Part shown: positions 1 to 42,917 of the stretch, piece by piece | Position numbering within the stretch: position 1 is the first letter of the stretch | Layout of the letters: every line of letters begins with the position of its first letter | Source: a virus | Virus record (IMG/VR): IMGVR_UViG_3300042455_000580 | Coordinates: 1-42,917 of that record | DNA length: 42,917 nt | Direction: 5' to 3' (one strand) | The notes under the pieces: generated by a model | The model's input: only the letters and a program-made list of their open reading frames with translations | The model's database searches: none | Told to the model about the DNA's origin: nothing | Made by a program: the position numbers and the translations under genes

Positions 1-2984
1 CTGCAAATATATCAAAAACTACACCTGGTTCTGATATAGTTGATGTTTGGGCAAAATTAAATGGAACAAACATTTCTGGTTCAAATTTAGAAAGAACGAT
101 ACGTGATGCAAATTCAATAGGAGCAATTACTAATGTATTTTTAATACAAGCAAATGCTAATGATTTTATTGAGATTTGTTTTTCATCAGCTGATAACACA
201 ATTAAATTAATATCCACAGCAGCTCAAGTTTCACCTAATAGACCATTTGCACCATCTATTTTGGTAAGTGCAAAGCAAGTTGATAGAGTATTTGGTTCTA
301 CATCAGGTACATCTGGAGCAAATGGTACATCGGGAACAACTGGTGTAGATGGTACATCGGGTATAAATGGTACATCTGGTATAAATGGTTCGCAAGGAGC
401 ACAAGGACCAACTGGTCCACAAGGTAATCAAGGAATTGATGGAACACAGGGTAATCAAGGACCAACTGGAGCACAAGGAAATCAAGGTGTTCAAGGAACA
501 CAAGGAACGCAGGGTGTAAATGGAACACAAGGTACACAAGGACCACAAGGGGTACAAGGTATAGATGGTGTTCAAGGAACACAAGGAACGCAGGGAGTAC
601 AAGGAACTCAAGGAGTTGAAGGTACACAAGGTACGCAAGGAAATCAGGGACCAACTGGTCCACAAGGAAATCAGGGTATAACTGGACCTCAAGGTAATCA
701 AGGAACAACTGGTCCGCAAGGAAATCAAGGAATTGATGGAACGCAGGGAAATCAAGGACCAACTGGTACACAAGGAACGCAGGGAGTACAAGGAACACAA
801 GGTAATCAAGGTACAATCGGCCCACAAGGAAATCAAGGTATTGATGGAACGCAAGGTAATCAAGGACCAACTGGTCCGCAGGGAAATCAAGGAAATACTG
901 GACCTCAAGGTAATCAAGGAATTGAAGGGACGCAGGGAACACAAGGAGAAACCGGAGTACAAGGAAATATCGGACCGCAAGGTAATCAAGGACCAAATGG
1001 TACACAAGGTAATCAAGGGCCAAACGGACCACAAGGTGATATTGGTTCTCAAGGTAGACAAGGACCAATTGGTCCACAAGGATACCAAGGAGAAACTGGC
1101 CCACAAGGAGTTCAAGGAGAAACTGGAGCAAATGGTACAAGTGGTGTAAACGGAACATCTGGAAGTAGTGGAACACATGGTTTAAGTGGCTCATCGGGAA
1201 CTTCGGGTGAAAATGGTACTAGTGGATTAAGTGGCTCATCGGGAAGTAGTGGAAACAACGGAACATCGGGTTCTTCTGGTTTAGATGGTACAAATGGAAC
1301 ATCGGGTGTAAGTGGAACATCTGGAGCAAATGGTACAAATGGTACATCCGGAGTAAACGGAGCAAATGGAACAAGTGGAGTAAATGGAGCACAAGGACCG
1401 CAAGGTACAATTGGTACATCTGGAATAAGTGGAGCAAGAAACTTTAGCGTTGTTAATAGTGGAGCATCTGCATATACAATAGATGGTGCATCTAATCCAA
1501 CTTTAAATTTAATACGTGGATTTACATATACATTTACAGTAAGTGCAACAGGTCATCCGTTTTGGATACAAACTACTGCTGGAGCATATAGTTCTGGTAA
1601 TGTATATAATAGTGGTGTAACAAATAATGGAACTCAAAGCGGTACTATTACATTTGCAATACCATACAATGCTCCTAGTACATTATACTATGTTTGTCAG
1701 TTCCATTCTTCAATGCAAGGAACGATTAACATTTCCGATTTAGGACCAATTGGACCACAAGGAAATCAAGGAGCAAGTGGAACATCGGGAACAACTGGAA
1801 CATCGGGTACAACAAATGGTTCGGCATACACACATACACAAGTAGTAGAAGATACAAATTGGGTAATAACCCATGCTTTAGGAAATGAATACCCATCAGT
1901 AACCGTATATGATGTTAATGGGTATGTAATGATACCACAATCAATTAAATCCGATTCTATAAACCAAACAACAATAACATTTAGTGTTCCATTCGCTGGT
2001 TATGCTATGTTTACATTTGGTGTAGGAACGGGGGTATCTGGTTCATCTGGTTCATCTGGTGTAAATGGTACTTTCTTTGGAACAAACGGTACAAGTGGAG
2101 CACAGGGTAATCAAGGACCAACTGGTCCACAAGGTAATCAGGGTGCAACTGGTCTATTAGGACCTCAAGGTGCAGAAGGACCACAAGGAAATACTGGCTC
2201 AAATGGAGAAAACGGAACATCGGGAGCAAACGGAACATCTGGTACATCTGGCGTAAGTGGTACAAGTGGAGTTAATGGTACAAGTGGAGTTAATGGTACA
2301 AGTGGAATAAACGGAGCACAAGGAAATCAAGGAGCAACTGGTACATCGGGTGTAAGTGGAGCACAAGGAGCAACTGGACCACAAGGAGCAGCTGGCTCAA
2401 CTGGACCAACCGGTCCACAAGGAAATCAAGGAGCAACTGGAGCAAGTGGAACATCGGGTACATCGGCAACTGGTGGTACGGTGAGTGTAAGTGGAACTAC
2501 AAATAAAGTAGTTAAATTTGCAACCTCATCTACATTAGGAACTGCAACTCAAATTACTGATAATGGTACTAATGTTTTAATTGGACCTGTTGCATCTGAT
2601 AATACAACTGATAGATTACAAGTTTCTGGTTCAATAGTAGCAAGTGGTGATGTTGCATCATTTGGTACTCCATCTGATATTCAGTTAAAAGATAATCTAA
2701 CTCCAATCGCTGGGGCATTAGATAAGGTAATGGGATTAAACGGATACGAATACGAATGGAATGGTAAAGCAATCCACGCAACCTTTATGGGTGTTACGAA
2801 AGATATAGGAGTTATAGCACAAGAAGTAGAAAAGGTATTCCCACAATTAGTAAGAATGGGTGATAATGGATATTTAACGGTAAGAGAAAGAGGTTTAACT
2901 GCGGTACTTATAGAAGCAATTAAAGAACAACAATCTCAAATTGTAGAATTAAGAAACGAAATACAAAAATTAAAAAATAGTTAA
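1..2984 (+). CDS. Collagen-like tail fibre with cupredoxin-like insert and S74 chaperone (5' partial)
   Basis: The reading frame is open from position 3, so the real start lies before the window; the TTG at 261 is internal. In order: a beta-rich head domain (to about 290), a long Gly-X-Y collagen-like region (about 300-1430), a cupredoxin-like domain (about 1436-1735), a short collagen stretch, a small beta domain of a kind common in phage fibres (about 1825-2025), more collagen repeats (2030-2475), and a C-terminal S74 intramolecular chaperone domain. The S74 domain starts at the Ser codon at 2673, followed by D-I-Q-L-K, and ends in a coiled coil. S74 domains trimerise fibres and then cut themselves off. 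The Gly-X-Y region is rich in Gln, Thr, Asn and Ser and poor in Pro at Y. The protein is inferred to be a receptor-binding or long tail fibre. It lies 2 bp upstream of a second fibre gene. Confidence 0.88.
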   Translation, partial: ANISKTTPGSDIVDVWAKLNGTNISGSNLERTIRDANSIGAITNVFLIQANANDFIEICFSSADNTIKLISTAAQVSPNRPFAPSILVSAKQVDRVFGSTSGTSGANGTSGTTGVDGTSGINGTSGINGSQGAQGPTGPQGNQGIDGTQGNQGPTGAQGNQGVQGTQGTQGVNGTQGTQGPQGVQGIDGVQGTQGTQGVQGTQGVEGTQGTQGNQGPTGPQGNQGITGPQGNQGTTGPQGNQGIDGTQGNQGPTGTQGTQGVQGTQGNQGTIGPQGNQGIDGTQGNQGPTGPQGNQGNTGPQGNQGIEGTQGTQGETGVQGNIGPQGNQGPNGTQGNQGPNGPQGDIGSQGRQGPIGPQGYQGETGPQGVQGETGANGTSGVNGTSGSSGTHGLSGSSGTSGENGTSGLSGSSGSSGNNGTSGSSGLDGTNGTSGVSGTSGANGTNGTSGVNGANGTSGVNGAQGPQGTIGTSGISGARNFSVVNSGASAYTIDGASNPTLNLIRGFTYTFTVSATGHPFWIQTTAGAYSSGNVYNSGVTNNGTQSGTITFAIPYNAPSTLYYVCQFHSSMQGTINISDLGPIGPQGNQGASGTSGTTGTSGTTNGSAYTHTQVVEDTNWVITHALGNEYPSVTVYDVNGYVMIPQSIKSDSINQTTITFSVPFAGYAMFTFGVGTGVSGSSGSSGVNGTFFGTNGTSGAQGNQGPTGPQGNQGATGLLGPQGAEGPQGNTGSNGENGTSGANGTSGTSGVSGTSGVNGTSGVNGTSGINGAQGNQGATGTSGVSGAQGATGPQGAAGSTGPTGPQGNQGATGASGTSGTSATGGTVSVSGTTNKVVKFATSSTLGTATQITDNGTNVLIGPVASDNTTDRLQVSGSIVASGDVASFGTPSDIQLKDNLTPIAGALDKVMGLNGYEYEWNGKAIHATFMGVTKDIGVIAQEVEKVFPQLVRMGDNGYLTVRERGLTAVLIEAIKEQQSQIVELRNEIQKLKNS

Positions 2985-2986
2985 TA

Positions 2987-3901
2987 ATGCAAATACATAG
3001 TAGTTCGATTACTGGCTCATTAAATGTAACAGGTAGTTTATCTGTAAAAGGAAATATTACTGCCGAACAATATATCATATCAACATCTGTATATTATGTT
3101 ACTCAATCATCCGTATCAGGTTCATTTAACTTTGGTAATTCGTTAGATGATGCACATACTATGACTGGTTCATTTGGTTTAACTGGTTCATTATCATTAT
3201 TAGGACCATTAAGTATAAATGGTACATCATATACTGCGGCTACTTCTGGTACATCTGGAGTACAAGGACCACAAGGAAATCAAGGACCAAACGGAAACGA
3301 TGGTTCAACAGGTCCACAGGGAAATCAGGGACCAAACGGAAACAATGGTTCAACCGGCCCACAAGGTAATCAGGGACCAACTGGTCCACAAGGAGCAGCG
3401 GGTTCTAATGGAGCACAAGGAGCAGCAGGTTCTAACGGTTCAACTGGTCCACAAGGTGTACAAGGAACTGCTGGTTCTAACGGCTCAACAGGTCCACAAG
3501 GACCAACAGGTCCGACGGGTAATCCATTTGGTGGTGGAACTTTTACAGGTGGTATAGCAGTACAAGGTTCAATTACTGCAACTGGTGATATTACTGCTTA
3601 CGATACATCAGATAGAAGATTAAAAGAAAAAATTGAACCAATTGTAAATGCATTATCTAAAATAAACAAAATTAGTGGAAATACATTTGATTGGAAAGAA
3701 GGATTTGATGAAATACATTCTCATAAAGGCAAAGATGTTGGTATAATAGCACAAGAGATACAAGAAATCTTACCTGAAATAGTAGTAGAAAGAAATAGTG
3801 GATACCTTGCAGTTCAATATGAAAAAATAATAGCTCTTTTAATCGAAGCAATCAAAGAACAGCAAAAACAAATCGAAGAAATTAAAGAAAAAATCGGTTA
3901 A
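2987..3901 (+). CDS. Short collagen-like tail fibre with S74 chaperone domain
   Basis: This 304-residue protein has a beta-structured N-terminal part of about 90 residues, a Gly-X-Y collagen-like segment (about residues 88-180), and a C-terminal S74 (intramolecular chaperone) domain. The S74 domain begins at the Ser-Asp-Arg-Arg-Leu-Lys motif (Ser codon 3608) and ends in a Glu/Lys/Gln-rich coiled coil. The start is 2 bp after the stop of the longer fibre gene, so the two are probably cotranslated. The C-terminal domains are clearly paralogous, with the same D-V/I-G-V/I-I-A-Q-E motif. It is inferred to be a second or accessory fibre. No receptor specificity can be read from the sequence. Confidence 0.87.
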   Translation: MQIHSSSITGSLNVTGSLSVKGNITAEQYIISTSVYYVTQSSVSGSFNFGNSLDDAHTMTGSFGLTGSLSLLGPLSINGTSYTAATSGTSGVQGPQGNQGPNGNDGSTGPQGNQGPNGNNGSTGPQGNQGPTGPQGAAGSNGAQGAAGSNGSTGPQGVQGTAGSNGSTGPQGPTGPTGNPFGGGTFTGGIAVQGSITATGDITAYDTSDRRLKEKIEPIVNALSKINKISGNTFDWKEGFDEIHSHKGKDVGIIAQEIQEILPEIVVERNSGYLAVQYEKIIALLIEAIKEQQKQIEEIKEKIG

Positions 3902-3928
3902 ATTTTAACGTTTGAGTAGAAAACCATA

Positions 3929-3936
3929 TATTTATA
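3929..3936 (+). promoter_or_regulatory. Late-type promoter motif TATTTATA
   Basis: TATTTATA within a longer alternating A/T run, 24 bp upstream of the ATG at 3961. It is one of about nine such motifs in intergenic gaps, mostly before tail genes. The function is inferred from recurrence and position. Confidence 0.5.
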
Positions 3937-3960
3937 TATATAAAATAAACAATATAAGTT

Positions 3961-4203
3961 ATGCAAATTAAAGAAGAATACAAGAATAAAATTATCGAAT
4001 TACGTGATAGTTTTAATGATATTGTTATTTCATTAGGTCAATTGGCAATTCAGAAAGCTACAATTGAAAGAGATGAAAAATTCTTACAAGAACAATATCA
4101 ACAATTTGGTTTAGAAGAGAAAGAATTATTATCTAAAATCCAAACCGAATATGGTGAAGGAAATTTAGATATTGATACTGGGGAATTTACACCAAAACAA
4201 TAA
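3961..4203 (+). CDS. Small coiled-coil protein of the tail cluster
   Basis: An 80-residue, highly charged protein. Residues 1-60 are predicted helical with heptad-like hydrophobic spacing, and the tail is acidic. It sits alone between the fibres and the sheath gene with its own TATTTATA motif upstream. I do not recognise the family. Its place among virion genes suggests a fibre-associated, chaperone or minor structural role, but nothing in the sequence proves this. Confidence 0.65.
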   Translation: MQIKEEYKNKIIELRDSFNDIVISLGQLAIQKATIERDEKFLQEQYQQFGLEEKELLSKIQTEYGEGNLDIDTGEFTPKQ

Positions 4204-4233
4204 ACAAATATATCTTTTCATCACAATCTTATA

Positions 4234-4241
4234 TATTTATA
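4234..4241 (+). promoter_or_regulatory. Late-type promoter motif TATTTATA
   Basis: The motif lies 38 bp upstream of the sheath start codon, which also has a clear AAAAGGAG ribosome binding site at about 4264-4271. It is the same motif as before the tube and other tail genes. Confidence 0.55.
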
Positions 4242-4279
4242 TTAAGATAAAAAATTATTATTAAAAGGAGAAATTAAAA

Positions 4280-6556
4280 ATGGCTGAAAAAATCGTATCA
4301 CCTGGTGTTTTCACTAGAGAGAATGATTTATCTTTTATAGCACAGGGTGTTGGTGCAATCGGTGGAGTTTTCATCGGACCTTTAAAGCAGGGACCAGCAT
4401 TCAAACCTACAATTGTAAATACTCAATCTGAATTTGAAGATATTTTTGGTGTTGTTGATAGCACTTACTATACTGAAAACGCAGTACAAAATTATTTAAG
4501 AGAAACTGGTGTAGCAACAATCGTAAGAGTTGCTGGATTAGGTGGATATAAAGAATTAGGACCAATCGGTGTTATAGCATCTGGTAGTGGATTTAAAAAA
4601 TTAGTTTATACATTAAACAATACCGAAACGGCAAATACATCCGCATCATTTAGTGATGTAGCTATTACCGCATCTACTTCACCTGCTCCACTTGCTGATT
4701 TATTAAGCATAAATGGAACTCACATTGGTACTTTTGGTGATTCTAACCAATTTTCAATTTCACCAGCTGACCCATATGCAGTTACTAAAACTTTTGGAAC
4801 ATCTCCATTGGGAGCTAAAAACGCATATGCATATACTTATTTTGAAAATATTTTAGGAACTACGCATTATAGTGCATCTGCAGTAATTTTACCATTACAA
4901 AACTTTAGTGAGGGTGCAGTTGGAGCTTCAACTCCATACATTCAATCTCAATTAGTTGCAGGTACTAACTACGATTTATTTAAAGTTAAAACTATTGCAG
5001 ATGGTAACGCTGAAAACACAAGATTTAAAATTGTAATTTCAGATGTTAAAGCAGCTGGTTCAGTTGCTGGTTCAGATTACGCAACATTTACATTACAAGT
5101 TAGAAAGTACAACGATACTGATAAGAGAAAATATGTATTAGAAACTTATTCTAACTTAAATTTAGACCCAACATCACCTAACTATATTGCAAGAGCAATT
5201 GGTGATAGATATATAACAACTGATGCAAGTGGAAAGATTACCGAATATGGTGATTACTCTAACAAATCTCGTTACATCTATATTGAAATGGGTAACATAG
5301 ATGCAATACCTGTAACGGCTGCACCATATGGTAACGCTGGTTACTCACACCCAATTGCAGCTGGTATTTATACTGGTTCATTGGTAGATGTTTCTTACAA
5401 ATCTACTTCTGTATCTTCAACTACACCTGGTGGATTTGATTTTGAAGGAACATTATCAGCAGATAATACACAATTCTTAAAACCAATTCCACAAGGATTT
5501 ACAACATCATCGGCATTTTCATTAGATGTAACCGCTGGTTTACCATTAACTGGTTCAGCAGCAGATGCGGTAGCTAAAAGAGCATTTGTAGTAGCATTAC
5601 AAGGTGGTTTTGATGGTATGAGCCCGGCTAAATCAATTGCTAAAGGTTCATCTATTACAAACACAAATTCACAAGGATTTGATTTATCATCTGCTAGTAC
5701 AAGTGGTTCGATAGCATACCAAAGAGCATTAGACGCAATTTCTAATCAAGACGAATATGATATTAACTTGGTAGTTATGCCGGGTGTTATTCAAACATTA
5801 CATACATCGGTAGCACAAGCTGGTATTGATTTGTGTGAAGCTCGTACTGATTGTTTCTACATTATGGATTCAGTAGCACAAGATGGTACAATCGCTGGAG
5901 CAGTTGGAGTAGCAGAAGGTTTAGATACTAACTACGCAGCAACTTACTACCCTTGGATTAAGACAATTGATTTGAATACTAACAAAATGGTAGCAGTTCC
6001 ACCATCGGTATTAATGCCAGCGGTATTTGCAGCTAACGATAATTCAGCAGCTGAATGGTTTGCACCGGCAGGTTTGAATCGTGGTGGTATTACGGGAGCA
6101 ATTGGTGTAGTAAATCGTCTAACTCATTCTGATAGAGATACATTGTACGAAGGAAAAGTAAACCCAATCGCACAATTCCCAGGACAAGGTATCGTAGCAT
6201 TTGGACAAAAGACTTTACAATCTAGACCATCTGCATTAGATAGAATTAACGTAAGAAGATTGTTGATTACAGTTAAAAAGTATATCGCATCTACTTCAAG
6301 ATATTTGGTATTTGAACAAAATAGTACAGAAACTAGAAACAGATTCTTAAACACAGTAAATCCATATTTAGAGGGTATCCAACAAAGACAAGGTTTATAT
6401 TCGTTTAGAGTTGTAATGGATGATTCAAATAATACACCTGACGTAATTGATAGAAACATATTACAAGGAGCAATTTTCTTACAACCTACTAAAACTGCTG
6501 AATTTATCCAAATTGACTTCAACATTTTACCAACTGGTGCAACTTTTGGAGCATAA
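4280..6556 (+). CDS. Contractile tail sheath protein (gp18-like)
   Basis: A 758-residue protein with sheath-family ends. The N-terminus (S-P-G-V-F-T-R-E, then G-V-G-A-I-G-G-V-F-I-G-P) is the conserved start of myovirus sheath proteins. The C-terminal 150 residues carry the sheath core: R-R-L-L-I-T-V-K-K, V-F-E-Q-N then T-R-N-R-F, a Pro-Tyr-Leu-Glu motif, D-D-S-N-N-T-P-D, and a final P-T-K-T-A-E-F-I beta strand. In this family the C-terminal strands interlock subunits into the contractile mesh around the tube. The central part is probably a variable outer domain. An AAAAGGAG ribosome binding site 9 bp before the ATG fixes the start. The tube gene follows after 51 bp, the usual T4-like order. 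Confidence 0.96.
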   Translation: MAEKIVSPGVFTRENDLSFIAQGVGAIGGVFIGPLKQGPAFKPTIVNTQSEFEDIFGVVDSTYYTENAVQNYLRETGVATIVRVAGLGGYKELGPIGVIASGSGFKKLVYTLNNTETANTSASFSDVAITASTSPAPLADLLSINGTHIGTFGDSNQFSISPADPYAVTKTFGTSPLGAKNAYAYTYFENILGTTHYSASAVILPLQNFSEGAVGASTPYIQSQLVAGTNYDLFKVKTIADGNAENTRFKIVISDVKAAGSVAGSDYATFTLQVRKYNDTDKRKYVLETYSNLNLDPTSPNYIARAIGDRYITTDASGKITEYGDYSNKSRYIYIEMGNIDAIPVTAAPYGNAGYSHPIAAGIYTGSLVDVSYKSTSVSSTTPGGFDFEGTLSADNTQFLKPIPQGFTTSSAFSLDVTAGLPLTGSAADAVAKRAFVVALQGGFDGMSPAKSIAKGSSITNTNSQGFDLSSASTSGSIAYQRALDAISNQDEYDINLVVMPGVIQTLHTSVAQAGIDLCEARTDCFYIMDSVAQDGTIAGAVGVAEGLDTNYAATYYPWIKTIDLNTNKMVAVPPSVLMPAVFAANDNSAAEWFAPAGLNRGGITGAIGVVNRLTHSDRDTLYEGKVNPIAQFPGQGIVAFGQKTLQSRPSALDRINVRRLLITVKKYIASTSRYLVFEQNSTETRNRFLNTVNPYLEGIQQRQGLYSFRVVMDDSNNTPDVIDRNILQGAIFLQPTKTAEFIQIDFNILPTGATFGA

Positions 6557-6573
6557 TAAATTTAAAAAACATA

Positions 6574-6581
6574 TATTTATA
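6574..6581 (+). promoter_or_regulatory. Late-type promoter motif TATTTATA
   Basis: The motif lies 26 bp before the tail tube start, in the sheath-tube gap, followed by a GGAG ribosome binding site. It would allow the tube protein to be expressed independently of the sheath. Confidence 0.55.
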
Positions 6582-6607
6582 TAAAAGATATAAGGAGAAT
6601 ATAAAAA

Positions 6608-7096
6608 ATGGCAGACGTATTAGGGTATGATAAGATTTTTTATCAAAATTTTGAACCCAAATTAGCTAATAGATTTGTAATGGAAATCGGTGGTATCCCA
6701 TCGTTTATGATAAAAGCGGCTAACAGACCAAAATATACAAGTGAAACAGTAATATTGGACCACATCAACGTAAAACGTAAGATTAAAGGAAAATCTGATT
6801 GGTCTGATTTAACAATCACTTTGTATGACCCAATTGTTCCATCTGGAGCACAGGCGGTAATGGAATGGATTAGAACTTCACATGAATCTATTACAGGTCG
6901 TGATGGTTATGCAGATTTCTACAAAAAAGATATTAGCATTTACGCATTAGGACCAGTTGGCGATAAAGTAGAAGAGTGGAAATTGATAGGAGCATTTATT
7001 TCAGCAGCCGAATTTGGTGATATGGATTGGAGTTCAAATGACCCTGTAAATATTACAGTAACTCTTTCAATGGATTATTGTGTATTAGAATACTAA
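6608..7096 (+). CDS. Tail tube protein (gp19-like)
   Basis: A 162-residue protein of the T4 gp19/tail-tube family size. It has the family start (L-A-N-R-F-V-M-E-I-G-G-I-P-S-F-M-I-K-A), a mid-protein segment W-S-D-L-T-I-T-L-Y-D-P, and a C-terminal pair of beta strands ending in V-T-L-S-M-D-Y-C. These proteins stack as hexameric rings to form the inner tube. The start is supported by a GGAG site 10 bp upstream. A strong terminator follows at 7121-7150, ending the sheath-tube unit. Confidence 0.95.
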   Translation: MADVLGYDKIFYQNFEPKLANRFVMEIGGIPSFMIKAANRPKYTSETVILDHINVKRKIKGKSDWSDLTITLYDPIVPSGAQAVMEWIRTSHESITGRDGYADFYKKDISIYALGPVGDKVEEWKLIGAFISAAEFGDMDWSSNDPVNITVTLSMDYCVLEY

Positions 7097-7120
7097 TATT
7101 AACAAAATTAAAAATTTAAG

Positions 7121-7150
7121 AAAAGTGTGTAATTTTTTACACACTTTTTT
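7121..7150 (+). terminator. Intrinsic terminator after the tail tube gene
   Basis: A perfect 12-bp stem (AAAAGTGTGTAA, 7121-7132, pairing with 7137-7148), a TTTT loop and a T-rich 3' side. A TATTTATA motif starts 11 bp downstream, so this marks a transcription unit boundary. Confidence 0.88.
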
Positions 7151-7160
7151 TGTTTTGGTA

Positions 7161-7168
7161 TATTTATA
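7161..7168 (+). promoter_or_regulatory. Late-type promoter motif TATTTATA
   Basis: The motif lies directly after the terminator and 17 bp before the ATG at 7186. Its position right after a terminator is strong support for a real promoter. Confidence 0.58.
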
Positions 7169-7185
7169 TATACAAAAATAATGTT

Positions 7186-7410
7186 ATGGAATTAGGACAA
7201 TTTGCAATAATCAAATCTCTATTAACTGAAATTAGAGATTTACTCAAAGAGCAACAACCTGCTCAAACTAAAGGATTACTTTTGGATAGTGTGCAAAAGT
7301 TTTCATCACATATAGATGAAAATAAATGTTCTTGTGGTAATCTACCAAATGAACTATGTACAAGACCAGATTGTATTAGACAAATAGGAATAAAAAACAA
7401 TTTATTATAA
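7186..7410 (+). CDS. Small protein with four-cysteine cluster
   Basis: A 74-residue protein starting at the ATG at 7186; the longer upstream extension would overlap the promoter and terminator. Residues 1-25 look like an amphipathic helix. The C-terminal part holds four cysteines at about 48, 50, 58 and 63 (C-x-C-x7-C-x4-C), which could bind zinc. The family is not recognised. It lies 5 bp upstream of the gp26-like baseplate gene and is probably cotranscribed with it, so a tail assembly role is possible. Confidence 0.65.
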   Translation: MELGQFAIIKSLLTEIRDLLKEQQPAQTKGLLLDSVQKFSSHIDENKCSCGNLPNELCTRPDCIRQIGIKNNLL

Positions 7411-7415
7411 GTTAT

Positions 7416-8261
7416 ATGGAAGAGAATTTAAGTATTTCACGTGGTACGCAACCAATTCAGGCGAAACCACAAACGGAACAAACACCACAACCAACACCAG
7501 TAAAAACATTTGATTTTCCAACTCAAATAATTTCATTACCATCGGAAGGAAAGTGCTATCCTGCATCAAATCCGTTAAGTAAGGGAACTTTGGAAATTAA
7601 ATATATGACTGCAAAAGAAGAAGATATACTTTCTTCACAAAATTTAATCCGTAAAGGTATTGTATTAGATAAATTATTTGAATCGGTAATTGTTCAACCG
7701 GATGTGAATTGTGATGATATTGTAATTGGTGATAAGAATGCAGTATTTCTTGCAACTCGTGTGTTGGGTTATGGGCCTGATTATGAAGTAGAAGTTACTG
7801 ACCCATTTAGTGGTGAAAGACAAAAAGTAACAATAGACCTTTCGGAAATACAAACAAAAGATATTGATTTCAGTATATTAAATGCAGAAAATCGTTATGA
7901 GTTTGAATTACCAACATCTAAAAAGAAAATAACATTTAAGTTATTAACTCACAAAGATGAAAAGGATATAAACGCTGAAATCCAAGCATTAGAAAGATTA
8001 TCTAAAAACAAAGATAATACTTCAGATGTATCTACTCGTTTAAAATATATGATTACATCGGTGGATGGTGATACTGATAAGGGAAATATCAATAAGTTTG
8101 CTAAAAATATGTTAGCAAGAGATACAAGAGTAATTAGAGATTATATTAAATTAATCTCACCTGATTTGAACCTTAAATACGATTTCACATCTGAAATCAC
8201 AGGCGAAACGGAGGCGCTAGACATCCCATTTGGGATTAGCTTTTTTTACCCTACCAATTGA
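7416..8261 (+). CDS. T4 gp26-like baseplate protein / possible tail assembly chaperone part 1
   Basis: A 281-residue protein. After a Pro/Gln-rich N-terminus, the segment F-P-T-Q-I-I-S-L-P-S-E-G-K-C-Y-P, then L-E-I-K-Y-M-T-A-K-E-E-D-I-L, matches the T4 gp26-like baseplate family (T4_baseplate) of cyanophages and other T4-like phages. The protein ends I-P-F-G-I-S-F-F-Y-P, typical of this family. A T7 run lies at 8241-8247, just before the stop, and an overlapping 70-codon frame follows. This is the layout of lambda G/GT-type chaperones upstream of the tape measure gene. I infer both a short product and a frameshifted long product. Confidence 0.8.
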   Translation: MEENLSISRGTQPIQAKPQTEQTPQPTPVKTFDFPTQIISLPSEGKCYPASNPLSKGTLEIKYMTAKEEDILSSQNLIRKGIVLDKLFESVIVQPDVNCDDIVIGDKNAVFLATRVLGYGPDYEVEVTDPFSGERQKVTIDLSEIQTKDIDFSILNAENRYEFELPTSKKKITFKLLTHKDEKDINAEIQALERLSKNKDNTSDVSTRLKYMITSVDGDTDKGNINKFAKNMLARDTRVIRDYIKLISPDLNLKYDFTSEITGETEALDIPFGISFFYPTN

Positions 8262-8442
8262 TTATAGTTTAAAACTTCACGAAGAGATATTCTTTTTGAT
8301 ATTGGGTGGAGGAGGTGGTTTTACATTTGCGGATGTATATAATTTACCACTACATATACGCAGATTATATGTGAATCAATTGATTAAAGTTAAAAAAGAA
8401 GAAAAGGAACAAATTGAAAAAGCAAACAGAGTTAGGAGATAA
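8230..8442 (+). CDS. Frameshift extension of the gp26-like protein (tail assembly chaperone T-like part)
   Basis: This frame overlaps the end of the gp26-like gene. It has no ATG, and the only start is a TTG at 8230 without a ribosome binding site. Its sequence is protein-like: a helix, then G-G-G-G-G-F-T-F-A-D-V-Y-N-L-P-L-H-I-R-R-L-Y, then a Lys/Glu-rich helix. The L-P-x-x-x-R-R-x-Y pattern resembles the second part of frameshifted tail chaperones and short T4-like baseplate assembly proteins. It is most likely read by a +1 (or -2) shift at the T7 run 8241-8247, giving a fusion of about 350 residues. The alternatives are independent TTG initiation or a homopolymer sequencing error in what is one gene. 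Confidence 0.7.
   Translation: MGLAFFTLPIDYSLKLHEEIFFLILGGGGGFTFADVYNLPLHIRRLYVNQLIKVKKEEKEQIEKANRVRR
8241..8247 (+). other. Candidate slippery site (seven T) for programmed frameshift
   Basis: In the upstream frame the run is read AGC TTT TTT TAC. Continuing in the downstream frame at ACC (8248) needs a +1 slip or a -2 slip. The upstream frame stops 12 bp later (TGA at 8259). Confidence 0.6.
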
Positions 8443-8460
8443 TAAATCCTAACTTTTTTT
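8431..8460 (+). terminator. Intrinsic terminator overlapping the frameshift ORF stop
   Basis: The stem GTTAGGA (8431-8437) pairs with TCCTAAC (8447-8453) around a nine-base loop holding the TAA stop, followed by seven T. A TATTTATA motif starts 10 bp later. Confidence 0.85.
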
Positions 8461-8469
8461 GTTTATGGA

Positions 8470-8477
8470 TATTTATA
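8470..8477 (+). promoter_or_regulatory. Late-type promoter motif TATTTATA
   Basis: The motif lies just after the terminator and 19 bp before the ATG at 8497. It would drive the unit that includes the tape measure and baseplate genes, which then run almost without gaps to 16303. Confidence 0.58.
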
Positions 8478-8496
8478 TAAGATAAATCACATCATT

Positions 8497-8709
8497 ATGA
8501 AACTAAAAGAAAATAAAGCCGTATTATCAGAAAGTCTATTAAATAAAATTGTTGATAATTTCTTCAAAGCATTACAAAAAGGTGTATCGGATAACTATAT
8601 AGCAGCAGCTGATAAAGCTGGTATGCACCCAACTGCAATAAAAGCAATGAAAAATATTGAAGACCAATATGGCGATTTATTGAAGCAAATTAGACAAAGT
8701 AATAACTAA
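8497..8709 (+). CDS. Small protein upstream of the tape measure gene
   Basis: A 70-residue, mostly helical protein with conserved-looking blocks (L-L-N-K-I-V-D-N-F-F and I-K-A-M-K-N-I-E). It is the first gene of a late unit and ends 5 bp before the tape measure start. The family is not recognised. The position between the chaperone-like pair and the tape measure fits a small assembly protein, but this is inference only. Confidence 0.65.
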   Translation: MKLKENKAVLSESLLNKIVDNFFKALQKGVSDNYIAAADKAGMHPTAIKAMKNIEDQYGDLLKQIRQSNN

Positions 8710-8714
8710 TAGTA

Positions 8715-11324
8715 ATGGCTGATAATACGCAAGAACAATCAAATGCTCGTTCACTAAACGACCTTAATAAGTCTAACCTAGCCCTTCAAAAAGAAATTAA
8801 TGCGGCAAAGGAGAGACAACTTGCTCTAATTAAAAAAGAAAATGAATTAAAAAAAACAAGTGGAAAATTAGACGAAAAAGAAGCAAAGGAGTTAAAAGAA
8901 ATAACCACAAATCTTGTAGTTTTAAATAAACAACGTGCACTCGGATTAACTCTTGCAAAAGAACAAAGAGATGAACTAAAAATACAAATGACCCAATATT
9001 CAAATATTGAGTCATCAATTGGTTCAATAAGTTCGGCAATGGGTGGTTTGCAAACTGATTTAAGAAATGCAACAAAATTAGGTATTGATTTTGGAACTTC
9101 AATTGCAAATAGTACAGAGGCACAAAGCGATAAGTATAAATCGGCAAATTCAGCAGCTGCCAATGCTATTAGTGCAATTACATCTTTAGCTCAATTAAAT
9201 AAAGAAGATGCAGCGCAGATAGCAGAATATACGCAAGAATATCAAAACCAATATACAATAATGTTGCAACAATTGAAAGAGTTGCAGGATATGAAAGACG
9301 ATGGCAGAACAAAGCAAGGTAAAGCAGCCAAAGAAGCACAGGCACAATTGATTGCTCAAATGAAATCATTGGATGAAGCGTATATAAAAGCATCTAAATT
9401 TGCTAATATGCAAAAAGATGTAAAAGAGTTATATGAGGAAATGAATGAGGAGTTAGGAGCTGGTAATAAATTTTTCCAAAAATTAATTAATTATGGAAAA
9501 GTATTTTTTAGTAGTTGGACTGGTGCAATGACAGTAATTGGATTTGCAGCAGGATATGTGGCAGATGAGTTTGGTAAAATAAATGCTCAAATAGGTGGTG
9601 GTTTTGCTCAATTGGTTGGTTTTAAATCACAACTTACAGCAATATCTTTAATATTGGGTGAAGAAGCAGTTGGAGCAGTAACTGAATTTGGTGCTAGAAT
9701 TGGTAATGTAAATAAAATATCAAATGAATTGGCATTTGATTTGGGATTACTACCAGCCCGTTTGGGTGTTAGTGGACAAGAAGCTGGTGTTTTAGTAAAT
9801 GAATTTGGTAATTTATCAAATTTATCAAATGAAGTAGCTTTAAATTCATTAGAAGCAGCATCTCAATTAGCAGCTGCTAATGGTGCAATACCATCGCAGG
9901 TATTTAAAGATTTGGCTCAAAACACAGAGTTGTTTGCCGTATATTCAAAAAATGGTGGTAAAAATCTACAAGATGCAGCTATAAATGCGGCAAGGTTAGG
10001 AGTTGATTTATCAACTGCTGGTAAGATTTCAGATAATTTATTAGATTATCAAACATCGGTTGCTAATGAAATGGAAGCATCTGTAATACTTGGCAGAAAT
10101 TTAAATTTACAAAGAGCAAGAGAGTTAGCTTATGCTGGTGATATAAATGGTGCAATGAACGAAACGTTAAAAGCAGCTGGTGGTATTGCAGCATATGATA
10201 AAATGTCTCCAATTGAAAAAAGAGCATTAGCAGCTGCAATTGGTGTATCAAACCAAGAGTTACTACAAATGATTGCTAATGAAAAAGAAGCACTAAAACC
10301 AGTTGGAGCAATGACGGCATCATTTAATACAATGAGTGCAATGGTTGACCAAATTGGAACAACCGGTTTTGGAAAATGGCTTGGTATATTACCAGGTGTA
10401 TTTAGCTTATTAGGAAATATAGGATTTGCTTTCAATACATTTGGAACTAGTTTACCACAAATATGGACAGGACTTAAAAAATGGGTTTCTGGATTATTTG
10501 CAGTAAAAGCTGCACAAGATTCCGTTAATGCATCAAGTGCAGGTTCTTCTTTAGCAGGTGGCGCGGGCTCTTTAACAAAAGCTAGAGATTCAGCAGGACG
10601 TTTTACATCAAATAAATCAATTGCACCAAAAATGGATACAAGCGGTGTTGATAAAACAAGTAAATCAGTTGGTGGTGCAGGTAATAATGCTAGTGCAATG
10701 CTTAAAGGTGCAGCTGCATTATTAATAGCAGCAGCTGCTATATATGTATTGGGATTAGCGTTACAACAATTTACAAAGATTGGTGCTAATGAAATTATAT
10801 CATTGGCAGGTGCATTGGTTGTAGTTGGTTTGGCATTAGCAGCATTCGGCGCATTTGCTGCACCAATTATGTTAGGAGCAGTTGCATTAGGTTTTGCATC
10901 AATTGCGTTGGGTATGTTTGGCGCGGCATTGATGGTAGTTGGTAATGGTTTATCGAGTATTAGTAGCCCATTTGGAATGATTACTGAAAATTTATCAGTA
11001 TTATCTTCATTAAACATTACACCAATATACGGAATGGCAACTGCATTAACTGCATTGGCTACATCATTAGGATTAGTAGCGGCAAGTGGTGGTTTAGCAT
11101 TGCCTATTTTAAGTGGATTAAATGAATTAGGTATAGCGGGTGTACCGGTAGGTGGAACTGCAACCACTACAACTCAAACAACTACGGGTGGTAGTACCAA
11201 TGTAGCTGGATTAATTGAAGAAGTTAAAAAATTAACAAATGCTATAATGGGTGAAGAGTTAGTGGTGAATATAGATGGTAGAGAAATTGCAAGAGGAATG
11301 CGTAAATTTTTGAAAAATAGTTAA
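8715..11324 (+). CDS. Tape measure protein
   Basis: An 869-residue protein, the longest non-fibre gene of the tail cluster. The N-terminal 260 residues are strongly charged coiled coil (Lys/Glu/Gln/Leu). Hydrophobic segments follow at about 265-280 and, strikingly, at about 665-760, a long Ala/Leu/Ile/Gly-rich region with several membrane-like helices. The C-terminus is Thr-rich then charged. Long helical proteins with internal hydrophobic segments, placed just downstream of a G/GT-like pair, are the signature of tape measure proteins. These set tail length and can be ejected into the host envelope. No peptidoglycan hydrolase domain is visible. The sequence itself diverges fast in this class, so the call rests on architecture and position. 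Confidence 0.82.
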   Translation: MADNTQEQSNARSLNDLNKSNLALQKEINAAKERQLALIKKENELKKTSGKLDEKEAKELKEITTNLVVLNKQRALGLTLAKEQRDELKIQMTQYSNIESSIGSISSAMGGLQTDLRNATKLGIDFGTSIANSTEAQSDKYKSANSAAANAISAITSLAQLNKEDAAQIAEYTQEYQNQYTIMLQQLKELQDMKDDGRTKQGKAAKEAQAQLIAQMKSLDEAYIKASKFANMQKDVKELYEEMNEELGAGNKFFQKLINYGKVFFSSWTGAMTVIGFAAGYVADEFGKINAQIGGGFAQLVGFKSQLTAISLILGEEAVGAVTEFGARIGNVNKISNELAFDLGLLPARLGVSGQEAGVLVNEFGNLSNLSNEVALNSLEAASQLAAANGAIPSQVFKDLAQNTELFAVYSKNGGKNLQDAAINAARLGVDLSTAGKISDNLLDYQTSVANEMEASVILGRNLNLQRARELAYAGDINGAMNETLKAAGGIAAYDKMSPIEKRALAAAIGVSNQELLQMIANEKEALKPVGAMTASFNTMSAMVDQIGTTGFGKWLGILPGVFSLLGNIGFAFNTFGTSLPQIWTGLKKWVSGLFAVKAAQDSVNASSAGSSLAGGAGSLTKARDSAGRFTSNKSIAPKMDTSGVDKTSKSVGGAGNNASAMLKGAAALLIAAAAIYVLGLALQQFTKIGANEIISLAGALVVVGLALAAFGAFAAPIMLGAVALGFASIALGMFGAALMVVGNGLSSISSPFGMITENLSVLSSLNITPIYGMATALTALATSLGLVAASGGLALPILSGLNELGIAGVPVGGTATTTTQTTTGGSTNVAGLIEEVKKLTNAIMGEELVVNIDGREIARGMRKFLKNS

Positions 11325-11327
11325 AAG

Positions 11328-13517
11328 ATGGCAAAGCAATTAAAAGATTTATTGGGAGAATTTCAATTTAATAATTCTAACTTTGACCCAAATAAAGTTA
11401 AAGCTGATATGCTATCTTCCAAAGAAGTAGGACCAACAACTGGTAATATAAACATCCCCGCTATTGGTTTAAACGTTGAAGGTGTAAAATTACCATATGA
11501 TAGGCAATATCAAAAATTAGCAGAAAACGTTATTGAAATATATGGTGTAGATTCTGCTAGAATTTTAACTCGTGGTGCAGTAGAACCAATGCAATTGGCA
11601 AAACGTGGAGTAGATAGACTTTCAAGAGGTTTATTGGCTGGTACATTTGGTAATAATACTTTGGTTGGTGGTTTTGTAAGAAACGCTTTAAATTCATTTA
11701 CAAATCCACAATTTCCAAGTGATGAGGTAAATGATTTACCTTTCCTAGGTCTATCTACAAAAAATGGTTTATATACTAGTTTATATAATGGTGGCGTAAA
11801 TAACAACAAAAATGCAATAGGAAATCTATTAACATCATTTGCAACACCAAAACAAATTTCACAAAATATAGGTTCACCTGGTCAGGGTGGTAGAGTTAGG
11901 ATAGGTGGCGCGGCGATTGATTTGGCATTAAATGTTGGATTTTCTGCTTTACAGGGTATTGGTAAAAAATTTGGATTAAGTTCTAAAAGAGGTGGTGGGA
12001 ATGGTTCTTTACGTGAAATAAAAAATCCATTAAATAGTAAAGATAATGATTTACCAATATATCCATCCGATTACGCAACAAAAAGTTTTGGAAAAAGTAA
12101 TGGAACATTAACGGGTATTGCAACTGGTGAAGACCAATTGATGCGAGAAGGAGAGCGTTTTTATACAAAATATGAAGGTATAAATGCAGAAAAACAACTT
12201 AATACAATCAGATTAGATGGTAAAAAATATACATCATTAAAACCTGCTTTATCAAACTTTATAGGTTCATCCGGATTTAAAGGGTATATTACATACGATG
12301 AAGGAGCCAAAGATAACATACAAGGAATTAAATATAAATTTATTGATGTTGAAGGTTTAACAAAAGAAGATTTAAAAGAAGTTTCATTTTCAAAAAATGT
12401 TTATAAAGAACAGGGAAAAGGTGAAAGTACTTTATATAATGGCAAAAATGCAATTAATACAAAATTATTCGTAGGTGTAAAACGTCAAAAATCTGGAGCT
12501 AATATAACTCCAAGCGGTGCTACACCCGGTGGTGATTTGGAAGAAGTGGATGTACTAAATTCAAAAAGACACACATCATTATCATCTTTGACACTTGATG
12601 GAAATACAAAAAAAAATTCAGATTTAATATCAATATATTTAAAAGATGTTAATAGTAAAGACTATATAATGTTAATGTCAAATCTAACTGGTTTAACTGA
12701 TACACCCACACCAACTTGGGGAGATGTTAAACCGATTGGTTCTCCAAACAAATTTTATTTTTATGAATCATTTGAAAGGGAAATATCATTTAAAGGTCAA
12801 TTGTATGCAAAAAATGAAAAACAATTAGTTCAACTTTGGCAAAAAGTAGAATTTTTACAAAATCTTACATTGGCTAGTTGGGGAGGTACTAATGGTATTC
12901 AGGGGAAAATATGTGAATTAAAAATAGGAAACTTTGTTGATTCATCCTATGGATTTTTAACAAATTGTACAATAACAATACCTGATAATTCACCTTGGGA
13001 AATACAAGAAAATTCACAAGTCCCATTTATATGTGAATTTGATATTACATATAAAGTTATACCAAGTGCTATGAGTGGGTTTAATGAAATGTTTAAATCA
13101 AATGAACCAATTTATGACTATAATCAACCATCATTACCAGGATTAAATTTTGGCAAAAAATTACAACCTGGAAATACGGATATTAAAAAGTTACAAGGAC
13201 TTGGACCATTTTTTGGAAAACAAGGTTCTGACGAAGCCGGTATGGAAGGAACTATAAACCAAAATTCATTTACCGGTGGTGAAACATCAACGAGCGAAGT
13301 ACCAAATATATTAGACCCGGAAAAATGGCAAACCGAAGGTTCGGGTGAAGCACCAAATGGTAGTGGTATATTTAACACAATTGGCACAGATACTACGGAC
13401 GAATTAATACCAACTTCTGAAAGAGGACGTGATTTAAATAGTAGTAATGAATTTAAAATAAATCCAACAAGTACACCAAAATCATCAACTGGAATGTTAG
13501 GTGGAGCACCACAATAA
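11328..13517 (+). CDS. Baseplate/tail tube junction structural protein (putative)
   Basis: A 729-residue protein. The N-terminal half is Gly/Asn-rich. Residues about 435-590 form a compact domain with the pattern F-Y-F-Y-E-S-F-E-R-E-I-S-F-K-G-Q-L, then W-Q-K-V-E-F-L, W-G-G-T-N-G-I-Q-G-K, then S-Y-G-F-L-T-N-C-T-I-T-I. This looks like the beta-barrel domain of phage baseplate or tube-initiation proteins. The C-terminal about 140 residues are low-complexity and Pro/Gly/Thr-rich. It lies between the tape measure and a LysM-like wedge gene, the usual baseplate location. A role like T4 gp48/gp54 is my inference; a specific family is not proven. Confidence 0.62.
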   Translation: MAKQLKDLLGEFQFNNSNFDPNKVKADMLSSKEVGPTTGNINIPAIGLNVEGVKLPYDRQYQKLAENVIEIYGVDSARILTRGAVEPMQLAKRGVDRLSRGLLAGTFGNNTLVGGFVRNALNSFTNPQFPSDEVNDLPFLGLSTKNGLYTSLYNGGVNNNKNAIGNLLTSFATPKQISQNIGSPGQGGRVRIGGAAIDLALNVGFSALQGIGKKFGLSSKRGGGNGSLREIKNPLNSKDNDLPIYPSDYATKSFGKSNGTLTGIATGEDQLMREGERFYTKYEGINAEKQLNTIRLDGKKYTSLKPALSNFIGSSGFKGYITYDEGAKDNIQGIKYKFIDVEGLTKEDLKEVSFSKNVYKEQGKGESTLYNGKNAINTKLFVGVKRQKSGANITPSGATPGGDLEEVDVLNSKRHTSLSSLTLDGNTKKNSDLISIYLKDVNSKDYIMLMSNLTGLTDTPTPTWGDVKPIGSPNKFYFYESFEREISFKGQLYAKNEKQLVQLWQKVEFLQNLTLASWGGTNGIQGKICELKIGNFVDSSYGFLTNCTITIPDNSPWEIQENSQVPFICEFDITYKVIPSAMSGFNEMFKSNEPIYDYNQPSLPGLNFGKKLQPGNTDIKKLQGLGPFFGKQGSDEAGMEGTINQNSFTGGETSTSEVPNILDPEKWQTEGSGEAPNGSGIFNTIGTDTTDELIPTSERGRDLNSSNEFKINPTSTPKSSTGMLGGAPQ

Positions 13518-13527
13518 TTAAACTAAT

Positions 13528-13806
13528 ATGGGAAGATACGATAAACTCAATATACAGAAAAAAGCAAATGGTTTAGTATTTCATTCAAATCTTATGCCGT
13601 ATTTTAAAGCAGTTGATTCCGATGTGTTAATAATAACGGAAGAAGATGATAGATTAGATACGCTTGCATTTCAATTTTATAAAGATGCATCTTTATGGTG
13701 GGTTATTGCTGTATATAATAATATGACGGATGTTGATTTAAAATTGGAACCTGGATTACAATTAAGAATACCGAATAATCCATCCAATGTTACAAATAAA
13801 ATATAA
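13528..13806 (+). CDS. Baseplate wedge protein with LysM-like fold (gp53-like)
   Basis: A 92-residue protein with the pattern D-R-L-D-T-L-A-F-Q-F-Y-K-D-A-S-L-W-W-V-I-A-V-Y-N-N followed by L-E-P-G-L-Q-L-R-I-P. This is the LysM-like motif found in T4 gp53-type wedge and gpX-type baseplate proteins, where an intracellular LysM domain clamps baseplate parts rather than binding cell wall. It is flanked by baseplate genes with gaps of 10 and 6 bp. The short length suggests the minimal domain only. Confidence 0.82.
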   Translation: MGRYDKLNIQKKANGLVFHSNLMPYFKAVDSDVLIITEEDDRLDTLAFQFYKDASLWWVIAVYNNMTDVDLKLEPGLQLRIPNNPSNVTNKI

Positions 13807-13812
13807 ATAGTT

Positions 13813-15942
13813 ATGAATCATTTTCCATTATTTGAACCTTTACCATCCTCTAAAACGGCTGCAATATCAGGTACATCTGCTTATTTTAAGCAAACGTTCT
13901 CTGGTGCAATGCCGTTTGTTAGGTTTATATCTTATCAAAAGGGTTCATTTGTTATAGGAAACGATTCAGATTATACATCATTTGTACCAGGACAAATGGG
14001 TTGGAGATTTCCACCAATGGTGGTTGGGCTTGAAGTAAAACCCGGTGGTAGTATGGGTGTATTGCGTGAGGGGCATATAACTATTAAATTCCCATCAATG
14101 GGAGCTATGGAATATCATAGCGAATTTTTTCGAATTGGTACTCCAAAGGCAATTAGATGGGGCTGGACAAAGAAAAGAAGTAGTGGTGCAGATTATTCAG
14201 TACCACAGGGATTAGATGCTCCAACCGCTAAAACATTGGTAGATAATATAGATACGTGGGAAAAATTTTGTGGAGATGGTACGGAAGATGTAATGGTAGG
14301 ACCACTTATTGATTTTAGTTATACCATAAATAATGATGCAAGTGTCGATGCTACATTTGTAGTTGGTACAAAAAATGAAATACCTGCTTATTTGGGTACT
14401 AATAGACAGGATAAAAAAAATACTAACTCATCAACCAAAGATTCGGTAGCAGACAATCGTTTGGCACGTGTATTAGAATTAGAAAATGGTCAATTTTTAG
14501 GATTAAAAAATGATATAGCAAAAAAGCATACTATAAATTATAATTTTTCAAATCAAGGATTCTTTTCTGCATTATTATCTAGAATTGGTACTCTTTTTAA
14601 TCCAGTAATAGAATATGACCACGATGCATATAGTGATGATGTGTTTATTAGTATGGAATTTTTAGTAGATTATACTATAAACAAAGGAAAAGGAAAGCAA
14701 CAAAATGATTATAAGTTAGATATATCAAATGCAGTAGCAGCTGCCCATCCAAATATAATAAGTAATTCTGAAAATGTTATTTTTCCAAACGCAACAATGG
14801 CAAATCCAATAGTTGCACAGAATGTTGATGGCGCTACTTTGGTTTTGGATACTAAAAATACTCAAAATTTAAAATTACAATCTGGTAAAGAATTTCCAGA
14901 ACAAATTGCAAGTAAAGGTATTTTAAAAATTTACAATGGAGATAGAAATAATTATGAAAAAGGAAAATGGGGGTATATAAAAAATATATTTTTAAAGGTT
15001 GATTTTGTATTAGATGTTGCAAAAAGTATGGGTGAAAATGGTAAAATGGGTGATTTTATACAAAAATTATGCGATGAAATAAATGTTGCAGGAGCCGGAT
15101 TAATGGAACTAGCACCACAAGTTCAATCGGATAGTAATGGTACTATGATTTATACAATTGTTGATTATGCATTAATACCATCGGTGGTAGCTATGCCATC
15201 AACTATACATTTATTTAACGATAATACTACCATAACAAACATAAATTTTTCAGCAGATTTACCAAAGGAAATTATTGCAATGGCTATGCTTGGTAATCAA
15301 AAATCAAAAGAAATTGGAAAAAATTTATTTTTTAAATTTCAACAAGACCCAACGGATATATTAAATTTAAAATCATATATACCTGATGCATCATTTGCAA
15401 ACACAGGTGGATTTATTCCTGGAACTGGATTTGGTAATATTCCTGGTATAAATGTAAATGTCCCTACACAATTTCCAATGTCGGATGGAACTACTCCAAG
15501 AACACCAGCAGCTGCGGCTGGAGGCGCTGCAGCCGGAGGAACACCTCCTGCGGGAAACATTATTACTGGATTTAATACAGCAGGACCAATTACACCCACA
15601 AATACTTTAATTGATGATAATTGTATTGTAATTCATTCAGATGATGATATAATGACAAACGGGTCACCAACAAAAGATGTTAGTGCTATATTAAAAGATA
15701 CCGCATTGTGTAAAAATTTATACTTTGGCAATAGTGGATTAAATAAAAATAACCCATTATTACCAATTGAATTGGAATTAACAGTATTAGGTATATCCGG
15801 AATTACTGTTGGAAAAGTTGTAAATATAGATAGAGTACCATTTGATAAAAGTGGAGTATTTCAAGTAACGGAAGTAACACATAAAGTTTCTGATACTTGG
15901 GAAACAACGATTAAATTCAGATATAGACCTACTAACGTTTAA
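13813..15942 (+). CDS. Baseplate hub protein (gp27/gpD-like, putative)
   Basis: A 709-residue protein. The N-terminal 190 residues contain beta-rich segments with the phrase P-L-I-D-F-S-Y-T-I-N-N-D. The C-terminal about 80 residues (L-P-I-E-L-E-L-T-V-L-G-I-S-G-I-T-V-G-K-V-V, then V-F-Q-V-T-E-V-T-H-K-V, then W-E-T-T-I-K-F-R-Y-R-P) match the end of baseplate hub proteins of the gp27/gpD type. In these, the domain caps the tube and binds the spike. A Pro/Gly/Ala-rich linker lies at about residues 535-590. No lysozyme or spike domain is visible. The hub call rests on the C-terminal pattern and gene order. Confidence 0.68.
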   Translation: MNHFPLFEPLPSSKTAAISGTSAYFKQTFSGAMPFVRFISYQKGSFVIGNDSDYTSFVPGQMGWRFPPMVVGLEVKPGGSMGVLREGHITIKFPSMGAMEYHSEFFRIGTPKAIRWGWTKKRSSGADYSVPQGLDAPTAKTLVDNIDTWEKFCGDGTEDVMVGPLIDFSYTINNDASVDATFVVGTKNEIPAYLGTNRQDKKNTNSSTKDSVADNRLARVLELENGQFLGLKNDIAKKHTINYNFSNQGFFSALLSRIGTLFNPVIEYDHDAYSDDVFISMEFLVDYTINKGKGKQQNDYKLDISNAVAAAHPNIISNSENVIFPNATMANPIVAQNVDGATLVLDTKNTQNLKLQSGKEFPEQIASKGILKIYNGDRNNYEKGKWGYIKNIFLKVDFVLDVAKSMGENGKMGDFIQKLCDEINVAGAGLMELAPQVQSDSNGTMIYTIVDYALIPSVVAMPSTIHLFNDNTTITNINFSADLPKEIIAMAMLGNQKSKEIGKNLFFKFQQDPTDILNLKSYIPDASFANTGGFIPGTGFGNIPGINVNVPTQFPMSDGTTPRTPAAAAGGAAAGGTPPAGNIITGFNTAGPITPTNTLIDDNCIVIHSDDDIMTNGSPTKDVSAILKDTALCKNLYFGNSGLNKNNPLLPIELELTVLGISGITVGKVVNIDRVPFDKSGVFQVTEVTHKVSDTWETTIKFRYRPTNV

Positions 15943-15946
15943 TACT

Positions 15947-16303
15947 ATGACTAATATAGATATATATAAATCTTTACAGAGTAATGTGAAATTAGTTGAA
16001 ACTGGTTTTCCAACATTTGAAGCTCAACCAAATGAGCAAGATTATAACATTGGTTTTATTTATCGGTATTTTGTAAGAAAAAGAAACGAACCATTTGGTG
16101 TTATTTCTGAAATAAACAAAGAATTATACGATAAATTTACAAGTAGTCCTTTTTATTTACAATTAAAAATGCGTTGGAAAATAACTGGTACAAACAAATT
16201 TGAAGTAGAACAACTAAATCAGCGTTCAATCAACTACGCACAAGAAACTATGGGTAACATAGATACTTATGTAAAAAATCTTACAAAATTTTATAGAGGA
16301 TAA
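15947..16303 (+). CDS. Small conserved tail-cluster protein
   Basis: A 118-residue soluble protein with several aromatic and charged blocks (F-I-Y-R-Y-F-V-R-K-R-N, S-P-F-Y, L-K-M-R-W-K-I-T-G). It is the last gene of the tail operon, 4 bp after the hub gene, and is followed by a terminator-like hairpin. I do not know its family; the tight linkage suggests a baseplate component or assembly factor. Confidence 0.7.
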   Translation: MTNIDIYKSLQSNVKLVETGFPTFEAQPNEQDYNIGFIYRYFVRKRNEPFGVISEINKELYDKFTSSPFYLQLKMRWKITGTNKFEVEQLNQRSINYAQETMGNIDTYVKNLTKFYRG

Positions 16304-16325
16304 TTTGGATATACCAAATCTTTTT
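16303..16325 (+). terminator. Hairpin with T run ending the tail operon
   Basis: ATTTGG (16303-16308) pairs with CCAAAT (16314-16319) around an ATATA loop, followed by CTTTTT. The stem is short, and its left half is shared with the -33 element of the next promoter. Confidence 0.6.
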
Positions 16326-16335
16326 GTTATATTTG
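16305..16335 (+). promoter_or_regulatory. Host-type promoter of the DNA polymerase gene
   Basis: TTG at 16305-16307, a 20-bp spacer and TATATTTG at 16328-16335 match the Bacteroidetes consensus. The ATG starts only 4 bp after the -7 element, so the transcript may be leaderless. Confidence 0.8.
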
Positions 16336-16339
16336 TAAG

Positions 16340-17683
16340 ATGGTTATATACATAGAGGATTCTAAATCGTTTAATGATTTCTTATTGGAGTTTAATACTC
16401 GTCCAAGTAGAATATACATTCAACTTTCGGATGTGGACAAGCATGCTCTAAACAATCGTATATCATTTATTGTAGTTTGCTGTATGCAAAAATTCTATGT
16501 AATCAATCTAAACCACACCGATGGTTTGAGTTTAAGAGAAGATGCGTTAAAACTATTAGAAGAATCGCCACGAAGTAAAGCACTAATAAATGGTAAGAGT
16601 GTGGGACATTTGATTGGATTAAAACAATCGGTTGACATAGATTTATACAGATTCATTACAGATGTAAAAAACGAAGAAGAACCATTTAGAGAAATACAAT
16701 CATTCTACAAACGAAGTACACCACTACAATATCAAAACAACTTAAACGATAGTATTCCATTATCAAAGCAAGTTGGTATAATAAAAAACATATTACAATA
16801 TGAATTAGAAGATGGAGTTGGTGAATCTGTATTTAATTTTGTAAAAGATGCAACCAAAGTATTCCAATGGATAGAAAAATCAGGCATATTTGTAGATGAA
16901 AAATTAAGAGATTTACTACCACAAAAACATATCAATAAAGATGGGTTAGTATTCACCGAATACAACCTCCATACTTCCACACTACGTCCATCAAATAGAC
17001 ATGGTGGGATAAACTACTCGGCTATACCAAAAAAGAGTGATATGCGTAAAGCATTCGTTAGTAGATTCAAAGATGGTAAGTTAGTGAGTATAGATTATTC
17101 GGCATATCACCCACATTTACTTATTGATTTAATAAAAACACAAATTGGAACTAAAGAATGGATGAGTAAATTCAATTCTCAATTAGATTTTTATGATTGG
17201 GTTGCTGCTATATGTGGTGTAGCTGATTTGGATGGTGCAAGAGATGGGGCTAAACAATTAGTATTCCAATCCATATATGGTGGTGTAAGTTCTGAAATGC
17301 AAGAGTTACCATTTTTTAATGAGGTAAATTTATTAGCATTAAAATACAAAGCAGATTTAGATAGATATGGGTTCGTAATGACTCCGCACTATAACATACA
17401 AATCAAAAAGGAAAAGTTTGGTGAAGATAATCCACCACCGGCAAAAGTATTAAACTATGTAATTCAAGCATATGAAACGGAACGAAACATTCAAATCCTA
17501 AAACAAATAAAAGAAAAGTATAAAGGATTGGGAAAACTGATAATGTATAACTATGATGCATTTGTTTTTGATGTTCCTAATTACGAAATTACATATTTAT
17601 ATGAACAGATATATGAAAAAATAATAGACTCAAAAGAGTTTCCAGCAACAATAGTAACGGGTGAAAATTATGATTTTAGATAA
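16340..17683 (+). CDS. Family A DNA polymerase, short form
   Basis: A 447-residue protein with the polymerase A palm and fingers motifs. Motif A is S-I-D-Y-S-A-Y-H-P-H-L with Asp252. Motif B is R301-x3-K305-x7-Y313-G314. Motif C is N-Y-D-A-F with Asp406 in place of the usual H-D-E. The phrase S-T-L-R-P-S-N-R-H-G-G-I-N-Y-S-A-I-P-K upstream of motif A is also typical of family A. The N-terminal 150 residues are too short for a standard 3'-5' exonuclease, and I see no clear D-x-E motif. It probably acts as the replicative polymerase with the SSB, UvsX and helicase encoded downstream. T4 itself uses family B. The next gene overlaps it by 14 bp. Confidence 0.85.
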   Translation: MVIYIEDSKSFNDFLLEFNTRPSRIYIQLSDVDKHALNNRISFIVVCCMQKFYVINLNHTDGLSLREDALKLLEESPRSKALINGKSVGHLIGLKQSVDIDLYRFITDVKNEEEPFREIQSFYKRSTPLQYQNNLNDSIPLSKQVGIIKNILQYELEDGVGESVFNFVKDATKVFQWIEKSGIFVDEKLRDLLPQKHINKDGLVFTEYNLHTSTLRPSNRHGGINYSAIPKKSDMRKAFVSRFKDGKLVSIDYSAYHPHLLIDLIKTQIGTKEWMSKFNSQLDFYDWVAAICGVADLDGARDGAKQLVFQSIYGGVSSEMQELPFFNEVNLLALKYKADLDRYGFVMTPHYNIQIKKEKFGEDNPPPAKVLNYVIQAYETERNIQILKQIKEKYKGLGKLIMYNYDAFVFDVPNYEITYLYEQIYEKIIDSKEFPATIVTGENYDFR

Positions 17684-19262
17684 TTTAGATGAGATTTATC
17701 AAGAAGTTTTAGAAGAACTTTCTTATAGAGTAGGTATAGTAAATTTACGAAATAAAAATCACGTAGATATTTTAAGTGAAATATTAGATACTACCGAACT
17801 TGCGGAGTACAAATCCGATATTTTGGGTGAGTTGTATAAAAATGTAATAGCTGAACTTGATTTTCCAGATAAAGATGCACTTGCTGATTATAAATCTCAA
17901 CACAAAATGCGTTCAGATACACCCGTAACAATTGCGGGTAAGGAAACAACGGTAGGTGCAGTAAGTGATACATCTAAAGAAAAACAAAATAAACAAAAAG
18001 AAGATTCTAAAAATTCTCAAAAACAACCACCTAAAAGCGATAATTTAAAAAAATTCTCAAAACCAATGGTTGTGGATAGAACTAATAGATTAGTAAAACT
18101 TGCCGAAAAAGTTAAAAATAGCGATAAAGATACACAAAAAAGAGCAGCAATTCTTATTAAAAATTGGAATAAATTTATGAATGCTACAACTGAAAAAGAA
18201 AAAGTTGAAGCAATGCGTGAAATGGCTGAATATAATCTAATACAAGGACACGCTGGTGGTAAAAAAGTATATGTTAGTAATTCATTGCCGGTAGATGAAA
18301 AATATCTTACAGGTGATAGTGGGGATGAAATAACCAAAGAGATGAATAGGGTTATGAAAGAAAATGATATTTACATTCCAATGCGTGGTTCTACTCTAGA
18401 TAGACAAAAAGCTGATTTAAGTGGAAAACATAACGAAGCTGGTGTAGTTGCTGAATTAGATGCATCAAATGAAAATATAAAAAATAGAGATGAAGTTGCA
18501 AAAAAATATTCAGAAGTAGGTGGAGATGTAAAAAAATCAGATGAAGATAATAAAAAAGCTGCAAATGCTGTAAAAGAAAGTATATTACAAAATTTTCCAA
18601 ATTCAAAAATTATAAAAGCAACTCAAGTTGGTGGTAGAGGTTCAACTGCTTTAAATAAACTTGGTATAGACCCAAAAACAGACCCAACTGATATAATGGT
18701 TGAAATACAAACGGAATCTGGAGAAACTGTATTTGTAAAATATTCTCTTAAAGTTTACGATGACCCAAGAAATATAACCATGAAAAATTCGGGTGTAAAT
18801 AACGCCGGTGAAGTATATCTTGGTGGAGATGCGGGAAATCAAATTGATACATTTAAGCGTGAATTGGATAAAAAGTATAGTTGGACAAACGAAATGAGTT
18901 CAGCTGAACAAAATAAAAATAAAACAGCATACAGACAAGAGTATTTGAAAAAATATGCAGAAGAATTGGAAAAAATATCAAAAACACCAGAGGGACAATC
19001 TCAATTATTAAAAATGTGGCAATCGGTACATGGGTGTGGTAAAGGTGTAAGTACATTGATTACAAACAAAAGAACAGGTGAATCTGTGGTACACTCGCCA
19101 GAATACTATTGTAACCCAAAACAACCATTTAAAATAGAATATGATGGGGTAAAAATTGTTGTAAATATGAGTGGTAAAGATGATTCTACATATCTACAAT
19201 TAGACTTGAAAACTGAAAAGAATAATTCTAAAAAATTATTATTCAGACATAGAATAAAATAG
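17670..19262 (+). CDS. Unknown charged protein, possible nuclease-like fold
   Basis: A 530-residue protein. I chose the ATG at 17670 over the GTG at 17661 because GGTGA lies at a fitting distance. The N-terminal 60 residues are acidic. A Lys/Gln/Ser-rich linker spans about residues 95-130, then a long helical charged region. Around residue 345 it reads D-P-T-D-I-M-V-E-I-Q, and 10 residues later K-Y-S-L-K. This resembles the PD-(D/E)XK nuclease pattern, with Ser in place of the second acidic residue; that is only a hint. The C-terminal part has two Cys (C-G-K-G and Y-Y-C-N-P). It overlaps the polymerase gene, so a role in DNA metabolism or as a virion-packaged protein is possible. Confidence 0.6.
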   Translation: MILDNLDEIYQEVLEELSYRVGIVNLRNKNHVDILSEILDTTELAEYKSDILGELYKNVIAELDFPDKDALADYKSQHKMRSDTPVTIAGKETTVGAVSDTSKEKQNKQKEDSKNSQKQPPKSDNLKKFSKPMVVDRTNRLVKLAEKVKNSDKDTQKRAAILIKNWNKFMNATTEKEKVEAMREMAEYNLIQGHAGGKKVYVSNSLPVDEKYLTGDSGDEITKEMNRVMKENDIYIPMRGSTLDRQKADLSGKHNEAGVVAELDASNENIKNRDEVAKKYSEVGGDVKKSDEDNKKAANAVKESILQNFPNSKIIKATQVGGRGSTALNKLGIDPKTDPTDIMVEIQTESGETVFVKYSLKVYDDPRNITMKNSGVNNAGEVYLGGDAGNQIDTFKRELDKKYSWTNEMSSAEQNKNKTAYRQEYLKKYAEELEKISKTPEGQSQLLKMWQSVHGCGKGVSTLITNKRTGESVVHSPEYYCNPKQPFKIEYDGVKIVVNMSGKDDSTYLQLDLKTEKNNSKKLLFRHRIK

Positions 19263-19270
19263 TATTTATA
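19263..19270 (+). promoter_or_regulatory. TATTTATA motif, possible late-type promoter
   Basis: It begins directly after the previous stop codon and is 30 bp upstream of the SD-preceded ATG at 19301. Same core as the tail promoters, weaker A/T context. Confidence 0.4.
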
Positions 19271-19308
19271 CCATTTTCTTATACTTATAAGGAGTATAAA
19301 ATGAAGAT

Positions 19309-19722
19309 ATGATAAAGACGCAGTTACTATGTACGTTCTCAACAAAAAAAGATATTGAGAATAATTTGGATTTTATAAAAAAAAGTTATAAATTAGCATA
19401 TAATTACATTTATGTTTTACAAAATAAAAACGTCCCTAACGATTTGTTTGTAACTTATAATGTGGTGGTGGAAGGACAACATCCAGAAAGCGAGTTAAAG
19501 ACTATTTTAGTACATAGAAAAAAACAAACTAATACCTTATATACAATCAACGCTCTAAACCAATTAATAATGGAAAAGACGGGTGGTATGTTGGATGAAA
19601 AGTATGAGGTAGATTGGGAAGAGTACAGAAATTGTATATTACTTACAAATGCAGAAGGAGTTAGAAAAATAACAACAAGAGTATTTGATGTGATTGAGAT
19701 TGAAGGATTGCAAATTAATTAA
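19309..19722 (+). CDS. Conserved phage protein of unknown function
   Basis: A 137-residue alpha/beta protein without recognisable motifs; its length and composition look like a real soluble protein. The start is unusual. The good ribosome binding site TAAGGAG (19288-19294) is placed for an ATG at 19301 that encodes only three codons (M-K-I-stop). The stop of that mini-ORF overlaps the ATG at 19309. Translation probably depends on termination-reinitiation, or the true frame is disturbed by an indel. The next gene starts 13 bp after its stop. Confidence 0.65.
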   Translation: MIKTQLLCTFSTKKDIENNLDFIKKSYKLAYNYIYVLQNKNVPNDLFVTYNVVVEGQHPESELKTILVHRKKQTNTLYTINALNQLIMEKTGGMLDEKYEVDWEEYRNCILLTNAEGVRKITTRVFDVIEIEGLQIN

Positions 19723-19735
19723 AACCAAAATAAAT

Positions 19736-20095
19736 ATGTTACAGAACGATTACACAGACCCACAAATAGTGGCTCAAGCGGAAAAAGATTATCCAGAAAC
19801 TACTGCGGAATACAAACGCATTATGGTAGAACAATACGAACTATTCTGCCGAAAACAATCAAACTATGGACCAGGTAACATTTCAGTAGGAACTGAATGT
19901 AGAACTGATGCAGATATTAAACTATCTCTTACTGGATTATGGTTTCGTATCAACGATAAAATCAACCGCTTAAAACAAATGATTATTATTGGTGCACAAG
20001 ATAATGTAGGCGAATCACTTACGGATACATATCAGGACTTATCAGTCTATGGAATCATAGCACAAATCGTACAAAACAAAAAATGGGGTAAATAA
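19736..20095 (+). CDS. DUF1599 protein (nucleotide modification associated domain 1)
   Basis: A 119-residue protein from the ATG at 19736; a longer reading would overlap the previous gene. The motifs F-C-R-K-Q-S-N-Y-G-P-G-N-I-S, G-L-W-F-R-I-N-D-K-I-N-R-L-K, and E-S-L-T-D-T-Y-Q-D-L-S-V-Y-G-I-I-A match the DUF1599 family, named nucleotide modification associated domain 1 because of its gene neighbourhoods in phages. Its biochemistry is not established. The stop overlaps the start of the halogenase (TAATG), so the two are translationally coupled. Confidence 0.82.
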   Translation: MLQNDYTDPQIVAQAEKDYPETTAEYKRIMVEQYELFCRKQSNYGPGNISVGTECRTDADIKLSLTGLWFRINDKINRLKQMIIIGAQDNVGESLTDTYQDLSVYGIIAQIVQNKKWGK

Positions 20096-21630
20096 TGGAA
20101 ATAGTAATAGCTGGTGGTGGAACTGCAGGATGGTTGACTGCTTTATATGCACAACACATATGTCCAAAAGATAATATAACACTTATAGAAAGCGAAGATA
20201 TTGGTATATTGGGCGCGGGAGAAGGTTCTACCCCACAACTACCTTGGATATTATTTGCATTGGGCATTAGTGAAAATGAGCTTATAAAGTATGCAAACGC
20301 AACTTTAAAAATGGGTATTAGTTTTGAAAATTGGAGGGGTGATGGTAAAAAGTATATGCATAGTTTTGGAATTTCCGATTCAAATTTAAGTCCTTATAAT
20401 TTTACAAAAACAAAAAATACATTAGTAAGTGGTTTACCCGATAATGGACAGCAATATGCGTATATAAATGCTATTGCGAATGGTGAAACGATGGATGATA
20501 TTAGTTTGGTTTCTAAACTTGCTTACAATAATAAATCACCATTTATCAATGAAAACGGAAAAGTAAGTTTTGTTTCAAATTATAGTTACCATTTTGATGC
20601 AAGTTTATTGGCTAAATTTTTAAGAATGAAAGCCGAAGAGCGTGGTGTAAAAAGAATTGAAGCCAAAATAACCGATATTATATCAAATGAAAATGGTGGA
20701 ATTGGTTCAATAAAATGTGGTGATGTTGAAATAAAATCAGATTTTGTTTTTGATTGTACCGGATTTGCAAGATTATTTATTGGAAAACATTTTGGTGTAG
20801 AATGGAAATCGCATCAGGATAAATTAAAAGTAAATACTGCTATACCATTCTTTTTACCAAAATCAGATACTCTACCACCATACACTAAAGCGGTAGCAAT
20901 GAAATATGGTTGGATGTGGCAAATACCTTTACAGAATAGATGGGGTTGTGGATATGTATTTGATGACAAATATATTAACGTAGAAGAAGCAAAGAAAGAG
21001 GTTGAAGAAATGGTAGGACAGGAAATAAAAATCAATAAAGTTATACCATTCGATGCTGGAAGATATGTTACATCTTGGGTTAAAAATTGTATAGCGGTTG
21101 GTTTAAGTTCAACATTTACCGAACCAATTGAAGCAACATCCATTTGGTTGATAATAACACAATTGAGAAATCTAACATCTGATAATATACATAATATAGA
21201 TGAAGATGAGATTGATGATTACAACAAACTAATAGGAGATACTTGCGAAACAATAATTGATTTTTTACAATTCCATTATATTACGGATAGAAATGATACT
21301 GATTTTTGGAGAGATTACCAAAAAAGAACCACATTAAGTCCAAAAATGAAAAGACGTTTAAATAGTTGGAAAAAAAGAACTGTAAACATTAATGATAGCG
21401 ATTTTTTATTTACTCAATTTGAAGAACATAGTTGGTTTGCAGTTGCATATGGTAATGGTGTAATTGATAAATCGGTGTATGAACGTGAAAATGAAGAATA
21501 CGATTTAGATAATAAATTAGGAAATTGGTTTATAAAATATGATAATGATATAAATTATGCAGAATCTCTAGCATATACACATGAAGAGTTAATTGAGTTA
21601 GTTAAATCAAATGATATTATCCTCAATTAA
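20095..21630 (+). CDS. Flavin-dependent (tryptophan-type) halogenase
   Basis: A 511-residue protein of the tryptophan halogenase family. The N-terminus has the FAD-binding G-G-G-T-A-G-W-L (residues 7-14) and G-E-G-S-T-P. Lys72, in A-T-L-K-M-G-I, aligns with catalytic Lys79 of PrnA. The family signature W-x-W-x-I-P is W273-M-W-Q-I-P278. Glu346 in E-P-I-E-A-T aligns with the catalytic Glu of PrnA. The active site therefore looks intact for HOCl-type chemistry with reduced FAD from a separate reductase. The region holding the tryptophan-binding aromatic residues in PrnA is shorter and different, so free tryptophan is probably not the substrate. A cyanophage halogenase (VirX1 of Syn10) with broad iodinating activity is a known precedent. 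It is cotranslated with a DUF1599 gene. Substrate unknown. Confidence 0.9.
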   Translation: MEIVIAGGGTAGWLTALYAQHICPKDNITLIESEDIGILGAGEGSTPQLPWILFALGISENELIKYANATLKMGISFENWRGDGKKYMHSFGISDSNLSPYNFTKTKNTLVSGLPDNGQQYAYINAIANGETMDDISLVSKLAYNNKSPFINENGKVSFVSNYSYHFDASLLAKFLRMKAEERGVKRIEAKITDIISNENGGIGSIKCGDVEIKSDFVFDCTGFARLFIGKHFGVEWKSHQDKLKVNTAIPFFLPKSDTLPPYTKAVAMKYGWMWQIPLQNRWGCGYVFDDKYINVEEAKKEVEEMVGQEIKINKVIPFDAGRYVTSWVKNCIAVGLSSTFTEPIEATSIWLIITQLRNLTSDNIHNIDEDEIDDYNKLIGDTCETIIDFLQFHYITDRNDTDFWRDYQKRTTLSPKMKRRLNSWKKRTVNINDSDFLFTQFEEHSWFAVAYGNGVIDKSVYERENEEYDLDNKLGNWFIKYDNDINYAESLAYTHEELIELVKSNDIILN

Positions 21631-21632
21631 AT

Positions 21633-21663
21633 TTGGAGATACGAAAAAATATTCGTATCTTTG
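21633..21663 (+). promoter_or_regulatory. Host-type promoter with inverted repeat, upstream of SSB gene
   Basis: TTG at 21633-21635, a 20-bp spacer and TATCTTTG at 21656-21663. The spacer holds a perfect 8-bp inverted repeat, GATACGAA (21638-21645) and TTCGTATC (21652-21659), overlapping the -7 box. This is a likely operator. Confidence 0.82.
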
Positions 21664-21685
21664 TTTCAACATTTTAAGAATCCGA

Positions 21686-21693
21686 TATTTATA
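21686..21693 (+). promoter_or_regulatory. TATTTATA motif in the SSB leader
   Basis: A late-type motif 68 bp upstream of the SSB start, downstream of the host-type promoter. It could keep SSB expressed late. Confidence 0.4.
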
Positions 21694-21697
21694 TGTG

Positions 21698-21720
21698 TAA
21701 GATTTATCGCGATAATCTTA
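21698..21720 (+). promoter_or_regulatory. Dyad-symmetric element in the SSB leader
   Basis: The 12-bp palindrome TTATCGCGATAA (21704-21715) is extended by TAAGA/TCTTA arms with one bulged T. It lies in the 5' leader of the gp32-like gene. In T4, gp32 represses its own translation at a leader structure, so this is a candidate autoregulatory site. Confidence 0.5.
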
Positions 21721-21761
21721 AAATCTAAAATAAATAAAACTTAAAAACAAAAACGTACATT

Positions 21762-22622
21762 ATGGACATTAGTGCAATCAAGCAGCGTCTCAATTCGTTG
21801 CAAAACACATCCAAAAAGACAGATGCTTTATGGAAACCAAAACCAGGAAAATATGTATTACGCATAGTTCCTTATAAGTTCAACAAACAAAATCCTTTTA
21901 TTGAACTTTTATTTCATTACAACATTAACAACAAAACTTATTTATCACCAGCTTCTTTTGGAAGACCTGACCCGATTTTAGAGTTTGCCGAAAAGTTAAA
22001 ACGATTAGGTGATACTGAAAATTGGAAAGCAGGTAAGAAGATGGAGCCGAAATTGCGTACATTCGCACCTGTGGTTATTCGTGGACAAGAAAGCGAAGGA
22101 GTTAAGTTTTGGGGATTTGGTAAAACTGTATATCAAGAGATTCTTGCAATCATTGCAGACCCTGATTATGGTGATATTACCGATGAGAACGAAGGTCGTG
22201 ATGTGGTAATCGAAATCGTAGAAGAAGCTGGTAAAACATATCCAGAGACTCGTATCAGAGTAAAACCAAATGTAACAAAACTAACTGAAAACCCAGAGTT
22301 AGAAAACAAATTACTAAATGAGCAGACGGAAATTACTGACATTTATAGTGAGTTATCTTACGCTGAATTGAAAGGTGTTTTAGAAAATTGGTTAAACCCA
22401 ACTGCACAACATGAGGATGAAGAATCACCTGCACCATCGGTTGCATCTGAAACATTAGCACCTAAACCACAATCGGTTCAGGAGCAAGTAGCACCTCAAC
22501 CTGTTTCAGTACCTAAATCAACAGAGCCAATTACAGAGTTACCTTGGGATGTAGCAGAAGAAAAACCTGCTTCTACAAAGGTTGATGTAGCATCGGCATT
22601 TGAAGATTTATTCAATTCATAA
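21762..22622 (+). CDS. Single-stranded DNA-binding protein (gp32-like)
   Basis: A 286-residue protein. The N-terminus (I-K-Q-R-L-N-S-L) resembles the cooperativity segment of gp32-type proteins. The core has the family phrases L-W-K-P-K-P-G-K-Y-V-L-R-I-V-P-Y and F-W-G-F-G-K-T-V-Y-Q-E-I. A Pro/Glu/Ala/Gln-rich linker (about 215-265) leads to an acidic, hydrophobic tip F-E-D-L-F, the usual protein-interaction tail of SSBs. T4 gp32 binds zinc; this protein has no cysteine at all, so the zinc site is missing. It lies 17 bp upstream of uvsX-like, with which it would work in recombination-dependent replication. Confidence 0.85.
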   Translation: MDISAIKQRLNSLQNTSKKTDALWKPKPGKYVLRIVPYKFNKQNPFIELLFHYNINNKTYLSPASFGRPDPILEFAEKLKRLGDTENWKAGKKMEPKLRTFAPVVIRGQESEGVKFWGFGKTVYQEILAIIADPDYGDITDENEGRDVVIEIVEEAGKTYPETRIRVKPNVTKLTENPELENKLLNEQTEITDIYSELSYAELKGVLENWLNPTAQHEDEESPAPSVASETLAPKPQSVQEQVAPQPVSVPKSTEPITELPWDVAEEKPASTKVDVASAFEDLFNS

Positions 22623-22639
22623 AATAAAAAGGAGTTATA

Positions 22640-23767
22640 ATGGCAAAAGTTCAAGCAGATTTAGCACAACAAATTGCCGATAATCTAAATAAGAAATACA
22701 AAGACCAAAAGGTTGCTTTCTTTTTAGATGATGACTCGGAGGATGCACCCACCAATATAACGGGGTGGGTGTCCTCTGGGGCAACTATGTTGGATGTTGC
22801 AGTTTCCAATAGACCATTTGGAGGTTTTCCAATTGGTAGAATTACGGAAATTACGGGATTAGAGCAGAGTGGTAAATCATTACTATCAGCACACGTGTTA
22901 GCGGAAACGCAAAAGCAAGGTGGTGTTGCAGTGTTGATTGATACCGAAACTGCGGTAAGTAGAGAGTTCTTTGATGCGATTGGTGTAGATGTATCTAAAC
23001 TATTATATATTACGGCAGATACCGTAGAGGATATATTTGAAACAATTGATACAATCATTGAGCAAGTAAGAAAAGGTGATAAAGATAAGTTAGTAACTAT
23101 CGTAGTTGATTCAGTAGCAGCAGCATCTACAAAGAGAGAGCTGGAAGCTGATTACGATAAGGATGGATACGCAACTGATAAGGCAATCATTATTTCAAAG
23201 GCAATGCGTAAAATCACAAATGTGATTGGTAGACAAAAGATTACATTAGTATTCACAAACCAATTACGCCAAAAGATGAACGCAATGGCATTTTCAGACC
23301 CTTGGACTACATCGGGTGGTAAAGCAATTGCTTTCCACGCTTCGGTTCGGTTGCGATTAGCATCAACCGGTAAAATCAAAGCAAAGGATGAAAAAGGTAA
23401 TGAGAGAATTGTTGGTATCAAAGTAAGAGCCAACGTTATTAAGAATAGATTAGGACCACCATTACGTTCAGCAGATTTTGATATTTTCTTTGATAGAGGT
23501 ATTGACAACTATGGAGCATGGTTGGGAGCAATGAAAGATTATAACTTTGTTAAGCAAGGTGGAGCGTGGTACACATATGTTGATACTGAAACTGGTGAAG
23601 AATTTAAGTTCCAAGCCAAAGAGTTACAAGAAATATTGGAAAACAACCCATCTGTAAAAGAACAAATCTATAAACGAATTTGTGAATTTACTATTCTACA
23701 ATACAAAAAGGATTCATTAGATACTGATAATCTGGTAGTAGATGCGAGTGTATTAAGTGATGAATAA
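22640..23767 (+). CDS. uvsX: UvsX/RecA-like recombinase
   Basis: A 375-residue RecA-fold ATPase. Walker A is G-L-E-Q-S-G-K-S (residues 73-80). V-A-V-L-I-D-T-E-T-A follows, Walker B is L-V-T-I-V-V-D-S-V-A, and the loop region has F-T-N-Q-L-R-Q-K with T-T-S-G-G-K-A-I-A-F-H-A-S-V-R. These are the standard recombinase motifs. T4-like UvsX catalyses strand invasion on gp32-coated DNA. The start has GGAG five bases before ATG. Codons 34-46 encode an unusually GC-rich hairpin (see the entry at 22739). Confidence 0.92.
   Translation: MAKVQADLAQQIADNLNKKYKDQKVAFFLDDDSEDAPTNITGWVSSGATMLDVAVSNRPFGGFPIGRITEITGLEQSGKSLLSAHVLAETQKQGGVAVLIDTETAVSREFFDAIGVDVSKLLYITADTVEDIFETIDTIIEQVRKGDKDKLVTIVVDSVAAASTKRELEADYDKDGYATDKAIIISKAMRKITNVIGRQKITLVFTNQLRQKMNAMAFSDPWTTSGGKAIAFHASVRLRLASTGKIKAKDEKGNERIVGIKVRANVIKNRLGPPLRSADFDIFFDRGIDNYGAWLGAMKDYNFVKQGGAWYTYVDTETGEEFKFQAKELQEILENNPSVKEQIYKRICEFTILQYKKDSLDTDNLVVDASVLSDE
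22739..22776 (+). other. Strong GC-rich hairpin inside the uvsX coding sequence
   Basis: GAGGA-TG-CACCCACC (22739-22753) pairs with GGTGGGTG-TCCTC (22764-22776), a 13-bp stem with a 2-base bulge and a 10-base loop. It stands out in an AT-rich genome and could slow ribosomes or bind a regulator. Confidence 0.6.
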
Positions 23768-23775
23768 ACAAACAT

Positions 23776-24831
23776 ATGAACGAGTTATATAAAAGGTTAT
23801 TAGATGAGGTTAGCGATGAGCATACAAAAGTAAAAAAACAATCCTTAAACTCAAAAGTTCTATTAGTAGATGGATTAAATACTTTTATCAGAGCATGGAC
23901 GGTAAATCCCACAATGGATGATAATGGTGACCACATCGGTGGTATCACTGGATTCCTAAAGAGTATAGGTTACGCAATCAGAGAATACAAAGCAACTCGT
24001 TGTATCATTGTATTTGATGGTAAAGGTGGTTCGGATAGCCGTAAAAAGATATTTAGTGGATACAAAGCTGATAGAGGTAAAAGCCGTTTTAGAGTAAATC
24101 GTCAATATGAAGATATGATGTCCAAGGAAGATGAGAGTGTTTCTATGAAACGCCAGATGATTGGCTTAATAGAACTGCTTGAATATCTTCCTGTGGATAT
24201 TATGTTGTTTGATAATATAGAAGCAGATGATGTGATTGGATATATTGCATCACAATTAGTTACAGAAGATGAAGGAGCGATAGTAATGTCATCCGATAAA
24301 GATTTTTTACAATTAGTTAAATCAAATGTTGAAGTTTACTCGCCAAGCAAAAAGAAATTATATACGGAGCAAAAGGTTGTTGAGGAGTTTGGCATCCATC
24401 CCAACAATTTTATGGTATATCGCTGTCTTGATGGTGACACCTCTGATAATATCAATGGTATTAGTGGGTGTGGTCTTAAAACAATTATTAAGAGATTTCC
24501 GGAAGTGGTGGAATCGGAAAGAGTAGAGTTTGATAAACTATACGAATTATGCGAAGAACGTGGAGCCGGAAAAGGACCTAAAATCTACAAAGATATTTTA
24601 GACGGAAAACCAATTGTAGAAAGAAATTTCAGATTGATGCAATTAGAAAACCCTGAAATATCATCTAATACAAGAATGAAGATTAACGCCAAATATAAGG
24701 AAAATGTATCTAAATTAGATAAATTATCTTTTATTAAAAAGGCAATGAGTATAAAAGTTATTGATGCACTTGGAGATGTGAATAGCTGGGTGGTAAAAAC
24801 TTTTGCAACAATAAACAAATATAGTAAATAA
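23776..24831 (+). CDS. 5'-3' exonuclease / RNase H (FEN family, T4 Rnh-like)
   Basis: A 351-residue protein with FEN/5'-3' exonuclease motifs: L-L-V-D-G-L-N near the N-terminus; F-D-G-K-G-G-S-D-S-R-K-K and Y-K-A-D-R-G-K; I-E-A-D-D-V-I-G-Y; M-S-S-D-K-D-F-L-Q-L; and the helix-hairpin-helix-like L-D-G-D-T-S-D-N-I-N-G-I-S-G-C-G. The acidic residues in these blocks form the two-metal site. In T4 the homologous enzyme removes RNA primers from Okazaki fragments. It lies 8 bp after uvsX in the replication cluster. Confidence 0.92.
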   Translation: MNELYKRLLDEVSDEHTKVKKQSLNSKVLLVDGLNTFIRAWTVNPTMDDNGDHIGGITGFLKSIGYAIREYKATRCIIVFDGKGGSDSRKKIFSGYKADRGKSRFRVNRQYEDMMSKEDESVSMKRQMIGLIELLEYLPVDIMLFDNIEADDVIGYIASQLVTEDEGAIVMSSDKDFLQLVKSNVEVYSPSKKKLYTEQKVVEEFGIHPNNFMVYRCLDGDTSDNINGISGCGLKTIIKRFPEVVESERVEFDKLYELCEERGAGKGPKIYKDILDGKPIVERNFRLMQLENPEISSNTRMKINAKYKENVSKLDKLSFIKKAMSIKVIDALGDVNSWVVKTFATINKYSK

Positions 24832-24855
24832 CAATTAAACACGGAGATAAAATCT

Positions 24856-25068
24856 ATGAAGTGCATTAAAAGTAAAGAAGGAGAAATCCGAAGAGTAGTA
24901 GAAACGGAAGCTGACCAAAAGGTAGCAAATTACGGATGGGTGTTCGTTCCCAAATCAGAGTGGAAAGCCCTACGTCCAAAGAAAGAGGACAAACCAAAAG
25001 TTGAAGTAGACGCAAATTTATCAATTGAAGAAAAAAGATTAGCTAGAAAGAAGAAGGATAAAAAATAA
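24856..25068 (+). CDS. Small basic protein upstream of the helicase gene
   Basis: A 70-residue protein with many Lys, Arg and Glu (C-terminal tail R-L-A-R-K-K-K-D-K-K). A GGAG site precedes the ATG. The TAATG overlap with the helicase start couples their translation. The family is not recognised. A short W-V-F-V-P-K-S-E-W motif suggests a folded N-terminal half. It could be a helicase accessory factor by position only. Confidence 0.65.
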   Translation: MKCIKSKEGEIRRVVETEADQKVANYGWVFVPKSEWKALRPKKEDKPKVEVDANLSIEEKRLARKKKDKK

Positions 25069-26435
25069 TGGAAGCAATAGATAATCTACAAAAGTTCGGA
25101 CAATCGTACCAAGCTAAAGTAGTTGCATCATTATTGGAATCCCAACCTTTCTTAAATCAAGTTTCAGATATAACCAAAAAAGATTTTTTTGAAACAGAAG
25201 CAGATAGATGGATAGTTGGAGAAATTGTATCCTATAATCAAACAAGTAATGCTGCACCTACATTGGATGTATTCAAAGTTAAATTGAGTACAATAGAAAC
25301 AGATGCGCAGAAGAAAATGATTGTAGATAGATTACAACAAATCTACGATTTATTTGGTTCACCTGATGCTGATTTTGTTAAGAAAGAATATCTACAATTT
25401 TGTAAAAGACAAAAACTTAAATCTGCAATTTTCCAATCCGTAGACTTATTACAAAGTGGTAAGTACGATGAAGTAGGAACAATCATTCAGGATGCATTAA
25501 GAGCTGGTTTAGAAAACAATTTAGGACACGATTACTTTTTAGATATTCTATATCGTTTAGAAGATGTAAAGAGAAATTCCGTACCTACCGGTTGGAAACC
25601 AATCAATGAGTTAATGGATGGTGGTTTAGGACCTGGTGAGTTAGGTGTTGTAGTAGCACCATCGGGTATTGGTAAAACTTGGTTGTTATGTAAGTTGGGT
25701 GCAGATGCAGTAGCAATGGGTTTTAATGTTTTGCATTATAGTTTGGAGTTAAGTGAGAACTATGTGGGGTGTAGATACGATACAATCTATACAGGTATTC
25801 CTTTAGCTGATTTAAAGAACAACAAAGAGGAAATCCAACGTAAGTTGAAAAACTATACATCTCGTTTGATGATTAAAAATTATCCAAACAGAGGTGCGAG
25901 TGTTAAAACTATGAAGGCACATATAGATAAGTTGAGAGCAACTGGTTTTATCCCACATCTTATCATTGTTGATTATGCGGATTTACTTAAACCTGTAAAC
26001 AAACGTGATGGTTTATATGCAGAATTAGGTGGAGTGTATGAGGAACTGCGTGGTATGGGTGGTGAAGTTGGTGTTCCAATTTGGACAGCATCACAAACCA
26101 ATAGAGGTGCATTAGAAGATGAAGTAATCCACGCAGATTCAATTGCAGATAGTTACGCTAAAGTAATGACAGCCGATTTTATTATGAGTGTATCTCGTAA
26201 GGATAAAGATAAGTTGGCAAATACTGCAAGGGTTCACGTGATGAAAAACAGATTTGGACCAGATGGTTTAACGTTCCCAACAAAGATGGATACGATGAAA
26301 GGTGAGATAGAAATATACGATGCTCAATCATCAAATGGTATTATGGCAACCAAAGAAAGTAATAACGGAGTTCAGATTGAAAAGAAATTATTACACAAAA
26401 AGTACTTGGAAACGATGCCAACTGATATGGGATAA
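25068..26435 (+). CDS. DnaB-type replicative helicase (gp41-like)
   Basis: A 455-residue protein with a helical N-terminal domain (about 1-150) and a RecA-type ATPase core. G-G-L-G-P-G-E-L-G-V-V-V is followed by Walker A A-P-S-G-I-G-K-T (197-204), then Y-S-L-E-L-S-E-N-Y-V (motif H1a), Walker B L-I-I-V-D-Y-A-D-L-L, and W-T-A-S-Q-T-N-R-G-A-L. This is the ring helicase of the replisome. It overlaps the previous small gene by 1 bp. No primase domain is fused to it and none is seen in the window. The 111-bp gap after it holds no gene I can support. Confidence 0.93.
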   Translation: MEAIDNLQKFGQSYQAKVVASLLESQPFLNQVSDITKKDFFETEADRWIVGEIVSYNQTSNAAPTLDVFKVKLSTIETDAQKKMIVDRLQQIYDLFGSPDADFVKKEYLQFCKRQKLKSAIFQSVDLLQSGKYDEVGTIIQDALRAGLENNLGHDYFLDILYRLEDVKRNSVPTGWKPINELMDGGLGPGELGVVVAPSGIGKTWLLCKLGADAVAMGFNVLHYSLELSENYVGCRYDTIYTGIPLADLKNNKEEIQRKLKNYTSRLMIKNYPNRGASVKTMKAHIDKLRATGFIPHLIIVDYADLLKPVNKRDGLYAELGGVYEELRGMGGEVGVPIWTASQTNRGALEDEVIHADSIADSYAKVMTADFIMSVSRKDKDKLANTARVHVMKNRFGPDGLTFPTKMDTMKGEIEIYDAQSSNGIMATKESNNGVQIEKKLLHKKYLETMPTDMG

Positions 26436-26546
26436 TATCCTAAAATACTACCACACTTACATAGAAAAATCCTATGAAAAGTTGGGTTGAAAAGGGGATA
26501 TATACAATACTTATCTATACCTAAAATTAAAATTGGATAAAAAACT

Positions 26547-27560
26547 ATGAGCAAATTATTTACAGAAAGGGTAGCATATAAACCATTTGAATACCCTGTT
26601 TATTATACGGAAGGTTGGTTACTACAAGCTCAAGCGTTTTGGTTACATACGGAAATACCGATGCAAGGTGATGTTAAAGATTGGAACGAAAATCTATCAC
26701 CTGCTGAAAAGAATTTAGTTGGAAATATTCTTTTGGGCTTTGCTCAAACAGAATGTGCGGTTTCCGATTATTGGACAGGGATGGTTACTAAATGGTTTCC
26801 AAAGCATGAAATAAGACAAATGGCTATGTTGTTTGGTTCACAAGAAACAATCCACGCAGTAGCATATTCTTACTTAAATGAAACATTGGGGTTAGATGAT
26901 TTTGAAGGATTCTTACACGATGATGCAATGAGAGCAAGATTTGAGATGCTAACACAAACTACGGCAGATTGGACACCAGAAGACATAAGAACAAACTCAA
27001 TTGCAAGAAAAGAGGTAGCACGTTCATTAGCAATCTTTTCAGCATTTGCAGAAGGTGTAGCACTATACTCTTCATTTGCAGTTCTATATTCTTTCCAAAT
27101 GAGAAATCTATTGAAAGGAATTGGACAACAAATGAAGTGGAGTGTAAGAGATGAATCACTACATTCTAAAATGGGTTGTCAATTATTCAGACATATGTGT
27201 GATGAGTATCCTGAATTGTTAGAAGAAGCAAAATCTTCTATATATGAAGCAGCACATATAATGCAAGGTTTGGAACATAAGTATATTGATAAGATATTTG
27301 AAAGAGGTGATTTAGAAAATCTTAAAAAAGATGATTTAAAACACTTCATTACAAAACGAATCAATGAAAAGTTAGGAGAATTAGGTTACAATCCATTCGT
27401 AGGTGGAGATGATTATTTTCAATACAATGAAAAGAAAGCAAGTGAATTAGATTGGTTCTACCATCTTACAGGTGGAGTAACACATACTGATTTCTTTGCA
27501 ATGAGACCAACGGATTATTCAAAAGCAGGTGAAGGGGAAGATTGGGGAGATATATTTTAA
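26547..27560 (+). CDS. nrdB: Class I ribonucleotide reductase small subunit (R2)
   Basis: A 337-residue ferritin-like protein. The metal ligands can be read as Asp42, Glu100, His103, Glu169, Glu203 and His206. Tyr107, four residues after His103 (E-T-I-H-A-V-A-Y), is the radical tyrosine, so it is a Tyr-radical class I enzyme rather than the Phe-containing class Ic. It works with the large subunit encoded 7 bp downstream to make dNTPs for phage replication. The order nrdB then nrdA is the reverse of that in many bacteria. Confidence 0.95.
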   Translation: MSKLFTERVAYKPFEYPVYYTEGWLLQAQAFWLHTEIPMQGDVKDWNENLSPAEKNLVGNILLGFAQTECAVSDYWTGMVTKWFPKHEIRQMAMLFGSQETIHAVAYSYLNETLGLDDFEGFLHDDAMRARFEMLTQTTADWTPEDIRTNSIARKEVARSLAIFSAFAEGVALYSSFAVLYSFQMRNLLKGIGQQMKWSVRDESLHSKMGCQLFRHMCDEYPELLEEAKSSIYEAAHIMQGLEHKYIDKIFERGDLENLKKDDLKHFITKRINEKLGELGYNPFVGGDDYFQYNEKKASELDWFYHLTGGVTHTDFFAMRPTDYSKAGEGEDWGDIF

Positions 27561-27567
27561 TTAAATT

Positions 27568-29349
27568 ATGAGAAATTACGGAGAAGAATTTGGTTGGGAA
27601 GTTGATGTAGACTTCCCACAATGGGGAAATAATGAGATATATGTAAAGACTATATCTAAAGGTTACTTACAAGATGGTGAAAAACCAAAGGATGCGTATT
27701 GGCGTGTATCTACAAAGGTAGCACAACGATTGGGTAAACCTCAATTGGCTACAAAGTTTTTTGATTACATTTGGAAAGGGTGGTTATGTTTAGCAACACC
27801 CGTATTATCGAACACGGGTACAGATAGGGGATTACCAATTTCATGCTTTGGTATTGATGTAGGTGATAGTATCTATGAGATTGGTTCAAAGAATTTAGAA
27901 CTAATGTTGTTAGCAAAGCATGGTGGTGGTGTTGGTATTGGTATAAACCAAATCAGACCAGCTGGTGCAAAGATTACTGGTAATGGTACATCGGATGGTG
28001 TAGTTCCATTCTGTAAAATTTATGATTCAACTATACTTGCTACAAATCAAGGTTCAGTTCGTAGAGGCGCAGCTTCGGTAAATATGAACATTGAGCATAA
28101 AGATTTTGAGGATTGGTTGGAGATTAGAGAACCAAAGGGCGATGTGAATCGTCAATCATTAAATATGCACCAATGTGCAGTAGTGGGTGATAAGTTTATG
28201 CGTAAGTTGCAGGATGGTGAAACCGAAGCTCGTAGAAAATGGGGTAAGTTATTACAAAAAAGAAAAGCAACGGGTGAACCATATATTATGTATAAGGGTA
28301 ATGTAAACAAACAAAACCCAGAAGCATATAAAAAGAATGGTTTGAAGGTGTATATGACAAACATTTGTAGTGAGATTGTATTACATACTGACGAATCCCA
28401 TTCATTCGTATGTTGCCTTTCATCACTCAATCTTGCTAAATACGATGAGTGGAAAAATACTGATTTAGTATATACTGCTACTATGTTTTTAGATGGTGTA
28501 TTAGAAGAGTTTATACAAAGAGCTAAAGGTTTAGTTGGATTTGATAATTCAGTTCGTTCAGCAGTAAAAGGAAGAGCATTAGGGTTGGGTGTATTAGGGT
28601 GGCATACATACCTACAACAAAAGGGTATTCCATTTGAAGGTTTGCCAGCACAATTTGAAACTCGTAAGATTTTCTCTCAAATGAAAATTGAGAGTGAAAG
28701 AGCAAGTAGAGATATGGGAGCAGAGTATGGTGAGCCATTGTGGTGTAGAGATACTGGTTTCCGTAATACACATTTGAGAGCAGTGGCACCAACAGTATCA
28801 AACTCTAAATTGAGTGGTAATGTTAGTAGTGGTATTGAACCTTGGGCAGCAAATGTATTTACAGAGCAGACATCAAAAGGAACATTCATTCGTAAGAACC
28901 CAGAGTTAGAAAGAGTGTTAAGAAAGATGACCAAAAACACCAAAGAGGTATGGGATAAAATCCTTGCAGATGGTGGCTCTGTACAAGATTTAGATTTCTT
29001 GGATGAGTGGTGTTTCTTTGAAGGTAAATTAGTTCAATGTAACGAAGTAACTACTGAAGACCATATGCATAAATGTAGTTCAGTTAAAGATGTATTTAAA
29101 ACATTTAAGGAAATAAACCAATTAGATTTAGTAAAGCAAGCTGGTGTTAGACAACAATATATAGACCAGGCTGTTTCTCTTAATTTAGCATTCCCTGCAA
29201 CCGCAGAACCAAAGTGGATTAATCAGGTTACTATGGAAGCATGGAAAGAGGGTGTAAAAACTCTATACTATATGAGAACAGAATCAGTATTAAGAGGAGA
29301 TATTGCGGCAAGAGCAATGGACCCTGATTGTGTTTCGTGTGAAGGATAA
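27568..29349 (+). CDS. nrdA: Class I ribonucleotide reductase large subunit (R1), short form
   Basis: A 593-residue protein with all core R1 residues: Cys93 in S-C-F-G-I-D, the active-site N265-x-C267-x-E269, and the paired thiol cysteine in F-V-C-C-L-S-S-L-N-L (282-283). The C-terminal redox cysteines are C588-x2-C591. It is shorter than the usual 750-850 residues because the N-terminal ATP-cone (overall activity) domain is missing: the catalytic barrel starts almost at once. dATP feedback inhibition through that domain is therefore not expected. A thioredoxin that could reduce it is encoded at 30097. Confidence 0.94.
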   Translation: MRNYGEEFGWEVDVDFPQWGNNEIYVKTISKGYLQDGEKPKDAYWRVSTKVAQRLGKPQLATKFFDYIWKGWLCLATPVLSNTGTDRGLPISCFGIDVGDSIYEIGSKNLELMLLAKHGGGVGIGINQIRPAGAKITGNGTSDGVVPFCKIYDSTILATNQGSVRRGAASVNMNIEHKDFEDWLEIREPKGDVNRQSLNMHQCAVVGDKFMRKLQDGETEARRKWGKLLQKRKATGEPYIMYKGNVNKQNPEAYKKNGLKVYMTNICSEIVLHTDESHSFVCCLSSLNLAKYDEWKNTDLVYTATMFLDGVLEEFIQRAKGLVGFDNSVRSAVKGRALGLGVLGWHTYLQQKGIPFEGLPAQFETRKIFSQMKIESERASRDMGAEYGEPLWCRDTGFRNTHLRAVAPTVSNSKLSGNVSSGIEPWAANVFTEQTSKGTFIRKNPELERVLRKMTKNTKEVWDKILADGGSVQDLDFLDEWCFFEGKLVQCNEVTTEDHMHKCSSVKDVFKTFKEINQLDLVKQAGVRQQYIDQAVSLNLAFPATAEPKWINQVTMEAWKEGVKTLYYMRTESVLRGDIAARAMDPDCVSCEG

Positions 29350-29365
29350 ACTAAACAATAATGTT

Positions 29366-30094
29366 ATGGGTGAGAATGTATCAAATAAAAACAAAGAATT
29401 GACCGAAAAGATAAAAGAAGAAATTATTGAGAAGCCGAAAGGACCAATTAAATTTCAAATTCAACTTAACGAAGAACAAAAAGAAGCAAAGGAAAAAATC
29501 CTAAATAACGCAATTACAATATTAAGTGGTAAAGCAGGTAGTGGTAAAACACTACTTGCCTGCCAAGTAGCATTGGATATGTTATTTAAAAAGACGGTTC
29601 ACAAAATCATCATCACTCGCCCAACGGTAAGTAAAGAAGAGATTGGTTTCTTACCTGGTGATTTGAGAGAGAAAATGGAACCTTGGATGCAACCTGTTTA
29701 TTCTAATTTTTATCAACTATATAATAAAGAAAAGATTGATAAGATTTTAGAAAACGGACAAGTGGAAATTGTACCTTTGGCATTTATGAGAGGTAGAACA
29801 TTTTTGGATTCATTTATTATTGTAGATGAAGCACAGAATTGTACAAACGACCAGATGGAAATGATTACATCTCGTTTGGGATTAAGAAGTAAAATGGTTG
29901 TTTGTGGTGATTCACAACAAGTAGATTTAAAGTATAAAGGAGAAAGTGGATTTAAGTTTTTAGTAACTGCAGCAAAAAAGATTAAAGATATGGATTCACA
30001 AACTCTATTAACAAATCACAGACATCCAGTAGTAGATGCATTATTGGATGCATATGATGAATTTAAAGAAAAACAAAATAAAGAAGGAAGATAA
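29366..30094 (+). CDS. phoH: PhoH-like ATPase
   Basis: A 242-residue protein from the ATG at 29366; an upstream start would overlap nrdA. It has L-N-E-E-Q-K-E-A, Walker A G-K-A-G-S-G-K-T (55-62), I-T-R-P-T-V-S-K-E-E-I-G-F-L-P-G-D-L, Walker B F-I-I-V-D-E-A-Q-N-C, and G-D-S-Q-Q-V-D-L. These are diagnostic of the PhoH family, a superfamily 1-like P-loop ATPase common in marine phages. Its exact role in infection is unknown; RNA-related and phosphate-stress roles are suggested for the family. Confidence 0.93.
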   Translation: MGENVSNKNKELTEKIKEEIIEKPKGPIKFQIQLNEEQKEAKEKILNNAITILSGKAGSGKTLLACQVALDMLFKKTVHKIIITRPTVSKEEIGFLPGDLREKMEPWMQPVYSNFYQLYNKEKIDKILENGQVEIVPLAFMRGRTFLDSFIIVDEAQNCTNDQMEMITSRLGLRSKMVVCGDSQQVDLKYKGESGFKFLVTAAKKIKDMDSQTLLTNHRHPVVDALLDAYDEFKEKQNKEGR

Positions 30095-30096
30095 AA

Positions 30097-30357
30097 ATGA
30101 TTAGTGTAAAGAAATTTTCAGCTAGCTGGTGTGGACCATGCAAAACTCTAAAACCAATTTTTGAAGAAGTTAAACAATCCGTTAGTGGTGTTAAGTTTGA
30201 AGAATATGATGTAGATGAAGCATTTGAATTAGCAACTAAATATAATATCCGTTCAGTTCCTACTGTAATTATTGAAAAAGATGGTAAGGAAGTACAAAGA
30301 TTCGCTGGTGTATCTTCAAAAGTTGCATATGTAAACGCTATAAACGAAAGTTTGTAG
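30097..30357 (+). CDS. Thioredoxin
   Basis: An 86-residue thioredoxin-fold protein with the active site W-C-G-P-C (11-15) and the cis-proline motif S-V-P-T (Pro55). It is shorter than E. coli thioredoxin (about 108), as are many phage forms. It starts 2 bp after phoH and lies close to nrdBA, so it is probably an electron donor for the phage ribonucleotide reductase, whose C-terminal C-x2-C is conserved. Confidence 0.94.
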   Translation: MISVKKFSASWCGPCKTLKPIFEEVKQSVSGVKFEEYDVDEAFELATKYNIRSVPTVIIEKDGKEVQRFAGVSSKVAYVNAINESL

Positions 30358-30364
30358 TAAAAAA

Positions 30365-30396
30365 TTAGGTTATATAAAAAAGTTTTATTATCTTTG
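30365..30396 (+). promoter_or_regulatory. Host-type promoter of the Mom-like genes
   Basis: TTAGG at 30365-30369 and TATCTTTG at 30389-30396, with a 20-bp spacer from the TAG triplet. The ATG follows after 5 bp, so the mRNA may be leaderless. Confidence 0.75.
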
Positions 30397-30401
30397 TAAC
30401 T

Positions 30402-31166
30402 ATGAAAGTAGAAGGTAAGGAGTATTGTAATACATCCAAACTCATAGTTAGACCTGTGAACAAATCCGTTGCAAAGGATATTATTGTAAATAACCATTAT
30501 AGTGGTATATGGACAAAGGTATCCTATGCATTGGGTTTGTTTTATCAATCAGAGGATGAGCATCAATTTTTTAGTGGAGTAAATGAAAAGCTAATAGGTG
30601 TAGCTTGTTATGGTGACCCTATTGGTAGAAATACCGGAGCATCTATTTCCGATATGTTGGATAGAGATACAGTATTAGAATTGACTCGTTTATTTGTATT
30701 TGATGGATATGGTTCTAATATAGAGAGTTGGTTTGTAGCACAAACATTTCAATGGTTACGAGATAATACACCAAAGATTAGAGCACTAATTTCATATTCA
30801 GACCCAAAGGTTGGACACAAAGGAACTATTTACCAAGCTACTAATTGGATTTATCAAGGTAACAAAATTAGGTGGAGTGATAGTTGGAGTTTTAAGTGGA
30901 GTGAAATAGATGAGTGGCAACATGGTAGAACTATATTTCCATATTATGGTACTAATGACCCAAAGAAAATACAAACAATGGTAACATCGCCATTTTGGAT
31001 TAAACGAGAACCGCAAAAACATCGTTATGTGTATTTCCTAACTAAAGATAAAAAGGTTAGAAAGCAATTAATTAAATCCTTAAAGCATGAAACTTTCCCA
31101 TATCCAAAAGAAAGTGAAGAGCATGTTGATGAAATATATAAATTAGAACCAATTGAAAGAAGCTAA
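30402..31166 (+). CDS. Mom-like GNAT-family DNA modification protein, copy 1
   Basis: A 254-residue protein resembling the phage Mu Mom family, a GNAT-fold group that modifies adenine in DNA. Visible blocks are H-Y-S-G-I-W (about 31-36), L-I-G-V-A-C-Y-G-D-P-I-G, L-E-L-T-R-L-F-V-F-D-G-Y-G-S-N-I-E-S, a downstream I-S-Y-S-D, and G-T-I-Y-Q-A-T-N-W-I-Y-Q-G. Mom proteins use an acetyl-CoA-type fold to add a carbamoylmethyl group that protects DNA from restriction. A paralogue overlaps its 3' end. The promoter lies immediately upstream. The function is inferred from family pattern; the exact modification is unknown. Confidence 0.75.
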   Translation: MKVEGKEYCNTSKLIVRPVNKSVAKDIIVNNHYSGIWTKVSYALGLFYQSEDEHQFFSGVNEKLIGVACYGDPIGRNTGASISDMLDRDTVLELTRLFVFDGYGSNIESWFVAQTFQWLRDNTPKIRALISYSDPKVGHKGTIYQATNWIYQGNKIRWSDSWSFKWSEIDEWQHGRTIFPYYGTNDPKKIQTMVTSPFWIKREPQKHRYVYFLTKDKKVRKQLIKSLKHETFPYPKESEEHVDEIYKLEPIERS

Positions 31167-31956
31167 CAAAAATTATTGTGATACAACCAAAGTATCCGTT
31201 AGGGAGATTAGTACATCTATTGCAAAAGAAATTATTGTAAAGAAACACTATACTCACGCTTGGACTGCTTGTAGATATTCGTTGGGTATATTCTATAAAA
31301 CGGATACTGAAAATGCTTTGGGTGATGCAGAAAAACTGATAGGTTGTTTAATCTATGGGTTTCCAGTTGGAGCTAAAGCACCTACATCTGTATGCGATGG
31401 TTTGACTAAAGATAATATTTTAGAATTGACTCGTTTATATTGCGATGATGGGTATGGTTCTAACATTGAGAGTTTTGCTTTAGGGCAATCTTTTAAGTGG
31501 TTGAAGGAAAATGATAAGGCAATCAAAGTTTTGCTCTCATACGCTGATAATGGACAGGAACATTTGGGTGGAATATACCAAGCAACCAATTGGATTTATC
31601 AAGGATTAAATACTGATATTGCACTAATGCCAAATTATGGTATCTCAATCCAAAAAGACCCATACAAATGGATACATAGTAGAAGTGTATTTACTAAATG
31701 GGGAAGTGGTAATTTGGAACATCTTCGTAGAGAAATTGGTAAAGATGGATATACTGAATTTTGGAGAAGAGAAGAACCACCAAAACATAGATACATTCAG
31801 TTGATACCACAAGATAAACGTGAGAAGAAAGATTTGATGAAACGATTAAAACATCCAATCAGAGAGTATCCAAAAAATGCAAGAGAGTATAATAAGGGAA
31901 TTGAACACCATACTACAATAGAACCAAGTACGGAAATAGCTAAAAACTTTTGGTAA
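31153..31956 (+). CDS. Mom-like GNAT-family DNA modification protein, copy 2
   Basis: A 267-residue paralogue of the previous gene. It shares the N-terminal Y-C-D-T-T-K, A-K-E-I-I-V-K-K-H-Y, L-E-L-T-R-L-Y, D-G-Y-G-S-N-I-E-S and G-I-Y-Q-A-T-N-W-I-Y-Q-G blocks. The start is a TTG at 31153, the only usable codon after an in-frame TAG at 31144, giving a 14-bp overlap with copy 1 and suggesting coupled translation. Compared with copy 1 it has an insertion after the ATNWIYQG block and a longer C-terminus, so the pair has diverged. They may form a heterodimer or have different targets. Confidence 0.72.
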   Translation: MKEANKNYCDTTKVSVREISTSIAKEIIVKKHYTHAWTACRYSLGIFYKTDTENALGDAEKLIGCLIYGFPVGAKAPTSVCDGLTKDNILELTRLYCDDGYGSNIESFALGQSFKWLKENDKAIKVLLSYADNGQEHLGGIYQATNWIYQGLNTDIALMPNYGISIQKDPYKWIHSRSVFTKWGSGNLEHLRREIGKDGYTEFWRREEPPKHRYIQLIPQDKREKKDLMKRLKHPIREYPKNAREYNKGIEHHTTIEPSTEIAKNFW

Positions 31957-33080
31957 TGAACACAGAATTAGAGAAATTATATACGGCAGGACATGGTGAT
32001 GACTTTTCTATGGGCAAATACATTGCCTTAAAGACTGGTAAATTGTATAACACCACAAAGTTTTCAAATGATATAAAATTTGATAAGAAGGTTTTAGCAT
32101 TAATAGAAAATGCAGGATTTAATCAAATTCAGCAATCGGAGTATTTTATATCAACAAAGGATTCAAAACGTAATTCAACTTACGAAAAGAGGCTTGATGG
32201 TATGGATTTAATTTTAATAAATGTATCGGAGATTTCAGGTGATTTCTTTGAGGAACCTGATTATATAGAACCAGAGGCAAAATCAATAAAGAAAAATCAA
32301 TATAGATTATCATTTGCATACACTTGTTCAAACGATGTATTAAAGAACATTATATTAAATGATGTTACAAAACTATCCAAACAAAATAAAGAGGGTAAGA
32401 TACATTTATTGAAAGCAACATCCTATGGGTTTGAAACGGAAGAGTTTAAATTACCAAAACCAAAGATTGATTTAGAATTAAACTATGGTAAGGATTTTGT
32501 TAAGATAAACGATTCAATTGTAACCGCACTTACATCCAAAAAGGAACAACGAGGTAGATTAGTTCTACTACACGGATTACCAGGTACGGGTAAAACTACA
32601 TACATCAAATGGTTGGCAAATCATATGAAGAGAAAGGTATTATTTTTACCACCAATTTTGGCAGAGAGTATTGTGAATCCTGATTTTGTTCCATTCTTAA
32701 TGGATAATAAAGATTGTATTTTGGTGATTGAGGATGCTGAAAAGATTATTGGTGATAGGAATAATTCACACTCATCTACTGGTGTATCCAACATTCTTAA
32801 TTTAACCGATGGTATATTGGGTGATATTCTAAACATTAGTATTATTGCAACATTCAATATGGATAAGGAGAAGATTGATTCTGCTCTATTAAGAAAAGGT
32901 AGATTGATTGCGGAACATAAGTTTGATAAACTAAATGTAGATGATACTAATATTCTTATTAAACATTTGGGTATGGATAATGTAGTAACGGAAGGAATGA
33001 CATTAGCTGACATCTACAACATCAACACAGAACAATTCAAAACAGAAATCCAAAAGGGTAAAATCGGTTTTGGTAGGTAA
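31956..33080 (+). CDS. AAA+ ATPase
   Basis: A 374-residue protein from the ATG at 31956, which overlaps the previous stop (TAATG). The N-terminal about 190 residues are unrecognised. The C-terminal AAA+ core has Walker A G-L-P-G-T-G-K-T (207-214), Walker B C-I-L-V-I-E-D-A-E, a sensor-1-like A-T-F-N-M-D, and L-L-R-K-G-R-L with an arginine-finger-like Arg. The pattern is closest to Bcs1/classic AAA remodelling ATPases. The coupling to the Mom-like genes may be functional or only operonic. Its substrate is unknown. Confidence 0.82.
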   Translation: MNTELEKLYTAGHGDDFSMGKYIALKTGKLYNTTKFSNDIKFDKKVLALIENAGFNQIQQSEYFISTKDSKRNSTYEKRLDGMDLILINVSEISGDFFEEPDYIEPEAKSIKKNQYRLSFAYTCSNDVLKNIILNDVTKLSKQNKEGKIHLLKATSYGFETEEFKLPKPKIDLELNYGKDFVKINDSIVTALTSKKEQRGRLVLLHGLPGTGKTTYIKWLANHMKRKVLFLPPILAESIVNPDFVPFLMDNKDCILVIEDAEKIIGDRNNSHSSTGVSNILNLTDGILGDILNISIIATFNMDKEKIDSALLRKGRLIAEHKFDKLNVDDTNILIKHLGMDNVVTEGMTLADIYNINTEQFKTEIQKGKIGFGR

Positions 33081-33095
33081 AATAATAATTTATTA

Positions 33096-33103
33096 TATTT
33101 ATT
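33096..33103 (+). promoter_or_regulatory. TATTTATT variant of the late-type motif
   Basis: A one-base variant of TATTTATA, 16 bp before the ATG at 33120, in a 39-bp gap. Confidence 0.35.
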
Positions 33104-33119
33104 AGTATAATAATATAGA

Positions 33120-33827
33120 ATGGAAAAATTTCATAAATTAGACGAAGCATCATTAGCACGGGCATATCAACACGTGGTAGATAAAAAAGTTCCTAGTTGG
33201 GGAATGGCAAGTGCATATCGTTACGCCAATACACCTGCTGAAAATAAAAAATTAAATAAACAATTAGAAGCGGATTGCAGAAAAAGGGGTTTAGGGTTTT
33301 TTAAAGTAAGTGGACATTGGAGAGAGTGTCAAGATTCAGCCATACCATATGCAAAGTGCCCATCTGATAAATTGGTAGACGCAGTAGAAGAAACTTTGTT
33401 TATACCAGGTGCACCAAAAGAATTTATGGAACATATTGTAAAAAAGTATAACCAAGATTCTGTTATATATGGTGGTAAGGATACAAAAGGAAATGCACAT
33501 TTAATTTTTAGAGAAGGTGGTGAGGAAAACATAGGTAAGTTTCACCCAAATCAAATAGGCCAAGCGTACTCTAATTTTAGAGATAAAGAAAAAACGATGA
33601 TGTTTAAGACTGGAAAAAAAGCACAAAGTGGAACAAAAGCCGGTGCAGAAAAACAACAAGCCAATATTAAAAAATTATCATCTATGATACCGGTAGGTGC
33701 ATTAGATAAGAGAATAAAGAATCCAGAAACAGGTAGAAACATTAAAGTTAAAACTGCATTGGGTTACGATAAAACATCACCCGCATATAAGACGGCATTT
33801 GCAGCAATAAAAAAACCTAAAAAATAA
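33120..33827 (+). CDS. Unknown basic protein
   Basis: A 235-residue Lys-rich protein. The block N-K-K-L-N-K-Q-L-E-A-D-C-R-K-R-G-L-G-F-F-K-V-S-G-H-W resembles DUF3293-type proteins, but this is a weak match by eye. The C-terminal 80 residues are strongly basic (many Lys and Gln) and end in K-K-P-K-K, which suggests nucleic acid binding. The upstream motif is late-type, so it may be a packaged or late protein. Confidence 0.6.
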   Translation: MEKFHKLDEASLARAYQHVVDKKVPSWGMASAYRYANTPAENKKLNKQLEADCRKRGLGFFKVSGHWRECQDSAIPYAKCPSDKLVDAVEETLFIPGAPKEFMEHIVKKYNQDSVIYGGKDTKGNAHLIFREGGEENIGKFHPNQIGQAYSNFRDKEKTMMFKTGKKAQSGTKAGAEKQQANIKKLSSMIPVGALDKRIKNPETGRNIKVKTALGYDKTSPAYKTAFAAIKKPKK

Positions 33828-33839
33828 TTTACAAAACGC

Positions 33840-33870
33840 TTGACTTTTTAATTTATTTTACTTATCTTTA
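33840..33870 (+). promoter_or_regulatory. Host-type promoter
   Basis: TTG at 33840-33842, a 20-bp spacer and TATCTTTA at 33863-33870. The leader ends in AAAGAT directly before the ATG at 33894, a feature shared with the next two promoters. Confidence 0.72.
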
Positions 33871-33893
33871 CTATATAACAAAACGATAAAGAT

Positions 33894-34259
33894 ATGGAAA
33901 ATTTAATAGGTCAAATGGTTCACGTAGTAGTTTCCAAAGATGGTAAAAAGGGAACTAAATTCCTTAAAGTTTGTAAGGTCAAAGCTCGTTCAGTTCTATT
34001 CATCGAAGTAGATAAAGAAAATCGTAAGAATATCTTCCGTAAGGTTGCTAAAAAGGATATTAACCCTATGGGAATTATTGGTGATTCTCAATCTTTTTAT
34101 ATAACAGAGGGTGTATTGCCTGATAAATGGGAATCAGATTGGGATGCGATTGGTAATACCTCTCGAATGGCAGCAGGTTCATTTGCTTACACCCCCCGTC
34201 CAACATATAGTAATCACTCCAAAGGATGGGCATCAAACGGAGCACACTTTAGAACATAA
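33894..34259 (+). CDS. Small protein of unknown function
   Basis: A 121-residue protein with a basic N-terminal half (repeated Lys-rich strands, possibly a small barrel) and a Ser/Tyr/Gly-rich tail. The family is not recognised. It has its own host-type promoter, so it is likely expressed early. A tiny membrane protein gene follows 4 bp later. Confidence 0.62.
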   Translation: MENLIGQMVHVVVSKDGKKGTKFLKVCKVKARSVLFIEVDKENRKNIFRKVAKKDINPMGIIGDSQSFYITEGVLPDKWESDWDAIGNTSRMAAGSFAYTPRPTYSNHSKGWASNGAHFRT

Positions 34260-34263
34260 TAAT

Positions 34264-34380
34264 ATGTATAGAATAGCAAAAGATATTTGGATGGTTTCAA
34301 TCATCATTGTATTTTCAGTAGTGTGTTTAGCTGAATTTATTTTTTTAGAAACTTATGAAAAGTTTTTTAGAAAAGACTAG
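34264..34380 (+). CDS. Tiny single-span membrane protein
   Basis: A 38-residue ORF with a single hydrophobic segment (about residues 9-29: M-V-S-I-I-I-V-F-S-V-V-C-L-A-E-F-I-F-L) followed by a Lys/Phe-rich tail. It starts 4 bp after the previous stop. Small inner-membrane proteins of this kind are common among phage early genes (host takeover, lysis timing), but no function can be assigned. Its stop codon lies within the -33 region of the next promoter. Confidence 0.5.
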   Translation: MYRIAKDIWMVSIIIVFSVVCLAEFIFLETYEKFFRKD

Positions 34381-34408
34381 GAAATGTGAAAACTTTTACC
34401 TATCTTTA
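34378..34408 (+). promoter_or_regulatory. Host-type promoter, leader copy 1
   Basis: TAGGAAATGTG at the -33 region and TATCTTTA at 34401-34408, spacer 20. The promoter and leader up to AAAGAT-ATG are nearly repeated at 34783. Confidence 0.7.
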
Positions 34409-34444
34409 TAGAGTAATAAGAGTTAAACATAAAACAACAAAGAT

Positions 34445-34765
34445 ATGAAAAACTACAATAACCCAATCGTTGACGCATTTATTGCCAAAGTTAATTTAGA
34501 AATTGCAGAATACTACGCAACTAGTTTATCAAACTTAACTGTGCCAGTATTAGAGATGCGAGTTGGTACTAAATTTATTAAATTGATTAAGGATGGCTCG
34601 GTGTGGGGTTTTATCTCTCGTTACGAAGGTGAATACAAAGGAGTACCAATTAAGAAAGGTGATTTAATGAAAGCCGCTTCTCGTGACTCTCCTGCCAAAC
34701 ATAGTAGAGGAAACATCATTGATGGAACTGCAGCATACGGCGTATGGGGTGTAAATTATTTGTAA
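34445..34765 (+). CDS. Conserved small phage protein
   Basis: A 106-residue protein. The C-terminal block K-K-G-D-L-M-K-A-A-S-R-D-S-P-A-K-H-S-R-G-N-I-I-D-G looks like a conserved, functional surface; the middle (V-G-T-K-F-I-K-L) is strand-like. I recall similar proteins of unknown role in other T4-like phages. It is monocistronic, between two copies of the same promoter-leader module. Confidence 0.65.
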   Translation: MKNYNNPIVDAFIAKVNLEIAEYYATSLSNLTVPVLEMRVGTKFIKLIKDGSVWGFISRYEGEYKGVPIKKGDLMKAASRDSPAKHSRGNIIDGTAAYGVWGVNYL

Positions 34766-34782
34766 AATAAATGGTTAAAAAT

Positions 34783-34813
34783 TAGGAAATGTGAATTTTT
34801 TTGCTTACCTTTA
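34783..34813 (+). promoter_or_regulatory. Host-type promoter, leader copy 2
   Basis: TAGGAAATGTG and TACCTTTA (34806-34813), spacer 20. Sequence and spacing repeat the module at 34378, including the GAGTTAAACAT leader segment. Confidence 0.68.
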
Positions 34814-34844
34814 TAGAGTAGTGAGAGTTAAACATTAAAAAGAT

Positions 34845-35225
34845 ATGAAAAGAGAACAAAATTACAAAACAATTTTTAGTGATATAGATGGGACTTTGAT
34901 TGAGCAAGTTCGTTTTGAAGATTTAAATCCAAATGTGGTAAATGTTTTACCAGGTGTTGCGGAGAAAATGAATGAATGGTATGAAGCCGGACATCACATT
35001 GTATTAACTACTGCTAGGCCGTGGAACTTGGAACTAATCACTAAACAACAAATGGAAACCGCAGGTATTCGTTATCACCAAATCGTAATGGGTATCGGAC
35101 GAGAAGAAAGAATTTTAATCAACAACAATTCAAAGGGTGAGCCCGAAAACGCACGTGCTATGGCAGTTGCCGTTGGTAGGGATGCTGGGTTCATCAATTC
35201 GAATTGGGAAAATGTAGGACTTTAA
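34845..35225 (+). CDS. HAD-superfamily phosphatase-like protein
   Basis: A 126-residue protein with HAD motif I D13-I-D15-G-T and motif II T-T-A-R-P. Where motif IV would give an Asp pair, it reads I-L-I-N-N-N, so at least one metal-binding Asp is replaced by Asn. Short HAD proteins of this size in phages resemble sugar or nucleotide phosphatases. With the change in motif IV, activity is uncertain. It is followed 3 bp later by a tiny HTH gene. Confidence 0.8.
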   Translation: MKREQNYKTIFSDIDGTLIEQVRFEDLNPNVVNVLPGVAEKMNEWYEAGHHIVLTTARPWNLELITKQQMETAGIRYHQIVMGIGREERILINNNSKGEPENARAMAVAVGRDAGFINSNWENVGL

Positions 35226-35228
35226 TAA

Positions 35229-35402
35229 ATGTTAAAAGGCGAACAACATCCAAACCACAAACTAACGGATGTACAGGTTATATCTATCAGACACCTATGG
35301 GAAATAGGACATCGTAATTTGAAAGTAATTGCAAGAAACAATGGAGTATCAACTACCAATGTTCGTAAGATAGTTAAAAGGCAAATTTGGACACATATTT
35401 AA
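35229..35402 (+). CDS. Tiny helix-turn-helix protein
   Basis: A 57-residue ORF. The N-terminus (G-E-Q-H-P-N-H-K-L-T) and the rest (V-I-S-I-R-H-L-W-E-I-G, then L-K-V-I-A-R-N-N-G-V-S-T-T-N-V-R-K-I-V) match the DNA-binding HTH module often found at the C-terminus of phage HNH homing endonucleases. No HNH part is present nearby, so this is either a remnant or a stand-alone small regulator. It starts 3 bp after the HAD gene. Confidence 0.62.
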   Translation: MLKGEQHPNHKLTDVQVISIRHLWEIGHRNLKVIARNNGVSTTNVRKIVKRQIWTHI

Positions 35403-35412
35403 AAAAAATATA

Positions 35413-35420
35413 TATTTATA
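35413..35420 (+). promoter_or_regulatory. Late-type promoter motif TATTTATA
   Basis: The motif lies in an A/T-rich gap 19 bp before the ATG at 35440, the same spacing as at 8470. Confidence 0.5.
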
Positions 35421-35439
35421 CTATATAAACAATTAAACT

Positions 35440-36240
35440 ATGTCTAAACATTTATTGAACGAAGCGGTAGATGAACTATCTACGTTAAGTATATACTTAC
35501 AAAGAACAAAGCAAAAGTTGCAAGAGCAAATGATTGCAGAGGGTGTTGATGACCCTGGTATCTTTAAGTGTGTATTTTTAGCAGGTGGAGCCGGTAGTGG
35601 TAAGGGTTATATGGCAAAAGAAATATTTGGTGTATCTGATTATACAAAATTCGCACCGGCTGGTTTAAAAGTAGTTAATTCAGATGCTGCATTTGAAGCT
35701 GAATTAAAAAAGAATGGCATCAGTCCAAAAGATTTATCAAAAATTGAGAAGGAAGACCCTCAATTGTGGGATAAGATACAAGGAAACGCACCAGATTCGA
35801 TGCGTAATGTGGCTAAAGGTATAACAAAACAATTAAAAGATTTCTATGAGGCTGGTAGATTGGGAATGATTATTGATGGAACTGGACATGATTATAGTAA
35901 AATAGCTAAACAAAAAGGACACGCAGAAGAGTTGGGGTATGATTGTTATATGGTATTTGTAAATACATCTTTGGAAGTAGCAAAAGAAAATAATAGAAAA
36001 AGAGCAAGAACATTATCGGATGAACTAGTTTCAAAGACTTGGAAAGATGTTCAAGAAAATCTTGGTAAGTTCCAACAATTATTTGGTGGATATAAATTTT
36101 CAATTGTTGATAATTCAGTAAAGGGCGTTAAGCATGGTGATGTAACAAAAGCAGCATCTAGATTTTTAGCACAACCAATAACAAATCCAATTGCTAAAAA
36201 ATGGATAGCAACTGCAAGAGCATTAAAAAGTATGAAATAG
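35440..36240 (+). CDS. P-loop kinase-like protein
   Basis: A 266-residue protein with Walker A G-G-A-G-S-G-K-G (49-56) after a helical N-terminus, then V-V-N-S-D-A-A-F-E (possible catalytic Asp), M-I-I-D-G-T-G-H-D (Walker B-like strand) and a basic helix N-N-R-K-R-A-R-T that may be the lid. This layout fits zeta-toxin/polynucleotide kinase-type P-loop kinases found in large phages. The substrate is unknown. Its own late-type motif suggests late expression. Confidence 0.78.
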   Translation: MSKHLLNEAVDELSTLSIYLQRTKQKLQEQMIAEGVDDPGIFKCVFLAGGAGSGKGYMAKEIFGVSDYTKFAPAGLKVVNSDAAFEAELKKNGISPKDLSKIEKEDPQLWDKIQGNAPDSMRNVAKGITKQLKDFYEAGRLGMIIDGTGHDYSKIAKQKGHAEELGYDCYMVFVNTSLEVAKENNRKRARTLSDELVSKTWKDVQENLGKFQQLFGGYKFSIVDNSVKGVKHGDVTKAASRFLAQPITNPIAKKWIATARALKSMK

Positions 36241-36254
36241 GAGAATAATAAGTT

Positions 36255-36857
36255 ATGATTAGTTACGAAGAAATTGGTTTTTTAAATCATAAAATTTACA
36301 AAATACCTATAAGTGGTATTGATAATAAAAAGGTTATTACTGAAGTCCAAATTGATAGGGATTTGTGGATGCCAGATAAGAGATTCAATGATACTCGTAT
36401 GAGAGCACCTGGTTTACAAATGGATGGCCAAACTCTATGTGGTGATGAGACACGTAATATGTTTTCATTGTGTTATAATAAAGTAAGAGATTTTTTTACG
36501 GAGTTAAATAATGAAAAGTATTTAAGTGGATACCAAAGAACTTGGATATACATAGCAGTACCCGAATTAAAGGAAGCACATTATCACAATCATTTAAAAT
36601 TTCATCCAGATTTCGATACATTTACAGATTGGACTTGGGTATATTATGTACAAGTTCCTAATAATTGTAAAGGACCAGAAGGTAAATTGTTTTTTAGAGA
36701 TGATAAAGACCATAGTATAACACATACATTTTTTCCAGAAGAAGGATACATCTATGCATTTGATGCAAATTTGGAACATCTACCATCTCTAGCACCTACA
36801 TCTACAAAAGAAAGAATAGTAGCAGCTGGAAATGTTATTTTAAATTTTGAAAATTAA
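36255..36857 (+). CDS. 2OG-Fe(II) oxygenase-like protein 1
   Basis: A 200-residue double-stranded beta-helix type protein. The likely iron-binding motif is the H109-Y-H111-N-H113 cluster, the distal His is His175 (L-E-H-L), and a 2OG-binding Arg is Arg187 (K-E-R-I). The strand G-K-L-F-F-R-D-D between them fits the fold. It is the first of three neighbouring genes with this pattern. A GGAG site lies 11 bp before the ATG. The substrate is unknown; protein, nucleic acid or small-molecule hydroxylation are all possible. Confidence 0.72.
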   Translation: MISYEEIGFLNHKIYKIPISGIDNKKVITEVQIDRDLWMPDKRFNDTRMRAPGLQMDGQTLCGDETRNMFSLCYNKVRDFFTELNNEKYLSGYQRTWIYIAVPELKEAHYHNHLKFHPDFDTFTDWTWVYYVQVPNNCKGPEGKLFFRDDKDHSITHTFFPEEGYIYAFDANLEHLPSLAPTSTKERIVAAGNVILNFEN

Positions 36858-36860
36858 ATT

Positions 36861-37421
36861 ATGATTAAAGGGATTGAATGTCCATATATCATTTCCAAAC
36901 TATCGGAGCATGATTTAATAAAGGAAGATGTTTTAGATTTAATTAATGATGCTGAATCAAATCGTTATACATACGCAGAAGATTATACTGATATAACGAG
37001 AACTGATTGGAATATTAGTAGAGATATTGAAAGAGAATACACAAAAATTGCAATGCCTCCTATTGTGGCATTAATGCAAAACAGATTTTTAGAATTGGGT
37101 TATAATGAAATGAACATACATAATGTATGGTTTCAACAATACAAAAAAGGTTCAGAGCATGGTTGGCATGTTCACTTAAATTGCCAATTTACCAATGTTT
37201 ATTATTTAGATTTACCAGAAGGGGCCCCTAAAACGCAACTTTTAAATCCAATGAACCAAAAAGAGATTATAGAGTTAGATGTAAATGAAGGTGATGTTTT
37301 AACATTCCCAAGTTTCATTTTACATAGAGCACCAAATGTGGAAAGTAATATAGTAAAAACTATTATATCATTTAATTCAGATTGTAATATTAAATCAGTT
37401 GCTGGTTTATACGATTTTTAA
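36861..37421 (+). CDS. 2OG-Fe(II) oxygenase-like protein 2
   Basis: A 186-residue protein with H100-G-W-H103-V-H105 followed by strands (T-N-V-Y-Y-L-D-L), a distal His155 (F-I-L-H-R-A-P) after V-N-E-G-D-V-L-T-F-P-S, and Lys166 where many family members have Arg; prolyl hydroxylases also use Lys there. This matches the putative 2OG-Fe(II) oxygenase group common in marine phages. It starts 3 bp after the previous gene, forming a likely operon. Confidence 0.8.
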   Translation: MIKGIECPYIISKLSEHDLIKEDVLDLINDAESNRYTYAEDYTDITRTDWNISRDIEREYTKIAMPPIVALMQNRFLELGYNEMNIHNVWFQQYKKGSEHGWHVHLNCQFTNVYYLDLPEGAPKTQLLNPMNQKEIIELDVNEGDVLTFPSFILHRAPNVESNIVKTIISFNSDCNIKSVAGLYDF

Positions 37422-37451
37422 AAAAGTTATAATAAACTTAAAAGATTAGAT

Positions 37452-37988
37452 ATGCAAAGTATTGATATTTTTCCAATAAGAATATTTGAAAATTATATAG
37501 AAGTTCCAGATTCTTTAACCGATGGTATTAGGGAAGATATAAAAGATGATACCAAATACGATACTCCAATTGATTGGGATGGCGGTGTGTATTCATCTTT
37601 TAATTATGAAAGCAAACTATTATATGGTACTAAAGAGCATAATCAAATAATAGATAATGTTATAGAAATAGTTAAAACTACACCACCTTACAATGGATTT
37701 GGTGATAATTTTATTTATGAATATAATATGTGGTGGAATTATTATACGGCGGGAAAGTATCAAGAATACCATAGCCATGCTAACAATATACTTTCTGGAG
37801 TTTGGTATTTGAATGATTCAAATGCACATACCGTATTTTGTGATAGGGGTCTTAAACACAAAGTTTTACCAACGAAAGGTAAAATAGTTTTCTTCCCATC
37901 GTACCTACCACACTATGTAGAACCATCCGATGATGAAAGAATGACAGTAGCATTCAATTTTCAATTATCAAAGCGGAACGTAAAATAA
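37452..37988 (+). CDS. 2OG-Fe(II) oxygenase-like protein 3
   Basis: A 178-residue protein of the same group: Y-H107-S-H109-A-N-N then S-G-V-W-Y-L, F-F-P-S-Y-L-P-H154, and Arg163 (D-E-R-M-T-V-A-F-N). The pattern is the clearest of the three. It lies 30 bp after gene 2 and is the last protein gene before the RNA cluster. The three proteins share fold features but little sequence, so they are old paralogues or separate acquisitions. Confidence 0.82.
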   Translation: MQSIDIFPIRIFENYIEVPDSLTDGIREDIKDDTKYDTPIDWDGGVYSSFNYESKLLYGTKEHNQIIDNVIEIVKTTPPYNGFGDNFIYEYNMWWNYYTAGKYQEYHSHANNILSGVWYLNDSNAHTVFCDRGLKHKVLPTKGKIVFFPSYLPHYVEPSDDERMTVAFNFQLSKRNVK

Positions 37989-38007
37989 AAAAAAAGATAT
38001 ATATAAT

Positions 38008-38038
38008 TTGGAATTACGAAAAAAGTTTCGTATATTTG
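38008..38038 (+). promoter_or_regulatory. Host-type promoter of the tmRNA, with inverted repeat
   Basis: TTG at 38008-38010, a 20-bp spacer and TATATTTG at 38031-38038. TACGAAA (38015-38021) and TTTCGTA (38026-38032) form an inverted repeat in the spacer, overlapping the -7 box. Confidence 0.83.
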
Positions 38039-38057
38039 TAAACGTTATTTGAAATAT

Positions 38058-38443
38058 GGGGATGACCGGCTTTTGACAGGTATGAAGACTGGTTGTATTG
38101 ATGCAAGTAAGGTTAGATGGAAACCTTTGAAGACCTATCAAACAATAAGTGCAAACGTAGAATTATCTACAATGACGTTCGAAGATGCTATGGCATGGAT
38201 GAACTCATTCGATTACGCAGTAGCTGCCTAATCAATCCCGCATCACTCGTGGGACTTAAAAAGAAGTGAACAATTTAAGGTCTCGTTTGAGGTTCTACCT
38301 ATTAAAGTGAATCTTCCACATTTGAGAGTGGCAATGGCAAAATAGAAACTCTATATTTTTTCAGTTTAGAAAAATTGAATAAACTTGTGAACGATTTACA
38401 TTAGAAACTTATTTGGACTTGGGTTCGAATCCCAACATCTCCA
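38058..38443 (+). ncRNA. ssrA: Transfer-messenger RNA (tmRNA)
   Basis: The 5' end GGGGATG pairs with the 3' end CATCTCC (38436-38442) as a tRNA-like acceptor. It includes the G3-U70 pair needed for alanine charging and A73 as discriminator. The T arm has GGGTTCGAATCCC. After the 5' domain with GACCGGC and GACAGGT, a resume-type GCA codon at 38151 opens a 26-codon tag frame ending in D-Y-A-V-A-A and TAA at 38229. The A-V-A-A end is the degradation signal type of tmRNA tags. The tag is longer than the usual 8-15 residues of bacteria. Pseudoknot-like segments follow to 38400. CCA is not encoded. It would rescue stalled ribosomes and tag incomplete proteins during infection. Confidence 0.93.
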
Positions 38444-38445
38444 CA

Positions 38446-38499
38446 AAAAATAAATGAGAAATCATTTGGATATATGAAAAAAGTTTCGTATATTTGTAT
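38446..38499 (+). repeat. 54-bp promoter repeat, copy 1
   Basis: Identical to 38584-38637. Each copy holds a complete promoter (TTG, 20-bp spacer, TATATTTG) directly upstream of an RNA gene. Confidence 0.92.
38466..38496 (+). promoter_or_regulatory. Host-type promoter of the initiator tRNA
   Basis: TTG 38466-38468, a 20-bp spacer and TATATTTG 38489-38496. The spacer has an imperfect form of the TACGAAA/TTTCGTA repeat. Confidence 0.82.
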
Positions 38500-38509
38500 C
38501 ATAATAAAT

Positions 38510-38584
38510 CGCGGGGAGGATGTTGGTTTCCCACCGGTCTCATAAGCCAGGTCTACGATAGTTCGATTCTGTCTCCCGCAACCA
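38510..38584 (+). tRNA. Initiator tRNA-fMet (CAT)
   Basis: 5' CGCGGGG pairs with TCCCGCA, leaving the C1-A72 mismatch that marks bacterial initiator tRNAs. The anticodon loop is CTCATAA, and the T arm is GATAG-TTCGATT-CTGTC. Encoded A73 and CCA complete the 3' end. It resembles E. coli tRNA-fMet at both ends. Confidence 0.9.
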
Positions 38585-38637
38585 AAAATAAATGAGAAAT
38601 CATTTGGATATATGAAAAAAGTTTCGTATATTTGTAT
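38584..38637 (+). repeat. 54-bp promoter repeat, copy 2
   Basis: Identical to 38446-38499, offset 138 bp. It precedes the small structured RNA. Confidence 0.92.
38604..38634 (+). promoter_or_regulatory. Host-type promoter of the small structured RNA
   Basis: TTG 38604-38606, a 20-bp spacer and TATATTTG 38627-38634. It is the promoter inside repeat copy 2, so transcription should start at about 38641. Confidence 0.8.
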
Positions 38638-38640
38638 TAT

Positions 38641-38728
38641 AGAAAATGAGGTTAGTATGCCGGTGTGGAGAAGTCCGGTGTTAAGAGGACCCGAGAGGTA
38701 GAAATACCATCCCACTACTCATCCAACA
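38641..38728 (+). ncRNA. Small structured RNA with tRNA-like ends
   Basis: A complete promoter directly upstream implies a separate transcript. Its ends pair: ATGAG (38646-38650) and TAGT (38653-38656) with ACTA-CTCAT (38714-38722), followed by CCA (38723-38725). Inside are the hairpins GTCC/GGAC (38673-38676 with 38687-38690) and GGTA-GAAA-TACC (38697-38708). No anticodon arm or TTCRA T-loop is seen, so it is not a normal tRNA. It could be a tRNA mimic or a degenerate tRNA. Function unknown. Confidence 0.55.
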
Positions 38729-38748
38729 AAAAAAAAGTAAAAATAATT

Positions 38749-38778
38749 TTGATATATGGAAAAAGTTTCGTATATTTG
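38749..38778 (+). promoter_or_regulatory. Host-type promoter of the large structured RNA
   Basis: TTG 38749-38751, a 19-bp spacer and TATATTTG 38771-38778. The first helix of the RNA begins within 10 bp of the expected start. Confidence 0.8.
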
Positions 38779-38784
38779 TATTAT

Positions 38785-39698
38785 AGATTTGAGACCAATA
38801 GGTGATGAAAGATACTCGGTTAATCAAATTAAAAATGTTCTTTAAAATATAAGCACATAGTAGACTAGTTCTACATAGTGTACATCGGCCGCCTATGGTC
38901 GTGAAATAAACTACGAAAGTAGGATAAAGTGAATCATTTGGTTTAAGTGATTTGCGGCTTCGAAAGGAGCTTGAGTAGGCAAGTGGAATATCATTTCACC
39001 TTTAGTATTGAGGGTAACACTGTAAAGAGGGTGGTGAAATGACTGGGCTAAAGTAGATAGTTCAGTTGAGGTGGGAACACCAATAAGAATAATCCATAGA
39101 GTTATTGCGAGAAACTGAAACTTAATCCCTTTCAACAATTGCGTGATTCAATATTAGAGTTTGCTTAAAACCGAAAGGTAAGATAAAGTACGAGTGGTGT
39201 CGTTATTATCCTTACTCTTCACCTACCAAGGTAGGAGTTATGAAGCAAACTTAAAGTATGGTGTTAGGGATAACACATCGAGTAGTTCAGTATTCTGTTG
39301 TTCAAAAGATAACGGAGCAGGTTGGCGAACCACTACTTGAAACCATCTACAAACCAAACTCAATTTGCCGGTTAGTGCAAACTATAAACAAAAAGAGCAA
39401 AAGTGTTCGTCAGTTGCAAACGAAAGGTGCGTACATAGTAGGGAGTTGTTCCTTGCCACGATACCTCCGCAAGAGGTCTGTGATTCTTTCGAAAAACTTC
39501 TAACACCGCAAGTGTGAATCTGTTCGGCAGAGTAGAAGAAGCGGAGTAAAGAGAGAGTAGTTTGTAACTTTATGAGTGGTTGGCTTAACTAACCCGCATT
39601 GAATCGGTACTATCCAAAAGATAGTGGAAAAGTTGGGAAACAATAATCCAACGAAAGCTGGTTCTTTTACGTGAGTATTCTCATCCGTAATAATATAA
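38785..39698 (+). ncRNA. Large ornate structured RNA (about 0.9 kb), GOLLD/ROOL-like candidate
   Basis: No credible gene lies here, but the sequence is dense in hairpins. Examples: CTAC-GAAA-GTAG (38911), GCTTC-GAAA-GGAGC (38957), GGTG-GGAA-CACC (39070), ACC-GAAA-GGT (39170), GTGTTA-GGGA-TAACAC (39261), ACCTC/GAGGT (39463), ACAC/GTGT (39503), ACTATC/GATAGT (39609) and an 8-bp stem with bulge (39668-39689). Long-range helices are perfect: 38991-39000 with 39033-39042, 39158-39166 with 39243-39251, and CTTCTA 39497 with TAGAAG 39533 closing a three-way junction. Many loops are GNRA. It has its own promoter and ends 1 bp before a tRNA, whose processing by RNase P could form its 3' end. GOLLD and ROOL RNAs are known giant RNAs of phages often next to tRNAs; that identity is inferred. 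Confidence 0.8.
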
Positions 39699-39772
39699 GC
39701 GAGATTGGTGTAATGGTAGCACATCGGCCGTCCAGGTCGGAGGAGGGGGTTCAATTCCTTTGTTTCGCTCCA
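39699..39772 (+). tRNA. tRNA-Gly (TCC), atypical anticodon loop
   Basis: GCGAGAT pairs with GTTTCGC. U73 and CCA are encoded, and T loop TTCAATT is present. The stem TCGGC/GTCGG leaves the loop CGTCCAG with TCC at 34-36. G1-C72, C2-G71, U73 and C35-C36 are glycine identity elements. Position 33 is G instead of U, so function is not certain. Confidence 0.72.
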
Positions 39773-39775
39773 TAA

Positions 39776-39848
39776 GCGGAGAAAGTGTTCCGGTAGCATG
39801 TGTACATTCCTGTACAATGAGGTGGTTCGATTCCATCTCTCCGCTCCA
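39776..39848 (+). tRNA. tRNA-Gly-like (TCC), short anticodon loop
   Basis: GCGGAGA pairs with TCTCCGC, U73-CCA is encoded, and the T arm GGTGG-TTCGATT-CCATC is good. The anticodon stem TGTAC/GTACA leaves a 6-base loop ATTCCT with TCC after U33. One base is missing compared with a normal 7-base loop. Confidence 0.62.
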
Positions 39849-39933
39849 AAATTTAAATTATAAAATAATAACCAATATTACTATTTTTAACTTAAAATAA
39901 AAAAAAGTTATATATATTAAAAGAAAAAAGAAA

Positions 39934-40077
39934 ATGAAAACTCTTAACCTACATACGATAGCTTATCAACCGACATCAAATTTGATGTGGGCAGGCAATC
40001 GCGTGTGTGATTTTAGTTCGAAAGGAATTAAAAATCAGTTAGGGGCAACAATATTAAACGATGTAGACTTGGGATAA
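39934..40077 (+). CDS. 47-residue ORF inside the RNA cluster
   Basis: An ATG ORF of 47 codons after an A-rich leader, followed 29 bp later by a strong terminator. The product has no recognised motif, and neither signal peptide nor membrane segment is evident. Its only support is position: the 84 bp upstream are A/T-rich and could hold a promoter, and the terminator closes the unit. It may be a real small protein or an untranslated RNA. Confidence 0.4.
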   Translation: MKTLNLHTIAYQPTSNLMWAGNRVCDFSSKGIKNQLGATILNDVDLG

Positions 40078-40106
40078 AACCAAACTACATACTTAAATTA
40101 AAACAA

Positions 40107-40136
40107 CCCCTGACTCAAAAAGTTAGGGGTTTTTTT
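40107..40136 (+). terminator. Intrinsic terminator within the RNA cluster
   Basis: CCCCTGACT (40107-40115) pairs with AGTTAGGGG (40121-40129), loop CAAAA, then seven T. It separates the first two downstream tRNAs and the small ORF from the twelve-tRNA run. Confidence 0.9.
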
Positions 40137-40150
40137 ATGTTTAAAAATAA

Positions 40151-40222
40151 GTTGATGTGGCGCAGTGGTAGCGCAGTAGACTGTTAATCTATTGGTCGTA
40201 GGTTCGAATCCTACCATCAACG
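40151..40222 (+). tRNA. tRNA-Asn (GTT)
   Basis: Acceptor GTTGATG/CATCAAC, anticodon loop CTGTTAA, T loop TTCGAAT, discriminator G as expected for Asn. First of a dense run of 12 tRNAs. Confidence 0.95.
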
Positions 40223-40254
40223 CAAGAATAAGTTCTTTGACATAATGGTGAAAT

Positions 40255-40327
40255 AGTGGGTTAGCTCAATTGGTAGAGCGCCGTCTTTACATGGCGGATG
40301 TTGGGGGTTCGAGTCCCTCACTCACTA
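40255..40327 (+). tRNA. tRNA-Val (TAC)
   Basis: AGTGGGT/ACTCACT acceptor, anticodon stem CCGTC/GGCGG with loop TTTACAT, T loop TTCGAGT, A73. Confidence 0.92.
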
Positions 40328-40335
40328 CAATAGAT

Positions 40336-40409
40336 GTCCGTATGACGTAATTGGCAACCGTGCTGGTTTTAGAAACCAGATTGTGTAGGTTCGAATCCTA
40401 CTATGGACA
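40336..40409 (+). tRNA. tRNA-Leu (TAG) with short variable loop
   Basis: GTCCGTA/TATGGAC acceptor, perfect anticodon stem CTGGT/ACCAG with loop TTTAGAA, T arm GTAGG-TTCGAAT-CCTAC, A73. Only about five bases separate the anticodon and T stems, whereas bacterial tRNA-Leu normally has a long variable arm. Confidence 0.85.
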
Positions 40410-40448
40410 CAGGTAGTTCCCGATGCTACATATCAAAATCGGACTTGG

Positions 40449-40525
40449 GGAGTAGTGGCAGATGAGGTTCATTGCGCTGGACTGAAAATCCAGAGGAACA
40501 GGTTCGATACCTGTCTGCTCCACCA
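40449..40525 (+). tRNA. tRNA-Phe (GAA)
   Basis: GGAGTAG/CTGCTCC acceptor, anticodon stem CTGGA/TCCAG with loop CTGAAAA, T arm ACAGG-TTCGATA-CCTGT, encoded ACCA. Confidence 0.95.
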
Positions 40526-40527
40526 AT

Positions 40528-40600
40528 GAACTCGTAGCTCAATTGGTAGAGCACTACACTTTTAATGTAGGGGTTTTGGGTTCGATTCCCAACGGGTTCA
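40528..40600 (+). tRNA. tRNA-Lys (TTT)
   Basis: GAACTCG/CGGGTTC acceptor, anticodon stem CTACA/TGTAG with loop CTTTTAA, T arm TTGGG-TTCGATT-CCCAA, A73. Confidence 0.95.
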
Positions 40601-40606
40601 CAATAT

Positions 40607-40679
40607 AGGGTGGTATATCAATGGTTAGATTACTTGCTTTGGGAGCAAGAGGCTGTGAGTTCGAGTCTCGCTCACCCTA
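40607..40679 (+). tRNA. tRNA-Pro (TGG)
   Basis: AGGGTGG/TCACCCT acceptor, anticodon stem CTTGC/GCAAG with loop TTTGGGA, T loop TTCGAGT, A73. Confidence 0.95.
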
Positions 40680-40682
40680 CAC

Positions 40683-40756
40683 AGAGATATAGCTCAATTG
40701 GTTAGAGCACCGACCTGATACGTCGGGGGTTATAGGTTCGAGTCCTATTTTCTCTA
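40683..40756 (+). tRNA. tRNA-Ile (GAT)
   Basis: AGAGATA/TTTCTCT acceptor with one T-T mismatch, anticodon stem CCGAC/GTCGG with loop CTGATAC, T arm ATAGG-TTCGAGT-CCTAT, A73. A hairpin of AACTTT/AAGGTT type follows in the 70-bp gap. Confidence 0.93.
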
Positions 40757-40826
40757 CACTTTTTCAACTTTTAGATAAAGGTTGGAAAATTTTTTGAAGG
40801 TAATTTTTTACTTTGGAAATAAATAC

Positions 40827-40897
40827 ATGTCTTTGGTGCAATGGTAGCATATCGGTCTCCAAAACCGCAGATGAAAGTTCGAATCTTTCAGGACGTG
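40827..40897 (+). tRNA. tRNA-Trp (CCA)
   Basis: ATGTCTT/AGGACGT acceptor, anticodon loop CTCCAAA, T arm GAAAG-TTCGAAT-CTTTC, discriminator G as expected for Trp. Confidence 0.94.
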
Positions 40898-40901
40898 CAA
40901 T

Positions 40902-40973
40902 GGTTCTATGGTGTAATGGATAGCACCTGACACTACGGATGTCAAAGTTGGAGTTCGAGTCTCTATGGAACTA
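40902..40973 (+). tRNA. tRNA-Arg (ACG)
   Basis: GGTTCTA/TGGAACT acceptor, perfect anticodon stem TGACA/TGTCA with loop CTACGGA, T loop TTCGAGT, A73. It would read CGN codons after A34 deamination to inosine. Confidence 0.93.
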
Positions 40974-40979
40974 CATTAT

Positions 40980-41050
40980 GGTGAATTGTCCGAGTGGTTA
41001 GGGAGTGCTCTGCAAAAGCATTTACATTGGTTCGAATCCAATATTCACCT
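40980..41050 (+). tRNA. tRNA-Cys (GCA)
   Basis: GGTGAAT/ATTCACC acceptor, anticodon loop CTGCAAA, T arm ATTGG-TTCGAAT-CCAAT, discriminator U as expected for Cys. Confidence 0.95.
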
Positions 41051-41051
41051 C

Positions 41052-41128
41052 GTTGTTTATAGTGTTAATGGTCAGCACGTCAGTTTGTGGTACTGATAGT
41101 ATGGGTTCGAATCCCATTAAACACCCCA
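41052..41128 (+). tRNA. tRNA-His (GTG)
   Basis: Anticodon stem TCAGT/ACTGA with loop TTGTGGT, T arm ATGGG-TTCGAAT-CCCAT, encoded C73-CCA. A G at -1 pairs with C73, the histidine identity feature. Position 1-72 is a T-C mismatch. Confidence 0.92.
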
Positions 41129-41131
41129 TAT

Positions 41132-41204
41132 TGCGTGGCTTGGTGGAAAAGAGCTATCTCTCATAAGGAAAGCCAAGTGGGTTCGAACCCCACACACGCA
41201 ACCA
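41132..41204 (+). tRNA. tRNA with CAT anticodon (elongator Met or Ile2)
   Basis: TGCGTGG/ACACGCA acceptor (last pair mismatched), anticodon loop CTCATAA, T arm GTGGG-TTCGAAC-CCCAC, encoded ACCA. Without the C1-A72 initiator mismatch it is Met elongator or, after lysidine modification, Ile for AUA codons, which are common in this phage. Confidence 0.9.
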
Positions 41205-41227
41205 TAAAATAAAAAAGTAAAAAATGT

Positions 41228-41258
41228 TAGGAAATATAAAATAAATGTTGTATATTTG
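41228..41258 (+). promoter_or_regulatory. Host-type promoter of the lipoprotein gene
   Basis: TTAGGAAAT around 41227 and TATATTTG at 41251-41258, spacer 20. The ATG follows 24 bp later. Confidence 0.78.
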
Positions 41259-41282
41259 TTAAATAAAATCTAAAAGTTAAAT

Positions 41283-42917
41283 ATGAAAAAGTTACAAATC
41301 ACTCTAATAGGTATTTTCCTATTATTAGGTTGTGCAAAGGAAGAAGCACTACAACCAACAATAATTGATACTCCACCATCTGTATTCACAGAGGATGCAA
41401 TCAATGTTACACTAAAATCTGCATTTGTTGTAGGTAAAGTACAAGATGTTGCATATTCACCTACAATTGAACGTGGGTTTATTTATGCAAGTAATGCAGA
41501 TGTGAATGGATATGGTAATACCATTAAATTAGATACGAATATTACAATATTCAAATCACAACTAACCAAACTAACCCCCAATAAAACTTATTACTATAAA
41601 GCATACGCCAAAAACAAATATGGTACTGCTTATGGTGAATTGAAGAATTTTACAACGGGAGATTATCTTTTACCAACTTTAACTACCGATAGTTTAGGCA
41701 ATATAACTCTTACATCGGTAAAACTATATGGTAATATCACAGATGATGGCGAAACGCCCATATTAAAGCGTGGATTCTGTATTAGTACTAACCCAACACC
41801 AACAACTACCGATAGCACATTCAATACGGGTAATGGGATGGGTTTATTTGATTTAGTTGTAATCAAACTAAAAGCAGGTACAAAGTACAATGTTCGTGCC
41901 TTTGCTACAAATGCTATGGGTACATCCTATGGTAAAGAAATCAGTTTTTCAACATTAGATTATAAACTACCTACAATCCAAACAAATTCAGTAACGGATA
42001 TTGGATTAAATGTAGCAACATTAAGTGGGAATGTAAAAGATTTAGGTAGAGGTGAGTTAAAGGAACGTGGGATAGTTTTATCCAAATCACAAAACCCAAC
42101 TATTGATGATATGAAATTCAAATCATCGGTTACGGATTTGGGAGAGTATAAGATTGTAGTTACTAAATTAGAAGTAAATACTAAATACTACGCAAGAGCA
42201 TATACGCAGAATGAAGCAGGTATTGTATATGGTGATGAAGTAAATTTCTCAACATTAGATTATACATTTGCAAAAATATCTACCAACGATATTGGGAATA
42301 TCTCATTTAGGAGTGCAAGAATTGGTGGTGAGGTTACAAACGAAGGTAATACACCCGTAACTGAAAGAGGTGTAGTAATTAGTAGAGAGAAAACACCTAC
42401 AATTTCAGATAGAAAACTTACAGTAGGAAATGGTTTGGGTGGATATATGGTAGATGTAAATGAACTGATACCTAATTCAACATACTATATTAGAGCATAT
42501 TGTATAAACTCAAAGGGTATAGTTTATGGTAATGAACGAAATTTCAGAACTTTGGATGATACACCTCCACCAGCTCCAATAGTATCTATACCTACTATAC
42601 CATCATCGCCTACAACACCACCACCAACAACATTTGTACCTGGACCTGTTGTAACAACACCACCACCAACACTATCGGCATTGCCGGAGTATGTGAGTGT
42701 ACCTGATAGTAGATTTGAACAGGCACTAATAGATAGAGGATACGATTTTGTATTGGATGGTAGAATAAGAACTGCACCAATCGCAAATGTAACTACAATT
42801 GAGATATTAGATAATATGAATATCAGTAATATCAGAGGTATAGAAGCATTCCCTAATCTACAACGATTGCGTATTATTCACAATCAAATTAGTAGTGTAG
42901 ATTTATCTAAAAATCCT
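41283..42917 (+). CDS. Surface lipoprotein with FN3-like repeats and leucine-rich repeats (3' partial)
   Basis: 545 codons without a stop to the window end. The N-terminus M-K-K-L-Q-I-T-L-I-G-I-F-L-L-L-G-C is a lipoprotein signal with lipobox L-L-G-C (Cys17). The charged residues just after it (A-K-E-E) resemble the surface-export signal of Bacteroidetes lipoproteins. Four repeats follow, each with E/K-R-G-(F/I/V) and a later Y-x-(V/A/I)-R/K-A-(Y/F)-x-x-N, the pattern of FN3-like beta sandwiches. A Pro/Thr-rich linker (about residues 425-460) leads to V-P-D-S-R-F-E-Q-A-L-I and leucine-rich repeats of Bacteroidetes type (I-S-N-I-R-G-I-E-A-F-P-N-L). A phage-encoded host surface protein could block superinfection or alter the cell surface. 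It has its own host-type promoter. Confidence 0.85.
   Translation, partial: MKKLQITLIGIFLLLGCAKEEALQPTIIDTPPSVFTEDAINVTLKSAFVVGKVQDVAYSPTIERGFIYASNADVNGYGNTIKLDTNITIFKSQLTKLTPNKTYYYKAYAKNKYGTAYGELKNFTTGDYLLPTLTTDSLGNITLTSVKLYGNITDDGETPILKRGFCISTNPTPTTTDSTFNTGNGMGLFDLVVIKLKAGTKYNVRAFATNAMGTSYGKEISFSTLDYKLPTIQTNSVTDIGLNVATLSGNVKDLGRGELKERGIVLSKSQNPTIDDMKFKSSVTDLGEYKIVVTKLEVNTKYYARAYTQNEAGIVYGDEVNFSTLDYTFAKISTNDIGNISFRSARIGGEVTNEGNTPVTERGVVISREKTPTISDRKLTVGNGLGGYMVDVNELIPNSTYYIRAYCINSKGIVYGNERNFRTLDDTPPPAPIVSIPTIPSSPTTPPPTTFVPGPVVTTPPPTLSALPEYVSVPDSRFEQALIDRGYDFVLDGRIRTAPIANVTTIEILDNMNISNIRGIEAFPNLQRLRIIHNQISSVDLSKNP

Follow-up and report, generated by a model that had tools for sequence, protein, structure and literature searches.

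The 511-aa ORF described here is a member of the flavin-dependent halogenase family and lies in a variable cargo slot of a phage genome. We consider it likely that it encodes a functional halogenase, carried by the phage as accessory cargo, whose target is probably an aromatic compound other than free tryptophan.

Family assignment, active site and predicted fold

The reading frame has no internal stop, as seen in an ORF check of the window (the whole 42,917-nt stretch of viral DNA that was analysed), and in a profile search residues 2-460 of its product matched the Pfam family Trp_halogenase (PF04820) at E 4.4e-113, with a score of 379 bits where the cut-off is 21. PHROG 2928 ('tryptophan halogenase') matched the ORF at E 1e-109, and the protein also matched 30 PDB sequences, which are named halogenases; a match of this kind is far beyond chance. 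An earlier note on this DNA had proposed a flavin-dependent halogenase with intact catalytic residues, and both the family searches and the alignment to PrnA (a reference sequence identical to PDB 2apg) bear this out. According to this alignment, Lys72 and Glu346 are indeed the equivalents of the PrnA catalytic pair (K79 = K72 and E346 = E346), and the WxWxIP motif, also said to be intact, is present as WMWQIP, with W273/W275/I277/P278 corresponding to PrnA W272/W274/I276/P277. The claim that the tryptophan pocket is not conserved is right only in part: the clamp that PrnA uses for free tryptophan (Y443, Y444, E450, F454 and W455) is absent, the phage protein having L438, F439, H445 and two gaps at these positions, whereas H101 and F103 of the PrnA pocket are kept as H89 and F91. 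At the halide site, PrnA Ser347 and Gly349 are replaced by Ala and Ser, the latter being also found in BrvH.

The structure prediction that had been proposed as a check agrees with this assignment. The AlphaFold2 model, obtained with 40 aligned sequences, has a pLDDT of 91.7 and a pTM of 0.91, and when its fold was compared with the PDB the 50 matches listed were all halogenases (TM by query length 0.80-0.87).

Conservation and selection

Conservation was analysed in an alignment of 165 rows: the window protein plus 164 halogenase ORFs, which were taken from the window and from the fetched viral loci without removing near-duplicates. At position 72, Lys is found in 162 of the 163 rows that have a letter there; at position 346, Glu is found in 156 of 165 rows and Gln in another 6. 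In a midpoint-rooted FastTree tree of 219 sequences, the window halogenase falls in a branch of 78 (support 0.996) formed by itself, 73 other viral sequences and 4 from genome contigs, which contains the halogenases of HTVC008M and DSL-LC01, and inside which none of VirX1, BrvH, Xcc4156 or the other reference enzymes of the tree was placed. Loss of the two catalytic residues in close homologues, which the earlier note had named as evidence against its proposal, was not observed: position 72 is K in 77 sequences of this branch and R in one, and position 346 is E in 76 and D in two. The usual halide motif of the branch is EPLEATS. A single phage locus can have up to four halogenase genes (L014, 704-3726 and 7992-11084; L081), and Gln replaces the catalytic Glu in some distant copies.

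Four halogenase copies from the phage group gave dN/dS values of 0.05-0.24, and the frame is open in the close copies fetched. These ratios indicate that the gene is under purifying selection and is maintained.

A variable cargo slot between Nmad1 and gp32

The gene lies, as had been noted, between a DUF1599 gene and a single-strand DNA-binding protein gene (Table 1), although the match of the former to DUF1599/Nmad1 is weak (23 bits against a cut-off of 25). The stop of the Nmad1-like gene overlaps the start of the halogenase (TAATG). The GC content of the halogenase is 0.30, like that of the p533 gene, against 0.36-0.37 for Nmad1, gp32 and UvsX. When relatives of the gp32 gene were fetched and their upstream genes compared, a halogenase between Nmad1 and gp32 was found only in the window's own group (L210, L212); L002-L009 likewise carry one at this place. 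In the syntenic locus L213, which is 96% identical to the window in p137, 98% in Nmad1, 88% in gp32 and 97% in UvsX, gp32 directly follows Nmad1 after a 129-bp gap and the halogenase ORF is cleanly missing, so that the sequences equivalent to 19300-20096 (93.9% identical) and 21630-22700 (88.3%) of the window adjoin directly. More distant relatives carry other cargo in the slot, namely a ResIII/DEAD helicase (L241), a methyltransferase (L237), a dCMP deaminase (L271) or a 2OG oxygenase (L216), and no PF04820 gene was found in 14 related records, two of them of 145 and 176 kb and most of them fragments. The Nmad1-gp32 interval is thus a variable cargo slot in which the halogenase is dispensable.

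Table 1. Features of the window related to the halogenase gene and its surroundings
Feature	Position	Strand	Basis or remark
Promoter-like element before polA	16304..16335	+	motif search
Conserved 137-aa gene (p137), upstream border of the variable region	19309..19722	+	no Pfam or PHROG family
Nmad1-like (DUF1599) gene	19694..20095	+	PF07659, 23 bits, below the Pfam cut-off of 25
Flavin-dependent halogenase P0001, 511 aa	20095..21630	+	PF04820 E 4.4e-113; AlphaFold pLDDT 91.7; dN/dS 0.05-0.24
Segment absent from syntenic L213, single-ORF gain or loss	20097..21629	+	flanks contiguous in L213
GxGxxG FAD-binding motif, residues 7-12 (GGGTAG)	20113..20130	+	sequence motif
Lys72 codon, equivalent of PrnA Lys79	20308..20310	+	PrnA alignment
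WxWxIP motif, residues 273-278 (WMWQIP)	20911..20928	+	PrnA alignment
Glu346 codon, equivalent of PrnA Glu346 (EPIEATS)	21130..21132	+	PrnA alignment
Bacteroidota-type promoter-like element TTTG-N20-TATCTTTG, between halogenase and gp32	21632..21663	+	motif search; also in L213
gp32-type single-strand DNA-binding protein, downstream slot border	21762..22622	+	PF08804 E 2e-14
2OG-Fe(II) oxygenase-like gene	36255-36857	+	family adjoining halogenases in relatives
2OG-Fe(II) oxygenase-like gene	36861-37421	+	family adjoining halogenases in relatives
2OG-Fe(II) oxygenase-like gene	37452-37988	+	family adjoining halogenases in relatives

Transcription, phage and host

Because a promoter-like element separates the halogenase from gp32, a transcription unit that would start before polA may end with the halogenase gene. 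Promoter motifs of the Bacteroidota type are enriched in the window (13 against 2.9 expected; 0 of 100 shuffles), which hints at, but does not prove, a Bacteroidota host. The window also contains genes for tail sheath and tube, gp32, UvsX, a DnaB-like helicase, ribonucleotide reductase and PhoH, a set that marks it as a fragment of a T4-like myovirus; its UvsX is at most 57.5% identical to that of any named phage (Microcystis phage Mel-JY01). A cyanophage was also considered and rejected: ten related records, fragments among them, contained no reaction-centre gene (PF00124), and the promoter motifs hint at a different host.

Several other features of this phage deserve mention. A GOLLD RNA (RF02032, 39278-39687, + strand, 292.6 bits, full model) lies between a tmRNA (RF00023, 38058-38446, + strand, 87.5 bits; ARAGORN tag ANVELSTMTFEDAMAWMNSFDYAVAA) and a tRNA array, with 13 tRNA-like genes after the tmRNA at 39699-41128, and around the tmRNA there are four promoter-like repeats that resemble one another (type TTTGGATATATGAAAAAAGTTTCGTATATTTG, at 38007, 38465, 38603 and 38748, + strand). 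An S-adenosylmethionine lyase family gene (33120-33827, + strand; PF23780, 43 bits) could have an anti-restriction function. Finally, three large genes of the + strand with no PHROG match (11328-13517, 13813-15942 and 17661-19262) are mostly 34-63% identical in relatives, while their neighbour genes are mostly more than 90% identical.

Neighbours of related halogenases and cofactor supply

Outside the phage group, the halogenases nearest to this one are those of L111 (51% identity) and of L028, L012, L011 and L013 (41-43%). Their genes follow a 2OG-Fe(II) oxygenase-like gene, which in turn comes after a member of a sulfotransferase-like family whose L111 copy matches PF03567 and PHROG 3347; the three genes are consecutive in L111, L012 and L028. 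These neighbours suggest a tailoring step on a small molecule, a glycan or a peptide. Across the loci, 42 of 76 locus groups have a 2OG oxygenase within 4 genes of the halogenase (odds ratio 3.5 when compared to farther genes), a count based on clusters chosen for their nearness and on related loci, and uncorrected for that relatedness. Placement over whole records gave a marginal result, oxygenase and halogenase being within 5 kb in 8 of 17 records against 4.4 expected (p 0.04). In the window the halogenase stands alone, with some 15 kb separating it from the three 2OG oxygenase genes. Three records of the window's phage group yielded no relative of the L111 sulfotransferase. A 247-aa gene of L014 was also considered as a sulfotransferase, a candidate to which the alignment gives no support.

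A small Trp-rich membrane protein (cluster 23) is encoded within 4 genes of viral halogenases in 23 locus groups and farther away in 5, and directly beside them in L124, L052, L127, L105 and others; its L052 copy has no Pfam or PHROG match. It could be a partner, but it is 4-12 genes off in the closest relatives and outside the window's gene cluster set, so that its position is perhaps plain synteny.

With regard to the cofactor, a flavin reductase of the PF01613 family, the only one covered by this search, was present in 13 of 14 control genomes but in none of the 22 records that bear a halogenase. The reduced flavin is therefore likely to come from the host, and a phage-borne reductase of this family was discarded.

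Proposed function and alternatives

In the explanation that we favour, host-supplied FADH2, O2 and a halide would yield hypohalous acid at the flavin, which would travel to Lys72, and Glu346 would help to position and activate the aromatic ring that receives the halogen. This ring could be the indole or phenol group of a small molecule made by host or phage, or it could belong to a peptide or glycan; the substrate is most likely an aromatic compound, though not free tryptophan, a class that we offer as a leaning rather than as a result. The gene would represent a single-ORF gain (or a loss elsewhere) in the variable slot that ends the polA-Nmad1 gene run, and would have no part in replication. 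What speaks against a functional halogenase is that the branch has no member of known activity or structure among the references compared, and that the halide site has Ala and Ser, although the Ser is shared with BrvH. The Ala and Ser, together with a weak match to the QhpG model (30 bits against a cut-off of 240), could instead point to a flavin enzyme with this fold whose reaction is hydroxylation or oxidation, as in QhpG, or to a decayed copy; with Lys72, Glu346 and WxWxIP intact, dN/dS well below 1 and open frames in the close copies, we regard this as very unlikely. Phage DNA, nucleotides or signals derived from nucleotides are an extremely improbable target of the enzyme. The DUF1599-like gene and gp32 adjoin the halogenase gene, which had led to the suggestion of a nucleic acid or nucleotide target, and the phage has two overlapping Mom-family DNA-modification genes (30402-31166 and 31153-31956, + strand, each about 147 bits to PF25680) and so may modify its own DNA. 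However, the neighbours in a swappable slot say little about the target, the DUF1599 match is below its cut-off, and this linkage to nucleotide-modification and replication genes is seen only within the window's phage group; related halogenases sit elsewhere, beside 2OG oxygenases, sulfotransferase-like or structural genes. We have therefore abandoned a nucleic acid target read from context, given the empty site of L213 and the unrelated cargo of other relatives. Nothing was found in favour of a quorum-type molecule, also suggested in the earlier note; in relatives, the genes that accompany the enzyme encode 2OG oxygenases and sulfotransferase-like proteins.

The accessory-cargo explanation can be narrowed further: the halogenase would act together with 2OG-Fe(II) oxygenases, and in relatives with sulfotransferases or glycosyltransferases, to decorate a virion fibre, a capsule glycan or a metabolite. 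The frequent nearness of oxygenases and the three-gene run of L111, L012 and L028 agree with it, as do the collagen-like genes and the glycosyltransferase beside the halogenase of DSL-LC01, a member of the same branch, the collagen-like tail fibre genes of the window and the cyanophage prediction of Iyer et al. 2021 (PMC7824862). However, the isolation of the window gene from its 2OG genes, the weakness of the placement test and the choice of oxygenase clusters by nearness make this version possible but unlikely. We consider it quite unlikely that halogenase, 2OG oxygenase and sulfotransferase form a widespread phage module that halogenates a virion protein or a host surface glycan, of which the window halogenase would be the movable single-gene cassette.

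Comparison with known systems

Knowledge of phage halogenases dates back to the first cyanophage genomes, and speculative roles have been proposed for them, namely antibiotic protection, the stabilisation of metabolites and the decoration of the capsule (PMC2984593, PMC10452541, PMC7824862). The present work adds a mostly viral branch of which no member has a characterised activity or structure among the reference enzymes compared, together with a pair of otherwise near-identical phage loci with and without the gene that makes the question of fitness testable, and the sulfotransferase-2OG oxygenase-halogenase run of the closest relatives narrows the search for the substrate.

The best match in a named phage is the 'tryptophan halogenase' of Pelagibacter phage HTVC008M (AGE60413.1; 40% identity over 87%), which belongs to the same branch but to a different phage, where it lies between a phytanoyl-CoA-dioxygenase-like gene and the terminase large subunit. 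VirX1 of cyanophage Syn10 (PDB 6qgm), a phage enzyme of the same family with the catalytic Lys and Glu, has been shown to be active with a preference for iodide (PMC8407142), and is thus a valid precedent for an active phage halogenase, as had been argued. However, it is only about 26% identical, falls outside the branch and has YPFG and ESTG where the window halogenase has HSFG and EATS.

PrnA, RebH and PyrH share with the phage protein the fold, the FAD motif, WxWxIP, Lys and Glu, PrnA differing in its free-tryptophan clamp. The phage protein has the features of the group C 'indole-type' halogenases, since Lys and Glu are kept, the motif is of the HxFG type and the PrnA-type clamp is missing. 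Among these, BrvH (6frl) and Xcc4156 (6y1w) are 28-30% identical to it, with a TM of 0.83-0.84, and HSFG is the motif given for Xcc-b100-4156 in the published group C table (PMC8269204); both enzymes are bacterial, however, lie outside the branch and lack the extra stretch that the phage protein has around residues 105-121. Several group C enzymes act on indole or larger substrates and not on free tryptophan (PMC8269204). Finally, the cluster of halogenase and 2OGFeDO genes for which Iyer et al. 2021 predicted a role in capsule decoration or secondary metabolism (PMC7824862) resembles the present case in joining a halogenase with 2OG oxygenases in phages, but that prediction concerns large cyanophages, whereas the window gene is alone and the run in its closest relatives adds a sulfotransferase-like gene.

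Follow-up and report, generated by a model that had tools for sequence, protein, structure and literature searches.

The two overlapping genes momA and momB, found on the viral contig of 42.9 kb that was analysed here at its full length (the window), may encode two Mom enzymes that are both active and differ in their DNA targets, a reading that we favour and to which we give about an even chance, from their sequences and by analogy with the known family. We infer that each protein would be enzymatically active and would modify adenines in the DNA of the phage itself and thereby shield it from cutting by the restriction enzymes of the host, and that, after an old separation, both would have diverged outside the catalytic core, most likely toward different DNA contexts, together covering more restriction sites than a single enzyme could. 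The adenine modification and the restriction block would follow from the family to which both belong. Since momB recurs on its own, the pair most readily suggests one core enzyme and an optional second: momB would be the core enzyme, working without momA, and momA the optional addition, probably translated from the same message as momB. The record itself is probably a fragment of a larger genome, since a contig of 195 kb carries a 92% identical momA.

Both genes lie on the plus strand, momA at 30402-31166 (254 aa, ATG start) and momB at 31153-31956 (267 aa, TTG start), with an overlap of 14 nt that puts the momB start within the 3' end of momA. Starting momB at TTG is plausible, given that the orthologous momB genes begin with ATG in 48 of 65 cases and with TTG in the other 17. 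Across 261 columns, the two proteins have 41% identity (E 3e-69). The two overlapping Mom-like paralogues that a previous sequence-only reading had placed at 30402-31956 are both there, exactly at those coordinates. Both match the Pfam Mom profile PF25680 over its positions 2-202 of 202 (MomA 146.2 bits, E 1.3e-42; MomB 147.8 bits, E 4.4e-43; curated cut-off 27.1 bits) and also PHROG 1384, “Mom-like DNA modification protein” (1e-50 and 3e-47, respectively), and hence neither gene is a chance resemblance to Mom. The Mu Mom chain of the crystal entry 8bv8 was matched by sequence at 3e-9 with momA and at 1e-4 with momB. AlphaFold2 models built from the family alignments reached a mean pLDDT of 93.4 (A) and 89.4 (B); with Foldseek, 8bv8 was the top match of each model (1e-13 to 1e-14; next matches about 2e-4), and VIA-align against 8bv8 gave Z scores of 20.1 for the A model and 21.9 for the B model, with other GNATs at about 12. 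The assignment of both proteins to the Mom family, with its GNAT fold, is therefore upheld by profile and predicted structure, and neither of them fell into an unrelated group of GNATs, 8bv8 being the best match by far for both models. Judging from these sequences and models, Mom-family membership and kept catalytic competence are well supported for both proteins. The separate insertions that had also been described stand only in part, because A, B, and the Mom of a Polaribacter phage all have the larger one, which follows about residue 48; peculiar to momB are two small insertions, of 2 and of 4-5 residues, and a C-terminal tail of greater length.

The distribution of the pair was followed in isolate phages and in the IMG/VR collection. 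Searching isolate phages by tblastn with momA returned 304 records and searching with momB 261, with one Mom place in each, and two Mom genes in one isolate phage were not seen in these 304 (momA) and 261 (momB) records, where a weak second copy could escape the threshold. Searching IMG/VR with momA retrieved 80 loci, 71 of them with a momB in the same orientation. Of the nine others, eight end at most 0.7 kb past momA, and the last, L006, runs on for 1.3 kb; in its close relative L005, momB comes at 1.35 kb. Counted as distinct sequences, about 89 of 101 momB genes have an adjacent momA (a few of these being partial momA genes at a contig edge) and 12 have none; the 94 momA genes divide into 84 with momB, 8 that are truncated, and 2 basal genes (L141 and L142) with no momB nearby. 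Exactly two Moms were present on five records of 148-245 kb and momB only on two records of 238 and 266 kb, all of them possibly incomplete. The retention of two diverged paralogues together, which the sequence-only reading had pointed out in one phage, turned out to be widespread. Its further proposal of a heteromeric enzyme is disfavoured as an obligate unit because momB does not need momA, as seen in the 12 distinct sequences and the 238 and 266 kb records just mentioned; these momB-only phages led us to reject an obligate A-B heteromer, and since momB occurs without momA, each can be a unit. The alternative of two modifications, also raised in that reading, may still hold, as may two target specificities, and the anti-restriction role that it thought likely would follow from what the family is known to do. 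A momB scan of bacterial genome contigs, made in search of the host, found no relative; on one related contig (L136:4591-6732), a TonB-receptor-like ORF of Bacteroidota type directly follows momB, which may hint at the host or else reflect contamination. In the papers searched, a set without the main Mom papers, we met no account of paired Moms.

An optional heterodimer, in which A and B would form a complex, with A tuning DNA binding or specificity and lone B homodimerising, is a rather unlikely alternative, which draws on the gene overlap, whose products are likely made together, on the two chains in the Mu Mom crystal entry 8bv8, and on the fact that core-clade momA was never clearly seen without momB. 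This last point would also fit A needing B and in that sense speaks against the reading that we favour, as does the fact that many phages manage with a single Mom. However, the heterodimer has to be reconciled with the 12 distinct sequences having momB alone and with the half of the relatives in which 200-2450 nt lie between the two genes, often with another ORF there.

Core residues were assigned by alignment with Mu Mom, and their conservation was checked over 61 A and 54 B orthologues. In momA, these are H32, Y33, E93, R96, N106, S109, D134, Y144, H174, R208, and Y209, invariant in 61 of 61 orthologues, and in momB, H32, Y33, E91, R94, N104, S107, D132, Y142, H175, R213, and Y214, invariant in 54 of 54; at the other family core positions, the sole exception in both sets is one Q143R. 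S109 of A and S107 of B align with Mu S124, and the title of 8bv8 describes the S124A mutant of Mu Mom as inactive. H48, Y49, R101, S114, D139, and Y149 are functional residues of Mu Mom in its 231-residue numbering, and each of them has the same residue at the aligned position of A and of B. Mu Mom binds acetyl-CoA and iron, and the product of Mom in DNA is N6-carbamoylmethyl adenine. The median dN/dS is 0.094 for momA and 0.101 for momB, indicating purifying selection and therefore that both genes are in use; with a dN/dS of about 0.1 and a conserved core in both, one dead copy is ruled out.

The comparison of the A and B columns gave 62 that are fixed and identical and 20 that are fixed but different, a proportion that fits a changed recognition with the chemistry retained, as far as sequence can suggest it. 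The differences are located around the core; two residues past the catalytic serine, for instance, A has F111 and B has A109, and others are at positions 160-164. These same fixed differences, by the serine and in the 160-164 loop, together with an A-B identity of 41-46%, might instead be taken to mean that A and B differ in the group that they add or in their acyl donor, leaving two adenine marks; nevertheless, every family-wide core residue is alike in A and B, and we regard two chemistries as distinctly unlikely.

The usual gene order around the pair is ribonucleotide reductase, in some cases PhoH, thioredoxin, a small HTH-like ORF, momA, in some cases an 84-residue ORF, momB, a variable slot, an ORF of about 370 aa that is conserved but matches no family, and a DNA polymerase-like ORF. 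Directly 5' of momA, the window has a promoter-like motif, AAAAAGTTT-NNN-TATCTTTGTA (30377-30398, plus strand), of the Bacteroidota TAnnTTTG type, similar to four near-identical promoter-like motifs, AAAAAGTTTCGTATATTTGTA, that stand before the tmRNA and small RNA genes (38019-38780, plus strand). The motif has 9 matches with at most 3 mismatches, against 0.72 expected, and none of 100 shuffles reaches that count; being absent before most orthologous momA genes, it is lineage-specific. Elsewhere in the window, also on the plus strand, we observed the phage tmRNA itself (38058-38446), with a long predicted tag ANVELSTMTFEDAMAWMNSFDYAVAA, a GOLLD RNA (RF02032; 39278-39687; 292.6 bits, E 8e-83) between the tmRNA gene and the tRNA array, a tryptophan halogenase (20095-21630; PHROG 2928, 1e-109), and three neighbouring 2OG-Fe(II) oxygenase-like ORFs (36255-37988; PHROG 81). 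The 84-residue ORF is charged, conserved in 37 relatives (L009, L018, and 35 others), and absent from the window; it has no Pfam or PHROG match, and for both reasons it was rejected as a Com-like regulator. In another relative (L039:3381-5852), momA and momB are separated by two inserted ORFs, one methyltransferase-like and one HNH-like.

The variable slot after momB is filled in the window by an AAA ATPase ORF (31950-33080, plus strand; PF00004, 2.1e-12) that overlaps the end of momB and has only a putative functional tie to Mom, the same gene being present in only 4 of 120 loci and other genes occupying the slot elsewhere. One cluster of occupants has a GmrSD N-terminal match just under the Pfam cut-off along with weak HNH matches, and further ones comprise a weak-HNH cluster, a DruA-family cluster, and several without any match. 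In momB-only phages, the gene overlapping the start of momB is an N6/N4 DNA methyltransferase in L151 and a DruA-family protein in L156, and in the remaining ones this position is empty or has unrelated ORFs; the DruA-family protein in the momA slot was also considered as a distant Mom relative, which an hhalign probability of 0.14% left unsupported. It is conceivable, at low probability, that the two Moms make two adenine marks (or a single mark at two different groups of sites) as the protective half of a phage-encoded weapon resembling restriction-modification, whose attacking half would be the swappable nuclease or ATPase after momB; the slot varies, with nuclease matches in some of its occupants only, and it is the AAA ATPase that the window has there. 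Outside the pair, a neighbouring ORF of the SAM lyase family (33120-33827, plus strand; PF23780, 5.3e-11, 43 bits, cut-off 28) is a possible second anti-restriction gene, judged by this match. A SAM lyase would remove the methyl donor of the host methylases, and Mom is not known to need SAM. The gene adjoins the Mom pair in the closest relatives only, and in L217 it lies upstream of momB.

In the family tree, momA forms one group and momB another, each with an SH-aLRT of 99, and forcing A and B together into one clade is not rejected in this quick tree (AU p 0.73, with an even better likelihood). By their sequences, the two genes form an old and long-diverged pair, and a recent tandem duplication is ruled out, A and B being separate old clades. 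Mapped onto the momB tree, momA is gained or lost at least 6 times, at least 5 of these changes being forced by well-supported branches, and so momA, as traced on this tree, comes and goes while momB persists. Outside the momA and momB clades, we also observed a tandem pair of Moms 47% identical to each other (L173:1693-3678) and another 33% identical, with a third Mom on the same contig (L166:2352-3714); more co-resident Moms are found on the single viral contigs L150, L152, and L235. That several co-resident Moms have arisen separately in other phages suggests a recurrent benefit of having more than one Mom.

The pair could in principle be a matter of dosage or redundancy, with two copies giving simply more Mom activity, and A and B are indeed alike in fold and core, and momB-only phages do well; however, an old and deep divergence with clade-specific fixed columns is not expected of a dosage pair, and we consider this very unlikely. 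That one or both Moms act on a protein, an RNA, or a small molecule instead of DNA is hardly credible, for even though most GNAT enzymes do so, their usual targets being amines in proteins and small molecules, both structure comparisons put Mu Mom far above the other GNATs, and the Mom-specific residues are retained in A and B.

The pair matters because Mom chemistry is known from one phage enzyme and the determinants of its DNA targets are poorly understood. A naturally conserved pair of diverged Moms, accompanied by momB-only relatives, is a ready-made comparison: measured side by side, the products and target sites of either gene alone and of the two together would reveal the residues that set the DNA context or the chemistry. 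Its conservation in most uncultured relatives points to a putative two-part DNA disguise.

Among known systems, Mu Mom (Mup55; 8bv8) modifies adenines of the viral DNA and blocks restriction (PMC6483171, PMC7824862). Mu has a single Mom, regulated through Com, whose gene overlaps mom (PMC6483171). The window pair shares with Mu Mom the family (PF25680, PHROG 1384), the fold over most of the chain, and S124 with the rest of the core, but differs from it in having two diverged Moms that are extended at the C-terminus and carry an additional insertion after residue 48, and in that no Com-like gene precedes the pair. The nearest relative in an isolate phage, the Mom-like protein of Polaribacter phage P12002L (YP_009209713), is 42-43% identical to A and B, about equally far from both, and has the same insertion after residue 48; in contrast, it is encoded by a single gene, which adjoins a DNA methyltransferase gene. 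The other co-resident Moms (L173, L166, L150, L152, and L235) also amount to more than one Mom per viral contig, but they belong to other branches of the family, are 28-47% identical to one another, and lack the momA/momB arrangement. In jumbo phages, Mom domains are fused to domains with a restriction-endonuclease fold (Iyer et al. 2021, PMC7824862), and the likeness is that Mom is there tied to DNA-attacking functions, as a protein with GmrSD N-terminal and HNH matches follows momB in some relatives of the pair, the GmrSD match being below the cut-off; here, in contrast, the genes are unfused, there are two Moms, and the slot in the window holds an AAA ATPase and no nuclease.

Follow-up and report, generated by a model that had tools for sequence, protein, structure and literature searches.

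The region at positions 38785–39698 of the window (the whole 42,917-base stretch of viral DNA analyzed here) holds a complete member of GOLLD, an established giant-RNA family of phages, and its leader carries a boxA of the type found in rRNA operons. The best overall explanation, to which we assign a probability of about 75%, is that a complete GOLLD gene constitutes its own transcription unit, with boxA-driven, rRNA-like synthesis, a 3′ end freed by RNase P, and assembly of the RNA into a cage. The family itself is already known, but the boxA in its leader appears to be new: no description of a boxA linked to GOLLD or ROOL was found in the openly accessible literature (subscription papers lay outside the search). 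The structure of GOLLD has been solved; to our knowledge, no function or mechanism of expression has been assigned to it.

Family membership follows from the Rfam search. The GOLLD model, RF02032, matches positions 39278–39687 on the + strand with 292.6 bits (E 8.3e-83) and is covered from end to end (model positions 1–416 of 416), which is about twice the gathering score of 150 bits. Only the 3′ domain of the RNA is represented in this model, and the 5′ half of the stretch matches no Rfam family even at E 5. The first-pass annotation had offered membership in GOLLD or ROOL, or a new class, and had proposed a search with the GOLLD, ROOL, and HEARO covariance models; the full-length RF02032 match, together with the lack of any ROOL (RF03087) or HEARO match within the stretch for E values up to 5, assigns the RNA to GOLLD rather than to a new class. 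ROOL is a giant phage RNA that lies near tRNAs and forms an RNA cage, and the window RNA resembles it in being a giant phage RNA with tRNAs nearby but differs in having no RF03087 match. The likeness to GOLLD extends to a length of ~800 nt or more, a conserved 3′ domain preceded by a less conserved, structured and separate 5′ domain of ~400 nt, a variable linker, phage origin, and a tRNA island (39699–41128). The window RNA differs from GOLLD as described in that its leader has a Bacteroidota-type promoter and a boxA and its linker contains no tRNA. The same model matches 31 of the 50 records behind our pattern hits compared with none of 14 control genomes.

The record is a virus fragment with genes for a myovirus tail sheath and tube, UvsX, DnaB, ribonucleotide reductase, and a 2OG-Fe(II) oxygenase. 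Its tail sheath is similar to those of, among others, the Flavobacterium phages "immuto," and the source is a myovirus that most likely infects Bacteroidota. Host assignment through GOLLD pattern hits in genome contigs was abandoned, as these were chance hits, none of which was confirmed by the homologue profile.

That this is a highly structured non-coding stretch of about 0.9 kb, as had been claimed, is borne out by its folding energy (−248 kcal/mol compared with a shuffle mean of −214, z −4.2) and by the conservation of its helices. The view that it holds no credible open reading frame also stands, with no frame inside it exceeding 81 amino acids and with many insertions and deletions between homologues. 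Two pattern scans of viral contigs gave ~140 loci matching the homologue profile, in most cases across both domains. The cap, or 5′ domain (about 38880–39277, + strand), which lies outside the Rfam model, is common to about 50 nonredundant phage loci, and an nhmmer search with it alone returned 59 loci. When 48 distinct full-length homologues with a mean identity of 66% are aligned, the 5′ domain has 119 consensus pairs, of which 94.8% are kept, with two-sided changes at 91. When the partner strand is slid, pairing falls to 37–41% and two-sided changes to 41–50 pairs; when letters are shuffled among sequences, the corresponding values are 76.9% and at most 73. The alignment thereby gives covariation support to a GOLLD domain that is absent from the Rfam model.

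The two long-range helices named in the first-pass annotation both covary among the homologues, the check that it had called for. One (38992–39000 with 39033–39041; previously drawn as 38991–39000 with 39033–39042) encloses an inner hairpin at 39008–39026; across the 48 homologues this helix stays paired at 94.9%, and 8 of its 9 pairs have changed on both sides. The other (39157–39166 with 39243–39252; previously 39158–39166 with 39243–39251) closes a branched domain, is paired at 95.6% in the same homologues, and shows changes on both sides at 4 of 8 pairs. A shift of the partner strand by 1–2 bases lowers pairing to 24–40% and 33–61%, respectively. Several GNRA tetraloops are also present by inspection, as GAAA at 38915–38918 and 39173–39176 and GGAA at 39074–39077. 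The first branch of the second helix, ACC-GAAA-GGT (39170–39179), is kept in most homologues and, named by layout, fits the conserved GAAA loop L11a (Kretsch 2025).

The 3′ domain, or ring domain, corresponds to the RF02032 match and includes a variable linker at 39341–39392 that is unpaired in the Rfam alignment, varies among homologues, and by comparison would be the disordered loop within the solved GOLLD cage. A hairpin at 39503–39515 occupies the position of L21a by layout. Its self-complementary loop dinucleotide is GC in the window, and at this position 47 of the 48 homologues have either GC (36) or CG (11). The same switch has been described for bridge B8, a self-kissing contact in the solved cage. 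The cage was demonstrated in vitro for the 833-nt env-38 GOLLD, a 14-mer whose cap is made of residues 1–420 and whose ring is made of residues 421–833, residues 497–538 being a disordered linker (PMC12286853). The window 5′ domain is like that of env-38 by layout, and we infer that the window GOLLD would likewise self-assemble into a closed cage.

Upstream of the RNA, as had been claimed, lies a promoter of its own. It is of Bacteroidota type (TTG-N19-TATATTTG, 38747–38778, + strand) and belongs to a near-identical 32-bp element that precedes four consecutive RNA genes, namely the tmRNA (element at 38007), a tRNA-Met-like gene (element at 38465), a small RNA (element at 38603), and GOLLD, where shuffled sequences give an expectation of 0. 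Among homologues, TTG-N18–20-TAnnTTTG precedes GOLLD in 23 of 25, against a background of 0.056 per 260 nt. The four elements between 38007 and 38778 look as if they had been copied together. From the promoter spacing, the 5′ end is predicted at about 38785. The previously proposed extent of 38785–39698 is to be divided: the conserved core spans about 38880–39687, and the first part, up to 38879 or 38880, is a variable leader.

Within this leader, 58 nt past the promoter, is the boxA GTTCTTTAAAA (38837–38847, + strand), a perfect match to the rRNA-operon consensus GYTCTTTAANA of gamma-proteobacteria (PMC5725501), a study which by its own statement left non-coding RNAs out of consideration. The pattern GTTCTTTRAMA occurs exactly twice in the 42.9-kb window, at 38837 and 40232, where 0.29 sites are expected. 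A boxA is present in the leaders of 24 of 25 nonredundant homologues (background 0.013 per leader) and, in a larger set, in 41 of 43 testable nonredundant leaders, although boxA is a short motif and these counts, drawn from homologues that share ancestry, are not independent trials. Its spacing from the promoter in homologues is mostly 25–28 nt. Homologous leaders can barely be aligned except at GTTCTTT[G/A]A; GTTCTTT is their commonest 7-mer (46 of 53), and leaders without a strict boxA usually have the variant GTTCTTAGAAA or GTTCTTTTACA in its place. The divergent GOLLDs L284, L245, and L301 have GTTCTTTAACAG, GTTCTTTAACAAT, and GTTCTTTTACATATT, respectively, at this place, the first two of which match the gamma-proteobacterial consensus (PMC5725501). 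In Bacteroidota, about half of the 16S loci have GTTCTTTRAA ~130–215 nt before the 16S gene (several of the other contigs end too early to show it), and nearly all 16S–23S spacers have GTTCTTTGACATATTGG before the 23S gene. The window resembles these rRNA leaders and spacers in that the motif precedes a long untranslated RNA with extensive folding, with the difference that the product is a phage GOLLD and not rRNA.

The boxA is not a feature of all GOLLDs, an idea that we dropped because it is absent from the GOLLDs of L268, L081, and the cultured Acinetobacter phage vB_AciJM_313 (L312). A boxA before ROOL was likewise dropped: a pattern scan for ROOL found no loci, and the single ROOL found, in contig L302, has no boxA in the 400 nt upstream.

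At the other end, a tRNA-Gly(TCC) detected by ARAGORN occupies 39699–39772 on the + strand, 11 nt after the Rfam match and directly past the end that had been proposed beside a tRNA. It is followed by a second tRNA-like gene (39776–39848, + strand; ARAGORN), and a strong intrinsic terminator with an 11-bp stem and a T run (40105–40138, + strand; −18.6 kcal/mol, z −4.5) closes the GOLLD-tRNA unit. A terminator scan found no + strand terminator between GOLLD and tRNA-Gly, so the GOLLD 3′ end is most simply explained by RNase P cutting where the tRNA begins, and tRNA-Gly is presumed to mark that site. At 18 of 58 nonredundant loci, a tRNA (Met, Gly, Thr, Pro, or Cys) begins between −5 and +16 nt relative to the 3′ end of GOLLD; many homologues have none there, so RNase P would be one route and not a general one. 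Farther into the array, between tRNA-Asn and tRNA-Val, lies the second boxA, AGTTCTTTGACATAATGG in full (40232–40242, + strand). It is of the rRNA-spacer type, agrees with the Bacteroidota 16S–23S spacer boxA at 17 of 18 bases, and has counterparts in 7 of 17 tRNA arrays adjoining GOLLD. The first-pass annotation was right about the setting, in both promoter and tRNA adjacency, but missed the leader boxA and the closing terminator.

Other readings of these features can be weighed against this one. It is extremely improbable that the RNA represents a new giant phage RNA class separate from GOLLD and ROOL. The absence of any Rfam match for the 5′ half, even at E 5, would fit such a class, but the 3′ half aligns with the entire GOLLD model, which led us to drop this reading, and the 5′ region of published GOLLD is already known to be less conserved (PMC12286853). 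By inspection, the stems, in their order, and the GAAA branch upstream of the 3′ domain agree with the published layout of P11a, P12, and P13. We also consider it quite unlikely that the promoter and boxA serve the tRNA cluster, with GOLLD a read-through passenger in the leader of a tRNA operon. The tRNAs directly after GOLLD and the second boxA in the array are compatible with that arrangement. Most homologues, however, keep the promoter and boxA with no tRNA within 1.5 kb after GOLLD, and in the window the terminator parts GOLLD and two tRNA genes from the remaining array.

A further alternative, unlikely in our estimation, is that GTTCTTT is conserved for the fold of GOLLD itself, through pairing with the linker at 39569–39576, and is not a boxA. 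RNAalifold does pair 38838–38845 with 39569–39576 in both alignments, with ~90% of bases paired. This pairing (91.1%) is no higher than the level reached when partner letters are shuffled among sequences (90.6%), and two-sided changes occur at only 1 of 8 pairs. By layout, 39569–39576 is the J17/22 strand, the partner of loop L22 in the solved structure. The match to the rRNA boxA also extends past the paired bases (as in L006, AAGTTCTTTGACATATT), and a second copy of the motif resides in the tRNA array. With no covariation, pairing between the leader and J17/22 was dropped as the cause of the conservation of GTTCTTT.

We return to GOLLD as a transcription unit with a putatively functional boxA. 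Transcription would start at about 38785 from the Bacteroidota-type promoter, and the leader boxA could then bring host rRNA machinery (NusB/S10 with NusA, NusG, and SuhB) to the polymerase. The Nus-modified polymerase might complete the long untranslated RNA and allow it to fold co-transcriptionally, as rRNA does. The transcript would continue through tRNA-Gly and the second tRNA-like gene to the terminator at 40105–40138, and RNase P could release the GOLLD 3′ end by cutting at the 5′ end of tRNA-Gly. The RNA would fold into its 5′ cap and 3′ ring domains and then self-assemble into a closed cage, as env-38 does. Nus binding to the window leader and RNase P cleavage at tRNA-Gly are both putative. 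In Escherichia coli, boxA brings NusB/E and SuhB to polymerase, and it does so outside a ribosomal context as well; at rRNA, the Nus/SuhB complex is proposed to act chiefly in maturation and co-transcriptional folding (PMC4807359).

More generally, GOLLD synthesis in Bacteroidota phages, and that of some divergent GOLLDs, is on balance probably carried out by the rRNA-type Nus antitermination and folding machinery of the host via the leader boxA. If so, the phage handles its giant cage as if it were another ribosomal RNA and possibly pulls Nus factors off host rRNA. The boxA suggests how a 0.9-kb untranslated RNA evades Rho and folds in the cell, and its conservation points to a particular host machinery on which these RNAs probably rely. 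As for the cage, we would only tentatively suggest a role late in infection linked to translation, for example in holding tRNAs or ribosomal particles. The GOLLD of a Lactobacillus brevis prophage is dispensable for phage production (PMC7567579), which counts against the overall explanation.

The survey of other phages yielded several further GOLLDs. An unannotated one in the cultured phage vB_AciJM_313 (L312 2367–2750, PX050566.1; 207 bits) sits in a gap of a tRNA cluster and offers a potential bench system; its 3′ domain lies at 81,344–81,727 of PX050566.1, and the host of the phage is Acinetobacter johnsonii. A GOLLD and a ROOL occur together on one phage contig, L302 (2351–2795 and 10074–10664), ~7 kb apart. 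Among the divergent GOLLDs, L284 scores 161.6 bits, and L245 (7045–7438, 140 bits) and L301 (2697–3090, 148 bits) fall just under 150 bits with strong E-values, so the Rfam cut-off loses likely true members. A tRNA lies within the linker of the GOLLDs in L291 (4127–4571), L242 (636–1077), and L284 (5582–6008), an arrangement already reported for some GOLLDs. GOLLDs with both domains are also present in two uncultured huge-phage genomes, L080 and L081 (LR745206.1 and LR756502.1), of 634 and 642 kb.

The other RNA genes upstream of the window GOLLD have features of their own. The tRNA-Met-like gene (38510–38582, loop CTCATAA) is undetected by ARAGORN and occurs also in L004, L023, L040, L243, L280, and L285. 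The small RNA (~85 nt, 38640–38735) has its own promoter and a GAAA hairpin, belongs to no Rfam family, and is confined to the near relatives L004, L023, and L280. The phage-encoded tmRNA (38058–38446) has an unusually long predicted tag peptide, ANVELSTMTFEDAMAWMNSFDYAVAA, and the real tag may be shorter.
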